64,000 nt of DNA from Onchidella celtica (taxonomy: Eukaryota > Mollusca > Gastropoda > Systellommatophora > Onchidiidae): positions 56,423,311-56,487,310 of the forward strand of contig OZ007571.1 in assembly GCA_963931925.1 (NCBI GenBank). The letters are read 5' to 3'. The number at the start of each line of letters is the position of its first letter. Position 1 is the stretch's first letter. The notes under the pieces were generated by a model that was given only the letters and a program-made list of their open reading frames with translations, was not told the origin of the DNA and did not search any database. Positions 1 through 64,000 of this stretch are shown piece after piece. A program made the translations under genes and the position numbers.

Positions 1-2788
1 ACAAGTTCACAACAACATTGTAAAATTATAAAGCATTATAAATCAAAGACAAGGAGTCAGTTCAAAGCAAATCAATCATAAAACTGGGCGAGAAAAAATG
101 AAAAACAGACAAGAAATTGAAAAAAGCTGTAAATAATGCATGGGGGAAAACAACTGTGAAACACAGATAGAAAAACAATAAACATTAAGTTCTTTCAGGA
201 AACATTAAAGAATCTCAACCTTCATGCTTCATTCTAAGTGAAAAGAGTGTATTTCTATGGATCCTACATTTGAAGTTCCCAAAATGTAGTGGCAGGATTT
301 ATTCATCAGTTTTTCATCAGGTTGTCTTTATTTTTTTCTTAAATAAAACAAGACACTCTTTGTCAGAAAATACATTTTCAAATTGAAAAAAGTAGGCTTA
401 ATTAAGGACTGCATAAAAAGTTGGAGCATGCCCGCCTGTCTTCGGTCACGATGGAATTACCTATTCATCTTTCAAGATAAATATATTGCCAGATTCTAAG
501 TCCACTGTCCAATTATTAACAACAAGCAAGAACGGTTAATTTCAAGATGTAAAAATTCAACAAAAGTAACTATTCAATTTCTATCATTTAGCTAACATAT
601 GTTTTCCATATTGAGGGTTGGCAAACAGAATGTTATATGCCCAAAATAATCAAATTGAGACAGACAAGTTTGAAATTTGTAATTTTAATGAAAACTAAAA
701 TAACTGCAACAACTTCAACACGGTCACATGAATAGTTTTATTGAGTTAGGAAATAAAGTCGCACTCTTGTTTTGGATATCTATGGGTATTTAAGAGCCAT
801 GAATGAAATTCATCATAGCACATTCTGGTTGCTAACCCTTGATATTTGTCCGTTTCCTAAAATTGTCAGCATTCCGGTTTCTCTACTGTATTCAAAAATC
901 AGCACTGTGTAACTTGGATTTCTCATTAAAGAAAAGGAAGACAAAAAAATTGTGCAGTAAAAAAAAAAAGCATACCTAAACTTAGACAACAGCAGCATAA
1001 AGTTAACAAACATAAAAGATAAACTTTTCAATTTTACGAGTAACATGAACAAAAACTTCATCACAGGATGCACTTACATAAAAAAATATGTTTCAAACAT
1101 TGTCAAGTACATTCACAAAACCAAAACAAAAAATAATACAAAATTACCACAGTCCCCAAGAATGGCTTTTGCAGCTTGTGACAAGCTTTTGCTTTTATGT
1201 ACACAACACCAACAAGACTGTTCTAATTCCGCTTCCCCTCCCTCATTCACAAATGATGAGCAAAGAGAGAAAAAGCACAAACATTGATTGTCTACACTGT
1301 CTAGTGCAGAATAAAGAGAAAACTGACCAATGACGAAGCCTAACAAACAATTTTTTTGCATAACTTGATACACGCAGGTTGGCTGGTCAGTTGGATAACA
1401 ATAACTGATGCCGTGGTGGTCAAGAATTCTATAGTTCTGTAATAACTGATGTGATTTGACTGAACATTTACTTAATTCAAATCCGCCTACTCTCTGTTTC
1501 AAATACAACATGCAAGACTAAGAAATTTTTTGCCTACCCAGACAGGAATAAAATGGTGAGGAGTCTGGTAATATTTCAGGCAACAAATCTGAAGAGGCAA
1601 TATAGCCATGGCTATCTCAGTCTCATTATAACATTACTTTTTCCAATCTCATAAACCACCCCAACATGCCACTCAAGAATTACAGAATGAACAAACTATA
1701 TTTGATAGGATGGTTCATCTTAGATAGGAGAAAAATTGTTGTTCTTTTTTAATGTTTCCTTTCCAATTTTCTTTGGGGGTGAACAATGTAGAGAAAATCC
1801 GTCAAAAATGTATGGACTAACAAAAGAGTATCAACAAATTGTATTTTTGCAGTTTTAATGAAGTTGTTTCTAGCCACTAACAAGAACTTTCCATGCTTTC
1901 TTTTAACAATGGACACCTCATTCAAAGCAAGTAGTTACCATTTCAATTGGGCTCTTAATTTTTTCGGCAAGCACAGCTGGGACAAAGAAGTTTTACAAAA
2001 CATGACAGGTTACAAATAATTTTGTTAAATAATTGGTGTAGTATTACAGGAATTGTGAATGCAATCGTATGAAGCAGGCTCTATAAAGAAATTTTCATAC
2101 ATAAGTTACAAAATAATAACAGCTATCAGAATGTAAACCTGTACTAAATTCGTGCTTACTAATATTGTCTTATTGACCAAAAAAAAACGTATCAAAACTT
2201 GCGCAAATTAAACTTAGCTCTCAGAAGTAAAATTTGAACAATTCAAGATTTGAACCAAGGGAGGAAAGTATAATGGTATTACTTTCTGTACAATACTAAT
2301 GATGTTTCTGATTTCAACCGGGTACCCTTTGTTAGCAAAAAAAAAAAAAAAACAAAGAAAGAAAGAAACAAAATCGAATACATGCGTGATTCTTGCGAGT
2401 CAAACAAAGCAGGCTCTCTCTCCTACTCAACTAATTTCTTAACCCAATATTGCCTAATGCTGTGCTCCTTCGTTACGAAGCGCTGTGGACAGCTTAGTGT
2501 TTTCATGCTTTCCCAGCAGCTAGGCATCTCAATGCCGGAAATTACGCGCTGCACTTGACAAATATACAATACTTTCATCTTCTTCCTTGTGAAAACAGAT
2601 AAATCTATCGTCTCTGCTTCATGCAACAATTTTTCAAAGTTTTAAGCACTTTTTGCAATTGATCTGGGGGATGAGGGATGCAGCATGGACCAAATGATAA
2701 AGATAATTTACAGATCATAGACTGAAAGTAATGACAGTGATGCAGAAACAAGAAACAGAGCTCAAAAATCCATGTTTTGAATATTTAC
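1..2788. other. No gene recognised; distal LAPTM4 3' UTR or intergenic
   Basis: AT-rich sequence with short homopolymer tracts (for example A-rich at 960-970 and 2336-2352). The open frames are short and have no recognisable domain, splice context or codon bias. I see no tRNA, repeat ends or conserved motif. Confidence 0.5.
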
Positions 2789-3529
2789 TTTATTTTTTAG
2801 AAAGTTAAAGTGTTTTCAAGATTACATTAGTGCCCCTTTGCTTTGGCAGATAAGGAGCCCGCTTATGACGGTTGGTTAGGCAGTATTTGGGATAAGTAAT
2901 TTAGTAGAATCTGACGATTACACAATTCACCACAGCAATCTAGCTATCAGAGGTCAAAAACCTTTGTCTGGGGTAGCTGCAGGCAAAAACAAATTGTCAG
3001 TGGAGCTCAAAAAATTATCCACATTGGAAATAATGAAAGCTGTGACTGCACATTGCAACAAATGTACCAGTTCCAACAATGGAAACTGAATGCTATTACA
3101 AGGATTTAAATCCTGCTAAGAAATAGTTAAGTATAAATTACAAAACAATCATAACAATTAGAATGTAAATGTATGAACTTCTTTTCACTTGTATATATAG
3201 ATATAATATATAATTTTAGACAAGGAGGATCACTTAAAGGTCATCGGATATTCACCAATATTCCGTAGGAATTAGCATCTAGTACTCATTCGTAGGAATA
3301 CCGAATTCAAAGCTATTTCTTGTTTCATTTAAAGAATAAAATAGTTTGTAATTTCCATGTTGACACTCCTTTTCATGATCAAAGAAAAAAAAAACATCTT
3401 CATACACCATGAAGTCAGTATCTGATGATGAGAATGGACACTGAATGAAAGTCAATAGATCTGACAAATTTTTTTCTTCCTCTTTACATAACACTTCCTG
3501 AAACTGATGTAGTTAAAATTTGAAGCTCC
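2789..3529 (-). other. Probable LAPTM4 3' UTR with candidate poly(A) signal
   Basis: Downstream of the TAG stop at 3530-3532, the first AATAAA on the minus strand is at 2794-2789, giving a UTR of about 750 bases. No coding-like sequence occurs here. Further AATAAA motifs lie nearer the left edge, for example at 742-737, so a longer UTR is possible. Confidence 0.45.
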
Positions 3530-6500
3530 CTATTCTCTGGTATAGGCTGGTGGCTGCCCAAAGTTGCTGGGAGTCTTGATAGCGTCCTCATACCGTGGGG
3601 GCAGCAACATCTGGAATAAATGAGAACAATGTTTGCCACATTACAGTACTGTATATTTTCAAATGATCTTATAGCAACTGATTTAATTATGTGAATTTTC
3701 ATGCAACGGACTGTTTGTTTGACAATGGACTCTTTAGAAATGGAGGCACCAACATCTGGAATAAATGAGGACAATGTTTGCCACATTACAATACTGTACA
3801 TTTTCAAAGGATCTTATGGCAACTGATTTGATTATGTGAATTCTTGTGTGACGGACTTTTTTTTTTTTTTTGACAATGGGCCCTTTAGAAATCAGATTCT
3901 CAATTAAATATATCTTTTCTATGATGTAATAGTCCCAATTTTCATAGGACACTTTTATGTCCCCAGTATTTGATTAAAATAAGATATCAGATCCAGCACT
4001 CATGATGATAGTAAACTCTCAAGAGTTTACTATCATCCCCTTAGAATGACAATGTTCTGTCTCCACTTTTTGGCTGAACTGGGTTACATGCTACACACTA
4101 CTCTTACAGGCCTTTTTCCATAATTTGTACGTATTACTGAAAACAAAACAAAAATCGTACCTCTAAAAGCTATGAGTACATAAAACTTTAATCATCAATT
4201 TCTCAAAAGTTGATGGAAGGGAATTAGAACGTTGTCAGTTTAAAGGGACAAAGTGGAGACACAGAATGCTAAATCTGAACATCTTCATTTGCAAATGTAA
4301 TTAATCAAAGAATGAAGTCTGTAAATGTGATAAAATTCGATCTTTATTGAATATACCTCAGTGTCAGGGTCCACAGAGTATTCCCGGACCACACTTCTGC
4401 TGGCCACGTGCATCTGGATGTACTTGTAACAGGACCACACCATTCCAATCAGGTATGCCTGAGATAACGGATACAACACATTATTTGCCAAATCCAAGGG
4501 CTACACTAAAATCTAAATACAGTCAAACACTGATAACTTGATGTGATGCACTACTGTTCTATCATAGGTAACATATAACCAACGTTTAAAAAAATTTTTT
4601 ACTTCTAGGCTACTTGAATCACCCTTGCAGCAGGAAAACTGGTTCGACTAATCCATGTCATAGTTTGAATTTTACCTGCAACAACTGAGAATACATTCAG
4701 GGCTGAAGTCTTTGTTTGAGGGATCTGTGACTTCGTCTTATGCTTGTCCAAGGTTTGCCTGCTCGACTATAGTGATGAATACTATTATAAATCTTTCGTT
4801 CCATAAGAAAAATTGATAAAAATTACGAGTAACAATTCCCTTTCTCTCCAAACTTCACATCTGATGTGAAGTCAAAAACAACTGCCTACCTTCACAGACA
4901 AAACAAGGATCAGTAGGGTGACAAAGAGGAGCATCAGATAGTCAGCATCCAAGCACATGAGACGGTCCATGCCTGGGTAGTTCTCCTGCAAAGAATATTG
5001 GATTGTCGTCCTTGATTAGGTTCTGTTTCCATGAAATCAATATCTGATGACCATGTCATGATATCGATGAGCATAACCTTTCAAGAACTGATATCAGTAT
5101 TTGCTGTATGACAAAATCTTAAGCACAATACTGTTGTCATAAAAGATAGCGCTCCCTTGATGTTTATGGGTGCAGGTTACATGATTTCCGTATATAATGA
5201 TCAAATTCTACCATCTTCTTGTTTTATGCATGAAAATTTCACTCAAGTCATTGTGACTGGAAGTCCCACTTGCCGGTGTCTTCTTTCCACAGATGTGCAA
5301 GTGCGATACTTTTGTTTGCTGTGCTCCACCATCCTCCAGAATCAAAGTAAGGTAAAATGCCCAAAAATTATGGGTAGGCTCTAAGGGGCTGCTTTCGGGC
5401 CACCACTTCGTTAAACCCAAAGTCAAACACTCTGAGTGGCATGGTAAGCAGGGGAACAGCTACATAACACAATTGCTGATTTGTATTCCACCAATTCTCT
5501 TCATTAGTTACATTCAAGGACAAACTTTTTCAGCAAGAGGAAAGTGTTACTAAATCATGAGCGATTTTTAGCAAGTAAAAATACAATTTGGCTGGATAAG
5601 TTTATTAGGTAGACTAAAATCCATCTGTGATGTTACATTAATGTTAACATGTTGCTGCATAAACCCCCCCCCCCCCCCCACCACTTTTTATATGTATTGA
5701 ATAATTTTGATATCATATGACTATGTAGACGGTGTTATTCAAAATGTACCACATGGCAAGATTGTTACAAAATGAGAATTGGTATACTTAAGAAACACCT
5801 TCGATACTCGTCAGTTTAATACAAAAATCATAGGTTCTATAAAAACGTAGCTTTGAAAACATAAAAAACACAGTTAGAAGTCCACAATATGTACAAAGAT
5901 AAATGCATTCAAAGTTTTTCAATACCTTTTTCGTAAGTCCAACGTCACTATTCACTACTCTGGAACATGTGATAGTGGGCATATATTCAACACACAAGCT
6001 TCAGATGATATTTCAGTCATATTTAATGTTTCATTTTTTCAAAGTATAGTGATGCTTGACAATCAGAAGAGTTTGCTTCTTTCACTGTCAAAGACGTTTG
6101 TTTCTACTAAGGGGCTCCCGTTTCAAAAATTTCTGTCCAATACCAATGTATGCGCCCATTTCCATCATTAACAAATGAAATGTAAGTCAAATATTAAAAC
6201 TAACTGCTCACCAGTCCCTGATCATGAATCCATTGTCTGATGTTGGGAGAATATGTGAAACAGCCAACCACAGTCAGACAGCTCAGGCAAAAGTCAAAAA
6301 CTTGCAAGCCGAAAAAGGGCATCAGGTAGCTTGCTTGATTCTGAAATGAAACAGAATGCCTGCATGATTTAGTATACTGCTGCACAAATCATATTCACCT
6401 GGCAAATATTTATGCCCTCTCAAATAATAAACAGCTCACTTTCCTGGCTAAATATATGATATGTCATAACAAAACACATGGAATTAGACATTTCATGTGT

Positions 6501-9500
6501 CTATGGAAATGCAACATGCCGATTTATTACCCGTTTTTATTTGTATTTTTAATACTGAATCTCCACTTCCAGCATTGTTTTATTTCAGAAATAGCAAATG
6601 GGAATTTATACTTTTGTTTCTTCTATTTCCCTTCCAGTATGAGCTTAGAATAGATCTTTATGACCTCCAGACTGGACCCAAACATTTGAATCTCAACAGT
6701 CAATAATCCTACAATTTCCAGTACAAAAATGAGAGTCTCCTGCTGCATAATATTCTGAAGTTTTAGCTCGACAGTCTTCAAGTTCACATTAAACAAAATT
6801 GCCTGTGTTTAACTTGCGTTTAGATTTTTCTATACTGCATCTAAGAAGTGTTCACTGACAAAAGTTTAGCTGCTAAGTAGGCACGAGTGAGTAGTTTATA
6901 GGGAGGGTGTAATTATTAACTTATGAGGTCTTTAATATTTGTTCAAAATAGGCACAAAAAAAAAATTAAAAAAATTATATATGGGGTATATATACACAGT
7001 TTTGATAATGCCTCAAAAACAGTAAAGCTGTCATTTACTTCAGTTTTTTCAACAAAAGCTTTATCAGATCTACAAATAACAAAGTATTTTTGCATTAGCG
7101 TCCCAAATTTAAAAATTGCATAATATTTAACACGCTAAATTTGTAAACTGTTAATGAAGCTAGCAGCTCTGATAATTGTATTTAGTTAGGGAAATCTTTG
7201 CCTCTCCTCTAAAAAAAAAGAATGGGTAAGATAAAAAAAGTATCCCTGACATTAGTGACAATGGCAATTGTGGACACCCTTAATCTGACTACCTGATCTT
7301 TACCATAACTTAAAATCACGAATATTGCCAACTTTACAATGAAATTAAAAGAACAAGCACTTACCCTTGCTACCCCATATATGAGAGCTATGGTGGAAAT
7401 GAGGCAGACTAAGGCAATTCCAAACATCACGCAAAGATTATCTGATGTGAAAAAAAATACAAAGGAGAAAAACATATTAGTAGCCTGCAATTACAACATC
7501 GCCCGTGCAGATGCGGGGCTCTCTTGTAGAAGAGGGACAGCAGAGAATACATCTGACGTGATACTGCGTGTCGTAAGAGGCGACTAAAGGTGCAAAGGTC
7601 CTGGTCTCCCGAGAAGAGCCAGTTGGCGGTGGGCCAACTACCCACCCTGTAAAAATAAACCAGTTACAGAAACACAAGCAAATACTTCAAATCAGTCTTT
7701 TATCTTGGGAGAAGGGGGAGCATCTGCACCTGTAGATTCAATGAAGGACAATGGACAAAGCCGAAAGGACGCCACTGGCCCGACTGCTCCTTCATCAAGC
7801 AAGTCACTCCGGATTGCGTCGTGGAATGTCCGCTCCATGTATGAAGCAGGAAAGAGTGCCCAGGTTACAATGGAGATGAGGCGATACAGACTGCACATAC
7901 TTGGAGTTAGCGAGACCCGCTGGATACAGTCCGGACTGAAACAACTTAATACTGGGGAAAAGATTTTGTATTCTGGAAGGGAGGACAAAAAGCATACAGA
8001 AGGAGTAGCGATCATCTTGAGCAAGCACGCCCAGAGGTCACTGAGGGGATGGGAACCCTATGGAAGGAGAATTATATTGGCATCATTTACTACTAAGAAC
8101 AAGAACATCAACATGAACATTGTGCAGATATACGCCCCAACAAATGAAGCAACCGATGAGGACAAGGACGACTTCTACAACCAGCTTCAGGAAATAGTTG
8201 ACACATTGCCAAGAAAAGATGTGAACATTATAATGGGAGACGCCAATGCCAAGATAGGACAGGACAATACAGGGTATGAGGACATTATGGGGTGCAATGG
8301 TTTAGGACAAATGAATGAGAATGGAGAGCGGTTTGCAAGTTTCTGCGCATTTAACAGCTATGTGATTGGAGGTTCAGTATTCCCACACAAGAGGATCCAT
8401 AAGGCCACTTGGATTTCACCGGATGGAGTAACTGAAAATCAGATTGACCACTTTTGCATCACCCGACGATTCAGACGCTCACTAGAGGATGTCATAGTAC
8501 AGAGAGGAGCTGATGTTGGATCTGACCATCACATGCTGCTGGCAAGACTCAAACTCCGCCTCAAGAAACAAGGTACCAGAGCAGGAACAAAGAGGAGAAA
8601 GTTTCAAGTGAGCCTTCTGGATGGAGACAAGAAGGAAGAGTTCCAGCTGACACTGAGGAATAGATTCAAACCCCTTGTTGACCTCGAAGAGACAGTAGAT
8701 TTGGAGACTCACTGGGCTAAGGTAAAAGGAGTATTTACATCGACATGTCAGGATGTTATTGGGGAAAAGAAAGTGGAACACAAGGAATGGATCAGTCAAA
8801 AATCACTGGACTTGATAAGGATAAGAAGAGACCTAAAAGAACGGGTAAATGCAAGTCGTACAAGAAGCTCAAGAGTTGGTAACCAGGAAGAGTACCGAGC
8901 ATCAGCTAAAGAGGTCAAAAAATCAATTAAAAAAGACAAAGAGGAGTTCATAGGAATGTTAGCAGAGAAAGCAGAGAAGGCAGCAACAGGAGGACACATG
9001 AGGATCCTCTACCAGACTACAAAGACTCTTGCTGGAAAATATGGAAAACCTGAAGTTCCTGTCAAGGATTACAACAGGAAGGCTATTTTTGGAAAGGAAG
9101 CTCAGGCAAAAAGATGGATAGAACATTTTAACAGCCTCTTGAACAGACCTCCACCAAGCAACCCACCCGACATTCTACCCGCAAGAAATGATTTACCGAT
9201 CAGTTGCGACCCTCCGACTAAAGCAGAGATTAATGATGCCATAAAGCAGTTAAATCGAGGCAAGGCAGCTGGACCAGACCAGATCCCACCAGAGGCGCTG
9301 AAGGCAGATGCTGCTGGGGCTGCAGAGGGTCTGCACTCACTATTCTCGAGGATTTGGATCGGAGGCAAGTTTCCAAAGGACTGGAAGGAAGGACACCTCG
9401 TGAAGCTCCCAAAAAAAGGGGACCTCAGCAATTGTAGTAACTACAGAGGAATCACACTTCTCTCCATCCCAGGAAAGGTTTTCAATCGGATTATTCTCAA

Positions 9501-12500
9501 GCGAATACAGAATGCAACAGACCAAAAACTTCGCGAGGAGCAAGCTGGTTTCAGGAGTAATCGATCAACCACCGACCAGATCGCCACGCTGAGAATCATA
9601 GTAGAGCAGTCGCTAGAGTGGAACTCCCAACTGATAGTGAACTTCCTTGACTACGAGAAGGCCTTTGATAGCATCGATAGAGAAACACTGTGGAGAATAT
9701 TGAGACATTATGGAATCCCAGAGAAGATGGTGAATCTTATCAAGAGCATGTACGAGGGGACAAGTTGCAGAGTCGTACATGATGGTGAGCTTACTGACAG
9801 CTTTGATATCAAGACTGGTGTTAGGCAGGGTTGTTTGCTGTCCCCATTTCTGTTTATCCTGGTGATTGATTGGCTTATGAAAGAAACCACCAGTGGAGGA
9901 AGAAATGGCATACAATGGACCCCATGGACACAGCTGGACGATCTAGATTTTGCAGATGACTTGGCACTATTGTCGCACACACACGACCAGATGCAAGCAA
10001 AGACTACAGCTCTAAACAAAATTTCAGAATCTATTGGATTGAGGATACATCCCGCGAAGTCGAAGGTCCTAAAAATTGTTGCACCCCTAAGCGAACAAGT
10101 CACAGTAGGAGATCAACCACTGGAAGATGTAGAGTCCTTCTGCTATCTTGGTAGTATCATTGACAATAAGGGAGGAACAGAGGCAGAAGTCAAAGCACGA
10201 ATTGGAAAGGCACAGGCAGCTTTCACATCCTTAAGCAAGATTTGGAGAACCAAGGATATATCTCTAAAAACAAAGCTGAGGATATTCAACTCGAACGTGA
10301 AGTCAGTCCTGTTGTATGGATGTGAGACTTGGAATGCGTCCCAGGCCTGCATAAAGAGAATCCAAGTTTTCATCAACAGATGTTTGAGGAAGCTACTTAA
10401 GATCAGATGGACAGACAAGGTCAGCAATGAAATTGTATGGAAAAGAACAAGACAGAACCCAGTCAGAGAGGAAATTGGTAGGAGGCGATGGAGATGGATC
10501 GGCCACACTCTCAGGAGGCCAGGAAACAGCATCACGAAGAAGGTATTGGACTGGAATCCCCAGGGCAAGAGATCAAGAGGAAGGCCGCGCGGAACGTGGA
10601 GAAGAGCCAGAGAAAATGATGTGCAACGAAGCGGAAAGACTTGGAATAATGTAAAGAGGCTGGCCCATGATAGAGAGGGATGGAAGGTGTTTGTTGGTGG
10701 CCTATACCCTGATCCAGGGTGAGAAAGGCAATGATGATGATGATGATGAATTACAACATGCTCTACAGGGGCCAGCATCATCTACATGAATTCTAGAAAT
10801 TCTACAGAATTTTTTAGTAACATACCATGTCAATCCACAACACATTCCAGTTCCACCTTCACAAACCATGGAACCAACCAACTGATCCATTCCACTGGGA
10901 TGCAAGCATCAGTCATCAAATGAGAAATGTTTGAATTCCACTGTAAGCCCCTAAAGCATAACTTCAGGTGTACGCTTAATGCACAAGTTAGTCAGCACAA
11001 TACATACTATGCTCATTCATAAACCACACAGAACCAGCGAGATTCATCTTGACACACTGCAGCATTGCATGACCCAATGATCCTTCACTCACTTTCTAGT
11101 TTTTATAATTATATGTTATTCTGTTGGCATGGCCAACATAATGAAAATAGAGTACTACTAGATCTAAAACTGCAGATCAACCAGAACACAACAATATGGT
11201 AAACCATAGTAACTTTATTGTACACACTATCAGTGCCAAAGGGAGACAACAATACAGTTCATCTCCCATGCTCTCATGATTGTGTTTCGTTTCTTTTGAA
11301 ATAACTGGGTTGTTTTTTTTAAAACAACAATTTTCTGGCATCCTTCCTGACACCCAAATATAAATATGGGATTGGGATAGTCCCATAAAATATTGGATGG
11401 TTGGCAGATCTGTATGTAAGTGTCGCAGTATCATTTCTACAGAGTGTATCAATCATAAAAGGTTCACTACTGTTTACGGTTACCTTTGGTGATTTGCTGC
11501 CTGGCACGGCGGTGACCAAATGACTCAAAAATACCCCCAGAGGAATCTGTTTGGACCACGTAGATACCATCATATGCCTGTTGATTCTGTGGCTCCAAGA
11601 CATCCGGATGCACAGCAGCCAAAATAAGTATTCCAAGAAAAAGAATGTGCAGGAGCTATAGGACAAAGGAAAAGAGTAAAAAACAAACTATGGAATTAAG
11701 TTCTTTCAGTCACATTTCATATAATTTATGCATAATATGAGGAAATCTTTGAAATGATAAAAGCTAAGAACTATAGAGTCACAGTTATTAGAGCTACTAC
11801 AACAGCATTAAAATGAGGTTTACCCTTCCACATAATAATAGTCAGTTTTGTCTTGTTGTATAAACATTGGAAGAATCCAGCTGCAATGAAATTTCCCCCA
11901 ACATGAATAACTTAAACCTCTCAGACTACTGATGTCATGCGCAAAAATGTTGAAAAAATGCTTTCTGTTTTAAGAATTTAAGATTATAAGAATTTAATTT
12001 AAGAATTACAATTTCCATCTGTGTGACTAGGGTCTAGATCAATGTTCAGCATGAATTTTCATGAAAACAAATCTTTAAATTAATCCTTCCAGTATTTGGG
12101 CCATTACATAGGCCTATCGTGGGTTTTTCCACTGCTAAGACCACAGTATCATAGTTCTCTCTTCCCGGACCCCAGCTGCTAAACCCATGACATCATGATT
12201 GCCCCTCCCTTGTCCACCAATGATATTACTTATTAGGCCACAAATTCATGTTATCACCTCAGGGCTTTGTTGATTTGATTGATGTGTCCACGATATCATA
12301 TAAATTTGTACATCGGGAGGTCTTCCGCCCGTCCGCGCCATAATTTTTACCGCTATTATTAATAAGTAAAGCTCACGGTTACACACTGTTCCAGACCTTA
12401 TGACCAATTATCATTTCATATTCACAATAACATTTGTAACACAGTACACACTGGCCAAGAAAGACAGTACAATCCCAGAAGAGTCTGAAGTGAGACAAAA

Positions 12501-14308
12501 TCTGAAAATAGCTGCCATTTTGAAACTTGCTGGGGAGAGGTCATGATCACAGAATTTACCAAAAGCGCGACTGGCGAAGGTTTGCTGAAACAAAACTTGA
12601 TATGGTGTTGAGGAATTTAAACTCACAACACATGGAATGGTCAGATGGACCTGGGGGCGCGAGGGTCAAGTCAGTTTGTATCAATGGGCGGTAGTCAGAT
12701 TGACTAATCGGGCGAAAGGGGCTGGGGTAGCTATTGGCGATCGATGTACACTCAAGTACTGAAGTAGGCCCTCATTAGCCCAGATCATGCATGCAATCTC
12801 CGAGCAGCTGAAATCGGATTGTTTCGCTACTAAGCCGATTCATAATTTTTTAAAACTATGCAAATTAACAAGGTCGGTAACTTTCCGTAATTTAGGTCAA
12901 GGGTACTGACTGTGAGTACAAGTAAATTTTTACCGGCAATTTAACTCACCTGCGTGGCGAAATGGTAAAAGACGTGTGATTCAGGAGCGAAAGGGTATGG
13001 GTGCGGATCCCAGTATTGTCACGATTTATGATTACTATATGTATGTGTTCTCTTTCAGATGTTTCTAACACAGAGAAATCGAGATGACTTGGAAGCGAGA
13101 TAAAAAGAACAAAGATACATACATACAACAAATACCACCCATTCAAACAAACTCTATTTCTTTCTTTCTTTCTTTCTTTGTCCCATACAAATACTAAACC
13201 CAACCTTTTTTTAAACCCGCTCAAAAGTCCCCTCTTTAGTGTGTTTTCTTGACTGGCGCGGACAGGCGGAAGACCTTCCTGTACATCGGCTAGGTTTCCA
13301 TTTGTAGTGCTTACGCGGGAGGAGTACCTTACTCGAGCGCCACTTTCACTGTTATCAATTTAAACACATGGAATGGTCAGATGGACCTGGGGGCGTGAGG
13401 GTCTAGTCAGTTTGTATCAATGGGCGGTAGTCAGATTGACTAATCAGGCGAAAAGGGGCTGGGGTAGTTGTGTTTAGTTAGTTTCTGGTCTTTGGCGCTC
13501 GAGTATGGAACTCCTTCCGCTTACGCTTTGTGGTTTTCTTGGAGTTTGCACACACTTATCAACTGAGGGAAAACCGGATGCAGATTTTTGTATCACTGTG
13601 ACAGTGTGAGGGTTAAAACACGATGCAAACACACTTTCAATTTTGACTCAATTTTAATCCTTATATATATCTAGACTCTAGATCTAGATCTAGACTAGGG
13701 GAGGTCTTCCGCCCGTCCGCGCCATAATTTTTACCGCTATTAAGTAAAGCCCACGGTTACACATTGTCACTGTTATCAATTTAAACTCACAACACATGGA
13801 ATGGTCAGATGGACCTGGGGGCGTGAGGGTCTAGTCAGTTTGTGTCAATGGGCGGTAGTCAGATTGACTAATCAGGCGAAAAGGGGCTGGGGTAGTTGTG
13901 TTTTCTTGACTGGTGCGGACGGGCGGAAGACCTTCCTAGACTAGATCTAGATATATCTAGATCTAGAGTCTAGATCTAGTCTAGAACTGTAAGTTCTAGA
14001 TCTACCTGAAATCATTACAACCATCTTCATTTCTGTTACTTTAATACTTGTAGGGGATCTAGCTGGAAGCATTTTGTACTTCTTGCTGATCTTAATTAAT
14101 TTGGCCACTGCTAACTTCAGCCTACATTAACAATGATAGTGAAACCCATCTTCACGCAGACTATCGTCACTATCTCGAGTCTAGTCTGGATAATTTTACA
14201 TACCGCTATGAATATGCCGTAAATTAGGGTTCCTGTCTTCACATGGCAACAGAAGCAACAACGGAATGATCTCTGATCAATTCCGGATAACTGCCCGCCA
14301 GATTTCAT
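3530..14308 (-). CDS. LAPTM4: LAPTM4-family lysosomal-associated four-span membrane protein (7 coding exons)
   Basis: Coding exons on the minus strand, in transcript order, are 14308-14204, 11655-11484, 7441-7365, 6340-6212, 4985-4890, 4458-4357 and 3610-3530; every junction is GT-AG and phases agree, giving 253 residues (LAPTM4A is about 233). Exon 1 encodes the family's cysteine-rich start (RCCFCCHVKTGT). Four hydrophobic segments follow: exon 1/2 junction, exon 3 (VMFGIALVCLISTIALIYG), exon 4 (VFDFCLSCLTVVG) and exons 5-6 (VTLLILVLSV, then VWSCYKYI). The cytosolic tail has two PPxY motifs, PPRY near residues 231-234 and PPAY near 247-250, which in this family recruit NEDD4-type ubiquitin ligases for sorting to lysosomes. 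The start is the only ATG in the open frame of exon 1. Intron 2 holds an RTE LINE, intron 1 several inverted-repeat elements, and intron 6 a duplicated splice acceptor. Paralogue identity (4A, 4B or LAPTM5) is not resolved. Confidence 0.93.
3605..3892. repeat. Tandem duplication of about 140 bp copying the last LAPTM4 splice acceptor
   Basis: Bases 3605-3741 and 3749-3892 are near-identical direct copies, differing by scattered substitutions and a longer T tract in the second copy. The first copy begins with the 3' splice site of the final coding exon (TTTATTCCAG then ATG on the minus strand). The second carries the same acceptor with an equally good pyrimidine tract at 3756, so there are two candidate acceptors 145 bp apart. 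Confidence 0.85.
4004..4037. repeat. Near-perfect 34-bp palindrome in LAPTM4 intron 6
   Basis: Two 16-base arms (GATGATAGTAAACTCT at 4004-4019 and its exact reverse complement at 4022-4037) are separated by only two bases. The sequence would form a cruciform or a tight RNA hairpin in the pre-mRNA. No flanking target duplication is evident. Confidence 0.85.
5664..5679. repeat. Poly(C) run of 16
   Basis: Uninterrupted C homopolymer in LAPTM4 intron 4. Long C or G runs recur in this window at 19513-19530, 27404-27417, 55665-55681 and 59808-59819. Confidence 0.9.
7489..10759 (+). mobile_element. Full-length RTE-type non-LTR retrotransposon with 11-bp target duplication
   Basis: The element occupies 7500-10748, flanked by identical 11-bp repeats AATTACAACAT at 7489-7499 and 10749-10759. 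It has a 5' region of about 240 bases (7500-7740), a single endonuclease-reverse transcriptase ORF (7741-10722) and a very short 3' end finishing in an (ATG)n microsatellite at 10730-10748. A short repetitive tail and lack of a separate gag-like ORF are typical of the RTE group. It lies in LAPTM4 intron 2, antisense to the gene. The exact target duplication and open ORF indicate a recent insertion. Confidence 0.93.
7741..10722 (+). CDS. RTE-type LINE polyprotein (AP endonuclease and reverse transcriptase)
   Basis: An uninterrupted 993-residue ORF; the frame is open 12 codons further upstream, but 7741 is its first ATG. The N-terminal third is an AP-type endonuclease: IASWNVRSM (Mg-binding N), SETRW, IYAPTN, MGDANAKIG and GSDHHML. 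The middle is a reverse transcriptase: FLDYEKAFDSIDR, GVRQGCLLSPFLF and FADDLALL, the catalytic FADD. A basic C-terminal region ends in DREGWKVFVGGLYPD. The protein nicks target DNA and primes reverse transcription from the nick. All catalytic motifs are present and there is no stop or frameshift, so it may be functional. It overlaps no host coding exon. Confidence 0.93.
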   Translation: MKDNGQSRKDATGPTAPSSSKSLRIASWNVRSMYEAGKSAQVTMEMRRYRLHILGVSETRWIQSGLKQLNTGEKILYSGREDKKHTEGVAIILSKHAQRSLRGWEPYGRRIILASFTTKNKNINMNIVQIYAPTNEATDEDKDDFYNQLQEIVDTLPRKDVNIIMGDANAKIGQDNTGYEDIMGCNGLGQMNENGERFASFCAFNSYVIGGSVFPHKRIHKATWISPDGVTENQIDHFCITRRFRRSLEDVIVQRGADVGSDHHMLLARLKLRLKKQGTRAGTKRRKFQVSLLDGDKKEEFQLTLRNRFKPLVDLEETVDLETHWAKVKGVFTSTCQDVIGEKKVEHKEWISQKSLDLIRIRRDLKERVNASRTRSSRVGNQEEYRASAKEVKKSIKKDKEEFIGMLAEKAEKAATGGHMRILYQTTKTLAGKYGKPEVPVKDYNRKAIFGKEAQAKRWIEHFNSLLNRPPPSNPPDILPARNDLPISCDPPTKAEINDAIKQLNRGKAAGPDQIPPEALKADAAGAAEGLHSLFSRIWIGGKFPKDWKEGHLVKLPKKGDLSNCSNYRGITLLSIPGKVFNRIILKRIQNATDQKLREEQAGFRSNRSTTDQIATLRIIVEQSLEWNSQLIVNFLDYEKAFDSIDRETLWRILRHYGIPEKMVNLIKSMYEGTSCRVVHDGELTDSFDIKTGVRQGCLLSPFLFILVIDWLMKETTSGGRNGIQWTPWTQLDDLDFADDLALLSHTHDQMQAKTTALNKISESIGLRIHPAKSKVLKIVAPLSEQVTVGDQPLEDVESFCYLGSIIDNKGGTEAEVKARIGKAQAAFTSLSKIWRTKDISLKTKLRIFNSNVKSVLLYGCETWNASQACIKRIQVFINRCLRKLLKIRWTDKVSNEIVWKRTRQNPVREEIGRRRWRWIGHTLRRPGNSITKKVLDWNPQGKRSRGRPRGTWRRARENDVQRSGKTWNNVKRLAHDREGWKVFVGGLYPDPG
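12307..13287. mobile_element. Inverted-repeat DNA element, copy A (965 bp, 8-bp target duplication)
   Basis: Termini are GGGAGGTCTTCCGCC at 12315 and, inverted, ...GGCGGAAGACCTTCC ending at 13279. The flanks TGTACATC (12307-12314 and 13280-13287) form an 8-bp target duplication; two further bases match by chance. It shares its ends and a central block (12626-12731) with copy B but is longer by about 230 bp on the left and 500 bp on the right. The right extra part contains a tRNA-like stretch and a TTTC microsatellite. No transposase ORF is present, so it is non-autonomous. An 8-bp duplication fits hAT among other superfamilies; the family is not assigned. Confidence 0.8.
12952..13024 (+). repeat. 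Possible decayed tRNA-derived SINE head inside copy A
   Basis: The stretch GTGGCGAAATGG resembles a Pol III A box, and GGGTGCGGATCCC about 45 bases later resembles a B box. Spacing is tRNA-like but the B box is imperfect. A (TTTC)n tract follows at 13157-13179. It is unlikely to be a functional tRNA. Confidence 0.35.
13335..13470. repeat. Partial copy C of the LAPTM4 intron 1 inverted-repeat family
   Basis: This block matches the central part of copies A and B (core 13366-13470, starting at the word ATGGAATGGTCAGATGGACC and ending at GGGGCTGGGGTAG) but lacks both terminal inverted repeats. It lies between copies A and B, so three related units sit within 1.7 kb. Confidence 0.75.
13665..14005. 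repeat. TAGATCT-rich palindromic low-complexity DNA, split by MITE copy B
   Basis: Both flanks of copy B are built from overlapping CTAGATC/TCTAGA words that form nested inverted repeats, for example around 13940-14000. The pattern explains many chance self-complementary matches here. Confidence 0.7.
13691..13944. mobile_element. Inverted-repeat DNA element, copy B (238-bp MITE, 8-bp target duplication)
   Basis: The element spans 13699-13936 with inverted ends GGGAGGTCTTCCGCCCGTCC and GGACGGGCGGAAGACCTTCC, which differ at one or two positions when inverted. TAGACTAG at 13691-13698 and 13937-13944 is the 8-bp target duplication. It looks like a compact, internally deleted form of copy A. It inserted into a TAGATC-rich palindromic stretch (13665-14005). 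Confidence 0.88.
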
Positions 14309-14423
14309 CTTAGTAACTGTAGCAGTGCTCTTGTGATGGATACTATCACTGTAGCTGTTTACCAACAAACCAATAATGTAAGTGCCTATCTTAATCGATG
14401 ATTTTCTATTAGATCGCTGAACA

Positions 14424-14454
14424 ACTTCCGGATGTTAAATACGTCACAGATTGG
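14424..14454 (-). promoter_or_regulatory. Probable LAPTM4 promoter: CCAAT, CRE-like and ETS motifs
   Basis: Read on the minus strand, the 30 bases lying 116-146 bp upstream of the start codon contain CCAAT (14454-14450), TGACGT (14446-14441) and CCGGAAGT (14431-14424). This closely packed set, with no TATA box seen, is typical of housekeeping promoters in animals. The transcription start is inferred to lie between about 14420 and 14330. Confidence 0.5.
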
Positions 14455-15790
14455 TGTGTAGAACTTTTTTCGGTGTAATTATTTGTATAACATAAACCAT
14501 TCAGTAAATGAATTCTTGGGTACTAATTGTATTGATATAACTTTTTCTTGTAGGCAGTTCACATGTACTACTAAGTAGGGTGTTCTGCTGAACCTAAGCT
14601 AACTCTACAACAGAATTAAGGATTTCATTTTATGATAGGCCCACGTCTGATTATTTTTAGCACTACCCGTGACTTTCATCACGTGATTGAATAGAGGAAG
14701 CAACAAAGAAATTGCAGTTTTAACCTTTTATACTGAGTTGCCTCTCTTGTCTTGGTAGCGTTCTTCTTCTCGTCCCAATCCCTGCACTTTTATTGTTACG
14801 ACTAAATTTAATATTACTTGTACCATTGCACACAATGAACACATTTAGGTTCACCATTTATTGGTAATTTGCTTTAAATTTACTTTCACTGATCATAGAC
14901 CTCAACCTAACCATGGCAGCCGTTACCTGTCAGGCCCACCCTGAAAGCTGCATGTCCCCTGGGCACAAAAGGATAGAAAAAGAAAAAAAGAAAAAAGATC
15001 CTAGGACACAGTGTAGGCCTACATAACTATCCAGCATGAGAGAAACCCCTTTCCCTTTGCAAAGTTCAAATGTAGTACAGTATAAGTGTACTGTCATTTT
15101 CGTAAAATACATTGCAGTTTGTGTCTCATCTCTTTTATATAACATGGTACAATTATTTATTTTTTTACCTTTGAGACATGTTTGTTTATGTTGTACGAAT
15201 ACAGGGTTTTTCATCTTATCTGAATTTGCTCAGTAAACTATGAAAGTTCATACATGTATTTTAGTGAGTCAGTCTCATTAGTTCAATATGTAGAGCCATA
15301 ATGTCATCAATCTGATGTGGCATAATTGTCTATGTAAAGACACAGATAAATCTAGATAAAGTCAAGTTCCATGGTGGTGGACATATATACATTATTTTGT
15401 ATGTGCACCTGTTAAAAATTTGACTGGGCTTCATTCAGTCTTTTGATGTTGACCTTACAATTTTGCCTGCTTGGCATAAATGAAGAAAATGCAGGTCATA
15501 ACTGAAACCCCTGTCTATATCATTACATTATGTGAAAACAGAACTGGCATGACACTGGACAGTACAAAGTGGAAAAAGTTTTGGCCAGTGAAAGGGATTT
15601 TTTTTCTCTGTTTGTTTAATCTTTTCATTGTTTCACAAGCCTAGATATACTTTAAACACAAAAAAAAAGAACTGGTACAGTATTATTTCTCTAGCCAAAA
15701 CCATCTACACAAAATGGTAGACAGACCAATTTTCTACTACGTCTCCTGGTCATTTGTTCTAATGACGATAGTTATCTTAATTTCTTGAAT
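14455..15790. other. Intergenic spacer between LAPTM4 and GTF3C6; no gene recognised
   Basis: The LAPTM4 promoter lies at its left end. The rest is AT-rich with short open frames lacking domain or splice signals. Confidence 0.5.
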
Positions 15791-15814
15791 ATGGTCCGCA
15801 GTAGTTAAATAGGC

Positions 15815-16205
15815 ACACAGCATCCAACAGATACCAGAATTTGACACAGTCAAAATTTGGCAAAAAGAAAAAGTTGTATGTAGCAAAGCCTCGCGAAAGA
15901 AATAATGCCGAAACGATACAATGAAACACAAACTAAACGAGAAGACAGAAAATGGGCAATATTTCGGCAACAGCCTTATCAAGGACAAAATTTAAAAATA
16001 TTTAAAAATTGGAAAATTGAACAGATAAAACAATCAAACAATAATTAATCAGCCACTTTCTGTCTTCTCTTTGTATTTCATTGTATCCTTTGTGTATTAT
16101 TTCTTTCTCCAAGACTTTGTTACACATACAACTTTTTCTTATTGCCAAATTTTGACTCTGCCTATAGCCTTGCTGCGACCCCACATTTTTTCTGTAATTT
16201 TTATA
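15815..16205. repeat. Inverted pair of a dispersed repeat (arms about 170 bp)
   Basis: Bases 15815-15990 read on the minus strand and 16040-16205 read on the plus strand are diverged copies of the same repeat. Both contain the word string CTACATACAACTTTTTCTT or close variants, followed by TTGCCAAATTTTGACT. Other copies lie at 47940-48140 (minus) and 56760-56935 (plus). The minus-strand arm includes a degenerate form of the stem-loop described at 56769-56792. Confidence 0.7.
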
Positions 16206-16444
16206 ACAGAAACTGACATGTTAGAGCTGATCTGGCTGACACCATTATTGAAATCTTATCAGAATTTCCAGATGAAAACAAGCCGTGATTGTGACCTTTT
16301 GTATGAAATCTTATAATATTTGAAATTGGTCCTGTGGATAATCATTCTGATGATTTTGTTTGTGCCTTCTAAGACATCTGACTAATTGTGCAGGAACCCC
16401 ACAAAACATTTTGACATATTCAGTGCAATAAAAGAAATCAAGTA

Positions 16445-16747
16445 AGAAAATGATATCTCCATGTCTTTATTGCAGAAATTTATTATTATGTACAACTATT
16501 AAACATTAGCATATTGTATACGTGAACATACAAACATGTTTTCAGATTCACTACAAACACATCCTCCTGTATGCAACGAATACACGTAATGAAGTTTGTT
16601 AAGTATCAAAGATCAAATTTACAAATATCTTACAGCATATTCAAGCAAAACAAACACATGCACAAAAATGAGACATGGGGAGTAAATAATTACATAAATG
16701 TACAACACTCAAACATCCATGAAGCAAATTCTTTCCTGTTCTACCCA
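16445..16747 (-). other. GTF3C6 3' UTR with two poly(A) signals
   Basis: Two AATAAA motifs on the minus strand, at 16484-16479 and 16471-16466, lie about 270 bases after the stop codon. Cleavage is inferred near 16445-16455. Confidence 0.65.
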
Positions 16748-19700
16748 CTACATCTTGCCACTGTTATCTGTATTTGCACTATTTGACTGAATGTTTTCCA
16801 CATGCGAAGAGTCTGTATCTGTAGAGGAAAAGATGAAATACAGAGTTATTGTTAGGGCCTTTGCCAGTCTCTTACTTAACAGGGGTGTAAATGACATTTG
16901 AAAAAATTCTCTGAAAATGAAACGCCAGGGGTCAAAATCAGAGAAAATCTGAAAGATTTACACCCCTGAACAAAATGAAAAAAATCTGAAATCAGAGAAA
17001 ATCTGAAAGATTTACACCCCTGTACTTAAAACATCAAAGAATATAGTTAAATTGGAATTACACATGTACTACAAGTACAAAAAATGGAATCTATACCATA
17101 AAATCGCCATTAGCTCTACGTTAAATGTAAAGACATGGAACTCAGCTGCTGGAAAATTATGCAACAGAGCAAATTCCTGACTAAAAAAAAAACAACAAAA
17201 ATGGAAAGAGGGAATACGGTGACAATATCAACAAAAAAAAAAAAAAGAGGGAGTATAAGAAAGAATTCATGAATACAAAATAAGACCAAGCCTATGAAGG
17301 CAGGAAAACAGGATGTAAAAAAATGTGCCATTAAAAAAAAAAATTTCACTTCTGCAAAGAAGTGGAAAGCACTTTCTCCTAATTTAACATTACATAGCAA
17401 AGTTTTCTGAAATGTATACCTTTTTTCAGTTCAAGATACACTGGTTCTAATTTGAGACATTTGTCAGAGACAATAACATCTTTTGATATCTTGACACCAG
17501 TCTCTGTAGCACTCTGGCCTGCAATTAACAATACATTTTGTTAAAAATGATTTCCATTCCATTTGCAGGTTGATACAGATAAGAAATTAATCAACAAATT
17601 TAGCTCATTCCAACCCGAGGCATACTCCAATTGTGCATGTCTGGTGCCCAAGCAAAAGGAGTTAATTCTACTTCACTATGTGTTCTTTTTGAAAATTTGT
17701 ATTTGTACTATATCATTTTATTTCAACGAAATGAGTACCAAGTTATAGAGAAATATGGTACATGAAAATTAACACACTGTCACACTTTGAAGTGTTTCAG
17801 CCAACTAAGGGCATTATCGAGACCCATGCTTTCACCTTTGCTCTTCCGAAAACAAACTCATCTTTTCACTTTCAGTCTTTTGCACTGAACTCTAGAAACA
17901 ATCTATAATTTTACTGTACTCCTTTTAAGAGAGTTGGTCACCAGGGTGAAAGTGTAAATGATGGATAACTCCAAGATGTATTTTGGGCGCACCAGGTTAT
18001 GGTTGGCAAGGAGGCATGTGGCCACAGGGGGCCAGCATAAGTTAATGACATTGACAGAATCAACAAAAGTTGTGAAACAAAAATTCCACAAGCACTGAAT
18101 GCTCCATTGAAGAAATCTCAATCAACACTGCCACTGCCACAGTGATTCTGAATGAGTAATGAAAGAGATTTGTTTCTATTTTCACTTAGATGGATCAGTG
18201 GTAACATAAAGGATACAAACCAAAAAAAAAAAACTTTGATTGATATCATATGTGAGTGTGCATGAGAAAACCAGGCTTAAGTCGGCAACATGACATTTTG
18301 AGTTCTGTACAATATAATAAAACATTTCTGATAAACTGAAGCCAGCGACCCCCCTAAAACAAGATTTTGAGAAAATGGCATTTAACCCTATAAGTGGCAA
18401 TAGCTAACTGACCAAGTAACATTGAAATGATTGTTGTTAGGAGACCGTAGTCTAATTACAAAGACGTTATAGAGATCATAGTGAGGAGTGTTCACTGCTC
18501 ATCAACAGTTTACCCTGTAACATGCCACGGTCCCCTAAACAACAGCCAAGTTGGAAGTTTGTGTCGGACCCATATTTTCACTTCAAAGCCATTTTTCTCG
18601 AAATCAGCTATGCCGACTTAAGCCGGGTTTTCTTATTCACAATCTCATATACTGTCTTCCCCAATGGTGCAAGAATACAGAACTAATTTGATTAGAGCTG
18701 CAAAAGCTCAGAGTATTAAATGTGAATATCATATCATAAAGGAGGTAAGGCTTCCAATGTAATCATGAAAGGCTTTTTAACCACGGAGCCTTAAATTGTA
18801 TGAAATCTCATATAATTACCCATAGACGGACGTAAAGGTGTACATGGGCATCCAGTGGAGCTCATGTAAATTGAACTTTGATAATCTAAATTTCTTTTAA
18901 ATTGCAGTAATTTCAAAGTCTGTTTTTTTCTTCTTCTTTATCCTTATTATACTATTAATATTTTTTCTATAATTCGAATCTGAACTGATCAACTGCCAAT
19001 AACTTCCAATCATTTTTTCCGCTCCCAATGTAACTTTGAATTTCCTGCCCACTGAAAACCTTAGTAGCCATCCTAGCCTGGTCCAAACACTTTTAGCACC
19101 AGTAATCTAGAAGAAAGGCAGGTTTGGGTTAATGCAATGCAGCAAGTAGGGCATTTTTACACTGCATAGTGATCATTCCACGCTACCGATAGCAAGTTCA
19201 ACAACCTGGTGGGAGGAGGCAGTAGGACTACAGTCTTGCATTTAGAATTCATGCATGAGGGAATGTCTATGTCAACTGACGACGTCACCAGGCCACACGC
19301 TTATTAGTACTACTAAAGTATGCGTACCCTGCTTACACAATATATGCAGCCAAGATGGAGATGGGCAGCCAAGTTTGCTGACCAAAACTACTGGGCCTAA
19401 GCAATTCAATGCTACTTTCTTGTTTTACCGCCAAGGAACGGTCACTTATAAAGAAAAAAAAAATTACAAGATCTCAGAGGTGCCGGTATTTGTTGGGTTG
19501 TTTTTTTTTGGAGGGGGGGGGGGGGGGGGGAATCTGCAAGAAGGGATGTAATTAGATGTATGGTATGGGGCAAACAACATAGTAATTGTTGGTTATTTGC
19601 TCAAAGGTAAATCAAACTCTGGTAAATTTAAGTCTAATCCATTTCCCCACCACTTCAACTTATGCGCTCTCCACTGTATTTTAAAAGGTTTTGAAGTTGG

Positions 19701-22700
19701 CTATATCTTTAATCTTTTCATTGATTTTGAGCCGCAAGTGAGTTGAACAGAAGAAAGTGTTCTGACATTTCGAGCCAGAAAAAAAAAGAGAAGACACATT
19801 TTCTTCTAGTAGAAAGAATTAAGAAGTATATGACAGGAAATTCATTCTGCGCCTCAATTTACACATTGATGATCGAAACTCAAACTTAAAAATCACTTCT
19901 GTGTATTCCCAGAGTCAACGTGCCAACTTGTCTAGTATGTTTAACCCTCTTAGTGCCACCATAAAAATTTTGTATGTACATATATGCAAAATGCCAGCTT
20001 AAAACGGCAATGAAATAGTGATTTAGTCACTTGAGGTTAACGACAGTTTCCAGCAGTCAGTCACATGCTTGACAGGTTTTCGTAACACCGGAGATAAACT
20101 GGCGATGAAAGAGAGCCACGATCGTGGCTCTTGGCACTCTACCAGTAAAGGCATGATCGTGGCTCTAGGCACTAAGAGGGTTAAGCCATCATTGTGTTCA
20201 GTGCATACTTCAGTGTATGTTTGCAACCTACCCAACAACTGCTCTCTTGAACATAATTATCTCAAACGCCATTTATGATAATGGATATTTACCAGCACAG
20301 TAGGTGAAACTTCTTGAGAAAAGCCACAATAGGCTTCACCAATTTTACCCAAAATTCTCAATTTCTGTGACCTTAACCTTGCTCTGAAGTGAGACAAACA
20401 TTGCATTTCGTACTAGTCAGCTGATATGAGTAGACTGAGCTTTACTCATGGCCAGTTGTTTGCCTCACCTTCTCCACTCACCACTCTATTTAGATGGCTG
20501 ACCTACATTCAACTAGCTGGGTTTCCCCAAAATCTTGTTTTCTACTATTTCCTCAGCCCCACTACTTCTTCCACCCAAGAATGATCATGAATTGAACTGA
20601 ATTCTATTTGATTCTCTGTTTTGGAATGAACACGAACGAAGTATTTTACCAATGGTATATATAATTTTTCAAGCTCTGCAGGCTTTCGCTGCAAGAAAGT
20701 CTCCTATGAATGGCAACTGACACTCAATTGTGGGGTTGATATAATTATTTAACAATCTAAAGTTTGATTTCATATCAGTTTACCTGCTTTATTTTCCACC
20801 TCCAGAAATAATTGTGAACCAAGTGTGTCAACAAACTGTCCTTTGTACAGCTGATTATTCACCTTGACTAAAGGCTTCTCAGAAGACAGACCCTAAAATC
20901 AAAATCAAAATGACATGATTACTTACATTCCTTTAACTCACTGACTCCCCTAAGCCAGATTTTCCGGCTCAAGCCGCCGCCGAAGTCGGACCCTAAGCTA
21001 CATTTCCCGGCTCAGAATTAAAAACTTAATTTACATAGCTACCAATTGTTGCAATGAAATATGCTTTTGCGCATGCGCGAGGTTGGCTTTCCCGTTCCTT
21101 CCATGAAATGTAAACAGTGAATGCATGTTGAAATCAATGTTTTTTATTGTTCTTTTTTTTTTATATTTCTGAGTTGTGAGATCATGAAATATGTCGCCAT
21201 ATCTGTTATATGATTTTGATCTTAACTCGAAAAGTTTTGGAGATATTTTCATGAAATTTGGACTGTGAATTCATAATTGGATTACTGTTATTATTTTAAG
21301 AGTTGTATGCATAGGGATACAAAGAAGCGGCATGAGCATAGAGTAAGTTGAAAAATTTAGGTGTGAAAATCTGTCCTTGAATTTTTCATTTCACTTTACT
21401 GTCCTGTTTGTGTATCAAAAGTGTGCTAGATCATTCTATCAATCCTTTTATCTTATTCTGCATTCATTTTCCAACAAATTGGTATATTGTACATTGTATA
21501 GTCGAGCTCTATCCACAACAAACTTGTGTATGATTTAGAAAGTCATATGCAGAATTTCATTTGTTGCAAATTTACCTGGGGGTCCAACTGTAAAATTCTG
21601 CGGGGGAGTCAATGAGTTAAGGTACTGTGTAATGAAGTAACATTCAAACCTGCCCTCTGTTAGCAATTTGTCTGCCTCAGTGCAAAGGCTCTAATCCAAA
21701 ATGTTGGTCCCTTCACTTTTTAATTATTATATTCATTAAAAAATTAATAAAAAATTGACAGACAAAACAGTGTAGTACAAGGGTATTTTTCTGTATCTGA
21801 CTAGTAATTAATTTGCCTGTTTAAAATGAAATGTCATGTTAGTTGTTACCGACAGGATGCAAAATTACCAAAATACAAAGTTTTGTTTTCCATGGCAAAG
21901 ATAATGAAAATTGTAGGTGAAATTCCTCTTTCTCAGGTGTATTTCAAACTGTGAAACACTAGTGGAGAAACAGTGTGCTATTTATCTATTAACTAATTCG
22001 GAAAGGTGGTAGTGCCTGTAAAGAAATTTATGGCACTGTGTCTCATACATAGATGTGTAGAGCAGACCATATATTTATTAGTGCAGTTTATGACTGTGTA
22101 TTAGATAAACTGAAATTAAATTTTGTATAAAATCCACTCTTCAGGCCGGCAGAAGAATATTCCTTCACAATACATACAGAAATCTCCCACTGTCAGGTCT
22201 CAACCATAAAAGTTAAACTGAAAGATGTAAATACATGATGATCATGTCCTACCAAGATTTGAAAATAAGACTCCCCTGGCCTCCTGCTTTCAATGTGACC
22301 ACTGTCGGATACCTCCATCATCAGAGTGATTTCCTGAAAATGGAAATTTCAACTTTATTTCAGTACCAACAGTCAATGTTTGAAAAGAGCATGCGGTTAG
22401 TGTCTAATAAAACCTGAAAATGGAGTGAACATTAATTTCTTGGCAAGATGTAAGAATGTAATCTGGGAAGCATCCTTAGATGTGCAACAGGTTCAGTTCA
22501 AGGTTATTTTAGGCCTAACGGCCATTTCAAAATATATAGAAGAATCATGCAAACAAGCTTTGAAAAAACATTTTAAAAAAACAAAAACAAAAACAATGCA
22601 CAAACATTCATTATCTCCTCTCTTTGCTGCCTACTACAATTCATATAGTTACAATAATATATAATAAAATATAAGTTAACCAATAATTGCCAGCAAACAG

Positions 22701-25199
22701 CCATCATTGTTCAAACCCCCCACCATCTTTTCCTACCTTTATCCTTCGTAAATTTCAATAAATGATTTTGAACTGACTTTCATCTTAAAACAGGATGAAA
22801 AATACATTGAATTAAACCTCATTTATCTGGTTTTCTGTGAGTTATTTTCAAATATGTGCGCTATGTCGGCATGACGTTCTTGGGTCCTTATTATGAGGGG
22901 GTCAAATCGGTATGCGCAGCAAGAGTATGTCTTGTTCAAGCAATAAAAATACACAACTACACACATTAAACAACACAAAAGGTAGTATATTTTGACAGAG
23001 GAAGAACTGAACTTTATTTTGATGTCAGGTGCATGCCGTTTTGCATAAACACACAGCAGTAGTAACCTTGTAATGTTGACCTAAAATTATGCCAAAACAG
23101 GATTTCACCCCTTGAGCAGTGCAGTTTGGACTACCTAATATAATTATGGCAAGACCCTGGAGAAACAAGGACCTCACTACATGAGTTTCTCAGCACTTCG
23201 GTATTGCAAATGCCTCGCAAATAGTCACCACACTACACTCAATCAGCGTTTTTCTTCTCCAATCATGGCATCCTCTTCCTCTAATCCCTTGAAAAGGAAG
23301 CATTAATGATTTTTCAAAGTCTGATTTTTCTTTCCTTCTTCTTTATCTCTATTACTAGTGTTAATCTTCTTTTTTTTTTAATTTATCAATTCAAATTCGA
23401 ACTGACCAATTTCCAACAATTCGAAGTCATCAAGCTCGCTCAGCCCAATGTAACTTCGAATTTCGTACCCACAAAAGCCCGGTTCAAACACTTCCAGAGG
23501 AAGGGAAGGGTTAGAGTAATGTAATGCAGCAAGCAGGGGCATGGGGCGAGTGCGGCATTGTTACATAGCATAACGGTAATTCCACGCCACTGAGTGATAG
23601 CACGGTGGGATAACGCATTATGCCTACGATCTTGCATTAGAACATCATAGACAGGAAAATGTCTTTATCCACTGATGATGTCACACACAATACATGCGCC
23701 GGGACAAAGTCAGGCAACAGAATTTGCTGAACAGAACTACTAGGCCTGAGGGTGTGAACAGGGTTAGTAGGCTTTCATTCATTCATTTTTTTTTTGTCAT
23801 ATGAACCTGGGGGGCCATGAAACTAAAAGCAAATGATTGACACAAAGTGAATTTGTTTGTTTTCTCTTCTCTCATGTGTGCAGGTTTTTATTTGACATTA
23901 TTATTCCATCAGCCATGGGCCTAGCAAACAATCTCATGATGTTGTTGTACTGGCTGAAACGCAAACAAAAGAGAAGATGATATTGGGTACAAGGTATCTA
24001 TAAAAAAAAATTCACCACTTAATGGACCAAGTTTAGGATATTGGGGAGAAATGTCTAGATCTTATTATATTTGCAAATGAAGCCTTCGACATTTCATGAT
24101 TTCAAACTCTACTTGAGAAATCCTTTGTCACCAAAGGAACTTCCCAGCGATATCAGAACACGAGACAAAGGGAATGCAATTTTATTGCAGTCCTAAAAAC
24201 ATTCACTCATAAAAAACATGAAAGGATACTATAACTGCGAATCTGAAATGAGATGCACCCACTCTCTTTGACGCGCTCTTGTTCATAGTATTTTTGTACC
24301 TTTCATTTAGGAACATGAAACGAATGAATGAAAGCATACTAACTCTGTTCACACTCAAGCCATTCAATTCTGCTTTCTTCTTTTACCACAACAGCATAGC
24401 CACTTCTAAAGAAAAAATAACCAAAAGATCTTGATACACATTGTCATACAGGTGCTTTTATACGTTTTTTGTCTGTTTCTTTGAGGTAGGGGGTGTCTGA
24501 AAGAAGGGATATAAAATCATAATTACCATGGTATGGGGCAAACAGCATAAAAATGATTATTTCTCTGCTGAGAGGTACTAGTAAATCAAAGTTTAATCCA
24601 TTTTCCAACGACTTCGAATCATGCGGACTCCACTGTAGGGCCTATATAAATTATGTACAATTCTGGAAATTTGATTTCATTGACTAGGGTGGGTAGCAAA
24701 CCCTTCACAAATTAACTTATAAAATTCAGATCCAAAATGACATTAGTAGCAGTAAGTAAATTAATAGCCTACACCTCACTATGTCTAATCCTTTTTCATT
24801 TTACCCTTCCCGACCCAATGCTTCTTACAAATCTTAATAAATTTTCATCACAAAGTTTTGTTTTGGTAGAGAACTAAATTTCCTTGCGACACTGCTCTTC
24901 GTGTGCTTTATAAAAATTATACTACTGGTAACTGGATTCTAGAGAAACCGTTTCCTGCTGGAATTTATTATCATACTCAGGCGTCTCAGTCTCAATTTCG
25001 GAGAGAAAAGAAACTCTCTCTCGCACATGACCGAACAGTATGCTGAGACACATTCACTGGTCCAATGTATTGCAAATAAATGAACAAAAGCTTCTCGCTT
25101 GTTAGTGCCATCATAATCTGGCTGACTGAGACTATTTTCAGTACAAACATAAAACCTGTGATTTGAAACAACTGTTCTTACCTCCCAATCCGACGCCAT
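16748..25199 (-). CDS. GTF3C6: General transcription factor IIIC subunit 6-like protein (5 exons)
   Basis: Coding exons in transcript order are 25199-25182, 22333-22253, 20892-20784, 17518-17420 and 16818-16748, with GT-AG junctions and matching phases, encoding 125 residues. The protein starts MASDWE, then EEITLMMEVSDSG, and the most telling block is KPLVKVNNQLYKGQFVDTLG followed by SQLFLEV, which aligns in register with the human GTF3C6 segment around its EDTLGT motif. This is the small beta-rich domain that in yeast Tau55 and human TFIIIC35 helps assemble the TFIIIC complex on tRNA-gene promoters in the nucleus. The tail is shorter than in human and polar, ending in GKM. The first exon codes for only six residues. 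Introns 1 to 4 are rich in small inverted-repeat elements. Confidence 0.85.
16873..17029. mobile_element. Short hAT-like MITE in GTF3C6 intron 4
   Basis: The element spans 16880-17022 with inverted ends CAGGGGTGTAAAT and ATTTACACCCCTG. The 7-bp repeat TACTTAA occurs at 16873-16879 and 17023-17029. The right end is duplicated internally: the run TCTGAAAGATTTACACCCCT occurs near 16950 and again at 17002. CAGGGG ends and a 7-8-bp duplication fit hAT. Confidence 0.7.
18249..18649. mobile_element. Inverted-repeat MITE, family shared with MED23 intron (copy 1)
   Basis: Terminal inverted repeats of about 38 bp: the left end reads TGTGAGTGTGCATGAGAAAA then CC(A/C)GGCTTAAGTCGGCA, and the right end is its diverged reverse complement ending at about 18648. 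Internal sequence matches the element at 63121-63657 in opposite orientation. It has no coding capacity. The target duplication is unclear. It lies in GTF3C6 intron 3. Confidence 0.8.
18720..19930. repeat. Dispersed repeat family S, longest copy
   Basis: Three stretches match diverged sequence elsewhere: 18725-18855 matches 26560-26670; 18905-19690 matches 23305-24645, once the MITE there is set aside; and 19690-19925 matches 26695-26945. Shared words include TGGTATGGGGCAAACA and ATTGATTTTGAGCC. It has no ORF. A G(18) run lies at 19513-19530. Confidence 0.7.
19941..20184. mobile_element. TTAA-flanked MITE (piggyBac-like), 236 bp
   Basis: The element spans 19945-20180 with perfect 13-bp inverted ends CCCTCTTAGTGCC / GGCACTAAGAGGG, bordered on each side by TTAA (19941-19944 and 20181-20184). 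TTAA targets with CCC-starting ends are characteristic of piggyBac. Inside, AGAGCCACGATCGTGGCTCT is a perfect 20-bp palindrome, and its right half recurs as GATCGTGGCTCT nearer the right end. It lies in GTF3C6 intron 3. Confidence 0.88.
20933..21620. mobile_element. TTAA-flanked inverted-repeat element, 680 bp
   Basis: TTAA at 20933-20936 and 21617-21620 borders inverted ends CTCACTGACTCCCC and GGGGGAGTCAATGAG (one mismatch within the paired bases). The interior has no transposase ORF. It lies in GTF3C6 intron 2, 41 bases upstream of exon 3. The TTAA target suggests piggyBac or Kolobok; its ends differ from those of the 19945-20180 element. Confidence 0.75.
23305..24645. repeat. Dispersed repeat family S, copy split by a MITE
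   Basis: Aligns with 18905-19690 with many substitutions; shared words include TTCAAAGTCTG, AATGCAGCAAG and GGTATGGGGCAAACA. The match is interrupted between GGCCTGAG (23750) and TCAAGCCATTCAA (24355) by the inverted-repeat element at 23752-24354. Confidence 0.7.
23752..24354. mobile_element. Inverted-repeat MITE nested in family S repeat, 603 bp
   Basis: Ends are 33-bp inverted repeats with few mismatches: left GTGTGAACAGGGTTAGTAGG then CTTTCATTCATTC (23752-23784), and its reverse complement at 24322-24354. Comparison with the uninterrupted copy at 18905-19690 shows that the element inserted into the family S repeat. The target duplication is not clear (CTGAG versus TCAAG). No ORF suggests a transposase. 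Confidence 0.78.
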
Positions 25200-25299
25200 G
25201 TTGTTTACATGTTTTAGTATAAAATTCGAACTCGGTAAATGGAACAATAAATAATTCAAATCGTTTTGGAAATTTGCAGTCAAAATTCAGTTTGAGCTT

Positions 25300-26129
25300 G
25301 AACCAAATTTGATGTAAAATATTTCAAGCCCACGTAATGTCCGCAGTCAAACTTTGGTCTTTCTCTAGACGAAAGTTTTTTAGTTATAACATTTAATTTC
25401 TACTTATTTTTAATTCTTTGGAAATTTACTCTGTACAACTGTTGTGTCTCTATTTCTGCCACTGGAGTTCATGACAAACAACTAGTTTTTTTTTGTTTTT
25501 TGTTTTTCCTCAAAATGTTTATTTCAAGCAATGCTGCACCCCCACGGGTGTTTTAGCCACGTTAAAAAGTTACTGACTCATTTTTGTTCGTTTAATGTGA
25601 CCATTTTATTTTTTATAATTATTTTTTAAGCAGTGCTGAGAAATACCTGTCTCGTGACATTTTAAATTCAACATTAATTTATGGGCATCTCATTCAAGAC
25701 ATTTTAACCTGCAAAAAAGAATCTCCTGCTTTTAGCACACTTCAGTCCGCACTGTCATTCATGAACAAACGAAACAAAGCCAGAGGAAGGAAAGAATATT
25801 AACTTTATTAGGTGCTCTAGGGAAATTTTATTGTCAACACTGTAATTTTATTCAAACTTGAGTTAATGTATACTGTGAAAGTATAAATTGTTCTGAGAAG
25901 ATTGCATTTTTTATTTCATGTAAAAAAGTTCAAAATTGACCAAGTTAGGACTATTTCAAGGTGGCAAGGTAGAGAAAGTCACTCTTGAGGAAAACCTGTT
26001 TAGAGTATTTGTAAATTTAAAAAGACCATCATATTGGATCAGAAAAAAAAACAACGGGCGGAATTCATTAAAATCCTTTTGTCCAGGCATAAAGATCTTG
26101 GGATCTATTTATGTCGAAAACTGATTTAA
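25300..26129. other. Intergenic sequence upstream of GTF3C6; no gene recognised
   Basis: AT-rich spacer that should include the GTF3C6 promoter, although no clear core promoter motif is visible. Short open frames here (for example 25936-26124) show no recognisable domain. Confidence 0.45.
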
Positions 26130-26543
26130 TAATAATATAATAATAATGAAGATCATTTATATAGCGCCTAATCCAAACGAGTTTGCTCTAGGTGCTTTAC
26201 AGAAAGTCTTGTTCTCTCGATTTGCATCTATCTCACTCTCTCTTTCTTTCTCTCACCCTCTTTCTCTCACTCTCTCTCTATCTCAGAGCAAATTGTAACA
26301 CAGCCTGTTAGGCGCAGTTCACAACTCACCACAGTTCACAACTCACAACTTGTATTCTAAAGTATTGTAATATTATTTGAATATATATTATATAATATTT
26401 ATTTAATAATGAATTATAAATTTTCGTTGGTGATTTAAGACCGGGAAGTCTCTATCCAACTATTTTTGTCTCTATCTCGAAAGTGCTGAGCACGACATGT
26501 GGGCCATTTCCCTAGAGCACCTCACATAATTATTATTAAATCA
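26130..26543 (-). repeat. SINE-like dispersed repeat sharing its 3' end with the L2 LINE, copy 1
   Basis: Read on the minus strand, the end GGCGCTATATAAATGATCTTCATTATT corresponds to the terminal GGGCGCTATATAAATGCAATAT(ATT)n of the L2 LINE at 43326-43362. The interior has a CT/GA-rich tract, then the words CAGAGCAAATTGTAACACAG and tandem CAGTTCACAACTCAC. Related copies are at 59805-60105 and 48146-48400. The shared tail suggests mobilisation by L2 machinery. Confidence 0.65.
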
Positions 26544-26559
26544 TACTAGATGTATTATA

Positions 26560-26950
26560 GGAAGTGAGGCCTTCAATGCAATTAAAAGAACAAAGACTTT
26601 TTAACCTCTGAGCCTTAAGTTCTGCAAAGTATCATACTGTGCATAGAAAGAAGTAAAGGTGTATGTGGGCATATTTTAAAAAGTCTTTAAGTGTGCTTTA
26701 TTTTTAATACCTTCGTTGATTTTGAGCCACAAATGAGTTGAACCAGAGAGTATGTATTTATACATCCATACTCTCTGGTTGAACAGATCAGAGTGTTCTG
26801 GCATTTTGAGCCCGTTAAAAAAAAAGGCATTTTCTTCAAGTAGAATTAAAAAGTACAACGGGAAATTTCGTTCCGGGCCTCAATTTACACACTAGTGATC
26901 GAAACTCAAGTTTTAAAAGTCACGTCTGTGTATTCCCCCGAGTCAGTGGT
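26560..26950. repeat. Dispersed repeat family S, internally deleted copy
   Basis: Matches the left end (18725-18855) and right end (19690-19925) of the long family S copy but lacks the 800 bp between them. It carries a 34-bp palindromic insertion at 26744-26777. Confidence 0.65.
26737..26784. repeat. 34-bp palindromic insertion flanked by 7-bp direct repeats
   Basis: The segment 26744-26777 starts CAGAGAGTATG and ends CATACTCTCTG (11-bp perfect arms, 12-base spacer). It is flanked by GTTGAAC at 26737-26743 and 26778-26784. The corresponding site of the family S copy near 19742 has a single GTTGAAC and no palindrome, so this is an insertion with target duplication. Confidence 0.75.
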
Positions 26951-29900
26951 CCAACTACTAATTATATTACATCAAGATGTGTCTAGTTATTAAACAGGTT
27001 TAGATCTTCCTTACTGGCCATAATTTGAGTAAGTTTTAATATCTTACAGGTATACATGTATGAACATAGCTCACAAGAAAAGAAGCTCAAGAAAAAATAA
27101 TAATAATGTCCACAATACACACATTTTGATTTTATCCAGAAAAGTAACTGTGGCAATTGTTCCCCTTCTAGCTTACTATGCCACTAGAGCAGCAACAAAT
27201 TTTGGGCGGAGAAATGAACAAATGAAGAGAAAAAAGTGAGCAGATCCTTCCGGTGGTATTGAAAAAAACAAAACAAAACAAACTCCAGCTCCGTAAAATG
27301 GATTAGGATTGGGGAAAAGGACATGTTAGATATCACAGGCCCGGTATATGGCTTGCACATCTGTAAGGGTTTGTGGTCAAGCTTTTTTTTTTTTTTTTTT
27401 CAAGGGGGGGGGGGGGGTGGGGGGTTGTTTGTGAGCATGTTTTGTTTCTTTCTCGTCCATTTGCATGTTGTTATGTCTGCACATGACAAGCCTATTCCTG
27501 AGGTACAAGAAGATTACTTTTTTTTTTACAGAATAAAAAAAAAATAGTAATGAGAATAACATATACTATATATTAACAATAACTCATTCACTTGGTGCAC
27601 CATCATATGTATATTTGACACCATTCATTGAAAAAAAGCAAACAGGAGACAAAGTGTTCTTATCTATATAATATTTTATTTTATTTTTTCAAAAATGGTA
27701 AATAAGGAAACAGAATGTGCTGTCAGTACAGTCTTCTGTACAATTTCAAAAGAAGCAAAAACTGTTCACTGTCACGTTGAGTACATCACTTCTTCTGTAT
27801 AAATAAACACATTTGCACACTGAATATGAAATCATTCATACTGACCATTTAATGGTTTGATGCAGTTGACTGAGATTCAAATGCAATCAACATTTTGGGT
27901 AAACTGACTCAAGAAACGGGAGTTAATAATACATATAACATACTGCATAAGAAAATCTGAATAACAATTAACATGTGTCTTAACATGTAACTGTAAGACG
28001 AAGTGTAGATTTCATCCATATAAAATTTAAAGAAAAGAAAGAAAAAAGTATTCAACACTCAAATCCTTGATTTCTGTCACAATTTTAGTCAGCAGATTAA
28101 GTGTGAGATTTTTAGAACAAAATCTTGATTATATAGCACCAATCAAAACAGACATTCCCATGCTCCATGTCATTGCAATTAAAAATATTGCTGGAGTTTA
28201 GGCCCTCTTTTATGTGGACAGTAAATTGGCCAAATACCAAAATGTAAGTGAAACTTTCAGTGCCATAACATCAATTCTTTCATTCAATGCAAGAATGAAA
28301 TCTTTTATGAAATATGTCTACATCTCTTATTGTTTGTTTGCACAGCAAATCATACCCATCCAAATTCCTAGCACCCTTCACTGAAATACAGGTAGGACAC
28401 TATTACTAGTAAATATCAATAAAAATATGCCATTTAGTTGAATCTGGTCTTCGTATGAAAATTTCATTGTAGTGCAGGAAAAGTTTGCTTCTCCTATTGG
28501 CAAGAAATACTATGATTTAATGTTTTATATAATATCAAATCTTAATTTATGAGTGAAAAATCAATTCTGTGTGATTGTGATCCAGACATTTGTGAAATTC
28601 AAATAAAATGTTTCGAAGGCCGAGGAAAGAAGTATCAAAATAATATTTGTCTCAAACATTTCATAAATATTTTGGGCAATCAAAACTGGGAAATAGCTGG
28701 GCTTTGCGCAGATGCTATAATGTGTCATTATAAGCACCAGTAGCAGTTTTTGGCATAGTGACTAGAAAAGCAATTCATGGCACTCACTGAAAATAGCTTT
28801 CGGAAAAGAAATCTTCATGGAGCAACCAATATGGTCTACAAATACCTAAACTTTTATAATTTGTATGACGTTGAGTCAAGTACTGACTAAGAAAGTGTGT
28901 TTTGAGCAAAAATGTTGCAATGGATCTTGAAACCCACTTTAGAAACAAGCGGTCGTTATATAAATGTATTAACCTATGATATGAACTGAACCAGACAAAT
29001 TTGATTCTAAGCTAAGGAATATCTAGACAAGATCTTGACACCAAAGAACACAGACTGTAAGAAGAAGGTCATGTACTAAAATTTCTTATTTGTAAAGCAT
29101 GAGGTATTTGCCAAATTGTTGTATGCGACATTTTGCCGATTTTGAGGTTTTGTCATGAAATTGGTTCTCTCACTCCTAATTTCAAATGTATAAGTGTCAT
29201 TCCAAAGGGTTAAATTTTTTTTGAAATTTGTGCTTCAATCCTCATTTTCTTGGAAAGGCAAAAATGTACATATAACAACATGGCAAATACCTGACGAGAT
29301 ATTGTGATGGTTTATACATTTTGCAGTCCTGTCATATATCCACATACTTACAGACTACAGTCCTGCTCTGATTTAACATAAAGTGTTCTAATAATATTTA
29401 TGACGAAGCTGTCGCAAACAAATACCATCACCAAGACAATGACCAATCCTGTGACTTTGAGTTTAACAATAACAACTAGGCTGATGTACCTTGTGTGGTT
29501 TATTGATGAAGTGTTGTAATTAAAATATGAAAGTGTGTAGTTTACAATGAGGTCTAACCAAAAGCAATAGGCTTTAAATTGACAAATTAAAATAAAATAC
29601 GTGCATGCATAAGAAATACGAAAAGGGTTTTAAGGGCTGGTTCTTATTTTATTATTTATTTCGTCCTGCCTCACCAGAAAATGTTGTGAAAGATGCGACA
29701 TACCAGCATCTGTCTATGGTACCATGACCTCTGACATGGTGAACTCTAAGAGGAGATGGGAAACTCAGGAGTCATAGGACCCTAGTGTGCAAAGTTGGCT
29801 AAATCATATTCTGAGTATCTGAATCTGGAAGTACAAAACAAGGCTGCCTACTTGTAAAATGTATAGAACAATATGATAGAAAACATTATGAACTCCGCCC

Positions 29901-30510
29901 GTATTACTAGAAAAAAAAAAATAATAATACGGACAGATACAATTTTGTTATTCAACATTTGGTAAAAAGAGAATACAGAAAGAAAATAAAAACATTAAAT
30001 AACCAAAATATAAATTATTTCATACGCAACAACAAACATGAACGTTATATAAATAGCGGCTTTTAAACAAATTGAAATATCAATGCCAAGGTTTCGTATT
30101 ACAACCTTTTTGTCCTTTGCTTTAAAAATGTATATTGAATACAAAGTACTAAAGTTCATTTAACACAGACTTTCTCTTCATGCTTCACCCATCCTTCTCT
30201 CCAAATTTACTCCTTTGCAAATGGTCCCAAACTTTGTGATTTCACTCTTCTTCCATCAAAGAAATTGTGATCTTACTGTTCTGCCTAATATATAAACTCA
30301 TTCCCTATGGTAAGCCCAACGTTCGGCTTGCAGGTTTCCGCTTCGCTACTGGAAGCCAAATATTAGACTTGAGTGGACACAGATTTTCCAACACTAATAT
30401 CTAGGCCAACTTTTCGAAATATAAAATTCTATCCTGGTTCATTGATTTGCCTTTACTTTGATGTATAATACGTTCGTCCTGAGTGAAAGAAAAAAACTTC
30501 CTTGAATCAC
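26951..30510. other. No gene recognised; AT-rich intergenic DNA
   Basis: 3.5 kb with T(17)/G(14) homopolymers at 27382-27425. A cluster of AATAAA-like words on the minus strand occurs near 27670-27685. Open frames are under 75 codons and lack domains or splice context. Confidence 0.45.
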
Positions 30511-33500
30511 CCCTATATTTCTTCTTCTTCTTCTTTCGTTCACCAATCTAAATCTGCAGATTTGTTCTTTTAATAAAATCTACGGTTTTCTGCAGTTCTG
30601 GCAGAGCACCATAGAGTTTGATATTCAGGTCGGTGGGTTGGGGCCAATATGTTTCTCGCAGTGCTGAGAGGAGTGTGCAGTTCTGCAATATATGCTCCGT
30701 GTTTTGAGGAGACTGGCTGCACTCGCATATGGCAGATGTTCCTATTTTGAACTTGGTGAACATGTGGTGGTGGAGCCTATTGTGACCAGTTCTTAGTCTG
30801 AACAATAGTACTTGATCCTCTCTGTTCAGGAGATGATATTTATCCTGTTGGTTTATTTGCTGCCATCTGTTGTTTTTGATGAGGTTTTTCTTCTCATAGT
30901 AGTTTAGGAGGCACTGTGGCTGCTCCAGGCCGGAGCCCTCCTTGGCCAGTTGGTCTGCCTTCTCATTGCCTGGGACTCCACAATGTGATGGTATCCACTG
31001 TAGGACTATCCTGCTTCTATTTCCAAGCTGTGTAAAACATTTCTTCAGGTCGTTAAGCTTGCCAGCTTGAAGGGCCTCAAGGACTGATCTTGCATCTGTG
31101 AGGAAGACGATGTTGCTGTCCTCTACTTGAAGCTCTGTGGCAGCTGTCATGAGGGCTTTGGCTTCTGATCCATAATTATTGCAGAAGGTTCCGGTTGGCA
31201 TGCTAATTGCCGTTCTTGTCGAGTCTGGATACTCTATATACACTCCGGCACCTCCATTTGTTACAGCATTCTCAGCAGAGCCATCTGTGTAGACTCGAAC
31301 CCATGATTCGCTTGGATACTTGTCATCAAGTAGGCCGAGTACAGCAGTTCTTCTTTCTACTTCACTTTGTTCTCCCTTGTTGAAGACACCATCAACGTCT
31401 GTGTGTATCTGGACTTGGGTCTCTGTCTCCTCCGTCCAAGGGGTCTGTTCAGGTACAGATGTCAGGGGGTGGGCAATCTGGGGAAGGTGTGATAGCTGTC
31501 TTCTTATTCGCTTTGCCTTGTGAATAAAGCTCGTACGTTTCAGCCTTCCCCTTGCCAGGTCGCCTAGCTTCTCTTTCATTGGGTGATTCTCTATGCTGTT
31601 GAATTTCTCTGCCTGGATTGCCACCCTGGTTTCTCTTTGTTCTGCAAGTGTTGCTATCTGGGTGATCTTCTCCATCTCCACAATGGGTGTTGTCTTCATT
31701 GCTCCTGTGATGATGCGCAAAGCCTGGTTCTGAACTTTGTCTAACATCTGAAGGACTGAGTTGGACGCTGAACTCCAGGCTGTTGAACCATATTCGAGGT
31801 GAGGGCGAATCCCTTGCTGATACACATTCTTGAGAATTCTTTCTGTCGCTCCCCATGATGTGCCGCTCAGTTTCCTCAATATGGCTAGCTTTCTTCTAGC
31901 TTTTGTCTCTGCCCTCTCGATGTGATTCCTCCATGAGAGCCTGGTGTCGAATGTGACTCCTAGATAGGTTGGTGCTTTGTCTTCCTTGAGTGATGTCCCA
32001 TTGAGCTTGATGGCTCCAGCAGTCTGTTTTGGAGACAGAGTGAAAAGAGTAGTGGACGACTTCTCTTCGTTGACTGTGACACACCACTTATTCGTCCATG
32101 CTAAGAGGATGTCAGTGGCTCTTTGTAGTCTTCTTGTGGCAACTGTGGCATGTTCTTCCGTACACCACATAACTAGGTCATCTGCATATAGAGCTGTACG
32201 TATTCCGCAGGGTAGTTCTTGAACTAGATCATTTATGAAGATCAGGAATAAGGTGGGTGATATTACTCCTCCCTGTGGCACACCGTGTCTCAGCAGTACC
32301 TTCTTGCTGTGACATCCATCCAGCTGGACTCTTGCTCTTCTGTTGTGTAGAAGGCTCTTGGTCCACTTGTACATGCTACCAGTCACTTTGTTGTCTCGCA
32401 GCTTCCTGAGTAGTCCGTCTTTCCAGACTTTGTCAAAGGCCTTTCGAAGGTCGATCCACACTGCTAATACTTGTTTCTTGTCCTGGAAGGCATCTTCAAT
32501 GTCCTGTGACAGATAGGTTGCTTGATCCTCTGTGGAATAACACTGACGGAACCCTGCTTGCTGATCAGCCAGTAGGTGGTTGCTTTCCAGGTACCACTTC
32601 ATTCTGTGGTTGACGATCCGTTCCATGGTCTTGCAGAGGCAGCTTGTCAAGCTTATTGGTCGATAGTTTCTTGCTGTTCCCTTGTCCTTTCCATTTTTGG
32701 GTATTGGGACCATGATTGCTTCTCGCCAGATCTGTGGTACTTCTCCAGTTTTCCAGCTGACGTTGAAGATCTCTAGTAATTTATTCAGAGCTCCGGATCC
32801 GAGTTTCTTGATCATCTCATTTGGTATTCCATCTGCACCTGGTGACTTCCGCAGTTTTAGTTTGCTAATGGCAAGGTCTAGTTCTTGCCGTGTGATCTTT
32901 GTGTTCATGACTTCTGGCTGGTCTCCTTCGTTTCTCTCCGGGGCCTTGTCATTTCTTGCCTCCTTTAACTTGCTTGTACTTACCTCTATGTTACAGTCCT
33001 TAGCAAACACATCTGCAAAAACATTCGCTGCTGTTTTCTTGGTTAGGGTCTTGCCATTCTCTTGCAAAGTGACTCTGATGTTACTATCTGTTCCTTCATC
33101 ATTTAGAGCTTTAACCAGGTTCCATAGTTTCCTGCCGTCTTTTTCAAAGTTGAGGGAGGCTGTTTTCTCTTTCCAGCTCTTGCGTCGTGCCTGGAGCTTT
33201 CCTCTTTGAAATCTTGCCTTGGCTTGCTGGAGGGCATTGTGTTGCTGTTGTCCTGGGTTGTTTTCAGACTGTATTCGTGCCTTTTCTACTTCTTGGTGGA
33301 GTTCGTCAAGATCCTTGTTCCAGTATGGTTTGTAGTTCTTTCGTGCTCCACGAGGTATTGTTTCCTTGGCAGCTTGAAGAATAGATGAGTTGAACTCTTG
33401 CACAATGGTGTTGATGTTTTTCCCTGTTGAAATTATACTTGTGGCAAGCACGCTTGTTCTGTGTCTGAACATCATCCAATTGGCCTTCTTGTAGTTCCAT

Positions 33501-34579
33501 CTGGCAAGGGTGCTGCTGCTCTTTATTAGCTCGTTTTCCACCATGATGAAAACAGGGCGATGGTCACTTCCTCCAAGTTGTTTCCCCACAGTCCTTTTGA
33601 TCTTCCAGTCCAGGTCTGGTGTATAGAAGGCTATATCCGGTGTGGAGGTGGTATGCCAGCATCTTGAGTAAAATGTAGGTGGGTCTGTGGGCTGATTTAT
33701 GAGAAGCAGTCCTAACTCATCCTGCCATGTTTCAACCTCCTCACCTCTCTTGTCCATGTGTTCATAGCCCCAGCTTTGGGAGTGGCTGTTGAAGTCTCCA
33801 CATGCTATTAGCCTACCTCTAAAGGGAATTGTATCCAGGGACATGGATCGGTCGTTTGGGCAGTAATAATTGAGGATGTGGAATTCCGTCTGATCTGTCC
33901 TGATGTGAAGTAGATGATATTCTGCTCCCTCCATTAGCACTTGAATCTGGCTTGCTCTGATGTTGTTTCTCACCAAGGTTAGAATTCCTCCTTTTCTTCT
34001 GTCTGTCCGGTCGTTTCTAAAGCACTGGTATCCTCTTACCTTGAAAGCAACGTCTTTGCTGAGGTGGGTTTCTTGGATGCAGCAGATACTTACTTTCTCC
34101 TCAAAAAGGATGTTTTCTAGCTCTAACTTCTTGCTGTATCCATCTTTCTTGCTGTTGACTCCTTCAGCATTCCAGTGCATTATCTTTAAAGGTTGCTCCT
34201 TATCTTTGATGGTTTGGCCAGTAGCATTCCTCTCCTGCCCCCCGGCTCCCCGGGGCAGTCGAGAGGGACCTCCAGTAGCTTGGGTGGGCCCCTTCGAGGC
34301 TGGGGGGCCCGGCACTGCCGCTGCCTGGGGGGACTTCACAGGGCGAGCACCATGACGATAACTAACTGCAGACTTAGACATAATAGTGAAAAGGGTGCGT
34401 GGTATCTAGGTTAGGCGCCCTACTCTGGCCAAATACCTCCGTCTTCAGCTTATTTTGCTAGAGCAGAGTTTGCTCATGCTCGGCGAGATGGCTCGGCCAC
34501 ATTTGTTTCACACCCCTGGTGGTGTTACTAAAGCCCCCTCACCGGCGGCAAGGAGTGACCTCGAGGGGGCCCTATATTT
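30511..34579 (-). mobile_element. I/Ingi-like non-LTR retrotransposon with 10-bp target duplication
   Basis: The element covers about 30521-34569 on the minus strand. CCCTATATTT occurs at both borders (30511-30520 and 34570-34579), and a following C also matches. It has a GC-rich 5' region of 188 bases, one long ORF, and a short 3' end with a (GAA)n tail at 30521-30535. Only one ORF is present; either the family has a single ORF, as Ingi elements do, or a first ORF was lost by 5' truncation. The GC content contrasts sharply with the surrounding AT-rich DNA. The target duplication and intact ORF point to recent insertion. Confidence 0.9.
30548..34381 (-). CDS. I/Ingi-like LINE polyprotein: endonuclease, reverse transcriptase, RNase H
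   Basis: An uninterrupted 1277-residue ORF with an ATG start at 34381. After a Pro/Ala-rich N-terminus comes an AP endonuclease (IMHWNAEGVNSK, IQETHL, ACGDFNSHS, GSDHRPVF). A reverse transcriptase follows (WIDLRKAFDKVW, GVPQGGVISPTLF, LYADDLVMW). Then comes an RNase H domain with its acidic residues (VYTDGSAENA, SEAKAL, LTDARSVLEAL, WIPSHCGVPGNEKADQLAK). The C-terminus has a cysteine/histidine stretch (CECSQSPQNTEHILQNC). Domain order and RNase H place it in the I superfamily; molluscan relatives such as nimbus are similar in plan. Every catalytic motif is intact. Confidence 0.92.
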   Translation of the reverse strand: MSKSAVSYRHGARPVKSPQAAAVPGPPASKGPTQATGGPSRLPRGAGGQERNATGQTIKDKEQPLKIMHWNAEGVNSKKDGYSKKLELENILFEEKVSICCIQETHLSKDVAFKVRGYQCFRNDRTDRRKGGILTLVRNNIRASQIQVLMEGAEYHLLHIRTDQTEFHILNYYCPNDRSMSLDTIPFRGRLIACGDFNSHSQSWGYEHMDKRGEEVETWQDELGLLLINQPTDPPTFYSRCWHTTSTPDIAFYTPDLDWKIKRTVGKQLGGSDHRPVFIMVENELIKSSSTLARWNYKKANWMMFRHRTSVLATSIISTGKNINTIVQEFNSSILQAAKETIPRGARKNYKPYWNKDLDELHQEVEKARIQSENNPGQQQHNALQQAKARFQRGKLQARRKSWKEKTASLNFEKDGRKLWNLVKALNDEGTDSNIRVTLQENGKTLTKKTAANVFADVFAKDCNIEVSTSKLKEARNDKAPERNEGDQPEVMNTKITRQELDLAISKLKLRKSPGADGIPNEMIKKLGSGALNKLLEIFNVSWKTGEVPQIWREAIMVPIPKNGKDKGTARNYRPISLTSCLCKTMERIVNHRMKWYLESNHLLADQQAGFRQCYSTEDQATYLSQDIEDAFQDKKQVLAVWIDLRKAFDKVWKDGLLRKLRDNKVTGSMYKWTKSLLHNRRARVQLDGCHSKKVLLRHGVPQGGVISPTLFLIFINDLVQELPCGIRTALYADDLVMWCTEEHATVATRRLQRATDILLAWTNKWCVTVNEEKSSTTLFTLSPKQTAGAIKLNGTSLKEDKAPTYLGVTFDTRLSWRNHIERAETKARRKLAILRKLSGTSWGATERILKNVYQQGIRPHLEYGSTAWSSASNSVLQMLDKVQNQALRIITGAMKTTPIVEMEKITQIATLAEQRETRVAIQAEKFNSIENHPMKEKLGDLARGRLKRTSFIHKAKRIRRQLSHLPQIAHPLTSVPEQTPWTEETETQVQIHTDVDGVFNKGEQSEVERRTAVLGLLDDKYPSESWVRVYTDGSAENAVTNGGAGVYIEYPDSTRTAISMPTGTFCNNYGSEAKALMTAATELQVEDSNIVFLTDARSVLEALQAGKLNDLKKCFTQLGNRSRIVLQWIPSHCGVPGNEKADQLAKEGSGLEQPQCLLNYYEKKNLIKNNRWQQINQQDKYHLLNREDQVLLFRLRTGHNRLHHHMFTKFKIGTSAICECSQSPQNTEHILQNCTLLSALRETYWPQPTDLNIKLYGALPELQKTVDFIKRTNLQI

Positions 34580-35548
34580 CAAACTGGATAGTGTTGAGAG
34601 TTCCCATCCACACCAACAAAAATTACCATTGGGAATAATGGATGGAGAGTAGGAAGGTATAGAAACTGTTTTTTAATATCGTCTTCATAAAACGCCCCGG
34701 AAATGTTGGCTTTTTGTGCCAAATGTTGTGCAACTCATACTTCACAACCACATTTGGCTTTTGAATTTTAGCATTCATTTTAAGGAGACACAGGATAATT
34801 TTGTTACGATTGCAACTGAACTCGAACTCCCCCAACCTTAAATATAGTGTCTTTGATTGCTTTTTGCAAGATGATTACCTTCCTCGCTAGGTTGCTTCAA
34901 AGTAAGTGTTGCACTGAAGAGAAAGCGTTTCCATAGTTTTCAGTTAATCTTAATCCATAATACTAATGTGCTTATCTCTTGTTGACCCAGGCATATTGCT
35001 GAGTCTGAATATGAATCTAATTCATAAAAAGAGTGAAATTATGAATTTGTAATGGAAATGGCACTTTTCAGAATATGGGGAAACCAGTTTGCTCACAATA
35101 GTCACATTATGAACATTTATTCATTCACATTCTGAACATTTAATCCAATTTCAATACAACAAAAAATGAGATTCCTTTGATACTATACTCCTAACCACAT
35201 CAGAATTACGTGGATACAGGATAAGTTTTGAGAAGACATAGCATGTTAGAAATAAATATTTACAAACTTACTGAAATCTTCAATTTGCAACATAAAATTG
35301 TCAACAAAATAGACATTGAAATATACATGTATTACAATATTAAATCTGCAAAATACCATAGCATGAACCTGAAAGAACACTACAGGTATGAACAAAGTTG
35401 GGACATTAAACTATCAAAATCAAAACATTTGACTGAGGAGGGAAAAAAAACAAAAACAAAAAAATTTGCATAAAGTGCCCTTTTCAAAACAGCACAGAAG
35501 CACTGCAAGCTGTGTAAGTATCATCAACTCAAATCTCTTTCAGATGTA
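34580..35548. other. Intergenic spacer; no gene recognised
   Basis: AT-rich sequence between the I-like LINE and the hAT-like element, without recognisable coding or repeat structure. Confidence 0.45.
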
Positions 35549-36995
35549 CCCTAGCAGTGTTTTCTCCAGGTCATACGAGTTGGGGGGGACATTCCTCCCT
35601 TGTCATAAATTTTGGGGGGGATTTGTAAACTTTGAGGGGGATTTTAGATTTTTAAAATATTCTTTCCAGTTTCGTGTTCATGGAAGAAGATGGTAAAAGT
35701 AAAAAACTGTGCTGTTAAATCCAACAGTGAACTGTTTTGAGGTGTTGTAATGAAACAATCCTTGTCTTTTCTCTTTCTCCCTCCCCGTCTCTCTCATTCC
35801 CTCTCACTTCCCCTCTCTCTTTCATTCCATCATTATTTTGATCTTACTATTCAATGATGATGATGATGATTATGATGATGGTAGTGGTGACAATAATGTC
35901 TAGATCAAATACTGCTGATGAATGATGATGATGATGATGTGATGATGAAGAAGTGGTATAGTATATGATGATGGTAAAAACTCTGAACATATTGGATTGG
36001 AGAGGCAAAACATGTTTATATTTTTTAAATAATTATGTAACAGTAACAATAAACCCAGTTATATTTTAAAAACAATGCTTGGAAAGGATGTACTGAATGC
36101 AGCATAGGTGGCTCTTTCCTCATGTGTCATCTGTGATGACAAAGCCATCATGAAGTCAGCACGCAGTGCCTGGTCAGCAATGGCCTGTTTATGCTGCGCA
36201 CACGATGCATGTCTTGCTAGAGACGAAGTACGAAAATTCGTACACCCATTTTTGTCTGTGAATGGGTTCTTCTTTCTTGAAACCTCGCATGTGCGACACT
36301 TCATACCTCCACCTTCTGCCAAAAACACCCAGGTCCATTCCTTTTTCCATCGTTCCTGGAACCTGCCCTCTTTCTTTCGCCTTTCATCTCCACCTTCCGT
36401 AGCCTCACCTTCCAACAGATCTAGATCTACCCGCTCTGATGCCGTTTTCTCTCCCTCTGAGGCCTCTGCGCCCAATTCCATAGCCTCACCCTTTCCAGGG
36501 TTTTCTGGTTCATTACCTGTTTGTTTTGTGGCAAAAAAAGTCGTGATTTTTCGATGTTTGCTCATTTTATTCAATCAGCGCAAGGGCAATGAAGAGTCGA
36601 GAGATGGACAGAAGAAAACAGATCGTTCCACATTATTCCATGACTGATAGTGTCCAATCGTTACATTCCTAACACTGCGACCATAGCAACGCGGAGCAAC
36701 TTTGCTGTCGTTCACTCTCATTGGCCGGTACTAAAAATAAGCGACCAATCACTAATGCCAGGAGTGACAACATTGCTAGATCGACAGGCTTGGCTAAACC
36801 TAGCCTAGGCCACCGTTCACACTTCACACGCCGGTTTGTCATAAGATTTGTGATTCCACGAAAAATAATGCAAACTCTGAGGGGGGCAGCAAAGAAGGGG
36901 GGGATCGGCGCGCGTTGAACGAATTTTTGGGGGGGATTTTTAAATTTAAGGGGCGAATCGCGCGATCGCGCGGTCTGGAGAAAACACTGCCCTAG
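35549..36995 (-). mobile_element. hAT-like DNA transposon with 6-bp target duplication, 1435 bp
   Basis: The element spans 35555-36989 with 15-bp perfect inverted ends CAGTGTTTTCTCCAG / CTGGAGAAAACACTG. CCCTAG flanks it directly at 35549-35554 and 36990-36995. Both subterminal regions hold similar G-rich blocks in the same orientation (TTTTGGGGGGGATTT at 35612 and 36926). The right end contains CGCGATCGCGCG. It encodes a TTF/BED-like zinc-finger protein fragment but no transposase catalytic domain, so it is probably non-autonomous. CT-rich and (GAT)n tracts lie at 35770-35960. Confidence 0.75.
36059..36565 (-). CDS. Zinc-finger N-terminal part of a hAT-type transposase (ZNF862-like)
   Basis: 168-residue ORF inside the 35555-36989 element, starting at the first ATG (36565). 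It begins MSKHRKITTFFATK, where KITTFF resembles a PCNA-interacting peptide and also the common N-terminus of ZNF862/KIAA1586-type hAT-derived proteins. An acidic linker follows. A zinc-binding module comes next: MKCRTCEVSRKKNPF, then FRTSSLARHASCAQHKQA (C-x2-C, H-x4-H, plus the conserved F-R-x-S-S-L-x-x-H pattern). The ribonuclease-H-like transposase core that should follow is absent and the frame stops soon after. It may be a deleted transposase or an exon of a spliced gene. Confidence 0.65.
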   Translation of the reverse strand: MSKHRKITTFFATKQTGNEPENPGKGEAMELGAEASEGEKTASERVDLDLLEGEATEGGDERRKKEGRFQERWKKEWTWVFLAEGGGMKCRTCEVSRKKNPFTDKNGCTNFRTSSLARHASCAQHKQAIADQALRADFMMALSSQMTHEERATYAAFSTSFPSIVFKI

Positions 36996-38092
36996 TGATG
37001 GTACCTAAACCCTTATTCCTCATGCAGTCTGCCTCTGGCCAACTGGCACATCATTTTCAAAATTCTCTATATTTCATAGAGGTGAAATAAGAGGACACAA
37101 CATATCATTATCACTGAAACACTTCACATTGGAGCTACTTTTGGCAAGCAATGAAAAGAAAATGAAGCACCAAAATGTACATTTGCAACAAAAAAAAACC
37201 AACAATAAAAACTGCACCACTTTAGCAGGGCAACACAGCAGATGATAGACACACAACTCAGAAATAAAAGGAGCAAGATGACATGAGAGTATCTCAAAAA
37301 TGAAAACAGAACCAATGCAAAATTTTGTGTAAAGGTGTAAAAACTAGTGATCAGTTACTAGTATGCAGATCAACATAATATTATGTACTAAAATCTCTTA
37401 ATTTTACGCATCCAGAAACTTAATACATATATGTATCACATACCAGTAGATGAAATTGACTTTGACATTTCACAACTTTCAATGTATGAGAAAAAGAAGA
37501 GAAAAAAAAACTGCTGTACATTTGCATATAATAATATCACATTTAATTTTCACACTTAAGTTCTCTTGAGTACATTTAGAAAACAGAAAACCTTGTGGGT
37601 GGCAATTTCTGCCTCCTCCAAACTGAAATAAAATTCATGATTATAAAGATCCATCTAAATTCAAAGATTATTTTCAGAATTATTGAGCCTTAAACCAACA
37701 AAAATTTTAATATACTTGTTTCACATTGGCAAGTAATTTCAGAAGGACAATTGTCCTATGGTCACAAATTTTTCTGTGCCATGGAAAGGCACTGCAAATA
37801 ATGATTAAAATGTTTGTAGTTTGCTTTTCATGCCAAAAGTTTAAGTTCGGCTACGACATCAGGAAATTTTCACCATTTATTTATTTATTTATTTTATCAG
37901 ACAAATACATACAAACAACCTAAGTCCTCAAGTGAGTAAGGTAATCATCTTCTTGGATAAGGAAAGTAAATTCAAATGTGCATAACATTCAAAAGATCAC
38001 CATAGAACTGGAAATCTGTACAAGCTCGGCCAGTCCAGGCAACTCCCCTTGAAAAATTTTGACCAGATATTGTAAGCTGAATATGGCCACAT
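36996..38092. other. Intergenic spacer; no gene supported
   Basis: AT-rich. A weak exon-like stretch on the minus strand near 37560-37620 (acceptor TTTATTTCAG followed by an open frame) could not be linked to any gene. Confidence 0.4.
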
Positions 38093-38097
38093 GAGGT

Positions 38098-38242
38098 TGT
38101 GATGTAAAGCCAATCTGGCATGTTACAATTTATGTATTCGGACATTATGGTTAAACAAGAATAAACCTGGCAGTTAGCCAACGACCATGGCGGCCTTCGT
38201 GTCGAGTGTTTTCTATAAGAACCTGTTCAACTAAATATTACA
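38098..38242 (+). repeat. Left LTR (145 bp)
   Basis: Starts TGTGATGTAAAG and ends AATATTACA. An AATAAA motif at 38160-38165 could serve as poly(A) signal. Same length as the right LTR. Confidence 0.93.
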
Positions 38243-38260
38243 TGGTGTCAGAAGTGGGAT
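38243..38260 (+). promoter_or_regulatory. Primer-binding site, tRNA-Leu-like
   Basis: TGGTGTCAGAAGTGGGAT directly follows the left LTR. It is complementary to the 3' end of a tRNA ending ...CTGACACCA, as animal tRNA-Leu does, which would prime minus-strand synthesis. Confidence 0.85.
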
Positions 38261-38382
38261 CGCAAAAGAAAATAAGTTCGACACAAGTTAGATCTACTAC
38301 CCTGATCCTCAAATAAATACAGCTGACATTTTAGTCGGTATTATAGACTCAGATCTAAAGATCGAGGTAAGCAAAATACACG

Positions 38383-39261
38383 ATGACAGAATCAAATTCC
38401 AGAAGATTCACAGCAAATTTGCCCCCACCATCCAAATTAGACTTCTCTAACCAAGCAGAGCTTCACCAGAACTGGGTAAAATTCAAAAGGCAATGGCAAA
38501 ATTACCAAATCGCTTCAAGGTTGAGAGAGGAACCGATGGAATTCAGAGTCGCTGTATTCATGACTTGTATAGGTGATGAGGCATTAGATGCCCTGGATGG
38601 CATGAGGCTATCAGATGAGGAAAGGTCGGACTTAGATCAAGTCATTAAATATTTCAATAACTTTTGCATTGGAGAAATAAACGAGACATTTGAGTCTTAC
38701 ATATTTCATCAAAGAAACCAAAAAGAACACGAAACCATAGACTGTTACGTAACAGAGTTGCGCCAGCTTGCCAGGCGGTGTAATTTTAAAGAGGAAGATA
38801 GGATGCTTAGGGACAGAATTGTAATAGGGATTCACAATGACAGGATTAGAGAGAAGTTATTAGAAAGGAAGAAGTTGTCACTGAGTGAGGCTCTTGACAT
38901 ATGCAGAGCGCAGGAAAATGCAAAAACACAACTACAGGCAATGGGAAAAGAGTCCCAGGTTAATAAAGTTTCACAGCATAAAAGCACAAGCTACAACCAA
39001 AATTATCACAGATCTAATCTACTCACACAGAAACTGTGTGGGAGATGTGGATATCAACATGGATTAGGAGCGCGTTGTCCAGCGAGAGATTCAGTGTGCC
39101 ACTCGTGTAGAAAAAAAGGGCACTTTGCCAAAGTGTGTAAAAATCCAAATACCAGCTTTAAGAAACCTCGAAATAGCAAAGTGAATGTTCTTGAAGAAGA
39201 AGAAGAGGAAGAAGAATATTTAGAAGGATATTTAGGAGCAATATTTAGAACCAAAGAGAAA
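38383..39261 (+). CDS. gag: LTR retrotransposon Gag (3' end split off by LINE insertion)
   Basis: The ATG at 38383 opens a frame that runs to the LINE boundary at 39261 (about 293 Gag residues); the same frame continues by chance into the LINE and stops at 39420. The first 190 residues form a helical capsid-like domain (FKRQWQNYQIASRL and similar). Two zinc-knuckle-like clusters follow: CGRCGYQHGLGARC and the canonical CHSCRKKGHFAKVC, a CCHC nucleic-acid-binding motif. An acidic run of glutamates (residues 267-276) precedes the break. The frame resumes after the LINE at 43372 into protease. Confidence 0.88.
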
Positions 39262-39557
39262 CAGTTGTTAGGATCAGTCAGTGGAACCAAAGACACAGTG
39301 TATGACACAGTGCGCCGGTTGGCAGCCTTTTTGTGCTCTGCATTTTATTACTTGTTGTTCCTGATCAACATCGGCTTTCTTTTGGATTTTTATACCAGCA
39401 TGTTTATTAGGTTTCAGTGAATTCATGTGTGAAAAAATATTGTGAAAATTATGAAATTGAAGTCAGAAATTCTCAGATCAATTTTAAGCTCTTCAAGTTG
39501 GAATAATTTCCACCATTGTGCTTGTGTTATTCTTGGCCTGTCACTACTCATGGCTAG

Positions 39558-39907
39558 TACAGGGGACAAGGTGGTCTAGAGGCAAGGTGCTCGCCTCTCG
39601 TGCCAAGGGTCCCGGGTTCGAAACCCGGGCCGTGCAGGCATGTTGGAAGTTTGGGATTTTTCTCATATTTTCGTGTCCCTGATTCTATTGAGGGGTAGGA
39701 TCGAGTACCTAGTCTTCTCGGATAAGGACGAAAAAATTCGGAGGGCCCGTGTGCACGTTGCGCACGTTAAAGATACCTTGGCAGTTGGAAATCGTAAAGA
39801 GCAGGCCGAACAGGCCGCTGCCCGGGCAAAATTAAATTAAATTCATCTCTACCAGTCCCTCCCCCTCCCCCCTCATCTCCCCCCCCCCCAAAAAAAAAAA
39901 AAAAACG
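39558..39907 (+). repeat. tRNA-derived SINE-like segment in the 5' region of the L2 LINE
   Basis: The head at 39567-39638 has a Pol III A box (GTGGTCTAGAGG) and a near-perfect B box (GGTTCGAAACC) inside a strong T-arm (CCCGGGTTCGAAACCCGGG), giving a tRNA-like fold. It continues with a body containing GTGCACGTTGCGCACGTTAAAG and ends in C(10)A(17) at 39881-39905. No target duplication was found, so it may be a nested SINE or a captured Pol III promoter region of the LINE. Confidence 0.75.
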
Positions 39908-39989
39908 CCGACCGGCGCTGCACTGTGGCGACGACGTGCCTGCTCCAGTTATAACTGGGCTGCAATGGCACAAAGGCAAAATTTCCCAA

Positions 39990-42900
39990 ATGGGATTAAA
40001 GAGTTATACAAATACAAATACAAATACAGGTAACATTGTTTTGACAAGTGAACACTTACACACTGAGACCGGTGTGCACACTGATGTGCTTGATGAAGTG
40101 AATATGAACACCTTCAGTCAACAACTGTGTAATCCCACAATGGCCTATTCAAGAGACCAGCTGTGTGCTTTAAGACCCTTGAACACAGCAATTGTACCAC
40201 CTAGTGTAATGCATAGATTAAGAAACAACAAAATTAACTTAATACCAGCAACCAAACGCTCAAGAAGGGGAGGCAAACAGAGAATTAAAGTAAACATCAC
40301 CAGTAGACATGGTTGTCTCCCTGAATATAGACAAGTATGCAAAGCAAATTTAATCAAAGTGGACACTGATGATGTAGAACGTGACCAGTGCAGTAACATC
40401 AGAGTTGGTTATTTAAATGCTCAGTCATCTAGAAATAAAACTGAAGACATTGTGGACCTCATTCACGAAAAGAATCTAGATTTACTGTTTATCGTTGAAA
40501 CATGGTTAGTGAAAGAGCGTGATGCTATTATTGAAGATGAACTGACACCTCCTAATTTCAAAATTAAATCTTTTCCTCGGAAAAATCGTCTTGGAGGCGG
40601 GATCGCTGTAATTTTCAGAAAATCACTTGAACCAAAAATTGTTATTAAACCGGAAACTAGCTACCAACCTGAAACATTTGAGATTATGGAGCTATCATTA
40701 GATCTTGGCACCAAAGTCTTTCATTTTGTCTGCATTTATCGAGCGTCAGGCAGTAAAACCAATTTTCTGAGTGAACTTGAAGTTCTCCTACCACGCTTAA
40801 CCTGCGAGAAAGGATACCCGGTTCTTTTGGGTGATCTTAATTTTCATTTTGATTCTAAAACATCATCTGAAGTAAAACGACTTAAAGAACTTATCGACCA
40901 ATGCAACATGTCTCAGATAATCAAATGTCCAACTCATCGAGCTGGTCACATCTTAGATTTAGTGATCATCAAACAAACCTTGAGCACCTTCACCAACACC
41001 GCCGTCCTAGAAAAACTCATTTCGGATCATAAAACCATCGTACTCGATATTGATTTCGCAAAGCCAAATATCATCAAAAAAGTTGTGTCGTCCAGAGACA
41101 TAAAAGGTATCGACATCAATGCCTTCAAGACGGAAATGGCCAATGCTCTCGAGAACTTTGAAGGCGACATCACATCTTATAATAACATCCAGCAAGATCT
41201 ACTACAGCGACATGCACCTATCAAGACCAGGTCAATCTCCAACAGACCGTTCGCTCCATGGTACACCCTAGATGTCAAAGCAGCCAAAGCAGAATGTCGC
41301 AAAGCAGAAAGGAAATGGTTAAAGACAGGTCTTACAGTCCACAAGGACATTTTCAAACACCAGAAGAACAAATGGAAATGTGTTATTAAACTTGCAAAAA
41401 AAGACTTCTATGTCACTAAACTTCAAAATTCTACATCTTGTAAGGAACTTTTTAGTATTTGTGATGAACTCACAGGGAAAAGAAAGGAAACACCTCTACC
41501 CACAATTTACGAGAACAATTTGTTGCCCAATGTTTTTGCTGATTATTTTGATAAAAAAGTTACAACTATCCGAGAAAATCTTGACAGTTTTGATGCCATT
41601 GATCATTTTGATGAGTTTCAGGGAAATCCTATAGACACTTTTGGTGTTGTGTCGAATGAATCTGTAAAATCTATCATCATGGCATCGCCATCAAAATGTT
41701 GTGACCTCGATCCTATTCCTACATTTTTGGTTAGATCTTGTATTGATGAACTGGTTCCAACTATTACAAAAATAATAAACAACTCTATTTTAAGTGGGTC
41801 TGTCCCTGATTATTTTAAAACAGCCTGGGTAACACCACTTTTGAAAAAAACGACTCTTGATCAAAACATGTTGAAAAATTATAGACCCGTCTCAAACCTT
41901 CCTTTTCTTTCAAAAATCCTTGAAAAGGTGATATTACAACAACTAATGTGTCATTTGAGAAATAATGACCTGTTGGAACCATTTCAATCTGCTTACAGAA
42001 GTAACCACAGTACTGAAACTGCACTATTAAGAATCATGAATGACATATTAGTAAAGGCAGATTCTGGAAATATTACTCTGCTAAATTTGTTGGATCTATC
42101 AGCAGCGTTCGACACCATCGATCACGAAATCCTGCTCAGAAGGCTAGAAACATCGTTTGGAATCAGAGGGGTCGCCCTTAAATGGGTCGAATCTTACCTG
42201 TCAAATCGCCACCAATTTGTTGTAACCAACAAAATAAGATCTTTTTCTTATGCGCTTCAGTATGGCGTACCACAAGGCTCAGTGCTTGGTGCTATTTTGT
42301 TTACTATCTATACTATTCCACTTGTACATGAAATAAAGAAATTTAATTTACAATATCATTTCTATGCTGATGATACCCAGCTCTACAGTTCTGCCTTGCC
42401 ATGCGATGTTGACAGCCTTCTGCAGCAGGCTGGAAACTGTATAACAGAAATTAAAAGCTGGATGAACCAAAACAAACTGGCACTAAATGAGGATAAAACT
42501 GAGGTTATTTTATTAGGCCGTGAGCGGGTTCTGCAAGAAGTGGACAGAACTGAGATGATAATTGGCACTAATTCAATAGAAATTTCAAAAAAAGTAAAAA
42601 ACCTAGGGGTTTACATTGATTCAAATCTTTCTATGTCGTCTCAGGTTAGTCACCTCATTCGTATTCTATACATGGAAATCTGGAAAATTGGTAAAATCAG
42701 ACATCTTATTTCAACTGAAACTGCGGCTGTTTTAGTAAATTCTTTTGTACTTTCAAAGCTTGACTATTGCAACTCCCTTTTGGCTGGAATTTCACAAAAA
42801 AATATTAGAAAACTCCAAATTGCTCAAAACAATGCAGCGAGACTTGTTTTGAAGAAAAAGAAAAGAGATTCAGCACTGCCACTTCTGCAGAGTTTGCACT

Positions 42901-43205
42901 GGCTGCCAGTCGAGAAAAGAATAATGTACAAATTGTCATCCATTTGTCACAAATGTGTCAATAATACTGCTCCATCGTACCTAGTTGATTTAACTGATTA
43001 CTATGTTCCATCTCGTCAACTAAGATCATCATCTGACACTACAAAATTGAAAGTACCTAAAATGAATCTGTCCACTGTAGGAGAAAAGTCCTTTTCATTT
43101 CTTGGCCCTACCATCTGGAACACTCTTCCAAAGACAACCAGGGAAATTAATGACATTGGTTCTTTCAAACGCCATCTGAAGACCCATTTCTTTCAGACAA
43201 ACTAG
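39990..43205 (+). CDS. L2-type LINE polyprotein (AP endonuclease and reverse transcriptase)
   Basis: Uninterrupted frame of 1071 residues from the first ATG at 39990; it is open a further 18 codons upstream from a GTG. The N-terminal 110 residues are of unknown function. The endonuclease shows VGYLNAQSSRNK, FIVETWL, LLGDLNFHFD and ISDHKTIV. The reverse transcriptase shows LLDLSAAFDTIDH, GVPQGSVLGAILF and YHFYADDTQLY. The C-terminus has the L2/CR1-type block SFLGPTIWNTLPKTTRE followed by SFKRHLKTHFF. No RNase H domain is present. All catalytic motifs are intact, so the copy may be competent. It lies in the same orientation as the LTR element. Confidence 0.92.
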   Translation: MGLKSYTNTNTNTGNIVLTSEHLHTETGVHTDVLDEVNMNTFSQQLCNPTMAYSRDQLCALRPLNTAIVPPSVMHRLRNNKINLIPATKRSRRGGKQRIKVNITSRHGCLPEYRQVCKANLIKVDTDDVERDQCSNIRVGYLNAQSSRNKTEDIVDLIHEKNLDLLFIVETWLVKERDAIIEDELTPPNFKIKSFPRKNRLGGGIAVIFRKSLEPKIVIKPETSYQPETFEIMELSLDLGTKVFHFVCIYRASGSKTNFLSELEVLLPRLTCEKGYPVLLGDLNFHFDSKTSSEVKRLKELIDQCNMSQIIKCPTHRAGHILDLVIIKQTLSTFTNTAVLEKLISDHKTIVLDIDFAKPNIIKKVVSSRDIKGIDINAFKTEMANALENFEGDITSYNNIQQDLLQRHAPIKTRSISNRPFAPWYTLDVKAAKAECRKAERKWLKTGLTVHKDIFKHQKNKWKCVIKLAKKDFYVTKLQNSTSCKELFSICDELTGKRKETPLPTIYENNLLPNVFADYFDKKVTTIRENLDSFDAIDHFDEFQGNPIDTFGVVSNESVKSIIMASPSKCCDLDPIPTFLVRSCIDELVPTITKIINNSILSGSVPDYFKTAWVTPLLKKTTLDQNMLKNYRPVSNLPFLSKILEKVILQQLMCHLRNNDLLEPFQSAYRSNHSTETALLRIMNDILVKADSGNITLLNLLDLSAAFDTIDHEILLRRLETSFGIRGVALKWVESYLSNRHQFVVTNKIRSFSYALQYGVPQGSVLGAILFTIYTIPLVHEIKKFNLQYHFYADDTQLYSSALPCDVDSLLQQAGNCITEIKSWMNQNKLALNEDKTEVILLGRERVLQEVDRTEMIIGTNSIEISKKVKNLGVYIDSNLSMSSQVSHLIRILYMEIWKIGKIRHLISTETAAVLVNSFVLSKLDYCNSLLAGISQKNIRKLQIAQNNAARLVLKKKKRDSALPLLQSLHWLPVEKRIMYKLSSICHKCVNNTAPSYLVDLTDYYVPSRQLRSSSDTTKLKVPKMNLSTVGEKSFSFLGPTIWNTLPKTTREINDIGSFKRHLKTHFFQTN

Positions 43206-43371
43206 GCTAGGTGTTTTTTGGCAGCAACAATAGTAAATATTTTTGAATTTCTTTTGTGTATGCGTGTGTGTGTGTGTGTGTGTAAGAGTTTGTTAAAGCG
43301 CCCAGAGCTTGTCATCGACGGGGTTGGGCGCTATATAAATGCAATATATTATTATTATTATTAAAGAGAAA

Positions 43372-43470
43372 AACCCATGGCAAGTGAAGGTCACAGTGAA
43401 TGGAAAAAAAATTGACTTTAGGATCGACACAGGTGCAGATGAAACTGTCATACAAAAAAATTTGAGCTTT
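43372..43470 (+). pseudogene. Truncated LTR-element protease
   Basis: The reading frame of Gag resumes after the LINE's target duplication and reaches an aspartic-protease active site (RIDTGADETVI). It then breaks off near 43455-43475, where the sequence jumps into integrase in a different frame. Reverse transcriptase and RNase H, which should lie between, are absent. Confidence 0.8.
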
Positions 43471-43472
43471 CG

Positions 43473-44705
43473 GTGGTCCTTGGATTATTACTTTACAACA
43501 CAAGAATGGTGATTCCTGCATCAATGCAAAATGAAATTTTGCAAAGAATACACGAGGGTCATCAAGGAATCGTCAAATCACGCGCTTTTGCCAGGTCTTC
43601 AGTATGGTGGCCAGGAATCTCAAACCAAATTGAGGATATAATTCAAAAATGTTCGATCTGTGAAAAACACACACTGCTCTCACCTGAACCCTTGAAACCA
43701 ACTGCTACACCAGACTACCCTTGGCAGCAAGTTGCAATGGATCTTTTCCAATGGAAGGGACATGATTATCTGTTGACAGTTGATTATTTTTCCAGGTGGA
43801 TAGAGATAGTTTTACTCAGAAAAACGACCTCAGCTAGTGTAGTCGAACATTCAAAGTCTATATTTGCAAGGTATGGTATACCAGAGACAGTAATAAGTGA
43901 CAATGGACCACAATTTGCTTCATTCGAATTTGCAAACCTTGCAGAGACTTATGGTTTTGAACACAAAACGAGTAGCCCAAAACACCCGCAAGGTAACGGA
44001 GAAGCGGAGAGAGCAGTACAAACAATCAAAAACCTTCTCTGGAAAGCAGATAATCTTTACGTCGCCATTCTCAACTATCGAGCAACACCATTAAAACAAG
44101 GAAGAAGTCCTGCTGAACTTCTACAAGGAAGGCAGTTGAGAACCAAATTACCAAATCTGCCATCCCAACTGAAACCTAAAGAACTAAACCTAAAGAAATT
44201 GCATTCAGCAGATGAATATCAGAAGGAACAACAAAAGTACTATTTTGATAAAAGGCATGGCGGAAAAAGACATGAGCATTTCGAACAAAACGATACTGTC
44301 TGGATTACAAAACCAAAATTTGAAAAAGCAGTAATCCTTGAATCATTTCAACCTCAGAGTCAGAGAGCAGATGTGCACGAGAGGTCTTATCTCGTCAAAA
44401 CTCATACAGCCACTAAAAGACGAAACAGACTACATCTGCGTAGGCGAACATTCGCTCCGTATGATGAAGGGATATCAACACCAGGAGCTACGTCATTAAT
44501 TCCGACTCCCAGAGACATGTCCAACCGAGCAAATGACAGACACTCCATGGATAATGACGTGGATGGTATTGAGACACCGTTGCCTGAGACTGCATCAAAT
44601 GGTGCTAAGCCACCTCCACAACACAACCGTGGTCAGCCAACGCAGTCACATTACACATCACGCAGCTGCCGTGTGATCAAACCTCCACAAAAGTTCACAC
44701 TGTAA
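43473..44705 (+). CDS. LTR-element integrase (headless pol fragment)
   Basis: Open frame of about 410 codons with no natural start, beginning right after the deletion junction. It has the zinc-binding H-x3-H...C-x2-C region (EGHQGIVKSRAF, CSICEKH). The catalytic core D-D-E follows: VAMDLFQWKG, ISDNGPQF and then the E within GNGEAERAVQ. A basic C-terminal region ends in SCRVIKPPQKFTL. The GPY/F-like part is weak. The enzyme inserts element DNA into the genome. It could not be expressed as a normal Gag-Pol product because of the frame change. Confidence 0.85.
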   Translation: MVLGLLLYNTRMVIPASMQNEILQRIHEGHQGIVKSRAFARSSVWWPGISNQIEDIIQKCSICEKHTLLSPEPLKPTATPDYPWQQVAMDLFQWKGHDYLLTVDYFSRWIEIVLLRKTTSASVVEHSKSIFARYGIPETVISDNGPQFASFEFANLAETYGFEHKTSSPKHPQGNGEAERAVQTIKNLLWKADNLYVAILNYRATPLKQGRSPAELLQGRQLRTKLPNLPSQLKPKELNLKKLHSADEYQKEQQKYYFDKRHGGKRHEHFEQNDTVWITKPKFEKAVILESFQPQSQRADVHERSYLVKTHTATKRRNRLHLRRRTFAPYDEGISTPGATSLIPTPRDMSNRANDRHSMDNDVDGIETPLPETASNGAKPPPQHNRGQPTQSHYTSRSCRVIKPPQKFTL

Positions 44706-45099
44706 TGCTGGTGTCCTACAGTCGCAAACCTTTTTATGGAGCACATTTAATATATTGTGACATTTTGGACATTTCTTTATATCTTAAGACAGTTAAGTAG
44801 TTGCTGATAATATGATTGTGTCATTGTGTGTCGGCAGTCTTCCGGGATAGAAATAGACGAAGTGTGTGGAGGGATGGAATGAATGAGAGAATGTTTCATT
44901 ATGTGTATAATCTCTAGTATTAATTTTAATCTATTTGATTAATGTCCACAAATTACTTTCATTTTTGTTCACACTTTGAAGTTCGAGGAACAGTTTAAAA
45001 AAAATTAAGTTTGAGGAACTGATATCGCTATCTTCGTAATTTTGAATTCTGAAACTAAAAGACATTTGTTTGTGTTGTAGAAAACTCAAGAAAGAGAGA
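44706..45099 (+). other. 3' untranslated region of the LTR element with polypurine tract
   Basis: Non-coding, ending with AAGAAAGAGAGA at 45088-45099 directly before the right LTR, the expected plus-strand primer. Confidence 0.65.
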
Positions 45100-45244
45100 T
45101 GTGATGTAAAGCCAATCTGGCATGTTACAATTTATGTATTCGGACATTATGGTTAAACAAGAATAAACCTGGCAGTTAGCCAACGATCATGGCGGCCTTC
45201 GTGTAGAGTGTTTTCTATAAGAACCTGTTCAACTAAATAATACA
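45100..45244 (+). repeat. Right LTR (145 bp)
   Basis: About 98 percent identical to the left LTR, by my own count three substitutions. Followed by GAGGT, the second copy of the target duplication. Confidence 0.93.
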
Positions 45245-45329
45245 GAGGTGACTTTGATTAAGAATAATAAAACTGACTTATATATAGAGAGAGAATAAAT
45301 GATAATTGCAATGTCAGCACTAATGAATT

Positions 45330-46400
45330 TTGTTTATTTACTGCTCTTGTTAGTCAAAAAGACAAACAAATAAAGCCAAAATCTATCAGATGTGCCATTA
45401 TTTTAGAGTGACAAAAAACAACATTACAGTAGTGGACTCAAACCTGAAAATAAATCATGAAATTGTTTTGGATGAAATGCACTTGAAATGAGTGTCACAT
45501 TTTATTTGATATCAGCCATTTCATGAACAGCAAGCCAGGGCCACAGCACTGACAGCTGTTACTTAATGGTATAGAATATATTATCCACATATAATCTTGG
45601 ACAGCAGTTCATGGCACAAAATCAGTTATGATGGCAAGAAAAGTGTATCAAACTCAACATTCAGCCATCCCAGCTTTATGATTTTCCACTGATTTATCTG
45701 CAGTATGAGAAAGAATAAATTGTCTAGATGCTAAAAAAATAGTCATAATTTACTTGAGATAGCTTCAGATAATCACCTTTCACAGACAATGTGACACATT
45801 TGAACAAATGAGCCATTTCTTCTCAAGCTATACGTATTAATATTATCACAGGTTTGAGTATTTCTAAGTATGAATTTGAGTTTGGGTTTAACGATGCATC
45901 AGCATGCTAATGGCCACTTTGTGGCTTTCATGCTTTTTTCATTATCTAACTTTGAAGCAGCTTTTTTAGTATTATTAGATGTATGCTAGTTCTTAATTTA
46001 TGTTTCAAGGTAATGCACTTTTGATATAGGCCTACATGTATAAAGAGTCGTTATACATTATGAAAATAAATCTACATTAAACATTTTGACTGTATTTTTA
46101 GTGCATTATCAAACTTCATATCTGCAAGGATGTTTCTCCTCCTCTGGTTGGTGGACACCAAAAAATGAATAAAATTTTCACACCACACAAGACAGGTGGC
46201 ATCAATAACAAATTTTCCTGCACTTTTATAAGACTGAGCTCATAATTTGTCTGTCCTGACAACATAAAAAACCAACACCTCTGACCTATTTGTAAAATCT
46301 AACTACCTTTCTTTGCCTCTTTTCTTGAGATCAAGAAAATATACAAGTTCAAACAGAAATGCCTGATTTGAATTTGTTCAAATTCTTTTTTTTTTTACAA
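45330..46400 (-). other. Probable 3' UTR of the TTLL gene
   Basis: Non-coding sequence downstream of the TTLL stop at 46401. AATAAA motifs on the minus strand at 45506-45501 and 45338-45333 are candidate poly(A) signals, just short of the LTR element. Confidence 0.45.
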
Positions 46401-49400
46401 TCAATAGCACCATCCAGCATCAAGGCGACATTTACCAACAAACCAGAGATATATGAATTTGTTCATGAAATTGAGATTTTTGTTCACAAGTAAATCAGAT
46501 TTGGGTGTCCATGCTAATGCATCTTCTTGTGAAATTGAAGGTGGGAATATGCGACGAGCTGTTCCCCTCCAAGTATGCTCTAAGTATGCCAGTTTTAATT
46601 CATTACGCAAATCTTCTGTCAGACATTTACTGCAGAGCTTACAAACTAATGAATTACAATCACTCAAACACAGCTTTGTCCTACAGTAATCAGGGAACAC
46701 TTGAATATCATTTGGTGAAACCAACATTTCTTCTTCAAAAGCTGGAGTTTTTTTCCTCGATGTTGACGTAAAATGCCCTACACCAACCAAACTTAACAAA
46801 TTGAATAAAACATGCTCATACAAACGTGCATTTTCCTTGAAGTGGTCGGACGAGAGATTTGGGGACATGTTGCCTTCCATCAAAAACACATTCATATTTT
46901 CATCTACGACAAAGTCAAAGCGTATCAGTTCAAAGAAGTTTCTCTTTGAGGGATACTTGTGTACTGATCTGATCAGTTCGGGTTCCTTTGTTAAAATCAC
47001 AGTTCGAATGGCTGATTTGACTTTTTTCCACAGGGTGGTGGGATCTTTTCCCACAGTTTTTAAATACTCATTAAAAGACTCTTTAAATGTGTAACCTTTT
47101 TCTGTGTGCAAATGTTTCAGTGATGGTACATTCCACAATGGCAGATACTCATCCCCAACTACATATTTATCTAGAAGAGTGCTATCAAATGGGTAATACT
47201 TCAAAGGGCAGAACCTGAAGAGAGCTTCACCATCAATAACATACACGCGTAAAGGATTAATTGATGTGATAATTGTGTAAATGCCAATATCAAACTTATG
47301 CCCATCTATAAGATATGGCCTTGAAATAAACTCTTGGACAAAAGTTTCACCCTTAGTCAGATCTAAATCTTTAGTTTTCTTAACTTTTATTCCTCTGTGC
47401 ATGTTGTTCTTTTGCACCCAACTAATGTTTTTATGCTTCTCTGCATATTCCAAAAATTCTTTCTTCCTTGATGGAATTTCAAATGCCTTGGGAATAAAAT
47501 CCAACTTTGTCTGTGCCAAACTGACTTTATTGGTAATGAATCCTGACCCAGGGAAATGGTTGATCCTCTGATAGGGTTTGAGGGTTGCCATGGTGTTTCG
47601 CAATGTAACGAATGGATAGTCATGAATCCATCCAACAACCCAATCTGACAATTTCTCTCCAACAGTAAATCCCATCTTGTCAAACACATTATACACATGT
47701 TTGAGGTATCCATTTGGACCGTTATTCTTTGATTTGGGACTTCCTTCAATCCAAACGATAGGAGATGCACCTGCAGGGTACGTATGGTCGCTACCTTGTG
47801 CCTCTATCACTGGCAGTTTGGCCAGTTCATTTTGATGTATCCTGTAAAAAACAAAGGAAAGTCAGTAATATATCTGTTACACTAATACTAATAAATATAA
47901 GGCAATGTCCACTAATAAAAGATTAATATTATTAAAACCACAGAAAATCTGTGGGGTCCCATCAAAGCTTTGAAGCAAAGTCAAAATATGGCAAAAAGAA
48001 AAAGCTGTATATAGCAAAACCTCGCATAAGAAAAAATAATACCAAAACAATACAATAAAACACAAAGGAAAAGGGAAGACAAATTAAGTTCAGCATTAAA
48101 ACCTTCATTAGGAAAAAATAAAGGGTTGGAAAATTGAACCAACAAAACAATTATTATTATTATTTTATATAGCACATATCCATTTTTAAAATGCTCTATG
48201 CGCTTTACAGAAGAAACCTGTCAACCACAGAGAAGAATGGAGCACCGGCGAAGCGCTCAACACACTACACTGCTGCTTTCTCTCTCCCTGTCTCGCTCAC
48301 TCTCTCTCTCTCTATCTCAGAGCAAATTGTACCGCAGCCTGTTAGGCACAGTTCACAACTCACAACAGTTCACAACTCACAACACAAATAATATTATAAT
48401 TACACAATGAAAAAGATGTAGAACATTAAATATTAAATCAATATGACCCCTTACCCGCTCAGAGAGAGAGATTAAGAGAGAAAGAGAGGGAGAGAGAGAG
48501 AGAAAGGAGAGAGAGAGAGAAAGAGAGAGAGGAGAGAAAGAGAGAGAGAGGAATATCAACTTGCTACTTAATATGATTCCTGTGTTTTGAGTGTCTCCAT
48601 GATGAGAAACAATCATCAGGACTATTCTGTTGTGCGAAGGCAAAGTGACATATGTGCTCATTTTATAATTTTGAGAAAAACACAAAAAACTTGTGTGGCA
48701 TAGCCAGCCTACACAAATGCTTTTATTTTGAGTATGCCACATTAGACACTACTATTTCGGGAGCAGAAACATCTATCTGCCTTTGACATAAAAGAATTAT
48801 GAGTGAGACAAATTCACATTATATATCTAGGCCAGGGGTGCTCAACCAGTCGATCGCGATCTACCGGTCGATCTTCAAGTGCTTGGCAGTCGATCGCGGG
48901 ATGAATGTAGGACACACCCGCGAGGTATATAATATATATATTTACCTAAGGTAAAAATGTGTTATTAAAATAAAATATGTTTTGGTTCACTGCATTTTGT
49001 ATCTAAGATTCTAAGTTGTATGTTAAAGTGAATAATGCCGATAGGCACACCAGCATAGGTTCGGTTTCTTTTATCTTTTGTTTCAGGGCTTCGCCAGACT
49101 GGTGGATCTCCAAAGGCTGGGAAATGTAAAAGTAGATCCTATGTCAGTTAAGGTTGAGCACCCCTGATCTAGACAATAAAGTAGAAAAGGCCATGTTATC
49201 AGTTACGTTGTTCTGCCTTTGCACAGCAGTGTTCATGAGCCTTCTAAAGCTGAATTTCCTTAAAACATTTATCAATGATTTTCTCCAAATACTACAGGCA
49301 TGTAAGGGTAAATCTAATACATTATCATTACCAGATACTATATTAGTACAGTACTGAGTAGAGAACCATATCATTGTGAAACTCACTCATGATCTTCCTT

Positions 49401-49565
49401 CATTCGCTGCAGCTGATAAACATTTAATATGGTGAGGATGACCCCAAGGGTGAGGACAATCACTACGAGAAGTAAAAGGTTACTGCTGCGTCTCCGCCGG
49501 TAGACTGGTCTGCCAGAGTTGCTGTATTCATCAAACATTTTGTACTGACTGCCAAGCATTTTCAT
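46401..49565 (-). CDS. Membrane-anchored tubulin-tyrosine-ligase-like protein (TTLL-15 type)
   Basis: Two coding exons, 49565-49387 and 47841-46401, join in phase to give 539 residues. The ATG lies immediately after a 3' splice site (CCCAG). A basic stretch (VYRRRRSSN) is followed by one hydrophobic segment at about residues 29-50 (LLLLVVIVLTLGVILTILNV), so a type II signal anchor is predicted. The TTL domain covers about 75-415: HKFDIGIYTIITSINPLRVY, then ELIRFDFVVDENMNVFLMEG and the family's E-x-N-x-SP signature (EGNMSPN, 381-387), which binds Mg-ATP. A cysteine cluster (CRTKLCLSDCNSLVCKLCSKC) follows. The family adds amino acids to tubulin or other proteins; this branch resembles nematode TTLL-15. 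Substrate is unknown. Confidence 0.88.
47940..48140 (-). repeat. Dispersed repeat related to 15815-16205 and 56760-56935
   Basis: Minus-strand sequence carries CTATATACAGCTTTTTCTT, then TTGCCATATTTTGACTTTGC and GACCCCACAGATTTTCTG. Its stem-loop region is degraded (CTAATGAAGG). It lies in the TTLL intron. Confidence 0.65.
48146..48400 (-). repeat. SINE-like repeat with L2-type tail, copy 2
   Basis: Shares CTCAGAGCAAATTGTA, CAGCCTGTTAGGC and tandem CAGTTCACAACTCACAA with 26130-26543 and 59805-60105. The (ATTATT)n tail lies at 48150-48164. The L2-like end is more diverged here. Confidence 0.6.
48459..48552. repeat. (GA)n-rich simple repeat
   Basis: About 94 bases of almost pure purine, AG/GAGAGG units, in the TTLL intron. 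Confidence 0.9.
48825..49174. mobile_element. hAT-like MITE, 334 bp
   Basis: The element spans 48833-49166 with 15-bp inverted ends CAGGGGTGCTCAACC / GGTTGAGCACCCCTG. The flanks ATCTAGGC (48825-48832) and ATCTAGAC (49167-49174) form an 8-bp target duplication with one difference. The left part holds repeated TCGATCGCG/CCGGTCGATC words typical of non-autonomous hAT (Charlie-like) elements. It has no ORF. It lies in the TTLL intron. Confidence 0.88.
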
Positions 49566-50044
49566 CTGGGAAAATACACAGAGTAAAGGACTGTCAAAAA
49601 TATTACACATGAAAAAGAAACAAAAAATAAAACAAAACAAGACACGAAACAAAACAAAACAATAATCAAAATCTTTGAATGTACTGTAATGTTTTGTTTC
49701 TTGAAAATTTCTCCTCATGGATTTCATGAGTCTTGTAAATGCTAAGAACCGAAAAGTATCATCAAATATTCAATGCTCTACACTAATGGTATATAAATAA
49801 GTCATTTATGACACTTTGGTGATGTTAAAAATAAACTTATTCTTTTCCTGTCATTTGGTGACTTATGCCATTATGATTCTATCAGATTATTACATTTTCC
49901 TATTGGTGCATTTCTTTTTCTACAATATTATCCGATAGTCCTCATGCTCAGGAATGCAATGAACCGTCAATTGCCTTTTGGCATGAACCGTCAGTTGCCT
50001 TTTGGCATAAGTCTGACATATAACATTAATGTAGAGCAGTGATG

Positions 50045-50185
50045 AAATGGCAAAGATCAACTACAAGTGAGGCAAAAATGCTGGGACTCTCATGGGGCCA
50101 GATTGAAGCCGCAGCCCAGGACAGAGCAAGGTGGAGGACCTTGGTAGATGACCTATGCCCCATTAGGGGTTCAAGGGTTTAAGTC
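50045..50185 (+). pseudogene. 3' end fragment of another RTE-like LINE
   Basis: A frame from about 50055 ends ...LGLSWGQIEAAAQDRARWRT, then LVDDLCPIRG before a stop, which is the typical C-terminus of endonuclease/reverse-transcriptase LINEs (compare DREGWKVFVGGLYPD in the element at 7500-10748). Nothing upstream continues the ORF, so this is a 5'-truncated relic in the intron upstream of the TTLL coding exons. Confidence 0.6.
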
Positions 50186-50700
50186 AAGTGATGAAATGTC
50201 TGCACTTTTATCCACAGTATTATAATGACTATCGGATGCTCTACACTTTCATCCACAGTACTATATAATCACTATTGGAAGAATGTGTATGCACAGCTGT
50301 ACTATTCAGTGTGACCATAATTGTAAACATAATTATATAGAGACACTGATTTTCAATGACAATTCATCATGTCTTCGAACACATTCTTTTGTGAACATAC
50401 TGATATGACATACAAGTGATGAACACCACAGGTATTGTACACTTCTAAAATAATACATAATACAATACCACACCAAACTGCAAAAAAACAAGTGGGGACA
50501 ATTTTGTACGTATATATTAATTAAGAAAGATACATTGAGTTATCCAACTGATTACATCAACTTCAAGTCATAGTTTATTGCTGTCAAAATATGACACATT
50601 TGTGATGCATAAAATCACTGTACCTTTCAAAAGAAATGCAATCACTTTACAAAGAAGACATGAAGAAACCCTTGAGAACTGTGATTATCACAGAACTTAC

Positions 50701-50800
50701 CTGAAGAGTACAGGTCACGATTCTTTTGTTAAGATATAAAGAAAGTCTTGGATCATTCACTGCCGTGTAGGAAATAAACTTTTACCTAGACTACAGTTTC
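50701..50800 (-). other. Probable non-coding first exon of the TTLL gene
   Basis: A strong donor CTTCAG|GTAAGT ends at 50701 on the minus strand, 1.1 kb upstream of the coding exon that starts directly at a splice acceptor. Stops occur in all frames, so it is 5' UTR. Its 5' end is not determined. Confidence 0.5.
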
Positions 50801-52660
50801 TGAACTACACATATCCTGTTCGTGAAGGCACTGTATCCTGTATCTCGGTGAATGATGACAAAATTACCTATGTCACTCAACAGGCGTGCTAGCAGTAAAT
50901 TCTTTTGAAAAAAAAAACACTTCCTCATAGTTAAAACGCCAGGTGGTGTATGCTGGAATTATCTCAACATATCACTCTGCGAAACAACATTCATTGATTC
51001 AAATATCAATACTCATCAATCAAAGTGTCAAAAGATTACGATTTAATTAAGAGCCAACCTCCAACAGGTACGGGATTTCACTCGAGGCTGACGCCCCTGA
51101 CGTTTAGATCGCACAGTGCTTGTTGTACGGTAGCCAACTGGCAATATAATTCGGCCAACCGTGACCTATTCAGCTTTCTCATTTTATGTACCTCTGACCT
51201 GGTTGCTTGAACTGTGATGATGAAGCTGTATTACTTGAACACTTTTGTCCTCAAAAGACCAATGATAACCCCGCTGTGTTAGCATTCGCCAATGACAAGA
51301 CTAAGAGAGGTAAAAAAAACAAGAGGGCTTTTTCTTCACGCCAGTGGTACCGACAAAATCTTAATTTTACTGCAGAAACTTTTTTTTTTCACATGTCACG
51401 ACCTTAGTTCTTGTTTACTCTGTCTCCATTTTCTAAAAAAAAAATAAAAACTCTTTTAGTACGACAGAATAGGTATAACAAATGCACACCTTGATACTCG
51501 TTTAAAATGCGCCGTCGCACTTATCAAGCTGTCACACAATTCCGATTTATTGAAACTCCTTATCATAATACTAAAACGGCAAACGTTGAACGTCGAATTT
51601 CTCAGTTGTGCAAAAAGTGGAGTTGGAACAAATAAGAACCAAGGTCGCGACGTGTTATAATTAAATATACCTTTTATGGATCATTCCATTTTTTGCTGTA
51701 AGTTTACAAACACGAATCAGTGCTGTCTTTAGTTGCACTTACAACTATGTACCCATGTCCGTGGTGGGCTACATGTACTTAATCTACCCACTGTTTAACC
51801 GCCAACCACTAGCCTATCGCCTCGAGGTGTCTTCTGCTCATACTCTCAACTACAACCTCTCTTTCGCAAACAACTATCTTTCCAACAACCTTCCATTCAT
51901 CACATTGAAAAAGACAGCATAAAGAGGGAGGCGGGTGGGGAGAAACATTATGGGGAAAACGTGAGTAAAGTGTGTGATGCAGCTATCCAGGGCCATCTTA
52001 ATATTGGCCCCAAGGCAAAGCAATGGGCTGCGCCCACCCCCCCCCCCCCGTTTCAAAAACCAATGTAAATTTGCGTGCGTGGGCCCCCCTGAACGCTTGG
52101 GCAACTGTCAATTAATGTGCCCATCTCTTAATCTCAAATTCCACAATAATTATTGGCGTAGTCCTTGACCACCGGCCACCGACCCGTCACTTTTGATTTT
52201 ATGAAGGAACAAGTAGGGGACGGTGGTGAATGCTTTACAGGACCAAAGAATGTTGAGTAGTAAAACAGGACTAAACTACTAATACCTTCCCCTCTTTGGC
52301 GACCTGCTCCACCGTGTGTTGCATGGCAACCTATGTGTCTCTCGTGGCCTCACTCTAAGGTTGTTGTGGCCACAATTAAAAGGCAACCATTCAGAGCCAC
52401 CAAATATAAAATTTGCACGGCTGTAATGTGTAGACTTCATGCATACCCGAGGAAGGCACTTTGACTGCGGATCCATGAAAGAATAACTGTATTTTCTAAA
52501 GTGGACCGGCAACGCATCCTGTCCTTTTTCATAAAGGCTAAGAATCTACAACTTGATTTTAAAATTTTTATACTCATTTAGGCTACATAACATTTCTCAG
52601 ATCCATTCAAAACAACTTTTGAGAAATTTACAAATGTGATAAAATTATATGAAAGTGAAA
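50801..52660. other. Intergenic region upstream of TTLL; no gene supported
   Basis: Should contain the TTLL promoter. A C(14) run lies near 52037-52050. Open frames are short, without recognisable domains. Confidence 0.45.
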
Positions 52661-52673
52661 TTTAATTCTACAG

Positions 52674-52703
52674 CATGGAGCTATTGTTATTAATAGCTCC
52701 ATG
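52674..52703. repeat. 30-bp inverted repeat (12-bp perfect arms)
   Basis: CATGGAGCTATT and AATAGCTCCATG are separated by six bases and flanked by TCTACAG / TTCTACAG. A stable hairpin if transcribed. Confidence 0.85.
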
Positions 52704-53052
52704 TTCTACAGTTAAACTTTAAGCTCTGAATACGAAACAAATTTATACATGTATAAAGAACTATGTACCCGAACAGACCGTGAAAGGTGCAAAGTGGCCG
52801 TTATCGTGCCGACGCGCCGTAAAATCCAAACTCATAACTCAAACACACCTGTTCTCCCACCCCAACCCTTGTTCTGTTTATCCTGCCAATCGCGACTCAC
52901 ACCGATTCAGGTCTATGCTTATGTTCGGACTTTCATACTGTGCGCTTCTTCACCAAGACAAAAGATACTAGATGTAATAGTAACTAATATAGATCTAGTA
53001 GTATATCTTTCGCATGACTGCGAGCATCTCTTAATAATATTCGCCGTCATCT

Positions 53053-53315
53053 ATCCGTTTTAACCGTTCAGTAGTGTATATCTATGGTTTTAACCGTTCA
53101 GTAGTGTATATATCTATGGTTTTAACCGTGCAGTAGTGTATATCTATGGTTTTAACCGTGCAGTAGTGTATATCTATGGTTTTAACCGTTCAGTAGTGTA
53201 TAATATCTATGGTTTTAACCGTGCAGTAGTGTATATCTATGGTTTTAACCGTTCAGTCGTGTATATCTATGGTTTTAACCGTTCAGTAGTGTATATATGG
53301 TTTTAACCAACTGGT
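53053..53315. repeat. Minisatellite, about 8 units of about 30 bp
   Basis: Eight occurrences of the word CAGT(A/C)GTGTATA at 29-33-bp spacing (starting near 53069, 53098, 53131, 53161, 53191, 53224, 53254 and 53284), each preceded by GGTTTTAACCG(T/G). Variants in TG/TT and TATATATC length show separate unit histories. GGTTTTAACC within each unit is palindromic-like (GGTT...AACC). Confidence 0.92.
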
Positions 53316-53319
53316 TTTA

Positions 53320-53975
53320 ACTTTTACATTGTCTCAAAGGGAAAAAAAAAACGAAACAAAGAAAGAATTCAGAGCAGCTCAGTGACCTACATTACAGTAG
53401 CGCATCACTGGGTCGGATCATGACGTTTCACTTTATGCTGGTAAAACGTAAAAAAAAATAATAATCCGTAAACGGACTTGGGGACACTGGATTTGGGGGC
53501 GGGGTGCCGTGAATTTCCACACATACGTTTCCGCATTGGCAGTTGATGACTAGACAGTATATCCTTCGTATTTTTTTTTTACTGTCTAGTATAAATAGCT
53601 GCTCTACGTGACAAAATTTTGATTGACATTTCAGTGTCCTGAATTTAATGTCACCAAGCACACAATCTTCACACGACAAAATCATTATGTCTGACTGAAA
53701 AATAAACCCGTGTGCCTAATAATAGATACACACAGTTCTCTTGGAGTAAAAACGAAGAAACTAAATTGCTTAATTTTGTCCTTGATCAGTTGATGTAATC
53801 AAGAAATGTGGAAATTTATTTACACTGTATATATTTTTAGGGTTTATGAACGTATCTGAACTTTAAAAAGCTAAGCACTGGGACTGGGAGGCCCATATCA
53901 GGGGCGATCTTTATAAATTAATTGTCCCCCTCCAGTGCCTATGAGGTTTTGTATTCTTATTTCATATTGCCAACA
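53320..53975. other. Intergenic; no gene recognised
   Basis: AT-rich with A- and T-tracts. ACTGTCTAGT words on either side of a T tract at 53553-53590 form a small inverted repeat. Confidence 0.4.
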
Positions 53976-53977
53976 TC

Positions 53978-54142
53978 CAGTGGCGCACAGAGGTTTGGTG
54001 ATGCCCCGTCATGCCCCAGGCCAACTCTTTGACTGCATGCCCGAAGGCGCAAGTATAGGGCCTTGACATTCTTTAATTGGATGCCCCCTGAAATGGATGC
54101 CGGGGCCATCGCCCCCTCTTCCTCCATTTCTGCACGCCACTG
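53978..54142. mobile_element. Possible short inverted-repeat element (CAGTGGCG ends)
   Basis: CAGTGGCGCACAGA at the left and TCTGCACGCCACTG at the right are inverted with two mismatches. CAGTGGCG ends are common in hAT and related MITEs. No convincing target duplication is present, so the call is tentative. Confidence 0.45.
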
Positions 54143-54241
54143 GATACATGTACATGTACATCAGAATCTGTCTCCCACAGTGAAAACAACATCGACCATG
54201 TATTGATTTGTGTTGAATGAGTGGTATTAAAAAGTATACAG

Positions 54242-54408
54242 TAAAGCTGGGTTCTCATGCGAACGGAAACGGCAAAAAATCCCTCATATAATAAAATGAA
54301 AGAGTGTTTCCATGTGTACGGAAACAGCGTGCGGGAACATTCTTTCTATTTCATTACTTGAAGGCTCTTAGACGTTTCCGTTTCCGTATACATGAGAACC
54401 CAGCTTAA
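54242..54408. mobile_element. PIF/Harbinger-like MITE, 161 bp, TAA target duplication
   Basis: The element spans 54245-54405; ends AGCTGGGTTCTCATG and CATGAGAACCCAGCT are perfect 15-bp inverted repeats continued by imperfect ACGGAAACGG matches. TAA flanks each side (54242-54244 and 54406-54408), the 3-bp target duplication of the PIF/Harbinger group. Internal CGGAAAC(G/A)G words recur. Confidence 0.85.
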
Positions 54409-56740
54409 GCCATAAAAATCAAAACTTAAATGACGCAAAGATAACTCAGTGTCAAACAAAGTAAAAGGAAGAGAACTCATTGAATAAAATAATAATAATT
54501 ATTGAATAAAATTATACACTGTACATTATGCAAGTGCAACTAGCCAAAGCGCTCAATCTACGGATGGTAATAGTAATACGGACATATTGTGACATAATCT
54601 AGGCAGGTCCAGATGAGGTGCCCAGACTTACCAAGGATAAACGAGTCTCCTCCCTCCCTCTCTTTCCTGACTCCCCCCTTACTGTCCCGATCTTTCTCTC
54701 CCCCCCATCCTCCCTTTATCCTCTCTCCCCATCTTCCCCCCCTCTCTCCTTTCCTCTTTCTTTCTTTCCTCTCCCACCCCTCTCTCTCGCCCCTCCCCCC
54801 TATCTCCTCTATCACTCTCCCCTCTCTCTATTTGATAGATTTTGTAAAGTGCTTCACATTTTTTTCTCCTTAACTTTCCAGCTTGTAAGTCTTACTTGTA
54901 AAAATACTGAAGTTTTTACCTTTTTCTGCTACAGTAGCAGAAATCGTTAAAAAGGAAGAGTGAGATTGAGTTCTAAAGACATGAACCCTACACTAGCACA
55001 AATTGATTTACAAATATACAGGATCTCTGAAAATCATCTTTTTCTGTATGTAAAAAGTCAATCATGTGGTGTAGAAATATCATCTTTGCCCAAATTTGCA
55101 GAGAAACAGTAAAAAGTTCTTTCTGAATACCGAGTGTTGATGTTTTGTCATTTTCTTTTTCTTTAAGATTGTCATTTCTCACCTCAGTCACAACATGTTC
55201 TCTCCTGGACATACACTGTGAGTGTGACTATAGTCTTATTCATTATCTTCTAAGCCGAGAATTTCTGCCATTTATGTGAATTGCAGCATAAATTTGAAAC
55301 TTTGCCATATCCGGTTACCGGGCCATCCGTCTTGACGGACAGAATGCTGCACGCTGCATTCCAATCCGGCTGTCTCCGAACAGGCGGCTGCAAGTTGGAG
55401 CGAGTATAATCACTCTGCCCGTCATCTCTCTATTTTATTTGTAATTGAGGCATGCCCGATATTCATCCTTCAGTTTGCTGCCTTCAAACCGGTCTTAGTA
55501 TTCCTCAGCCTTAGCCTACTGAAAACTGAATCTCTCATCCATGAATTTTGTTTGGGTATACTGAGACTTTCACTTGTTATTCTATCTTGATTTAATTAAT
55601 TCTAGGAATGCTGGATTAACCATTAAGCAAAATAAGCATACAATTAACAATGTGCTGAAGGCATGGGGGGGGGGGGGGGGGAGAGGGGTGCACCACAGAA
55701 ATAATTAAATTCATTGCCGGATTTACCATGGACCATGTGGTGCAAAATTGTAAATGGTCCAGCTGAACAAGGGTCCACTAAAAGCCCCCCTCCCCCAAGT
55801 AAATGAAAAAAATATAATTTTATTTTATGGTTTATTTTTGTTATATTCACTTATTCAGAATTATGTGCAGTTATAGATCTAGATCTAGGCCTATATGGAG
55901 GCACCAAAAGCAAACGGTTTGTACTTTGGGCCTTTAAAGGTTTTAATCCAGCCCTGAATGCAAATAATACAATAGTTAGCATATTTACCTAGAACTAAGG
56001 CTGTGACTTGGATCTCCACATCGATCTTCATTTCCTGTGCTGCCAGCCGCAGGTGAAGAACGTCCTTCCTTTCTCTAGCCCTATTTCATCGATTGCAAGT
56101 AAATCAATGAAGTCTAGATATAGAGACATCGTTTGAATCTTCACACCTCGCCCTACATTAGCTGGATCAACGATCGACACTTGCTGTTAGGGTGAAATTT
56201 AGTCCGTGCAGCGTTACAGTCTGTAAGGTTTTAGTTTGTAAGCATCCATCGCCGACTTTTCATGTTTGCAAAAATAAGAAATTCGTTTCAACTTTGAGCC
56301 TAGCAGTGGAAAACAGACTCGCCGTGGGCACAGCAGCACGGTGCGAAGATACACAGGGGGAAATAACTCCAATAAAACGTATAAAAAGTTAGGTGAATTT
56401 TTGAAGTGGTTATGTCCCATACCACAACGAAAATGGAATTGTCACTCGACAACTTGAACCTGTTCACATCTTACTGTAATTATATACAAGTAATTCACAA
56501 ATTCTCCATCTCTGAATGCAAAAGGCTGTTTTATTAGGCCACCTACAGTAACCAAATTTTGCATGTATGGACATTTGGCAAGGCCATACAGGATTTTTTT
56601 TCTTTTAATAATCACCCAAAATAAATTGTGCTCCCACCCTCCTCTCTCCTGGAAAGTTTCAAGAATCCAAGTCTGGAACTCTCAGATGACAAGTATCCGC
56701 ATTTGTGAAACGTTCGCCATTAATTTTTTTAATGTTTTAT
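54409..56740. other. Intergenic region with polypyrimidine tract; no gene supported
   Basis: Includes a CT-rich tract at 54641-54833, a G(17) run at 55665-55681 and a GC-richer block at 55310-55440 whose nature I cannot tell. No domain or splice-linked ORF is seen. Confidence 0.4.
54641..54833. repeat. Polypyrimidine (CT)-rich tract, about 190 bp
   Basis: Almost pure C/T on the plus strand, which creates long spurious ORFs on both strands. Such mirror-like tracts can form triplex DNA. Confidence 0.88.
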
Positions 56741-56759
56741 TTAATTTTCTATCCTGTTA

Positions 56760-56935
56760 CATTTTTCCCTGATGAAGGTCAGTTGACCGAAAGCTTGATT
56801 TGTCTTTCTTTTTCCTTTTATTGTATGGTTTCTGTACTATTTTTTACACAAGGCTTTGCTACATACAACTTTTTCTTTTTGCCAGTTTGACTCCATTTCA
56901 AGCTTTGCTGCGAGCCCACAAATTTTGAGTGTTTT
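56760..56935 (+). repeat. Dispersed repeat with stem-loop resembling a hammerhead core
   Basis: Best-preserved copy of the family at 15815-16205 and 47940-48140. It reads CTGATGA at 56769-56775, a 4-bp stem GGTC/GACC with loop AGTT, then GAAA at 56789-56792, followed by a T-rich body and TACATACAACTTTTTCTTTT. CTGATGA...GAAA around stem II is the conserved core of hammerhead ribozymes, but stems I and III are not evident. Confidence 0.6.
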
Positions 56936-57644
56936 TTTATATTTAAACAATACCAGCCCCATAAAGACTGGCATATATTTCATCACTCACACATGAAACA
57001 TCAAACAAATGAAGCCTTCATGATGTACACTTTTGTGTCCCATGGCAAAAAATCAGGAAGTTGTGGAATTTGTGTGTACAGAAATGCTGTCGCATGACAG
57101 AACCTGGCTTCTTGCATGAATAATCTTTCACATAAATTCAAAAATGACAGCAGTTCTGCATATGGACCCCAGTAACATGTTCGCCCATTCATTTGTACAG
57201 AGACATCCATACAACAGCTGGAGACAGAAAGCAAAAGACAAACAAGGACTTTTACATTAGCACAACAACTCGCAATGTAATTGTTTCAAAATTTTTAATT
57301 TCATCAGTTCGATCAGTATGGTTGGCATTTTTCCATGAGACAATGAAATTTGTGAGTGAATCTGGCGAACAAGGGCTTAAGGTGAAATCTGTGTACCTCC
57401 TTAAAAAATCAAAATATTTCTAAGACGATTTCAAGCTAAATATTCAAACTGAATGCAGAAATATAGCCAATCTTTCATTCTATAAGCAAATCTCATAGAA
57501 AAATTGTCCCCCTTTGGAGGGGCTTTCTCAGTAATTTGGTTTTTCACACTAAGCCTGATTTCACCAGATCCACTCACATGTAGTGAAAATAACAATGATT
57601 GTAATTTTGTGACAACATGAAATTATGACATGAAAACAAATTTA
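56936..57644. other. Intergenic; no gene supported
   Basis: Overlapping open frames on both strands at 57001-57423 lack domain similarity I can recognise. Confidence 0.4.
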
Positions 57645-58939
57645 TGAGTCATGATATGAAGACAATTTATTTACATAATAATTAATGTAAACAATACAAA
57701 ATAATTTCATCATATTTGTACACAGGTACCATGATCACCTTTCTTCTGCATCTCCTACAAGAAATGGGGATAGCTCACGAACACAATTACAAATTTCTAT
57801 AAAACAAAACTGAAACCACAAAACTACTCTGCCACACTTTTGTACTGTTAACTGAACACCCTCAACTGAATGAAGTTTTCAGTGTCTACAAAAGCTGTAG
57901 TCAGCAATATTATTATTGCGTAAGAATTAGATACAGCATAATCGTCTGTCCATGAATTTCCAGCCAGGTGTGCACAAACACCCAGCACCTTTTTGTGATG
58001 AGGCTATCCTAGCAAGTTATTTATGCAGATCATATTCAAACTGAATAAACAACCAATCATGCATTTCTGCATGTGTGAGAAAAGAAATTTCATACTTTTC
58101 TATTTTCATTGCAAATAAGGAAATAATCATTTACTCCTCTGTAACAACTCTGTTGGATTATCAATGACGTCATTTTTCAAAATTGTGATGAACTACTATT
58201 TGAGATGATTGTTTCACATCCCCAATTTTCAGAAGCCTTCTTCACAATTTCAAATTAGGTTACAAAATTTCTTTCTCACTTTAAATGTCAGTAACTTTCC
58301 ACAAAATGCTCATACTAACAGCCTGGTTGATCTTATGCCTTTGATTGAAATGAATCAGTCATAACTGTAAGGTTTCCACTGGTGACAATTTGTGGGTGTC
58401 ATGAAAACTATGGAAATACTTCACATTCATGATTCATCTTCACATATCAAACAGTAACATATAATAATATGTCAACTTGTTGAGTTTAGTGTCAAACAGA
58501 TTATAACCCTGCATCTTTAAAATAGTGAAAAAAGTTGTTACAATTCTTCACTGAGATTCTCAGAATCTATTGACGACTTTGGGAAAATGCTATGACTAGT
58601 ATTTATCAAATGTTAATTTAGCAACCATATTCTCAACCATTTCTCAATTACTTCTGGATTTAGTGTCAAAAATATAGTTTGTTTACAAAGTACCTCTGGT
58701 ACCTGAACAGGTTCATATTATTCAACTGGAATGCTGCAGTTAAATATTTCAAACCGTACCTCATTGACATCAGGGTGTCCTGAATTTGTCAACCGCTCTA
58801 GCATTTTTCACAGGTATGGTAAAGTCTTTGAAATTTCAGAATGAGATGTACTTCATGGTGAGATGCCTAAAACAAAGGAATGGTAAGCACCATATTTTAC
58901 CAATGCTGAAAGGAACTTGTCTCAGAATCCAGTCGATCT
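57645..58939 (-). other. MED23 3' UTR with candidate poly(A) signal
   Basis: No coding sequence follows the MED23 stop at 58940. An AATAAA motif on the minus strand at 57671-57666 is a good candidate for the end of the transcript, giving a UTR of about 1.3 kb. Confidence 0.5.
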
Positions 58940-61900
58940 TCAAAATGTTTTGGCTGTGGCTGAGACTGATGTGGCTGATACAGTAGTGGCGGTTTCTTCA
59001 ATGTTGAGATGTGACATAAAGCGTAGCCGCAGCTTGAGAGCTGGTCTCAGTTTACAGATGACTTTCTCTGCATCACTCTTGACACCATCTCCAACAAACA
59101 TATATTTGATATGATAACTGTCAATGTGAGTTAAGGCCGAATAAGTACTAAAACTGTATTTTATCACAATCTTTACCAAAAACAAGCTCACGTCCATTCA
59201 ATAGGTGAACTTCTGCCTCCAGTGTTTCAGTCACTATACTTAATGTTTAACTGCCACATTATGATGATATTCTGAGAAGATGATGGAGAAGGTTACTTTT
59301 TTTTTTTTAAGACATGAAATACAACAAACATAAAATAAAATATTAACCCTTTCACTGCCCTGTGGACGTGCACCATACACCCTAAAATCTGTAGTGTGTG
59401 AGTGCTGAGAACTCATGCTGTATGTCCTAAAATCTGAGGTGAGATGGTGCTGTTCAGCAGGGAAAAATATGAAGCAGTTAATTGTTAAAACAATAATATT
59501 TCTGATTTACACAAAATTACCTTTCACTGTCAATTTTTTTTCTTTGCAGTGTCTGTTTTCTAAATACATGGATAAATTATAATTTGTTAATGATAAATTG
59601 CCATTAGGTGAAATCATGTGACAGCGTACTATTAAAATAAGCAAATTGGGATTTTCTTTACCTTTAATCACCCATAACTAATAGAGGAGTGTCAGTGAAA
59701 TAATACCTGTACATTTACAATGGCCACATTTCTAAAAGAACTTCTGCTGATGCTAAAAGCCCAGGCAAAATTGAAATTAAAATTAATAGATTAAAATTTA
59801 TCCCTATCACCCCCCCCCCATATCACCAACAAAAATTTATAATTCATTATTAAATAAATATTAAATAATATATATTCAGATAATATTATAATACTGTAGG
59901 ATACAAGTTGTGAGTTGTGAACTGTTGTGAGTTGTGAACTGCGCCTAACAGGCTGCGTTACAATTTGCTCTGAGATAGAGAGAGTGAGAGAAAGAAAGAG
60001 TGAGAGAGATGCAAATCGAGAGAACAAGACTTTCTGTAAAGCACCTAGAGCAAAGTCGTTTGGATCAGGCTCTATATAAATGATCTTCATTATTATTATC
60101 ATTAAAAGTAATGGATAATAATATTCACATGGCTATTGTTACTTTGAATTCCTACTTTCATTCACCAATGAAAATATGCGAATGTGCCTATTCCACAAAA
60201 AGGCTATGATGCTACTAACCTTGCAAACTTGAAATATCACCTGATGAGACATGAAATTTCATTCCCCATTGGGGTACTAAAAATTTCGGCTTAACACTTG
60301 TTGGCAAAGGATACAGATAATCACAAATGGCATCCATGTGGTAGAGGTGCTCACTGGCTTTGTCCACATTCAGGAGAATCTCATAAAGCTCCACTGTCAG
60401 CTGAAAAGTACAAGACAAAAGTCAGCACTTGACATAGTGGTCAAATTTGATTTCTGACAAAACCACATTGGACCATTTACAAAAAGTGTAGCTAAGCCTA
60501 GCAGGCTGCTAACCCTGATATACTACGTACATCAGAGTAAACAATCTCCTAAGACTAGCAACACTTTATGTATATGGCCCAAAAGTCATGAAATTAACTA
60601 CAGAAAATGGTTAGCTTACTTTAATTACTCACAACATGTGACATAAAAAATGTCTTAAAGCAGGAGTATGTTAATGAAGTAAATTTTTACAAATGATCTA
60701 GCAGTTCTCATGCGATGGTAGTCGTGAAATGGGCCTGGAGAAACCTATCAGAGCTGAGACCATAATACTGTTCAATGAGTGTTGTAAATAAGGCAACATT
60801 GTTTACTATACGTTAATCGCAGTGACATAATCTACAATGTCTTATATCTCAGGAACAGGTAAAAGAATCACCGTTACCCTAACACAGTTCTTGAAAAATC
60901 ACAGACAAATGTATCATAATAAGCACAAACAAGTGTCTCTCTTCACCTCAAGCAAACATCTTGTCCTCTCTAAGTGAAAACGCTGCAGGAAAGGTCCCAC
61001 AAGATGGCACAGAAAAATAAACTGATTTTCATGTTTGATCTTTGGTTTCAATTTTTCCTTCACAAACCTGCACAAAGAAAGTCAATGATCAATTTGCTAG
61101 GTTAATATATAAACATCAATATAGCACTTATAAAAATTACATACATCATTAAATAAAAAGTATGAAAGCATTGAGGAACCATTTGCTGCATTTCAGTTTT
61201 CGAAACTATAAAATCAAAATTTGGCACTTCATAAATTTTTACAATGAAAATTTTTTCTTCTTTTGGTGAAAATACAATTTCAAAAATGAAAGGTTTCATA
61301 TTTTTAATATGATTATCAGTCAAATTGATAACCACAAAAATATTTTATTTTGCAAAACATTCATTGTTTAATATAATTATTCTACAACTTACTGTGGCAA
61401 GTGTGACAACTGCCCAATGCCAGCATGATGCCACACACCATGGCACAATTCCAGCACTGTTGAACACTGGTGCTCCGCATTCTGATGATGTGACAAACTG
61501 ACGTTCAGTATTTTGAAAGGGTTGTGGTGTGCAGCAGGTGTTTCTAACATCGGTGATGAAATGGCTTTGAGGATACGTTCATTCAGCACACTCCAGTATG
61601 ACTCCTTGTGATAAAACATCAAGACAGAAAATCTCACTACATTATGCAAAATTTAAAAAAACATTCAAACATAATAAACAATTGTATTCCAAATCCCCCT
61701 CTAACACTTATGTTTTCTTTTAATCAGTTCCCCAGCAATGAACCATATCTGGCAGAAATATTGTCACAGCAACAGTATACTTTCAACAAATACAAACTGA
61801 ACTGAATGCAAGAATATTTCATTAATAAGGTTGTTTTTCTTTAATCTATTTCTTTGCTGTACCACATGTATTCTTGAAAAGGGAGTTCAGAAATAGCTGG

Positions 61901-63872
61901 GATTTTATTTGTCTGAAAAACCAGCTCTCAAGTAGGCTAAATGAAGATACAATCTCCAGCAAATTTGTACTACATCAAATCTCTCATCCATCACTCTGCT
62001 TCATGATAAATACTACATATCGTCACAATTCTTTAAAACTCCAGCAATCGGTTTTGGCTACTTTTCAGGAGAAGAAAAAACTGTTTTATTTTAGCACAAC
62101 TTGTCTACTTATGATGAGTTTTTGAAAGTTTGCTATCCGATTATTTGCTTATGAGTCTTTAACCAAGATCATTTGAAGCAGCTCTGAATGTAGCTGAATA
62201 TATGTGAAAACTGATTTTTCGAATTTTTGAGTTACAACAGTCTTAGGGAATGGTGATAATATATGACTGAACAAACTGACGTAAAACATATGTAACTCAC
62301 AGGAAGAGCTGTCAGAATCAAACCAACAGCATTATACCAAGACATCATGTCCTTTTGATCTGGTAGAAGTGATGACCTGAAATCAAAATGTGAATGACAG
62401 AAATAGTTTCAAAGATAAGATGTCAATTTCACATTTACTGCTTATATCAAACATTAAGATGTGATTTAATTTTTTTTTCCCCGTAACAATAAGTAACGGG
62501 ACAGAAATGTTGACTTCACTCAAAATATCTCAATTAAAAGTAATAAAAAAAAACAATATAGCCAGAAGAGACAAACTTAGTCTTTATGTAAGACAAAGAT
62601 AATTAAGTTCACCTCCTTTCACAGACTGAAAAATTACTTTTAACTCTAGCATTGACTTACGGTCTGAGAGATACTTCAATGAGAGCCTCTCCAACTGTCT
62701 GTGCTGGCACTGGAAGGGCCATCAGCTCAACACATATGGAATGAAGTGCATGGGCTGCTGCATTGGGGAATTCATTGAATCTCCAGTCTGCTGATGGGTA
62801 GGGAGGAGGAAGCTCTCCAAGAATGGCTTTCCAGTTAAGGATGAAACAGTGTTTTTCAAACCATGTATATAAGAAATTATTTGGTTGCTGGAGAGGGAGA
62901 GCAAACTCACACCACCTCATTTTCTTACCTGCTTTCTTTCTTTCGACATGATATTTTCTGGCTGAGATATTCATCCCAGGAATCTGTTTTTCTTCCCTAT
63001 CTAAAGATCAAAGATGTTGAGATAAAATAAATTTTCATCTTGAAAAGATAAAAAAAAACTTACCAATTAGGGGGCAAAAGTGGTAAGTCTACTAAGACCT
63101 TGTTCATTTATGCAACTCAAATGTGAGTGTGCATGAGAAAACCCACAATATGTCGGCAGAGCTGATTTTGAGAAAAACGGCTTTGAAGTGAAAATATGGC
63201 GATACAAACTTCCAACTTGGCTGTTGTTTAGGGGACCGTGGCATGTTACAGGTAAACTGTAGACAAGCAGTGAACACTACTCACTATGATCTCTATAAAG
63301 GCTTTGTAATTAGACTACGGTCTCCTAACAAGATCCAAAAACTTCCGACTTGGCTGTTATTTAAGGGACCGTGGCATGTTACAGGGTAAACTGTAGATGA
63401 GCAGGGAACATTACTCAGTATGATCTCTATAACGGCTTAGTTATTAGACTACGGTCTCCTAACAGCAATCACTTCAATATTAATGGGTCAATTAGCTATT
63501 GCCACTTTTAGGATTAAATGCCGTTTTATCAAAATCTTGTTTTAGGGGGGTCACTGACTTCAATTTATCAGAAATGTCTTGTCTTTTATTATGTGCACAG
63601 AACTCAAAATCTCATGTTTGCGACTTATTGTGGGTCTTCTCATGCATACTCACAAATATCAGATTATCCCCATGCTACTCGAAAAAAACAAAACAAAAAC
63701 GTCACCACCATAAGCATCCACTTTCTATGACAAAGGATACTACTTCTGAGTCGACTGATGAGCTTGATGTAGTACTCATTTTCAGGAGTCCATGATGGTT
63801 CATCTTTCTTCAAATACTGCAGATAATCTTCTGACAAGCACCAATTCTCTGGCCGAATATCACTGAATGCAC
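58940..63872 (-). CDS. MED23: Mediator complex subunit 23, C-terminal part (7 exons; 5' part outside window)
   Basis: Exons in transcript order are 63872-63744, 62826-62661, 62376-62301, 61604-61393, 61067-60947, 60400-60315 and 59117-58940; GT-AG junctions and phases all match, giving about 322 C-terminal residues. Diagnostic blocks that align in register with human MED23 are ENWCLSEDYLQY, ADWRFNEFPNAAAHALHSIC followed by VELMAL, CHGVWHHAGIGQLSHLP, HLVGPFLQRFHLERTRCLLE, YEILLNVDKASEHL, and KVICKLRPALKLRLRFMSHL. MED23 is a HEAT-like helical tail subunit of Mediator that links activators to RNA polymerase II in the nucleus. The end differs from human: a Ser/Thr/Ala-rich tail (TATTVSATSVSATAKTF). 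The first exon here starts at a splice acceptor, so roughly three quarters of the gene lies beyond 64000. Confidence 0.95.
59805..60105 (+). repeat. SINE-like repeat with L2-type tail, copy 3
   Basis: Ends GGCTCTATATAAATGATC then TTC(ATT)n, close to the L2 LINE terminus. The interior carries GTTGTGAGTTGTGAACTG tandem words and CAGGCTGCGTTACAATTTGC, the reverse complement of words in 26130-26543. It lies in the last MED23 intron. A C(12) run at 59808-59819 marks the left edge. Confidence 0.65.
63121..63657. mobile_element. Inverted-repeat MITE, family shared with GTF3C6 intron (copy 2)
   Basis: Ends ATGTGAGTGTGCATGAGAAA and the inverted TTCTCATGCATACTCACAAAT, extended by ACCCACAATA(T/A)GTCG. 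The interior matches 18249-18649 in reverse orientation but contains its central block twice in tandem (63207-63330 and 63340-63463). It lies in the MED23 intron between exons 63744-63872 and 62661-62826. Confidence 0.8.
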
Positions 63873-64000
63873 CTGTTCAAACGACAATGATTACAGTCTT
63901 TCCCATTTCCAGGTGGCATAATATTTTATTACGCACATTGTGGGCAGTGACTGCTTCTCCCATGTCAATGCAAATGTGGAGTTTTCTAAAGGAATAACAT

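Follow-up and report, generated by a model that had tools for sequence, protein, structure and literature searches.

The window analyzed here is a stretch of 64,000 nucleotides of the Onchidella celtica genome (C5:56423311-56487310), which was compared with the whole 1.14-Gb assembly of 43 contigs; by the search tool's own statement, the counts obtained from this assembly are lower bounds. From the sequence and from copies elsewhere in the assembly, three levels of retroelements can be recognized: a Ty3/Gypsy-type LTR element, a LINE inside it and, inside the LINE, a 461-bp SINE with a tRNA-like head. The window also holds long open frames of two other LINEs, one at 7588-10722 on the plus strand (endonuclease and RT by Pfam) and one at 30548-34405 on the minus strand (endonuclease, RT and RNase H by Pfam). 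A reading frame of the tubulin-tyrosine-ligase family (46401-47861, minus strand; Pfam) lies about 1.2 kb past the 3' LTR, and a minisatellite of about 8.5 copies of a 30-bp unit is found at 53049-53308.

The three elements

The LTR element spans 38098-45244 and is flanked by the target-site duplication GAGGT (38093-38097 and 45245-45249), as had been noted in a preliminary description made from the letters alone. Its 5' LTR (38098-38242, plus strand) is 145 bp long with TG...CA ends and agrees with the 3' LTR (45100-45244, plus strand) at 142 of 145 positions, with three substitutions, which matches the earlier figure of about 98 percent. The 5' LTR is directly followed by an 18-nt stretch that resembles a primer-binding site (38243-38260, plus strand), and a polypurine tract precedes the 3' LTR (45088-45099, plus strand). 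The same 18-nt stretch follows the LTR of a related copy on C1, and its start follows the 5' LTR of the copy on C8. A complementary 15-base pattern is found at 682 + 594 places in the assembly (0 + 0 for the reversed control) and repeats 11 times with a 127-bp spacing at C1:38634193-38635477; ARAGORN gave no tRNA in the single 521-base stretch tested, taken from the start of this array.

The gag open frame (38383-39293, plus strand) shows two CCHC-like motifs by eye, has no Pfam match and stops at the LINE. On the other side of the LINE a protease fragment with a DTGA motif (43363-43462, plus strand) resumes the gag frame at 43363, so the recovery of the frame across the LINE, already described, is real; the C8 piece that overlaps this fragment matches PF00077. 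The integrase open frame (43464-44705, plus strand), with H2C2 and rve domains by Pfam, lies in a frame that differs from that of the protease fragment.

For the LINE (39294-43362, plus strand), "L2" is the label of the preliminary description. It has a 5' start near 39299, shared with its copies, and an ATT-repeat 3' tail, and it contains an ORF free of stops (40140-43205, plus strand, the start being approximate). Two pieces of this ORF match PF03372, PF14529 and PF00078 in Pfam, which places endonuclease and RT in one ORF.

The SINE (39564-40024, plus strand) has a tRNA-Glu-like head (39566-39636) and a tail of ACAAAT repeats. It is flanked by the 6-bp target-site duplication TACAGG (39558-39563 and 40025-40030), which was absent from the preliminary description. 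With its tRNA-like head, repeat tail, target duplication and many dispersed copies it is a tRNA-derived SINE; Rfam gave no matches at gathering score in 38000-45500.

Order of insertion

The order LTR element, LINE, SINE follows from the nesting itself and is backed by uninterrupted sites, present in the same assembly, at the two inner levels; the three-level nest proposed earlier is thus borne out together with its order. For the LTR element itself no empty site turned up at a paralogous locus of the assembly; its two flanks, when joined, matched nothing beyond the places from which they had been taken.

The LINE target is uninterrupted in all four other LTR-element copies that hold this stretch, one on C8 and three on C18, which amount to two independent insertions, the three C18 copies being segmental duplicates. 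By these uninterrupted sites the LINE duplication is AAAGA (39289-39293 and 43363-43367) and not AAAGAGAAA, as had been read from the window. In the uninterrupted copies gag contains the motif AAAGAGAAA at two places spaced 36 bp apart, the second of which received the LINE; what had been taken for the left copy of a duplication, at 39253, is the first motif and plain gag sequence. The start of the LINE, formerly put at 39262, lies at 39294-39299. A target duplication read off one copy may mislead if the target itself carries a repeated motif.

For the LINE family, 20 loci (one of them the window) were fetched from 40 scored among 155 first-look candidates. In the 19 other copies the match starts at window positions 39289 to 39299, and 3' ends were found for 15 of 18, the duplications there being inspected by eye. 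Between AAAGA and the shared LINE start the window has five extra bases, CACAG; short extras before the LINE are also seen in L059 and L076, among nine siblings whose letters were compared. The closest of the 19 siblings shows 3 differences over 1,490 sites, and the LINE family is recently active.

None of the 19 other LINE copies contains the SINE; in each of them the match passes from 39563 to 40025, with a six-base overlap that corresponds to one TACAGG. This single TACAGG was seen directly in eight of the nine siblings with letters compared, the ninth (L075) being missed by the search word. The possibility that the SINE is a built-in part of the LINE 5' region was rejected on the same 19 copies. 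The first 281 bp of the SINE are identical at 40 places including the window, which are all of the 40 scored out of 1,990 first-look candidates, and the last 179 bp at five places, again including the window, of 40 scored for that part. The full 461 bp are identical in L078, the one other full copy compared. The SINE is recently mobile.

The divergences follow the order of the nest, with 3/145 for the LTR pair, 3/1,490 for the LINE and its nearest sibling and 0/461 for the SINE. In percent, the LTRs differ by 2.1 (95 percent interval 0.4-6.05) and the LINE differs from the nearest of the 19 sampled siblings by 0.20 (0.04-0.59), the SINE being compared with one full copy; as the LINE and SINE figures are sibling distances picked among best matches and not insertion ages, this agreement is supportive only.

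The missing RT segment

At least eight loci of the LTR family were found: the window, C8, C1, C4, C11 and three on C18. At least seven matches were obtained with the LTR probe, two in the window and two on C8 (the LTR pair in each case) and single ones on C1, C4 and C11; the gag probe gave at least five (window, C8 and the three on C18). The integrase probe gave at least 34. Six of these, in the window, on C8, on C1 and in the three C18 copies, reach at least 95 percent; the other 28 match at 66-76 percent and are taken for other families. With the RT segment of C8 as the probe at least 38 matches were obtained: C8 itself, 32 matches at 64-71 percent and, within the three C18 copies, five pieces at 86-97 percent.

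The C8 copy has both LTRs, the duplication GAAAG and an LTR-LTR divergence of 3/141 plus a 4-bp gap, similar to the 3/145 of the window. Pieces of it match Pfam protease (PF00077), RT (PF00078) and RNase H (PF17919/PF17917), all located before the stretch homologous to the window integrase. It is structurally complete with broken frames: gag carries indels, the integrase part a stop, and its two long frames, which overlap, are out of phase with each other. The three C18 copies end at the same edges, have the same flanks and show 95-98 percent similarity wherever the aligned stretch exceeds 1 kb; they are segmental duplicates of one truncated copy. In C18a an insertion of about 1.0 kb lies in the RT region (L048 6278-7278), with TG...CA ends and the 5-bp duplication ATGAC, similar to a solo LTR.

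The jump from protease to integrase that had been noted in the window is confirmed by the comparison with C8. Between positions 43462 and 43463 (plus strand) the window lacks 1,793 bp which in C8 hold the rest of the protease, RT and RNase H, and the junction leads to a point just before the integrase domains. Since 1,793 is not divisible by three and the frames on the two sides differ, the junction does not make a protein fusion. Two routes to it were rejected. The absent segment starts with GT and ends with CA in C8, so it is no GT-AG intron and was not spliced out. Microhomology-mediated deletion does not fit either, as the breakpoints share no base; among words of 5 to 9 bp looked for within 30 bp of the two C8 breakpoints, none longer than 5 bp is shared, and that one is out of register. 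A junction of this kind favors no particular deletion route.

The search for further copies of the junction, proposed in the preliminary description, does not bear out a deleted subfamily moved in trans. A 121-bp junction probe gave nine matches, of which one, the window, spans the junction; the other eight represent four loci, each with one left and one right half. The 25-base junction with up to three mismatches occurs once in the 1.14 Gb (the reversed control gave 0). Four other loci have both sides of the breakpoint and can be scored, and all of them keep sequence there: C8 1,793 bp, C18b 1,813 bp, C18a 792 + 1,024 bp, which flank its insertion, and C18c 644 bp; C1, C4 and C11 are without one side of the breakpoint or both and cannot be scored. 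Of the RT-RNase H segment, C18c is missing 1,119 bp that C18a and C18b both hold, and its deletion therefore came after insertion and duplication. With 644 bp kept at the breakpoint, C18c became nearly RT-less via breakpoints other than those of the window.

Of the two options once offered for the missing RT, a one-off deletion is thus retained, with a time after insertion as the likelier, and the deleted subfamily is not supported. The junction occurs once and the relatives keep the segment, which argues for a one-off event, and on the sequences compared RT loss is most likely such a deletion rather than the mark of a trans-mobilized deleted subfamily. The account that we consider probable is one of layered insertion and ordinary decay, with the RT segment lost once, after the LTR element had inserted. 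A member of a small Ty3/Gypsy-type family integrated and left the GAGGT duplication. The LINE then entered between the parts coding for gag and protease, with target-primed reverse transcription as the presumed route and AAAGA as the duplication, and the SINE came last, into the LINE 5' region, with the TACAGG duplication. Separately, the LTR copy lost 1,793 bp in one blunt, frame-shifting deletion that is seen in no other copy of the assembly.

We infer that this deletion took place at the DNA level after the insertion of the LTR element, because C18c lost its segment in place and because the window junction bears no mark of a reverse-transcription error. Several observations count against this account. 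The gag and integrase frames of the window copy have no stop or frameshift, while in the pieces compared C8 has both and each C18 copy one or the other; there is thus no sign that the deletion is old. In the same gag and integrase pieces the window alone has 13 nonsynonymous and 8 synonymous changes; these are too few to tell neutrality from constraint (the probability of 13 or fewer under neutrality is 0.08 to 0.20, depending on the transition weight). Another is the C1 copy (L047 2870-3800), whose LTR comes closer than any other found to the 5' LTR of the window (3/145, against 6 for C4, 9 for the 5' LTR of C8 and 10 in 117 for C11). C1 is RT-less: its deletion, which contains 10 bp of filler, begins at the last base of the 18-nt stretch resembling a primer-binding site, extends to 44042 and covers the position of the window junction; no 3' LTR match was found within the 6.5 kb fetched. 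Descent of both copies from an RT-less parent is therefore conceivable, though improbable.

The main rival hypothesis is that a one-off deletion preceded the insertion: RT and RNase H would have been lost in a replication cycle and the defective cDNA integrated by the enzymes of an intact relative. LTR elements are generally known to suffer deletions while they are reverse-transcribed, and the open frames that remain in the window are in keeping with such a course. The C1 deletion, beginning as it does at the end of the primer-binding-site-like stretch and containing filler, suggests an aberrant strand transfer, and the C1 copy may be an aberrant reverse-transcription product. The window junction, however, shows no positive mark of such a loss, and C18c exemplifies a large deletion within this segment that occurred in place in a member of the family; we regard loss before insertion as rather unlikely, though worth keeping in mind.

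C1 may or may not share a post-deletion ancestry with the window copy. It is improbable that the element was RT-less at insertion and was mobilized more than once by an intact relative, C1 being a further-deleted descendant of a common RT-less parent. About as improbable is a deleted, trans-mobilized subfamily that bears the window junction itself. C1, a close LTR relative that is also RT-less, speaks for it in so far as its larger deletion covers the junction, but the C1 LTR is as near to C4 as to the window (3/145 each). Such a subfamily would appear as several loci with the same internal structure; the junction was found once, C1 could not be scored, and the four scorable loci hold the sequence of the missing segment. 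Finally, an assembly error at 43462/43463 would account for a unique, blunt junction known from assembled sequence alone, but it deserves hardly any weight, given that both sides lie within one LTR pair and one GAGGT duplication and that the C8 breakpoints share so short a word, out of register.

Comparison with known elements

The locus provides a worked case of three layers, two of which have uninterrupted sites in their own genome. The nested retroelements here are ordinary, and the RT loss looks like ordinary decay and not like a hitch-hiker family; the case lends no support to trans-mobilization of a deleted subfamily.

The LTR element resembles the Ty3/Gypsy LTR retrotransposons in its two short LTRs with TG...CA ends, its 5-bp target duplication, its integrase with H2C2 and rve and, in the C8 relative, the order PR-RT-RNase H-IN; the window copy differs in having neither RT nor RNase H. 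Within this group we suspect that it belongs to the Mag lineage. TRIM and LARD are non-autonomous LTR elements that keep the LTR ends, lack the polymerase genes and form multi-copy families of common structure. The window copy is like them in retaining its LTR ends without RT and RNase H, and unlike them in that its structure was found once. The LINE shares with L2-type LINEs, the label given to it earlier, the endonuclease and RT in one ORF, the ATT-repeat tail and the short duplication. The SINE, with its tRNA-like head and a length of a few hundred bp, is comparable to tRNA-derived SINEs of molluscs such as Nin-SINE (PMC11121367).
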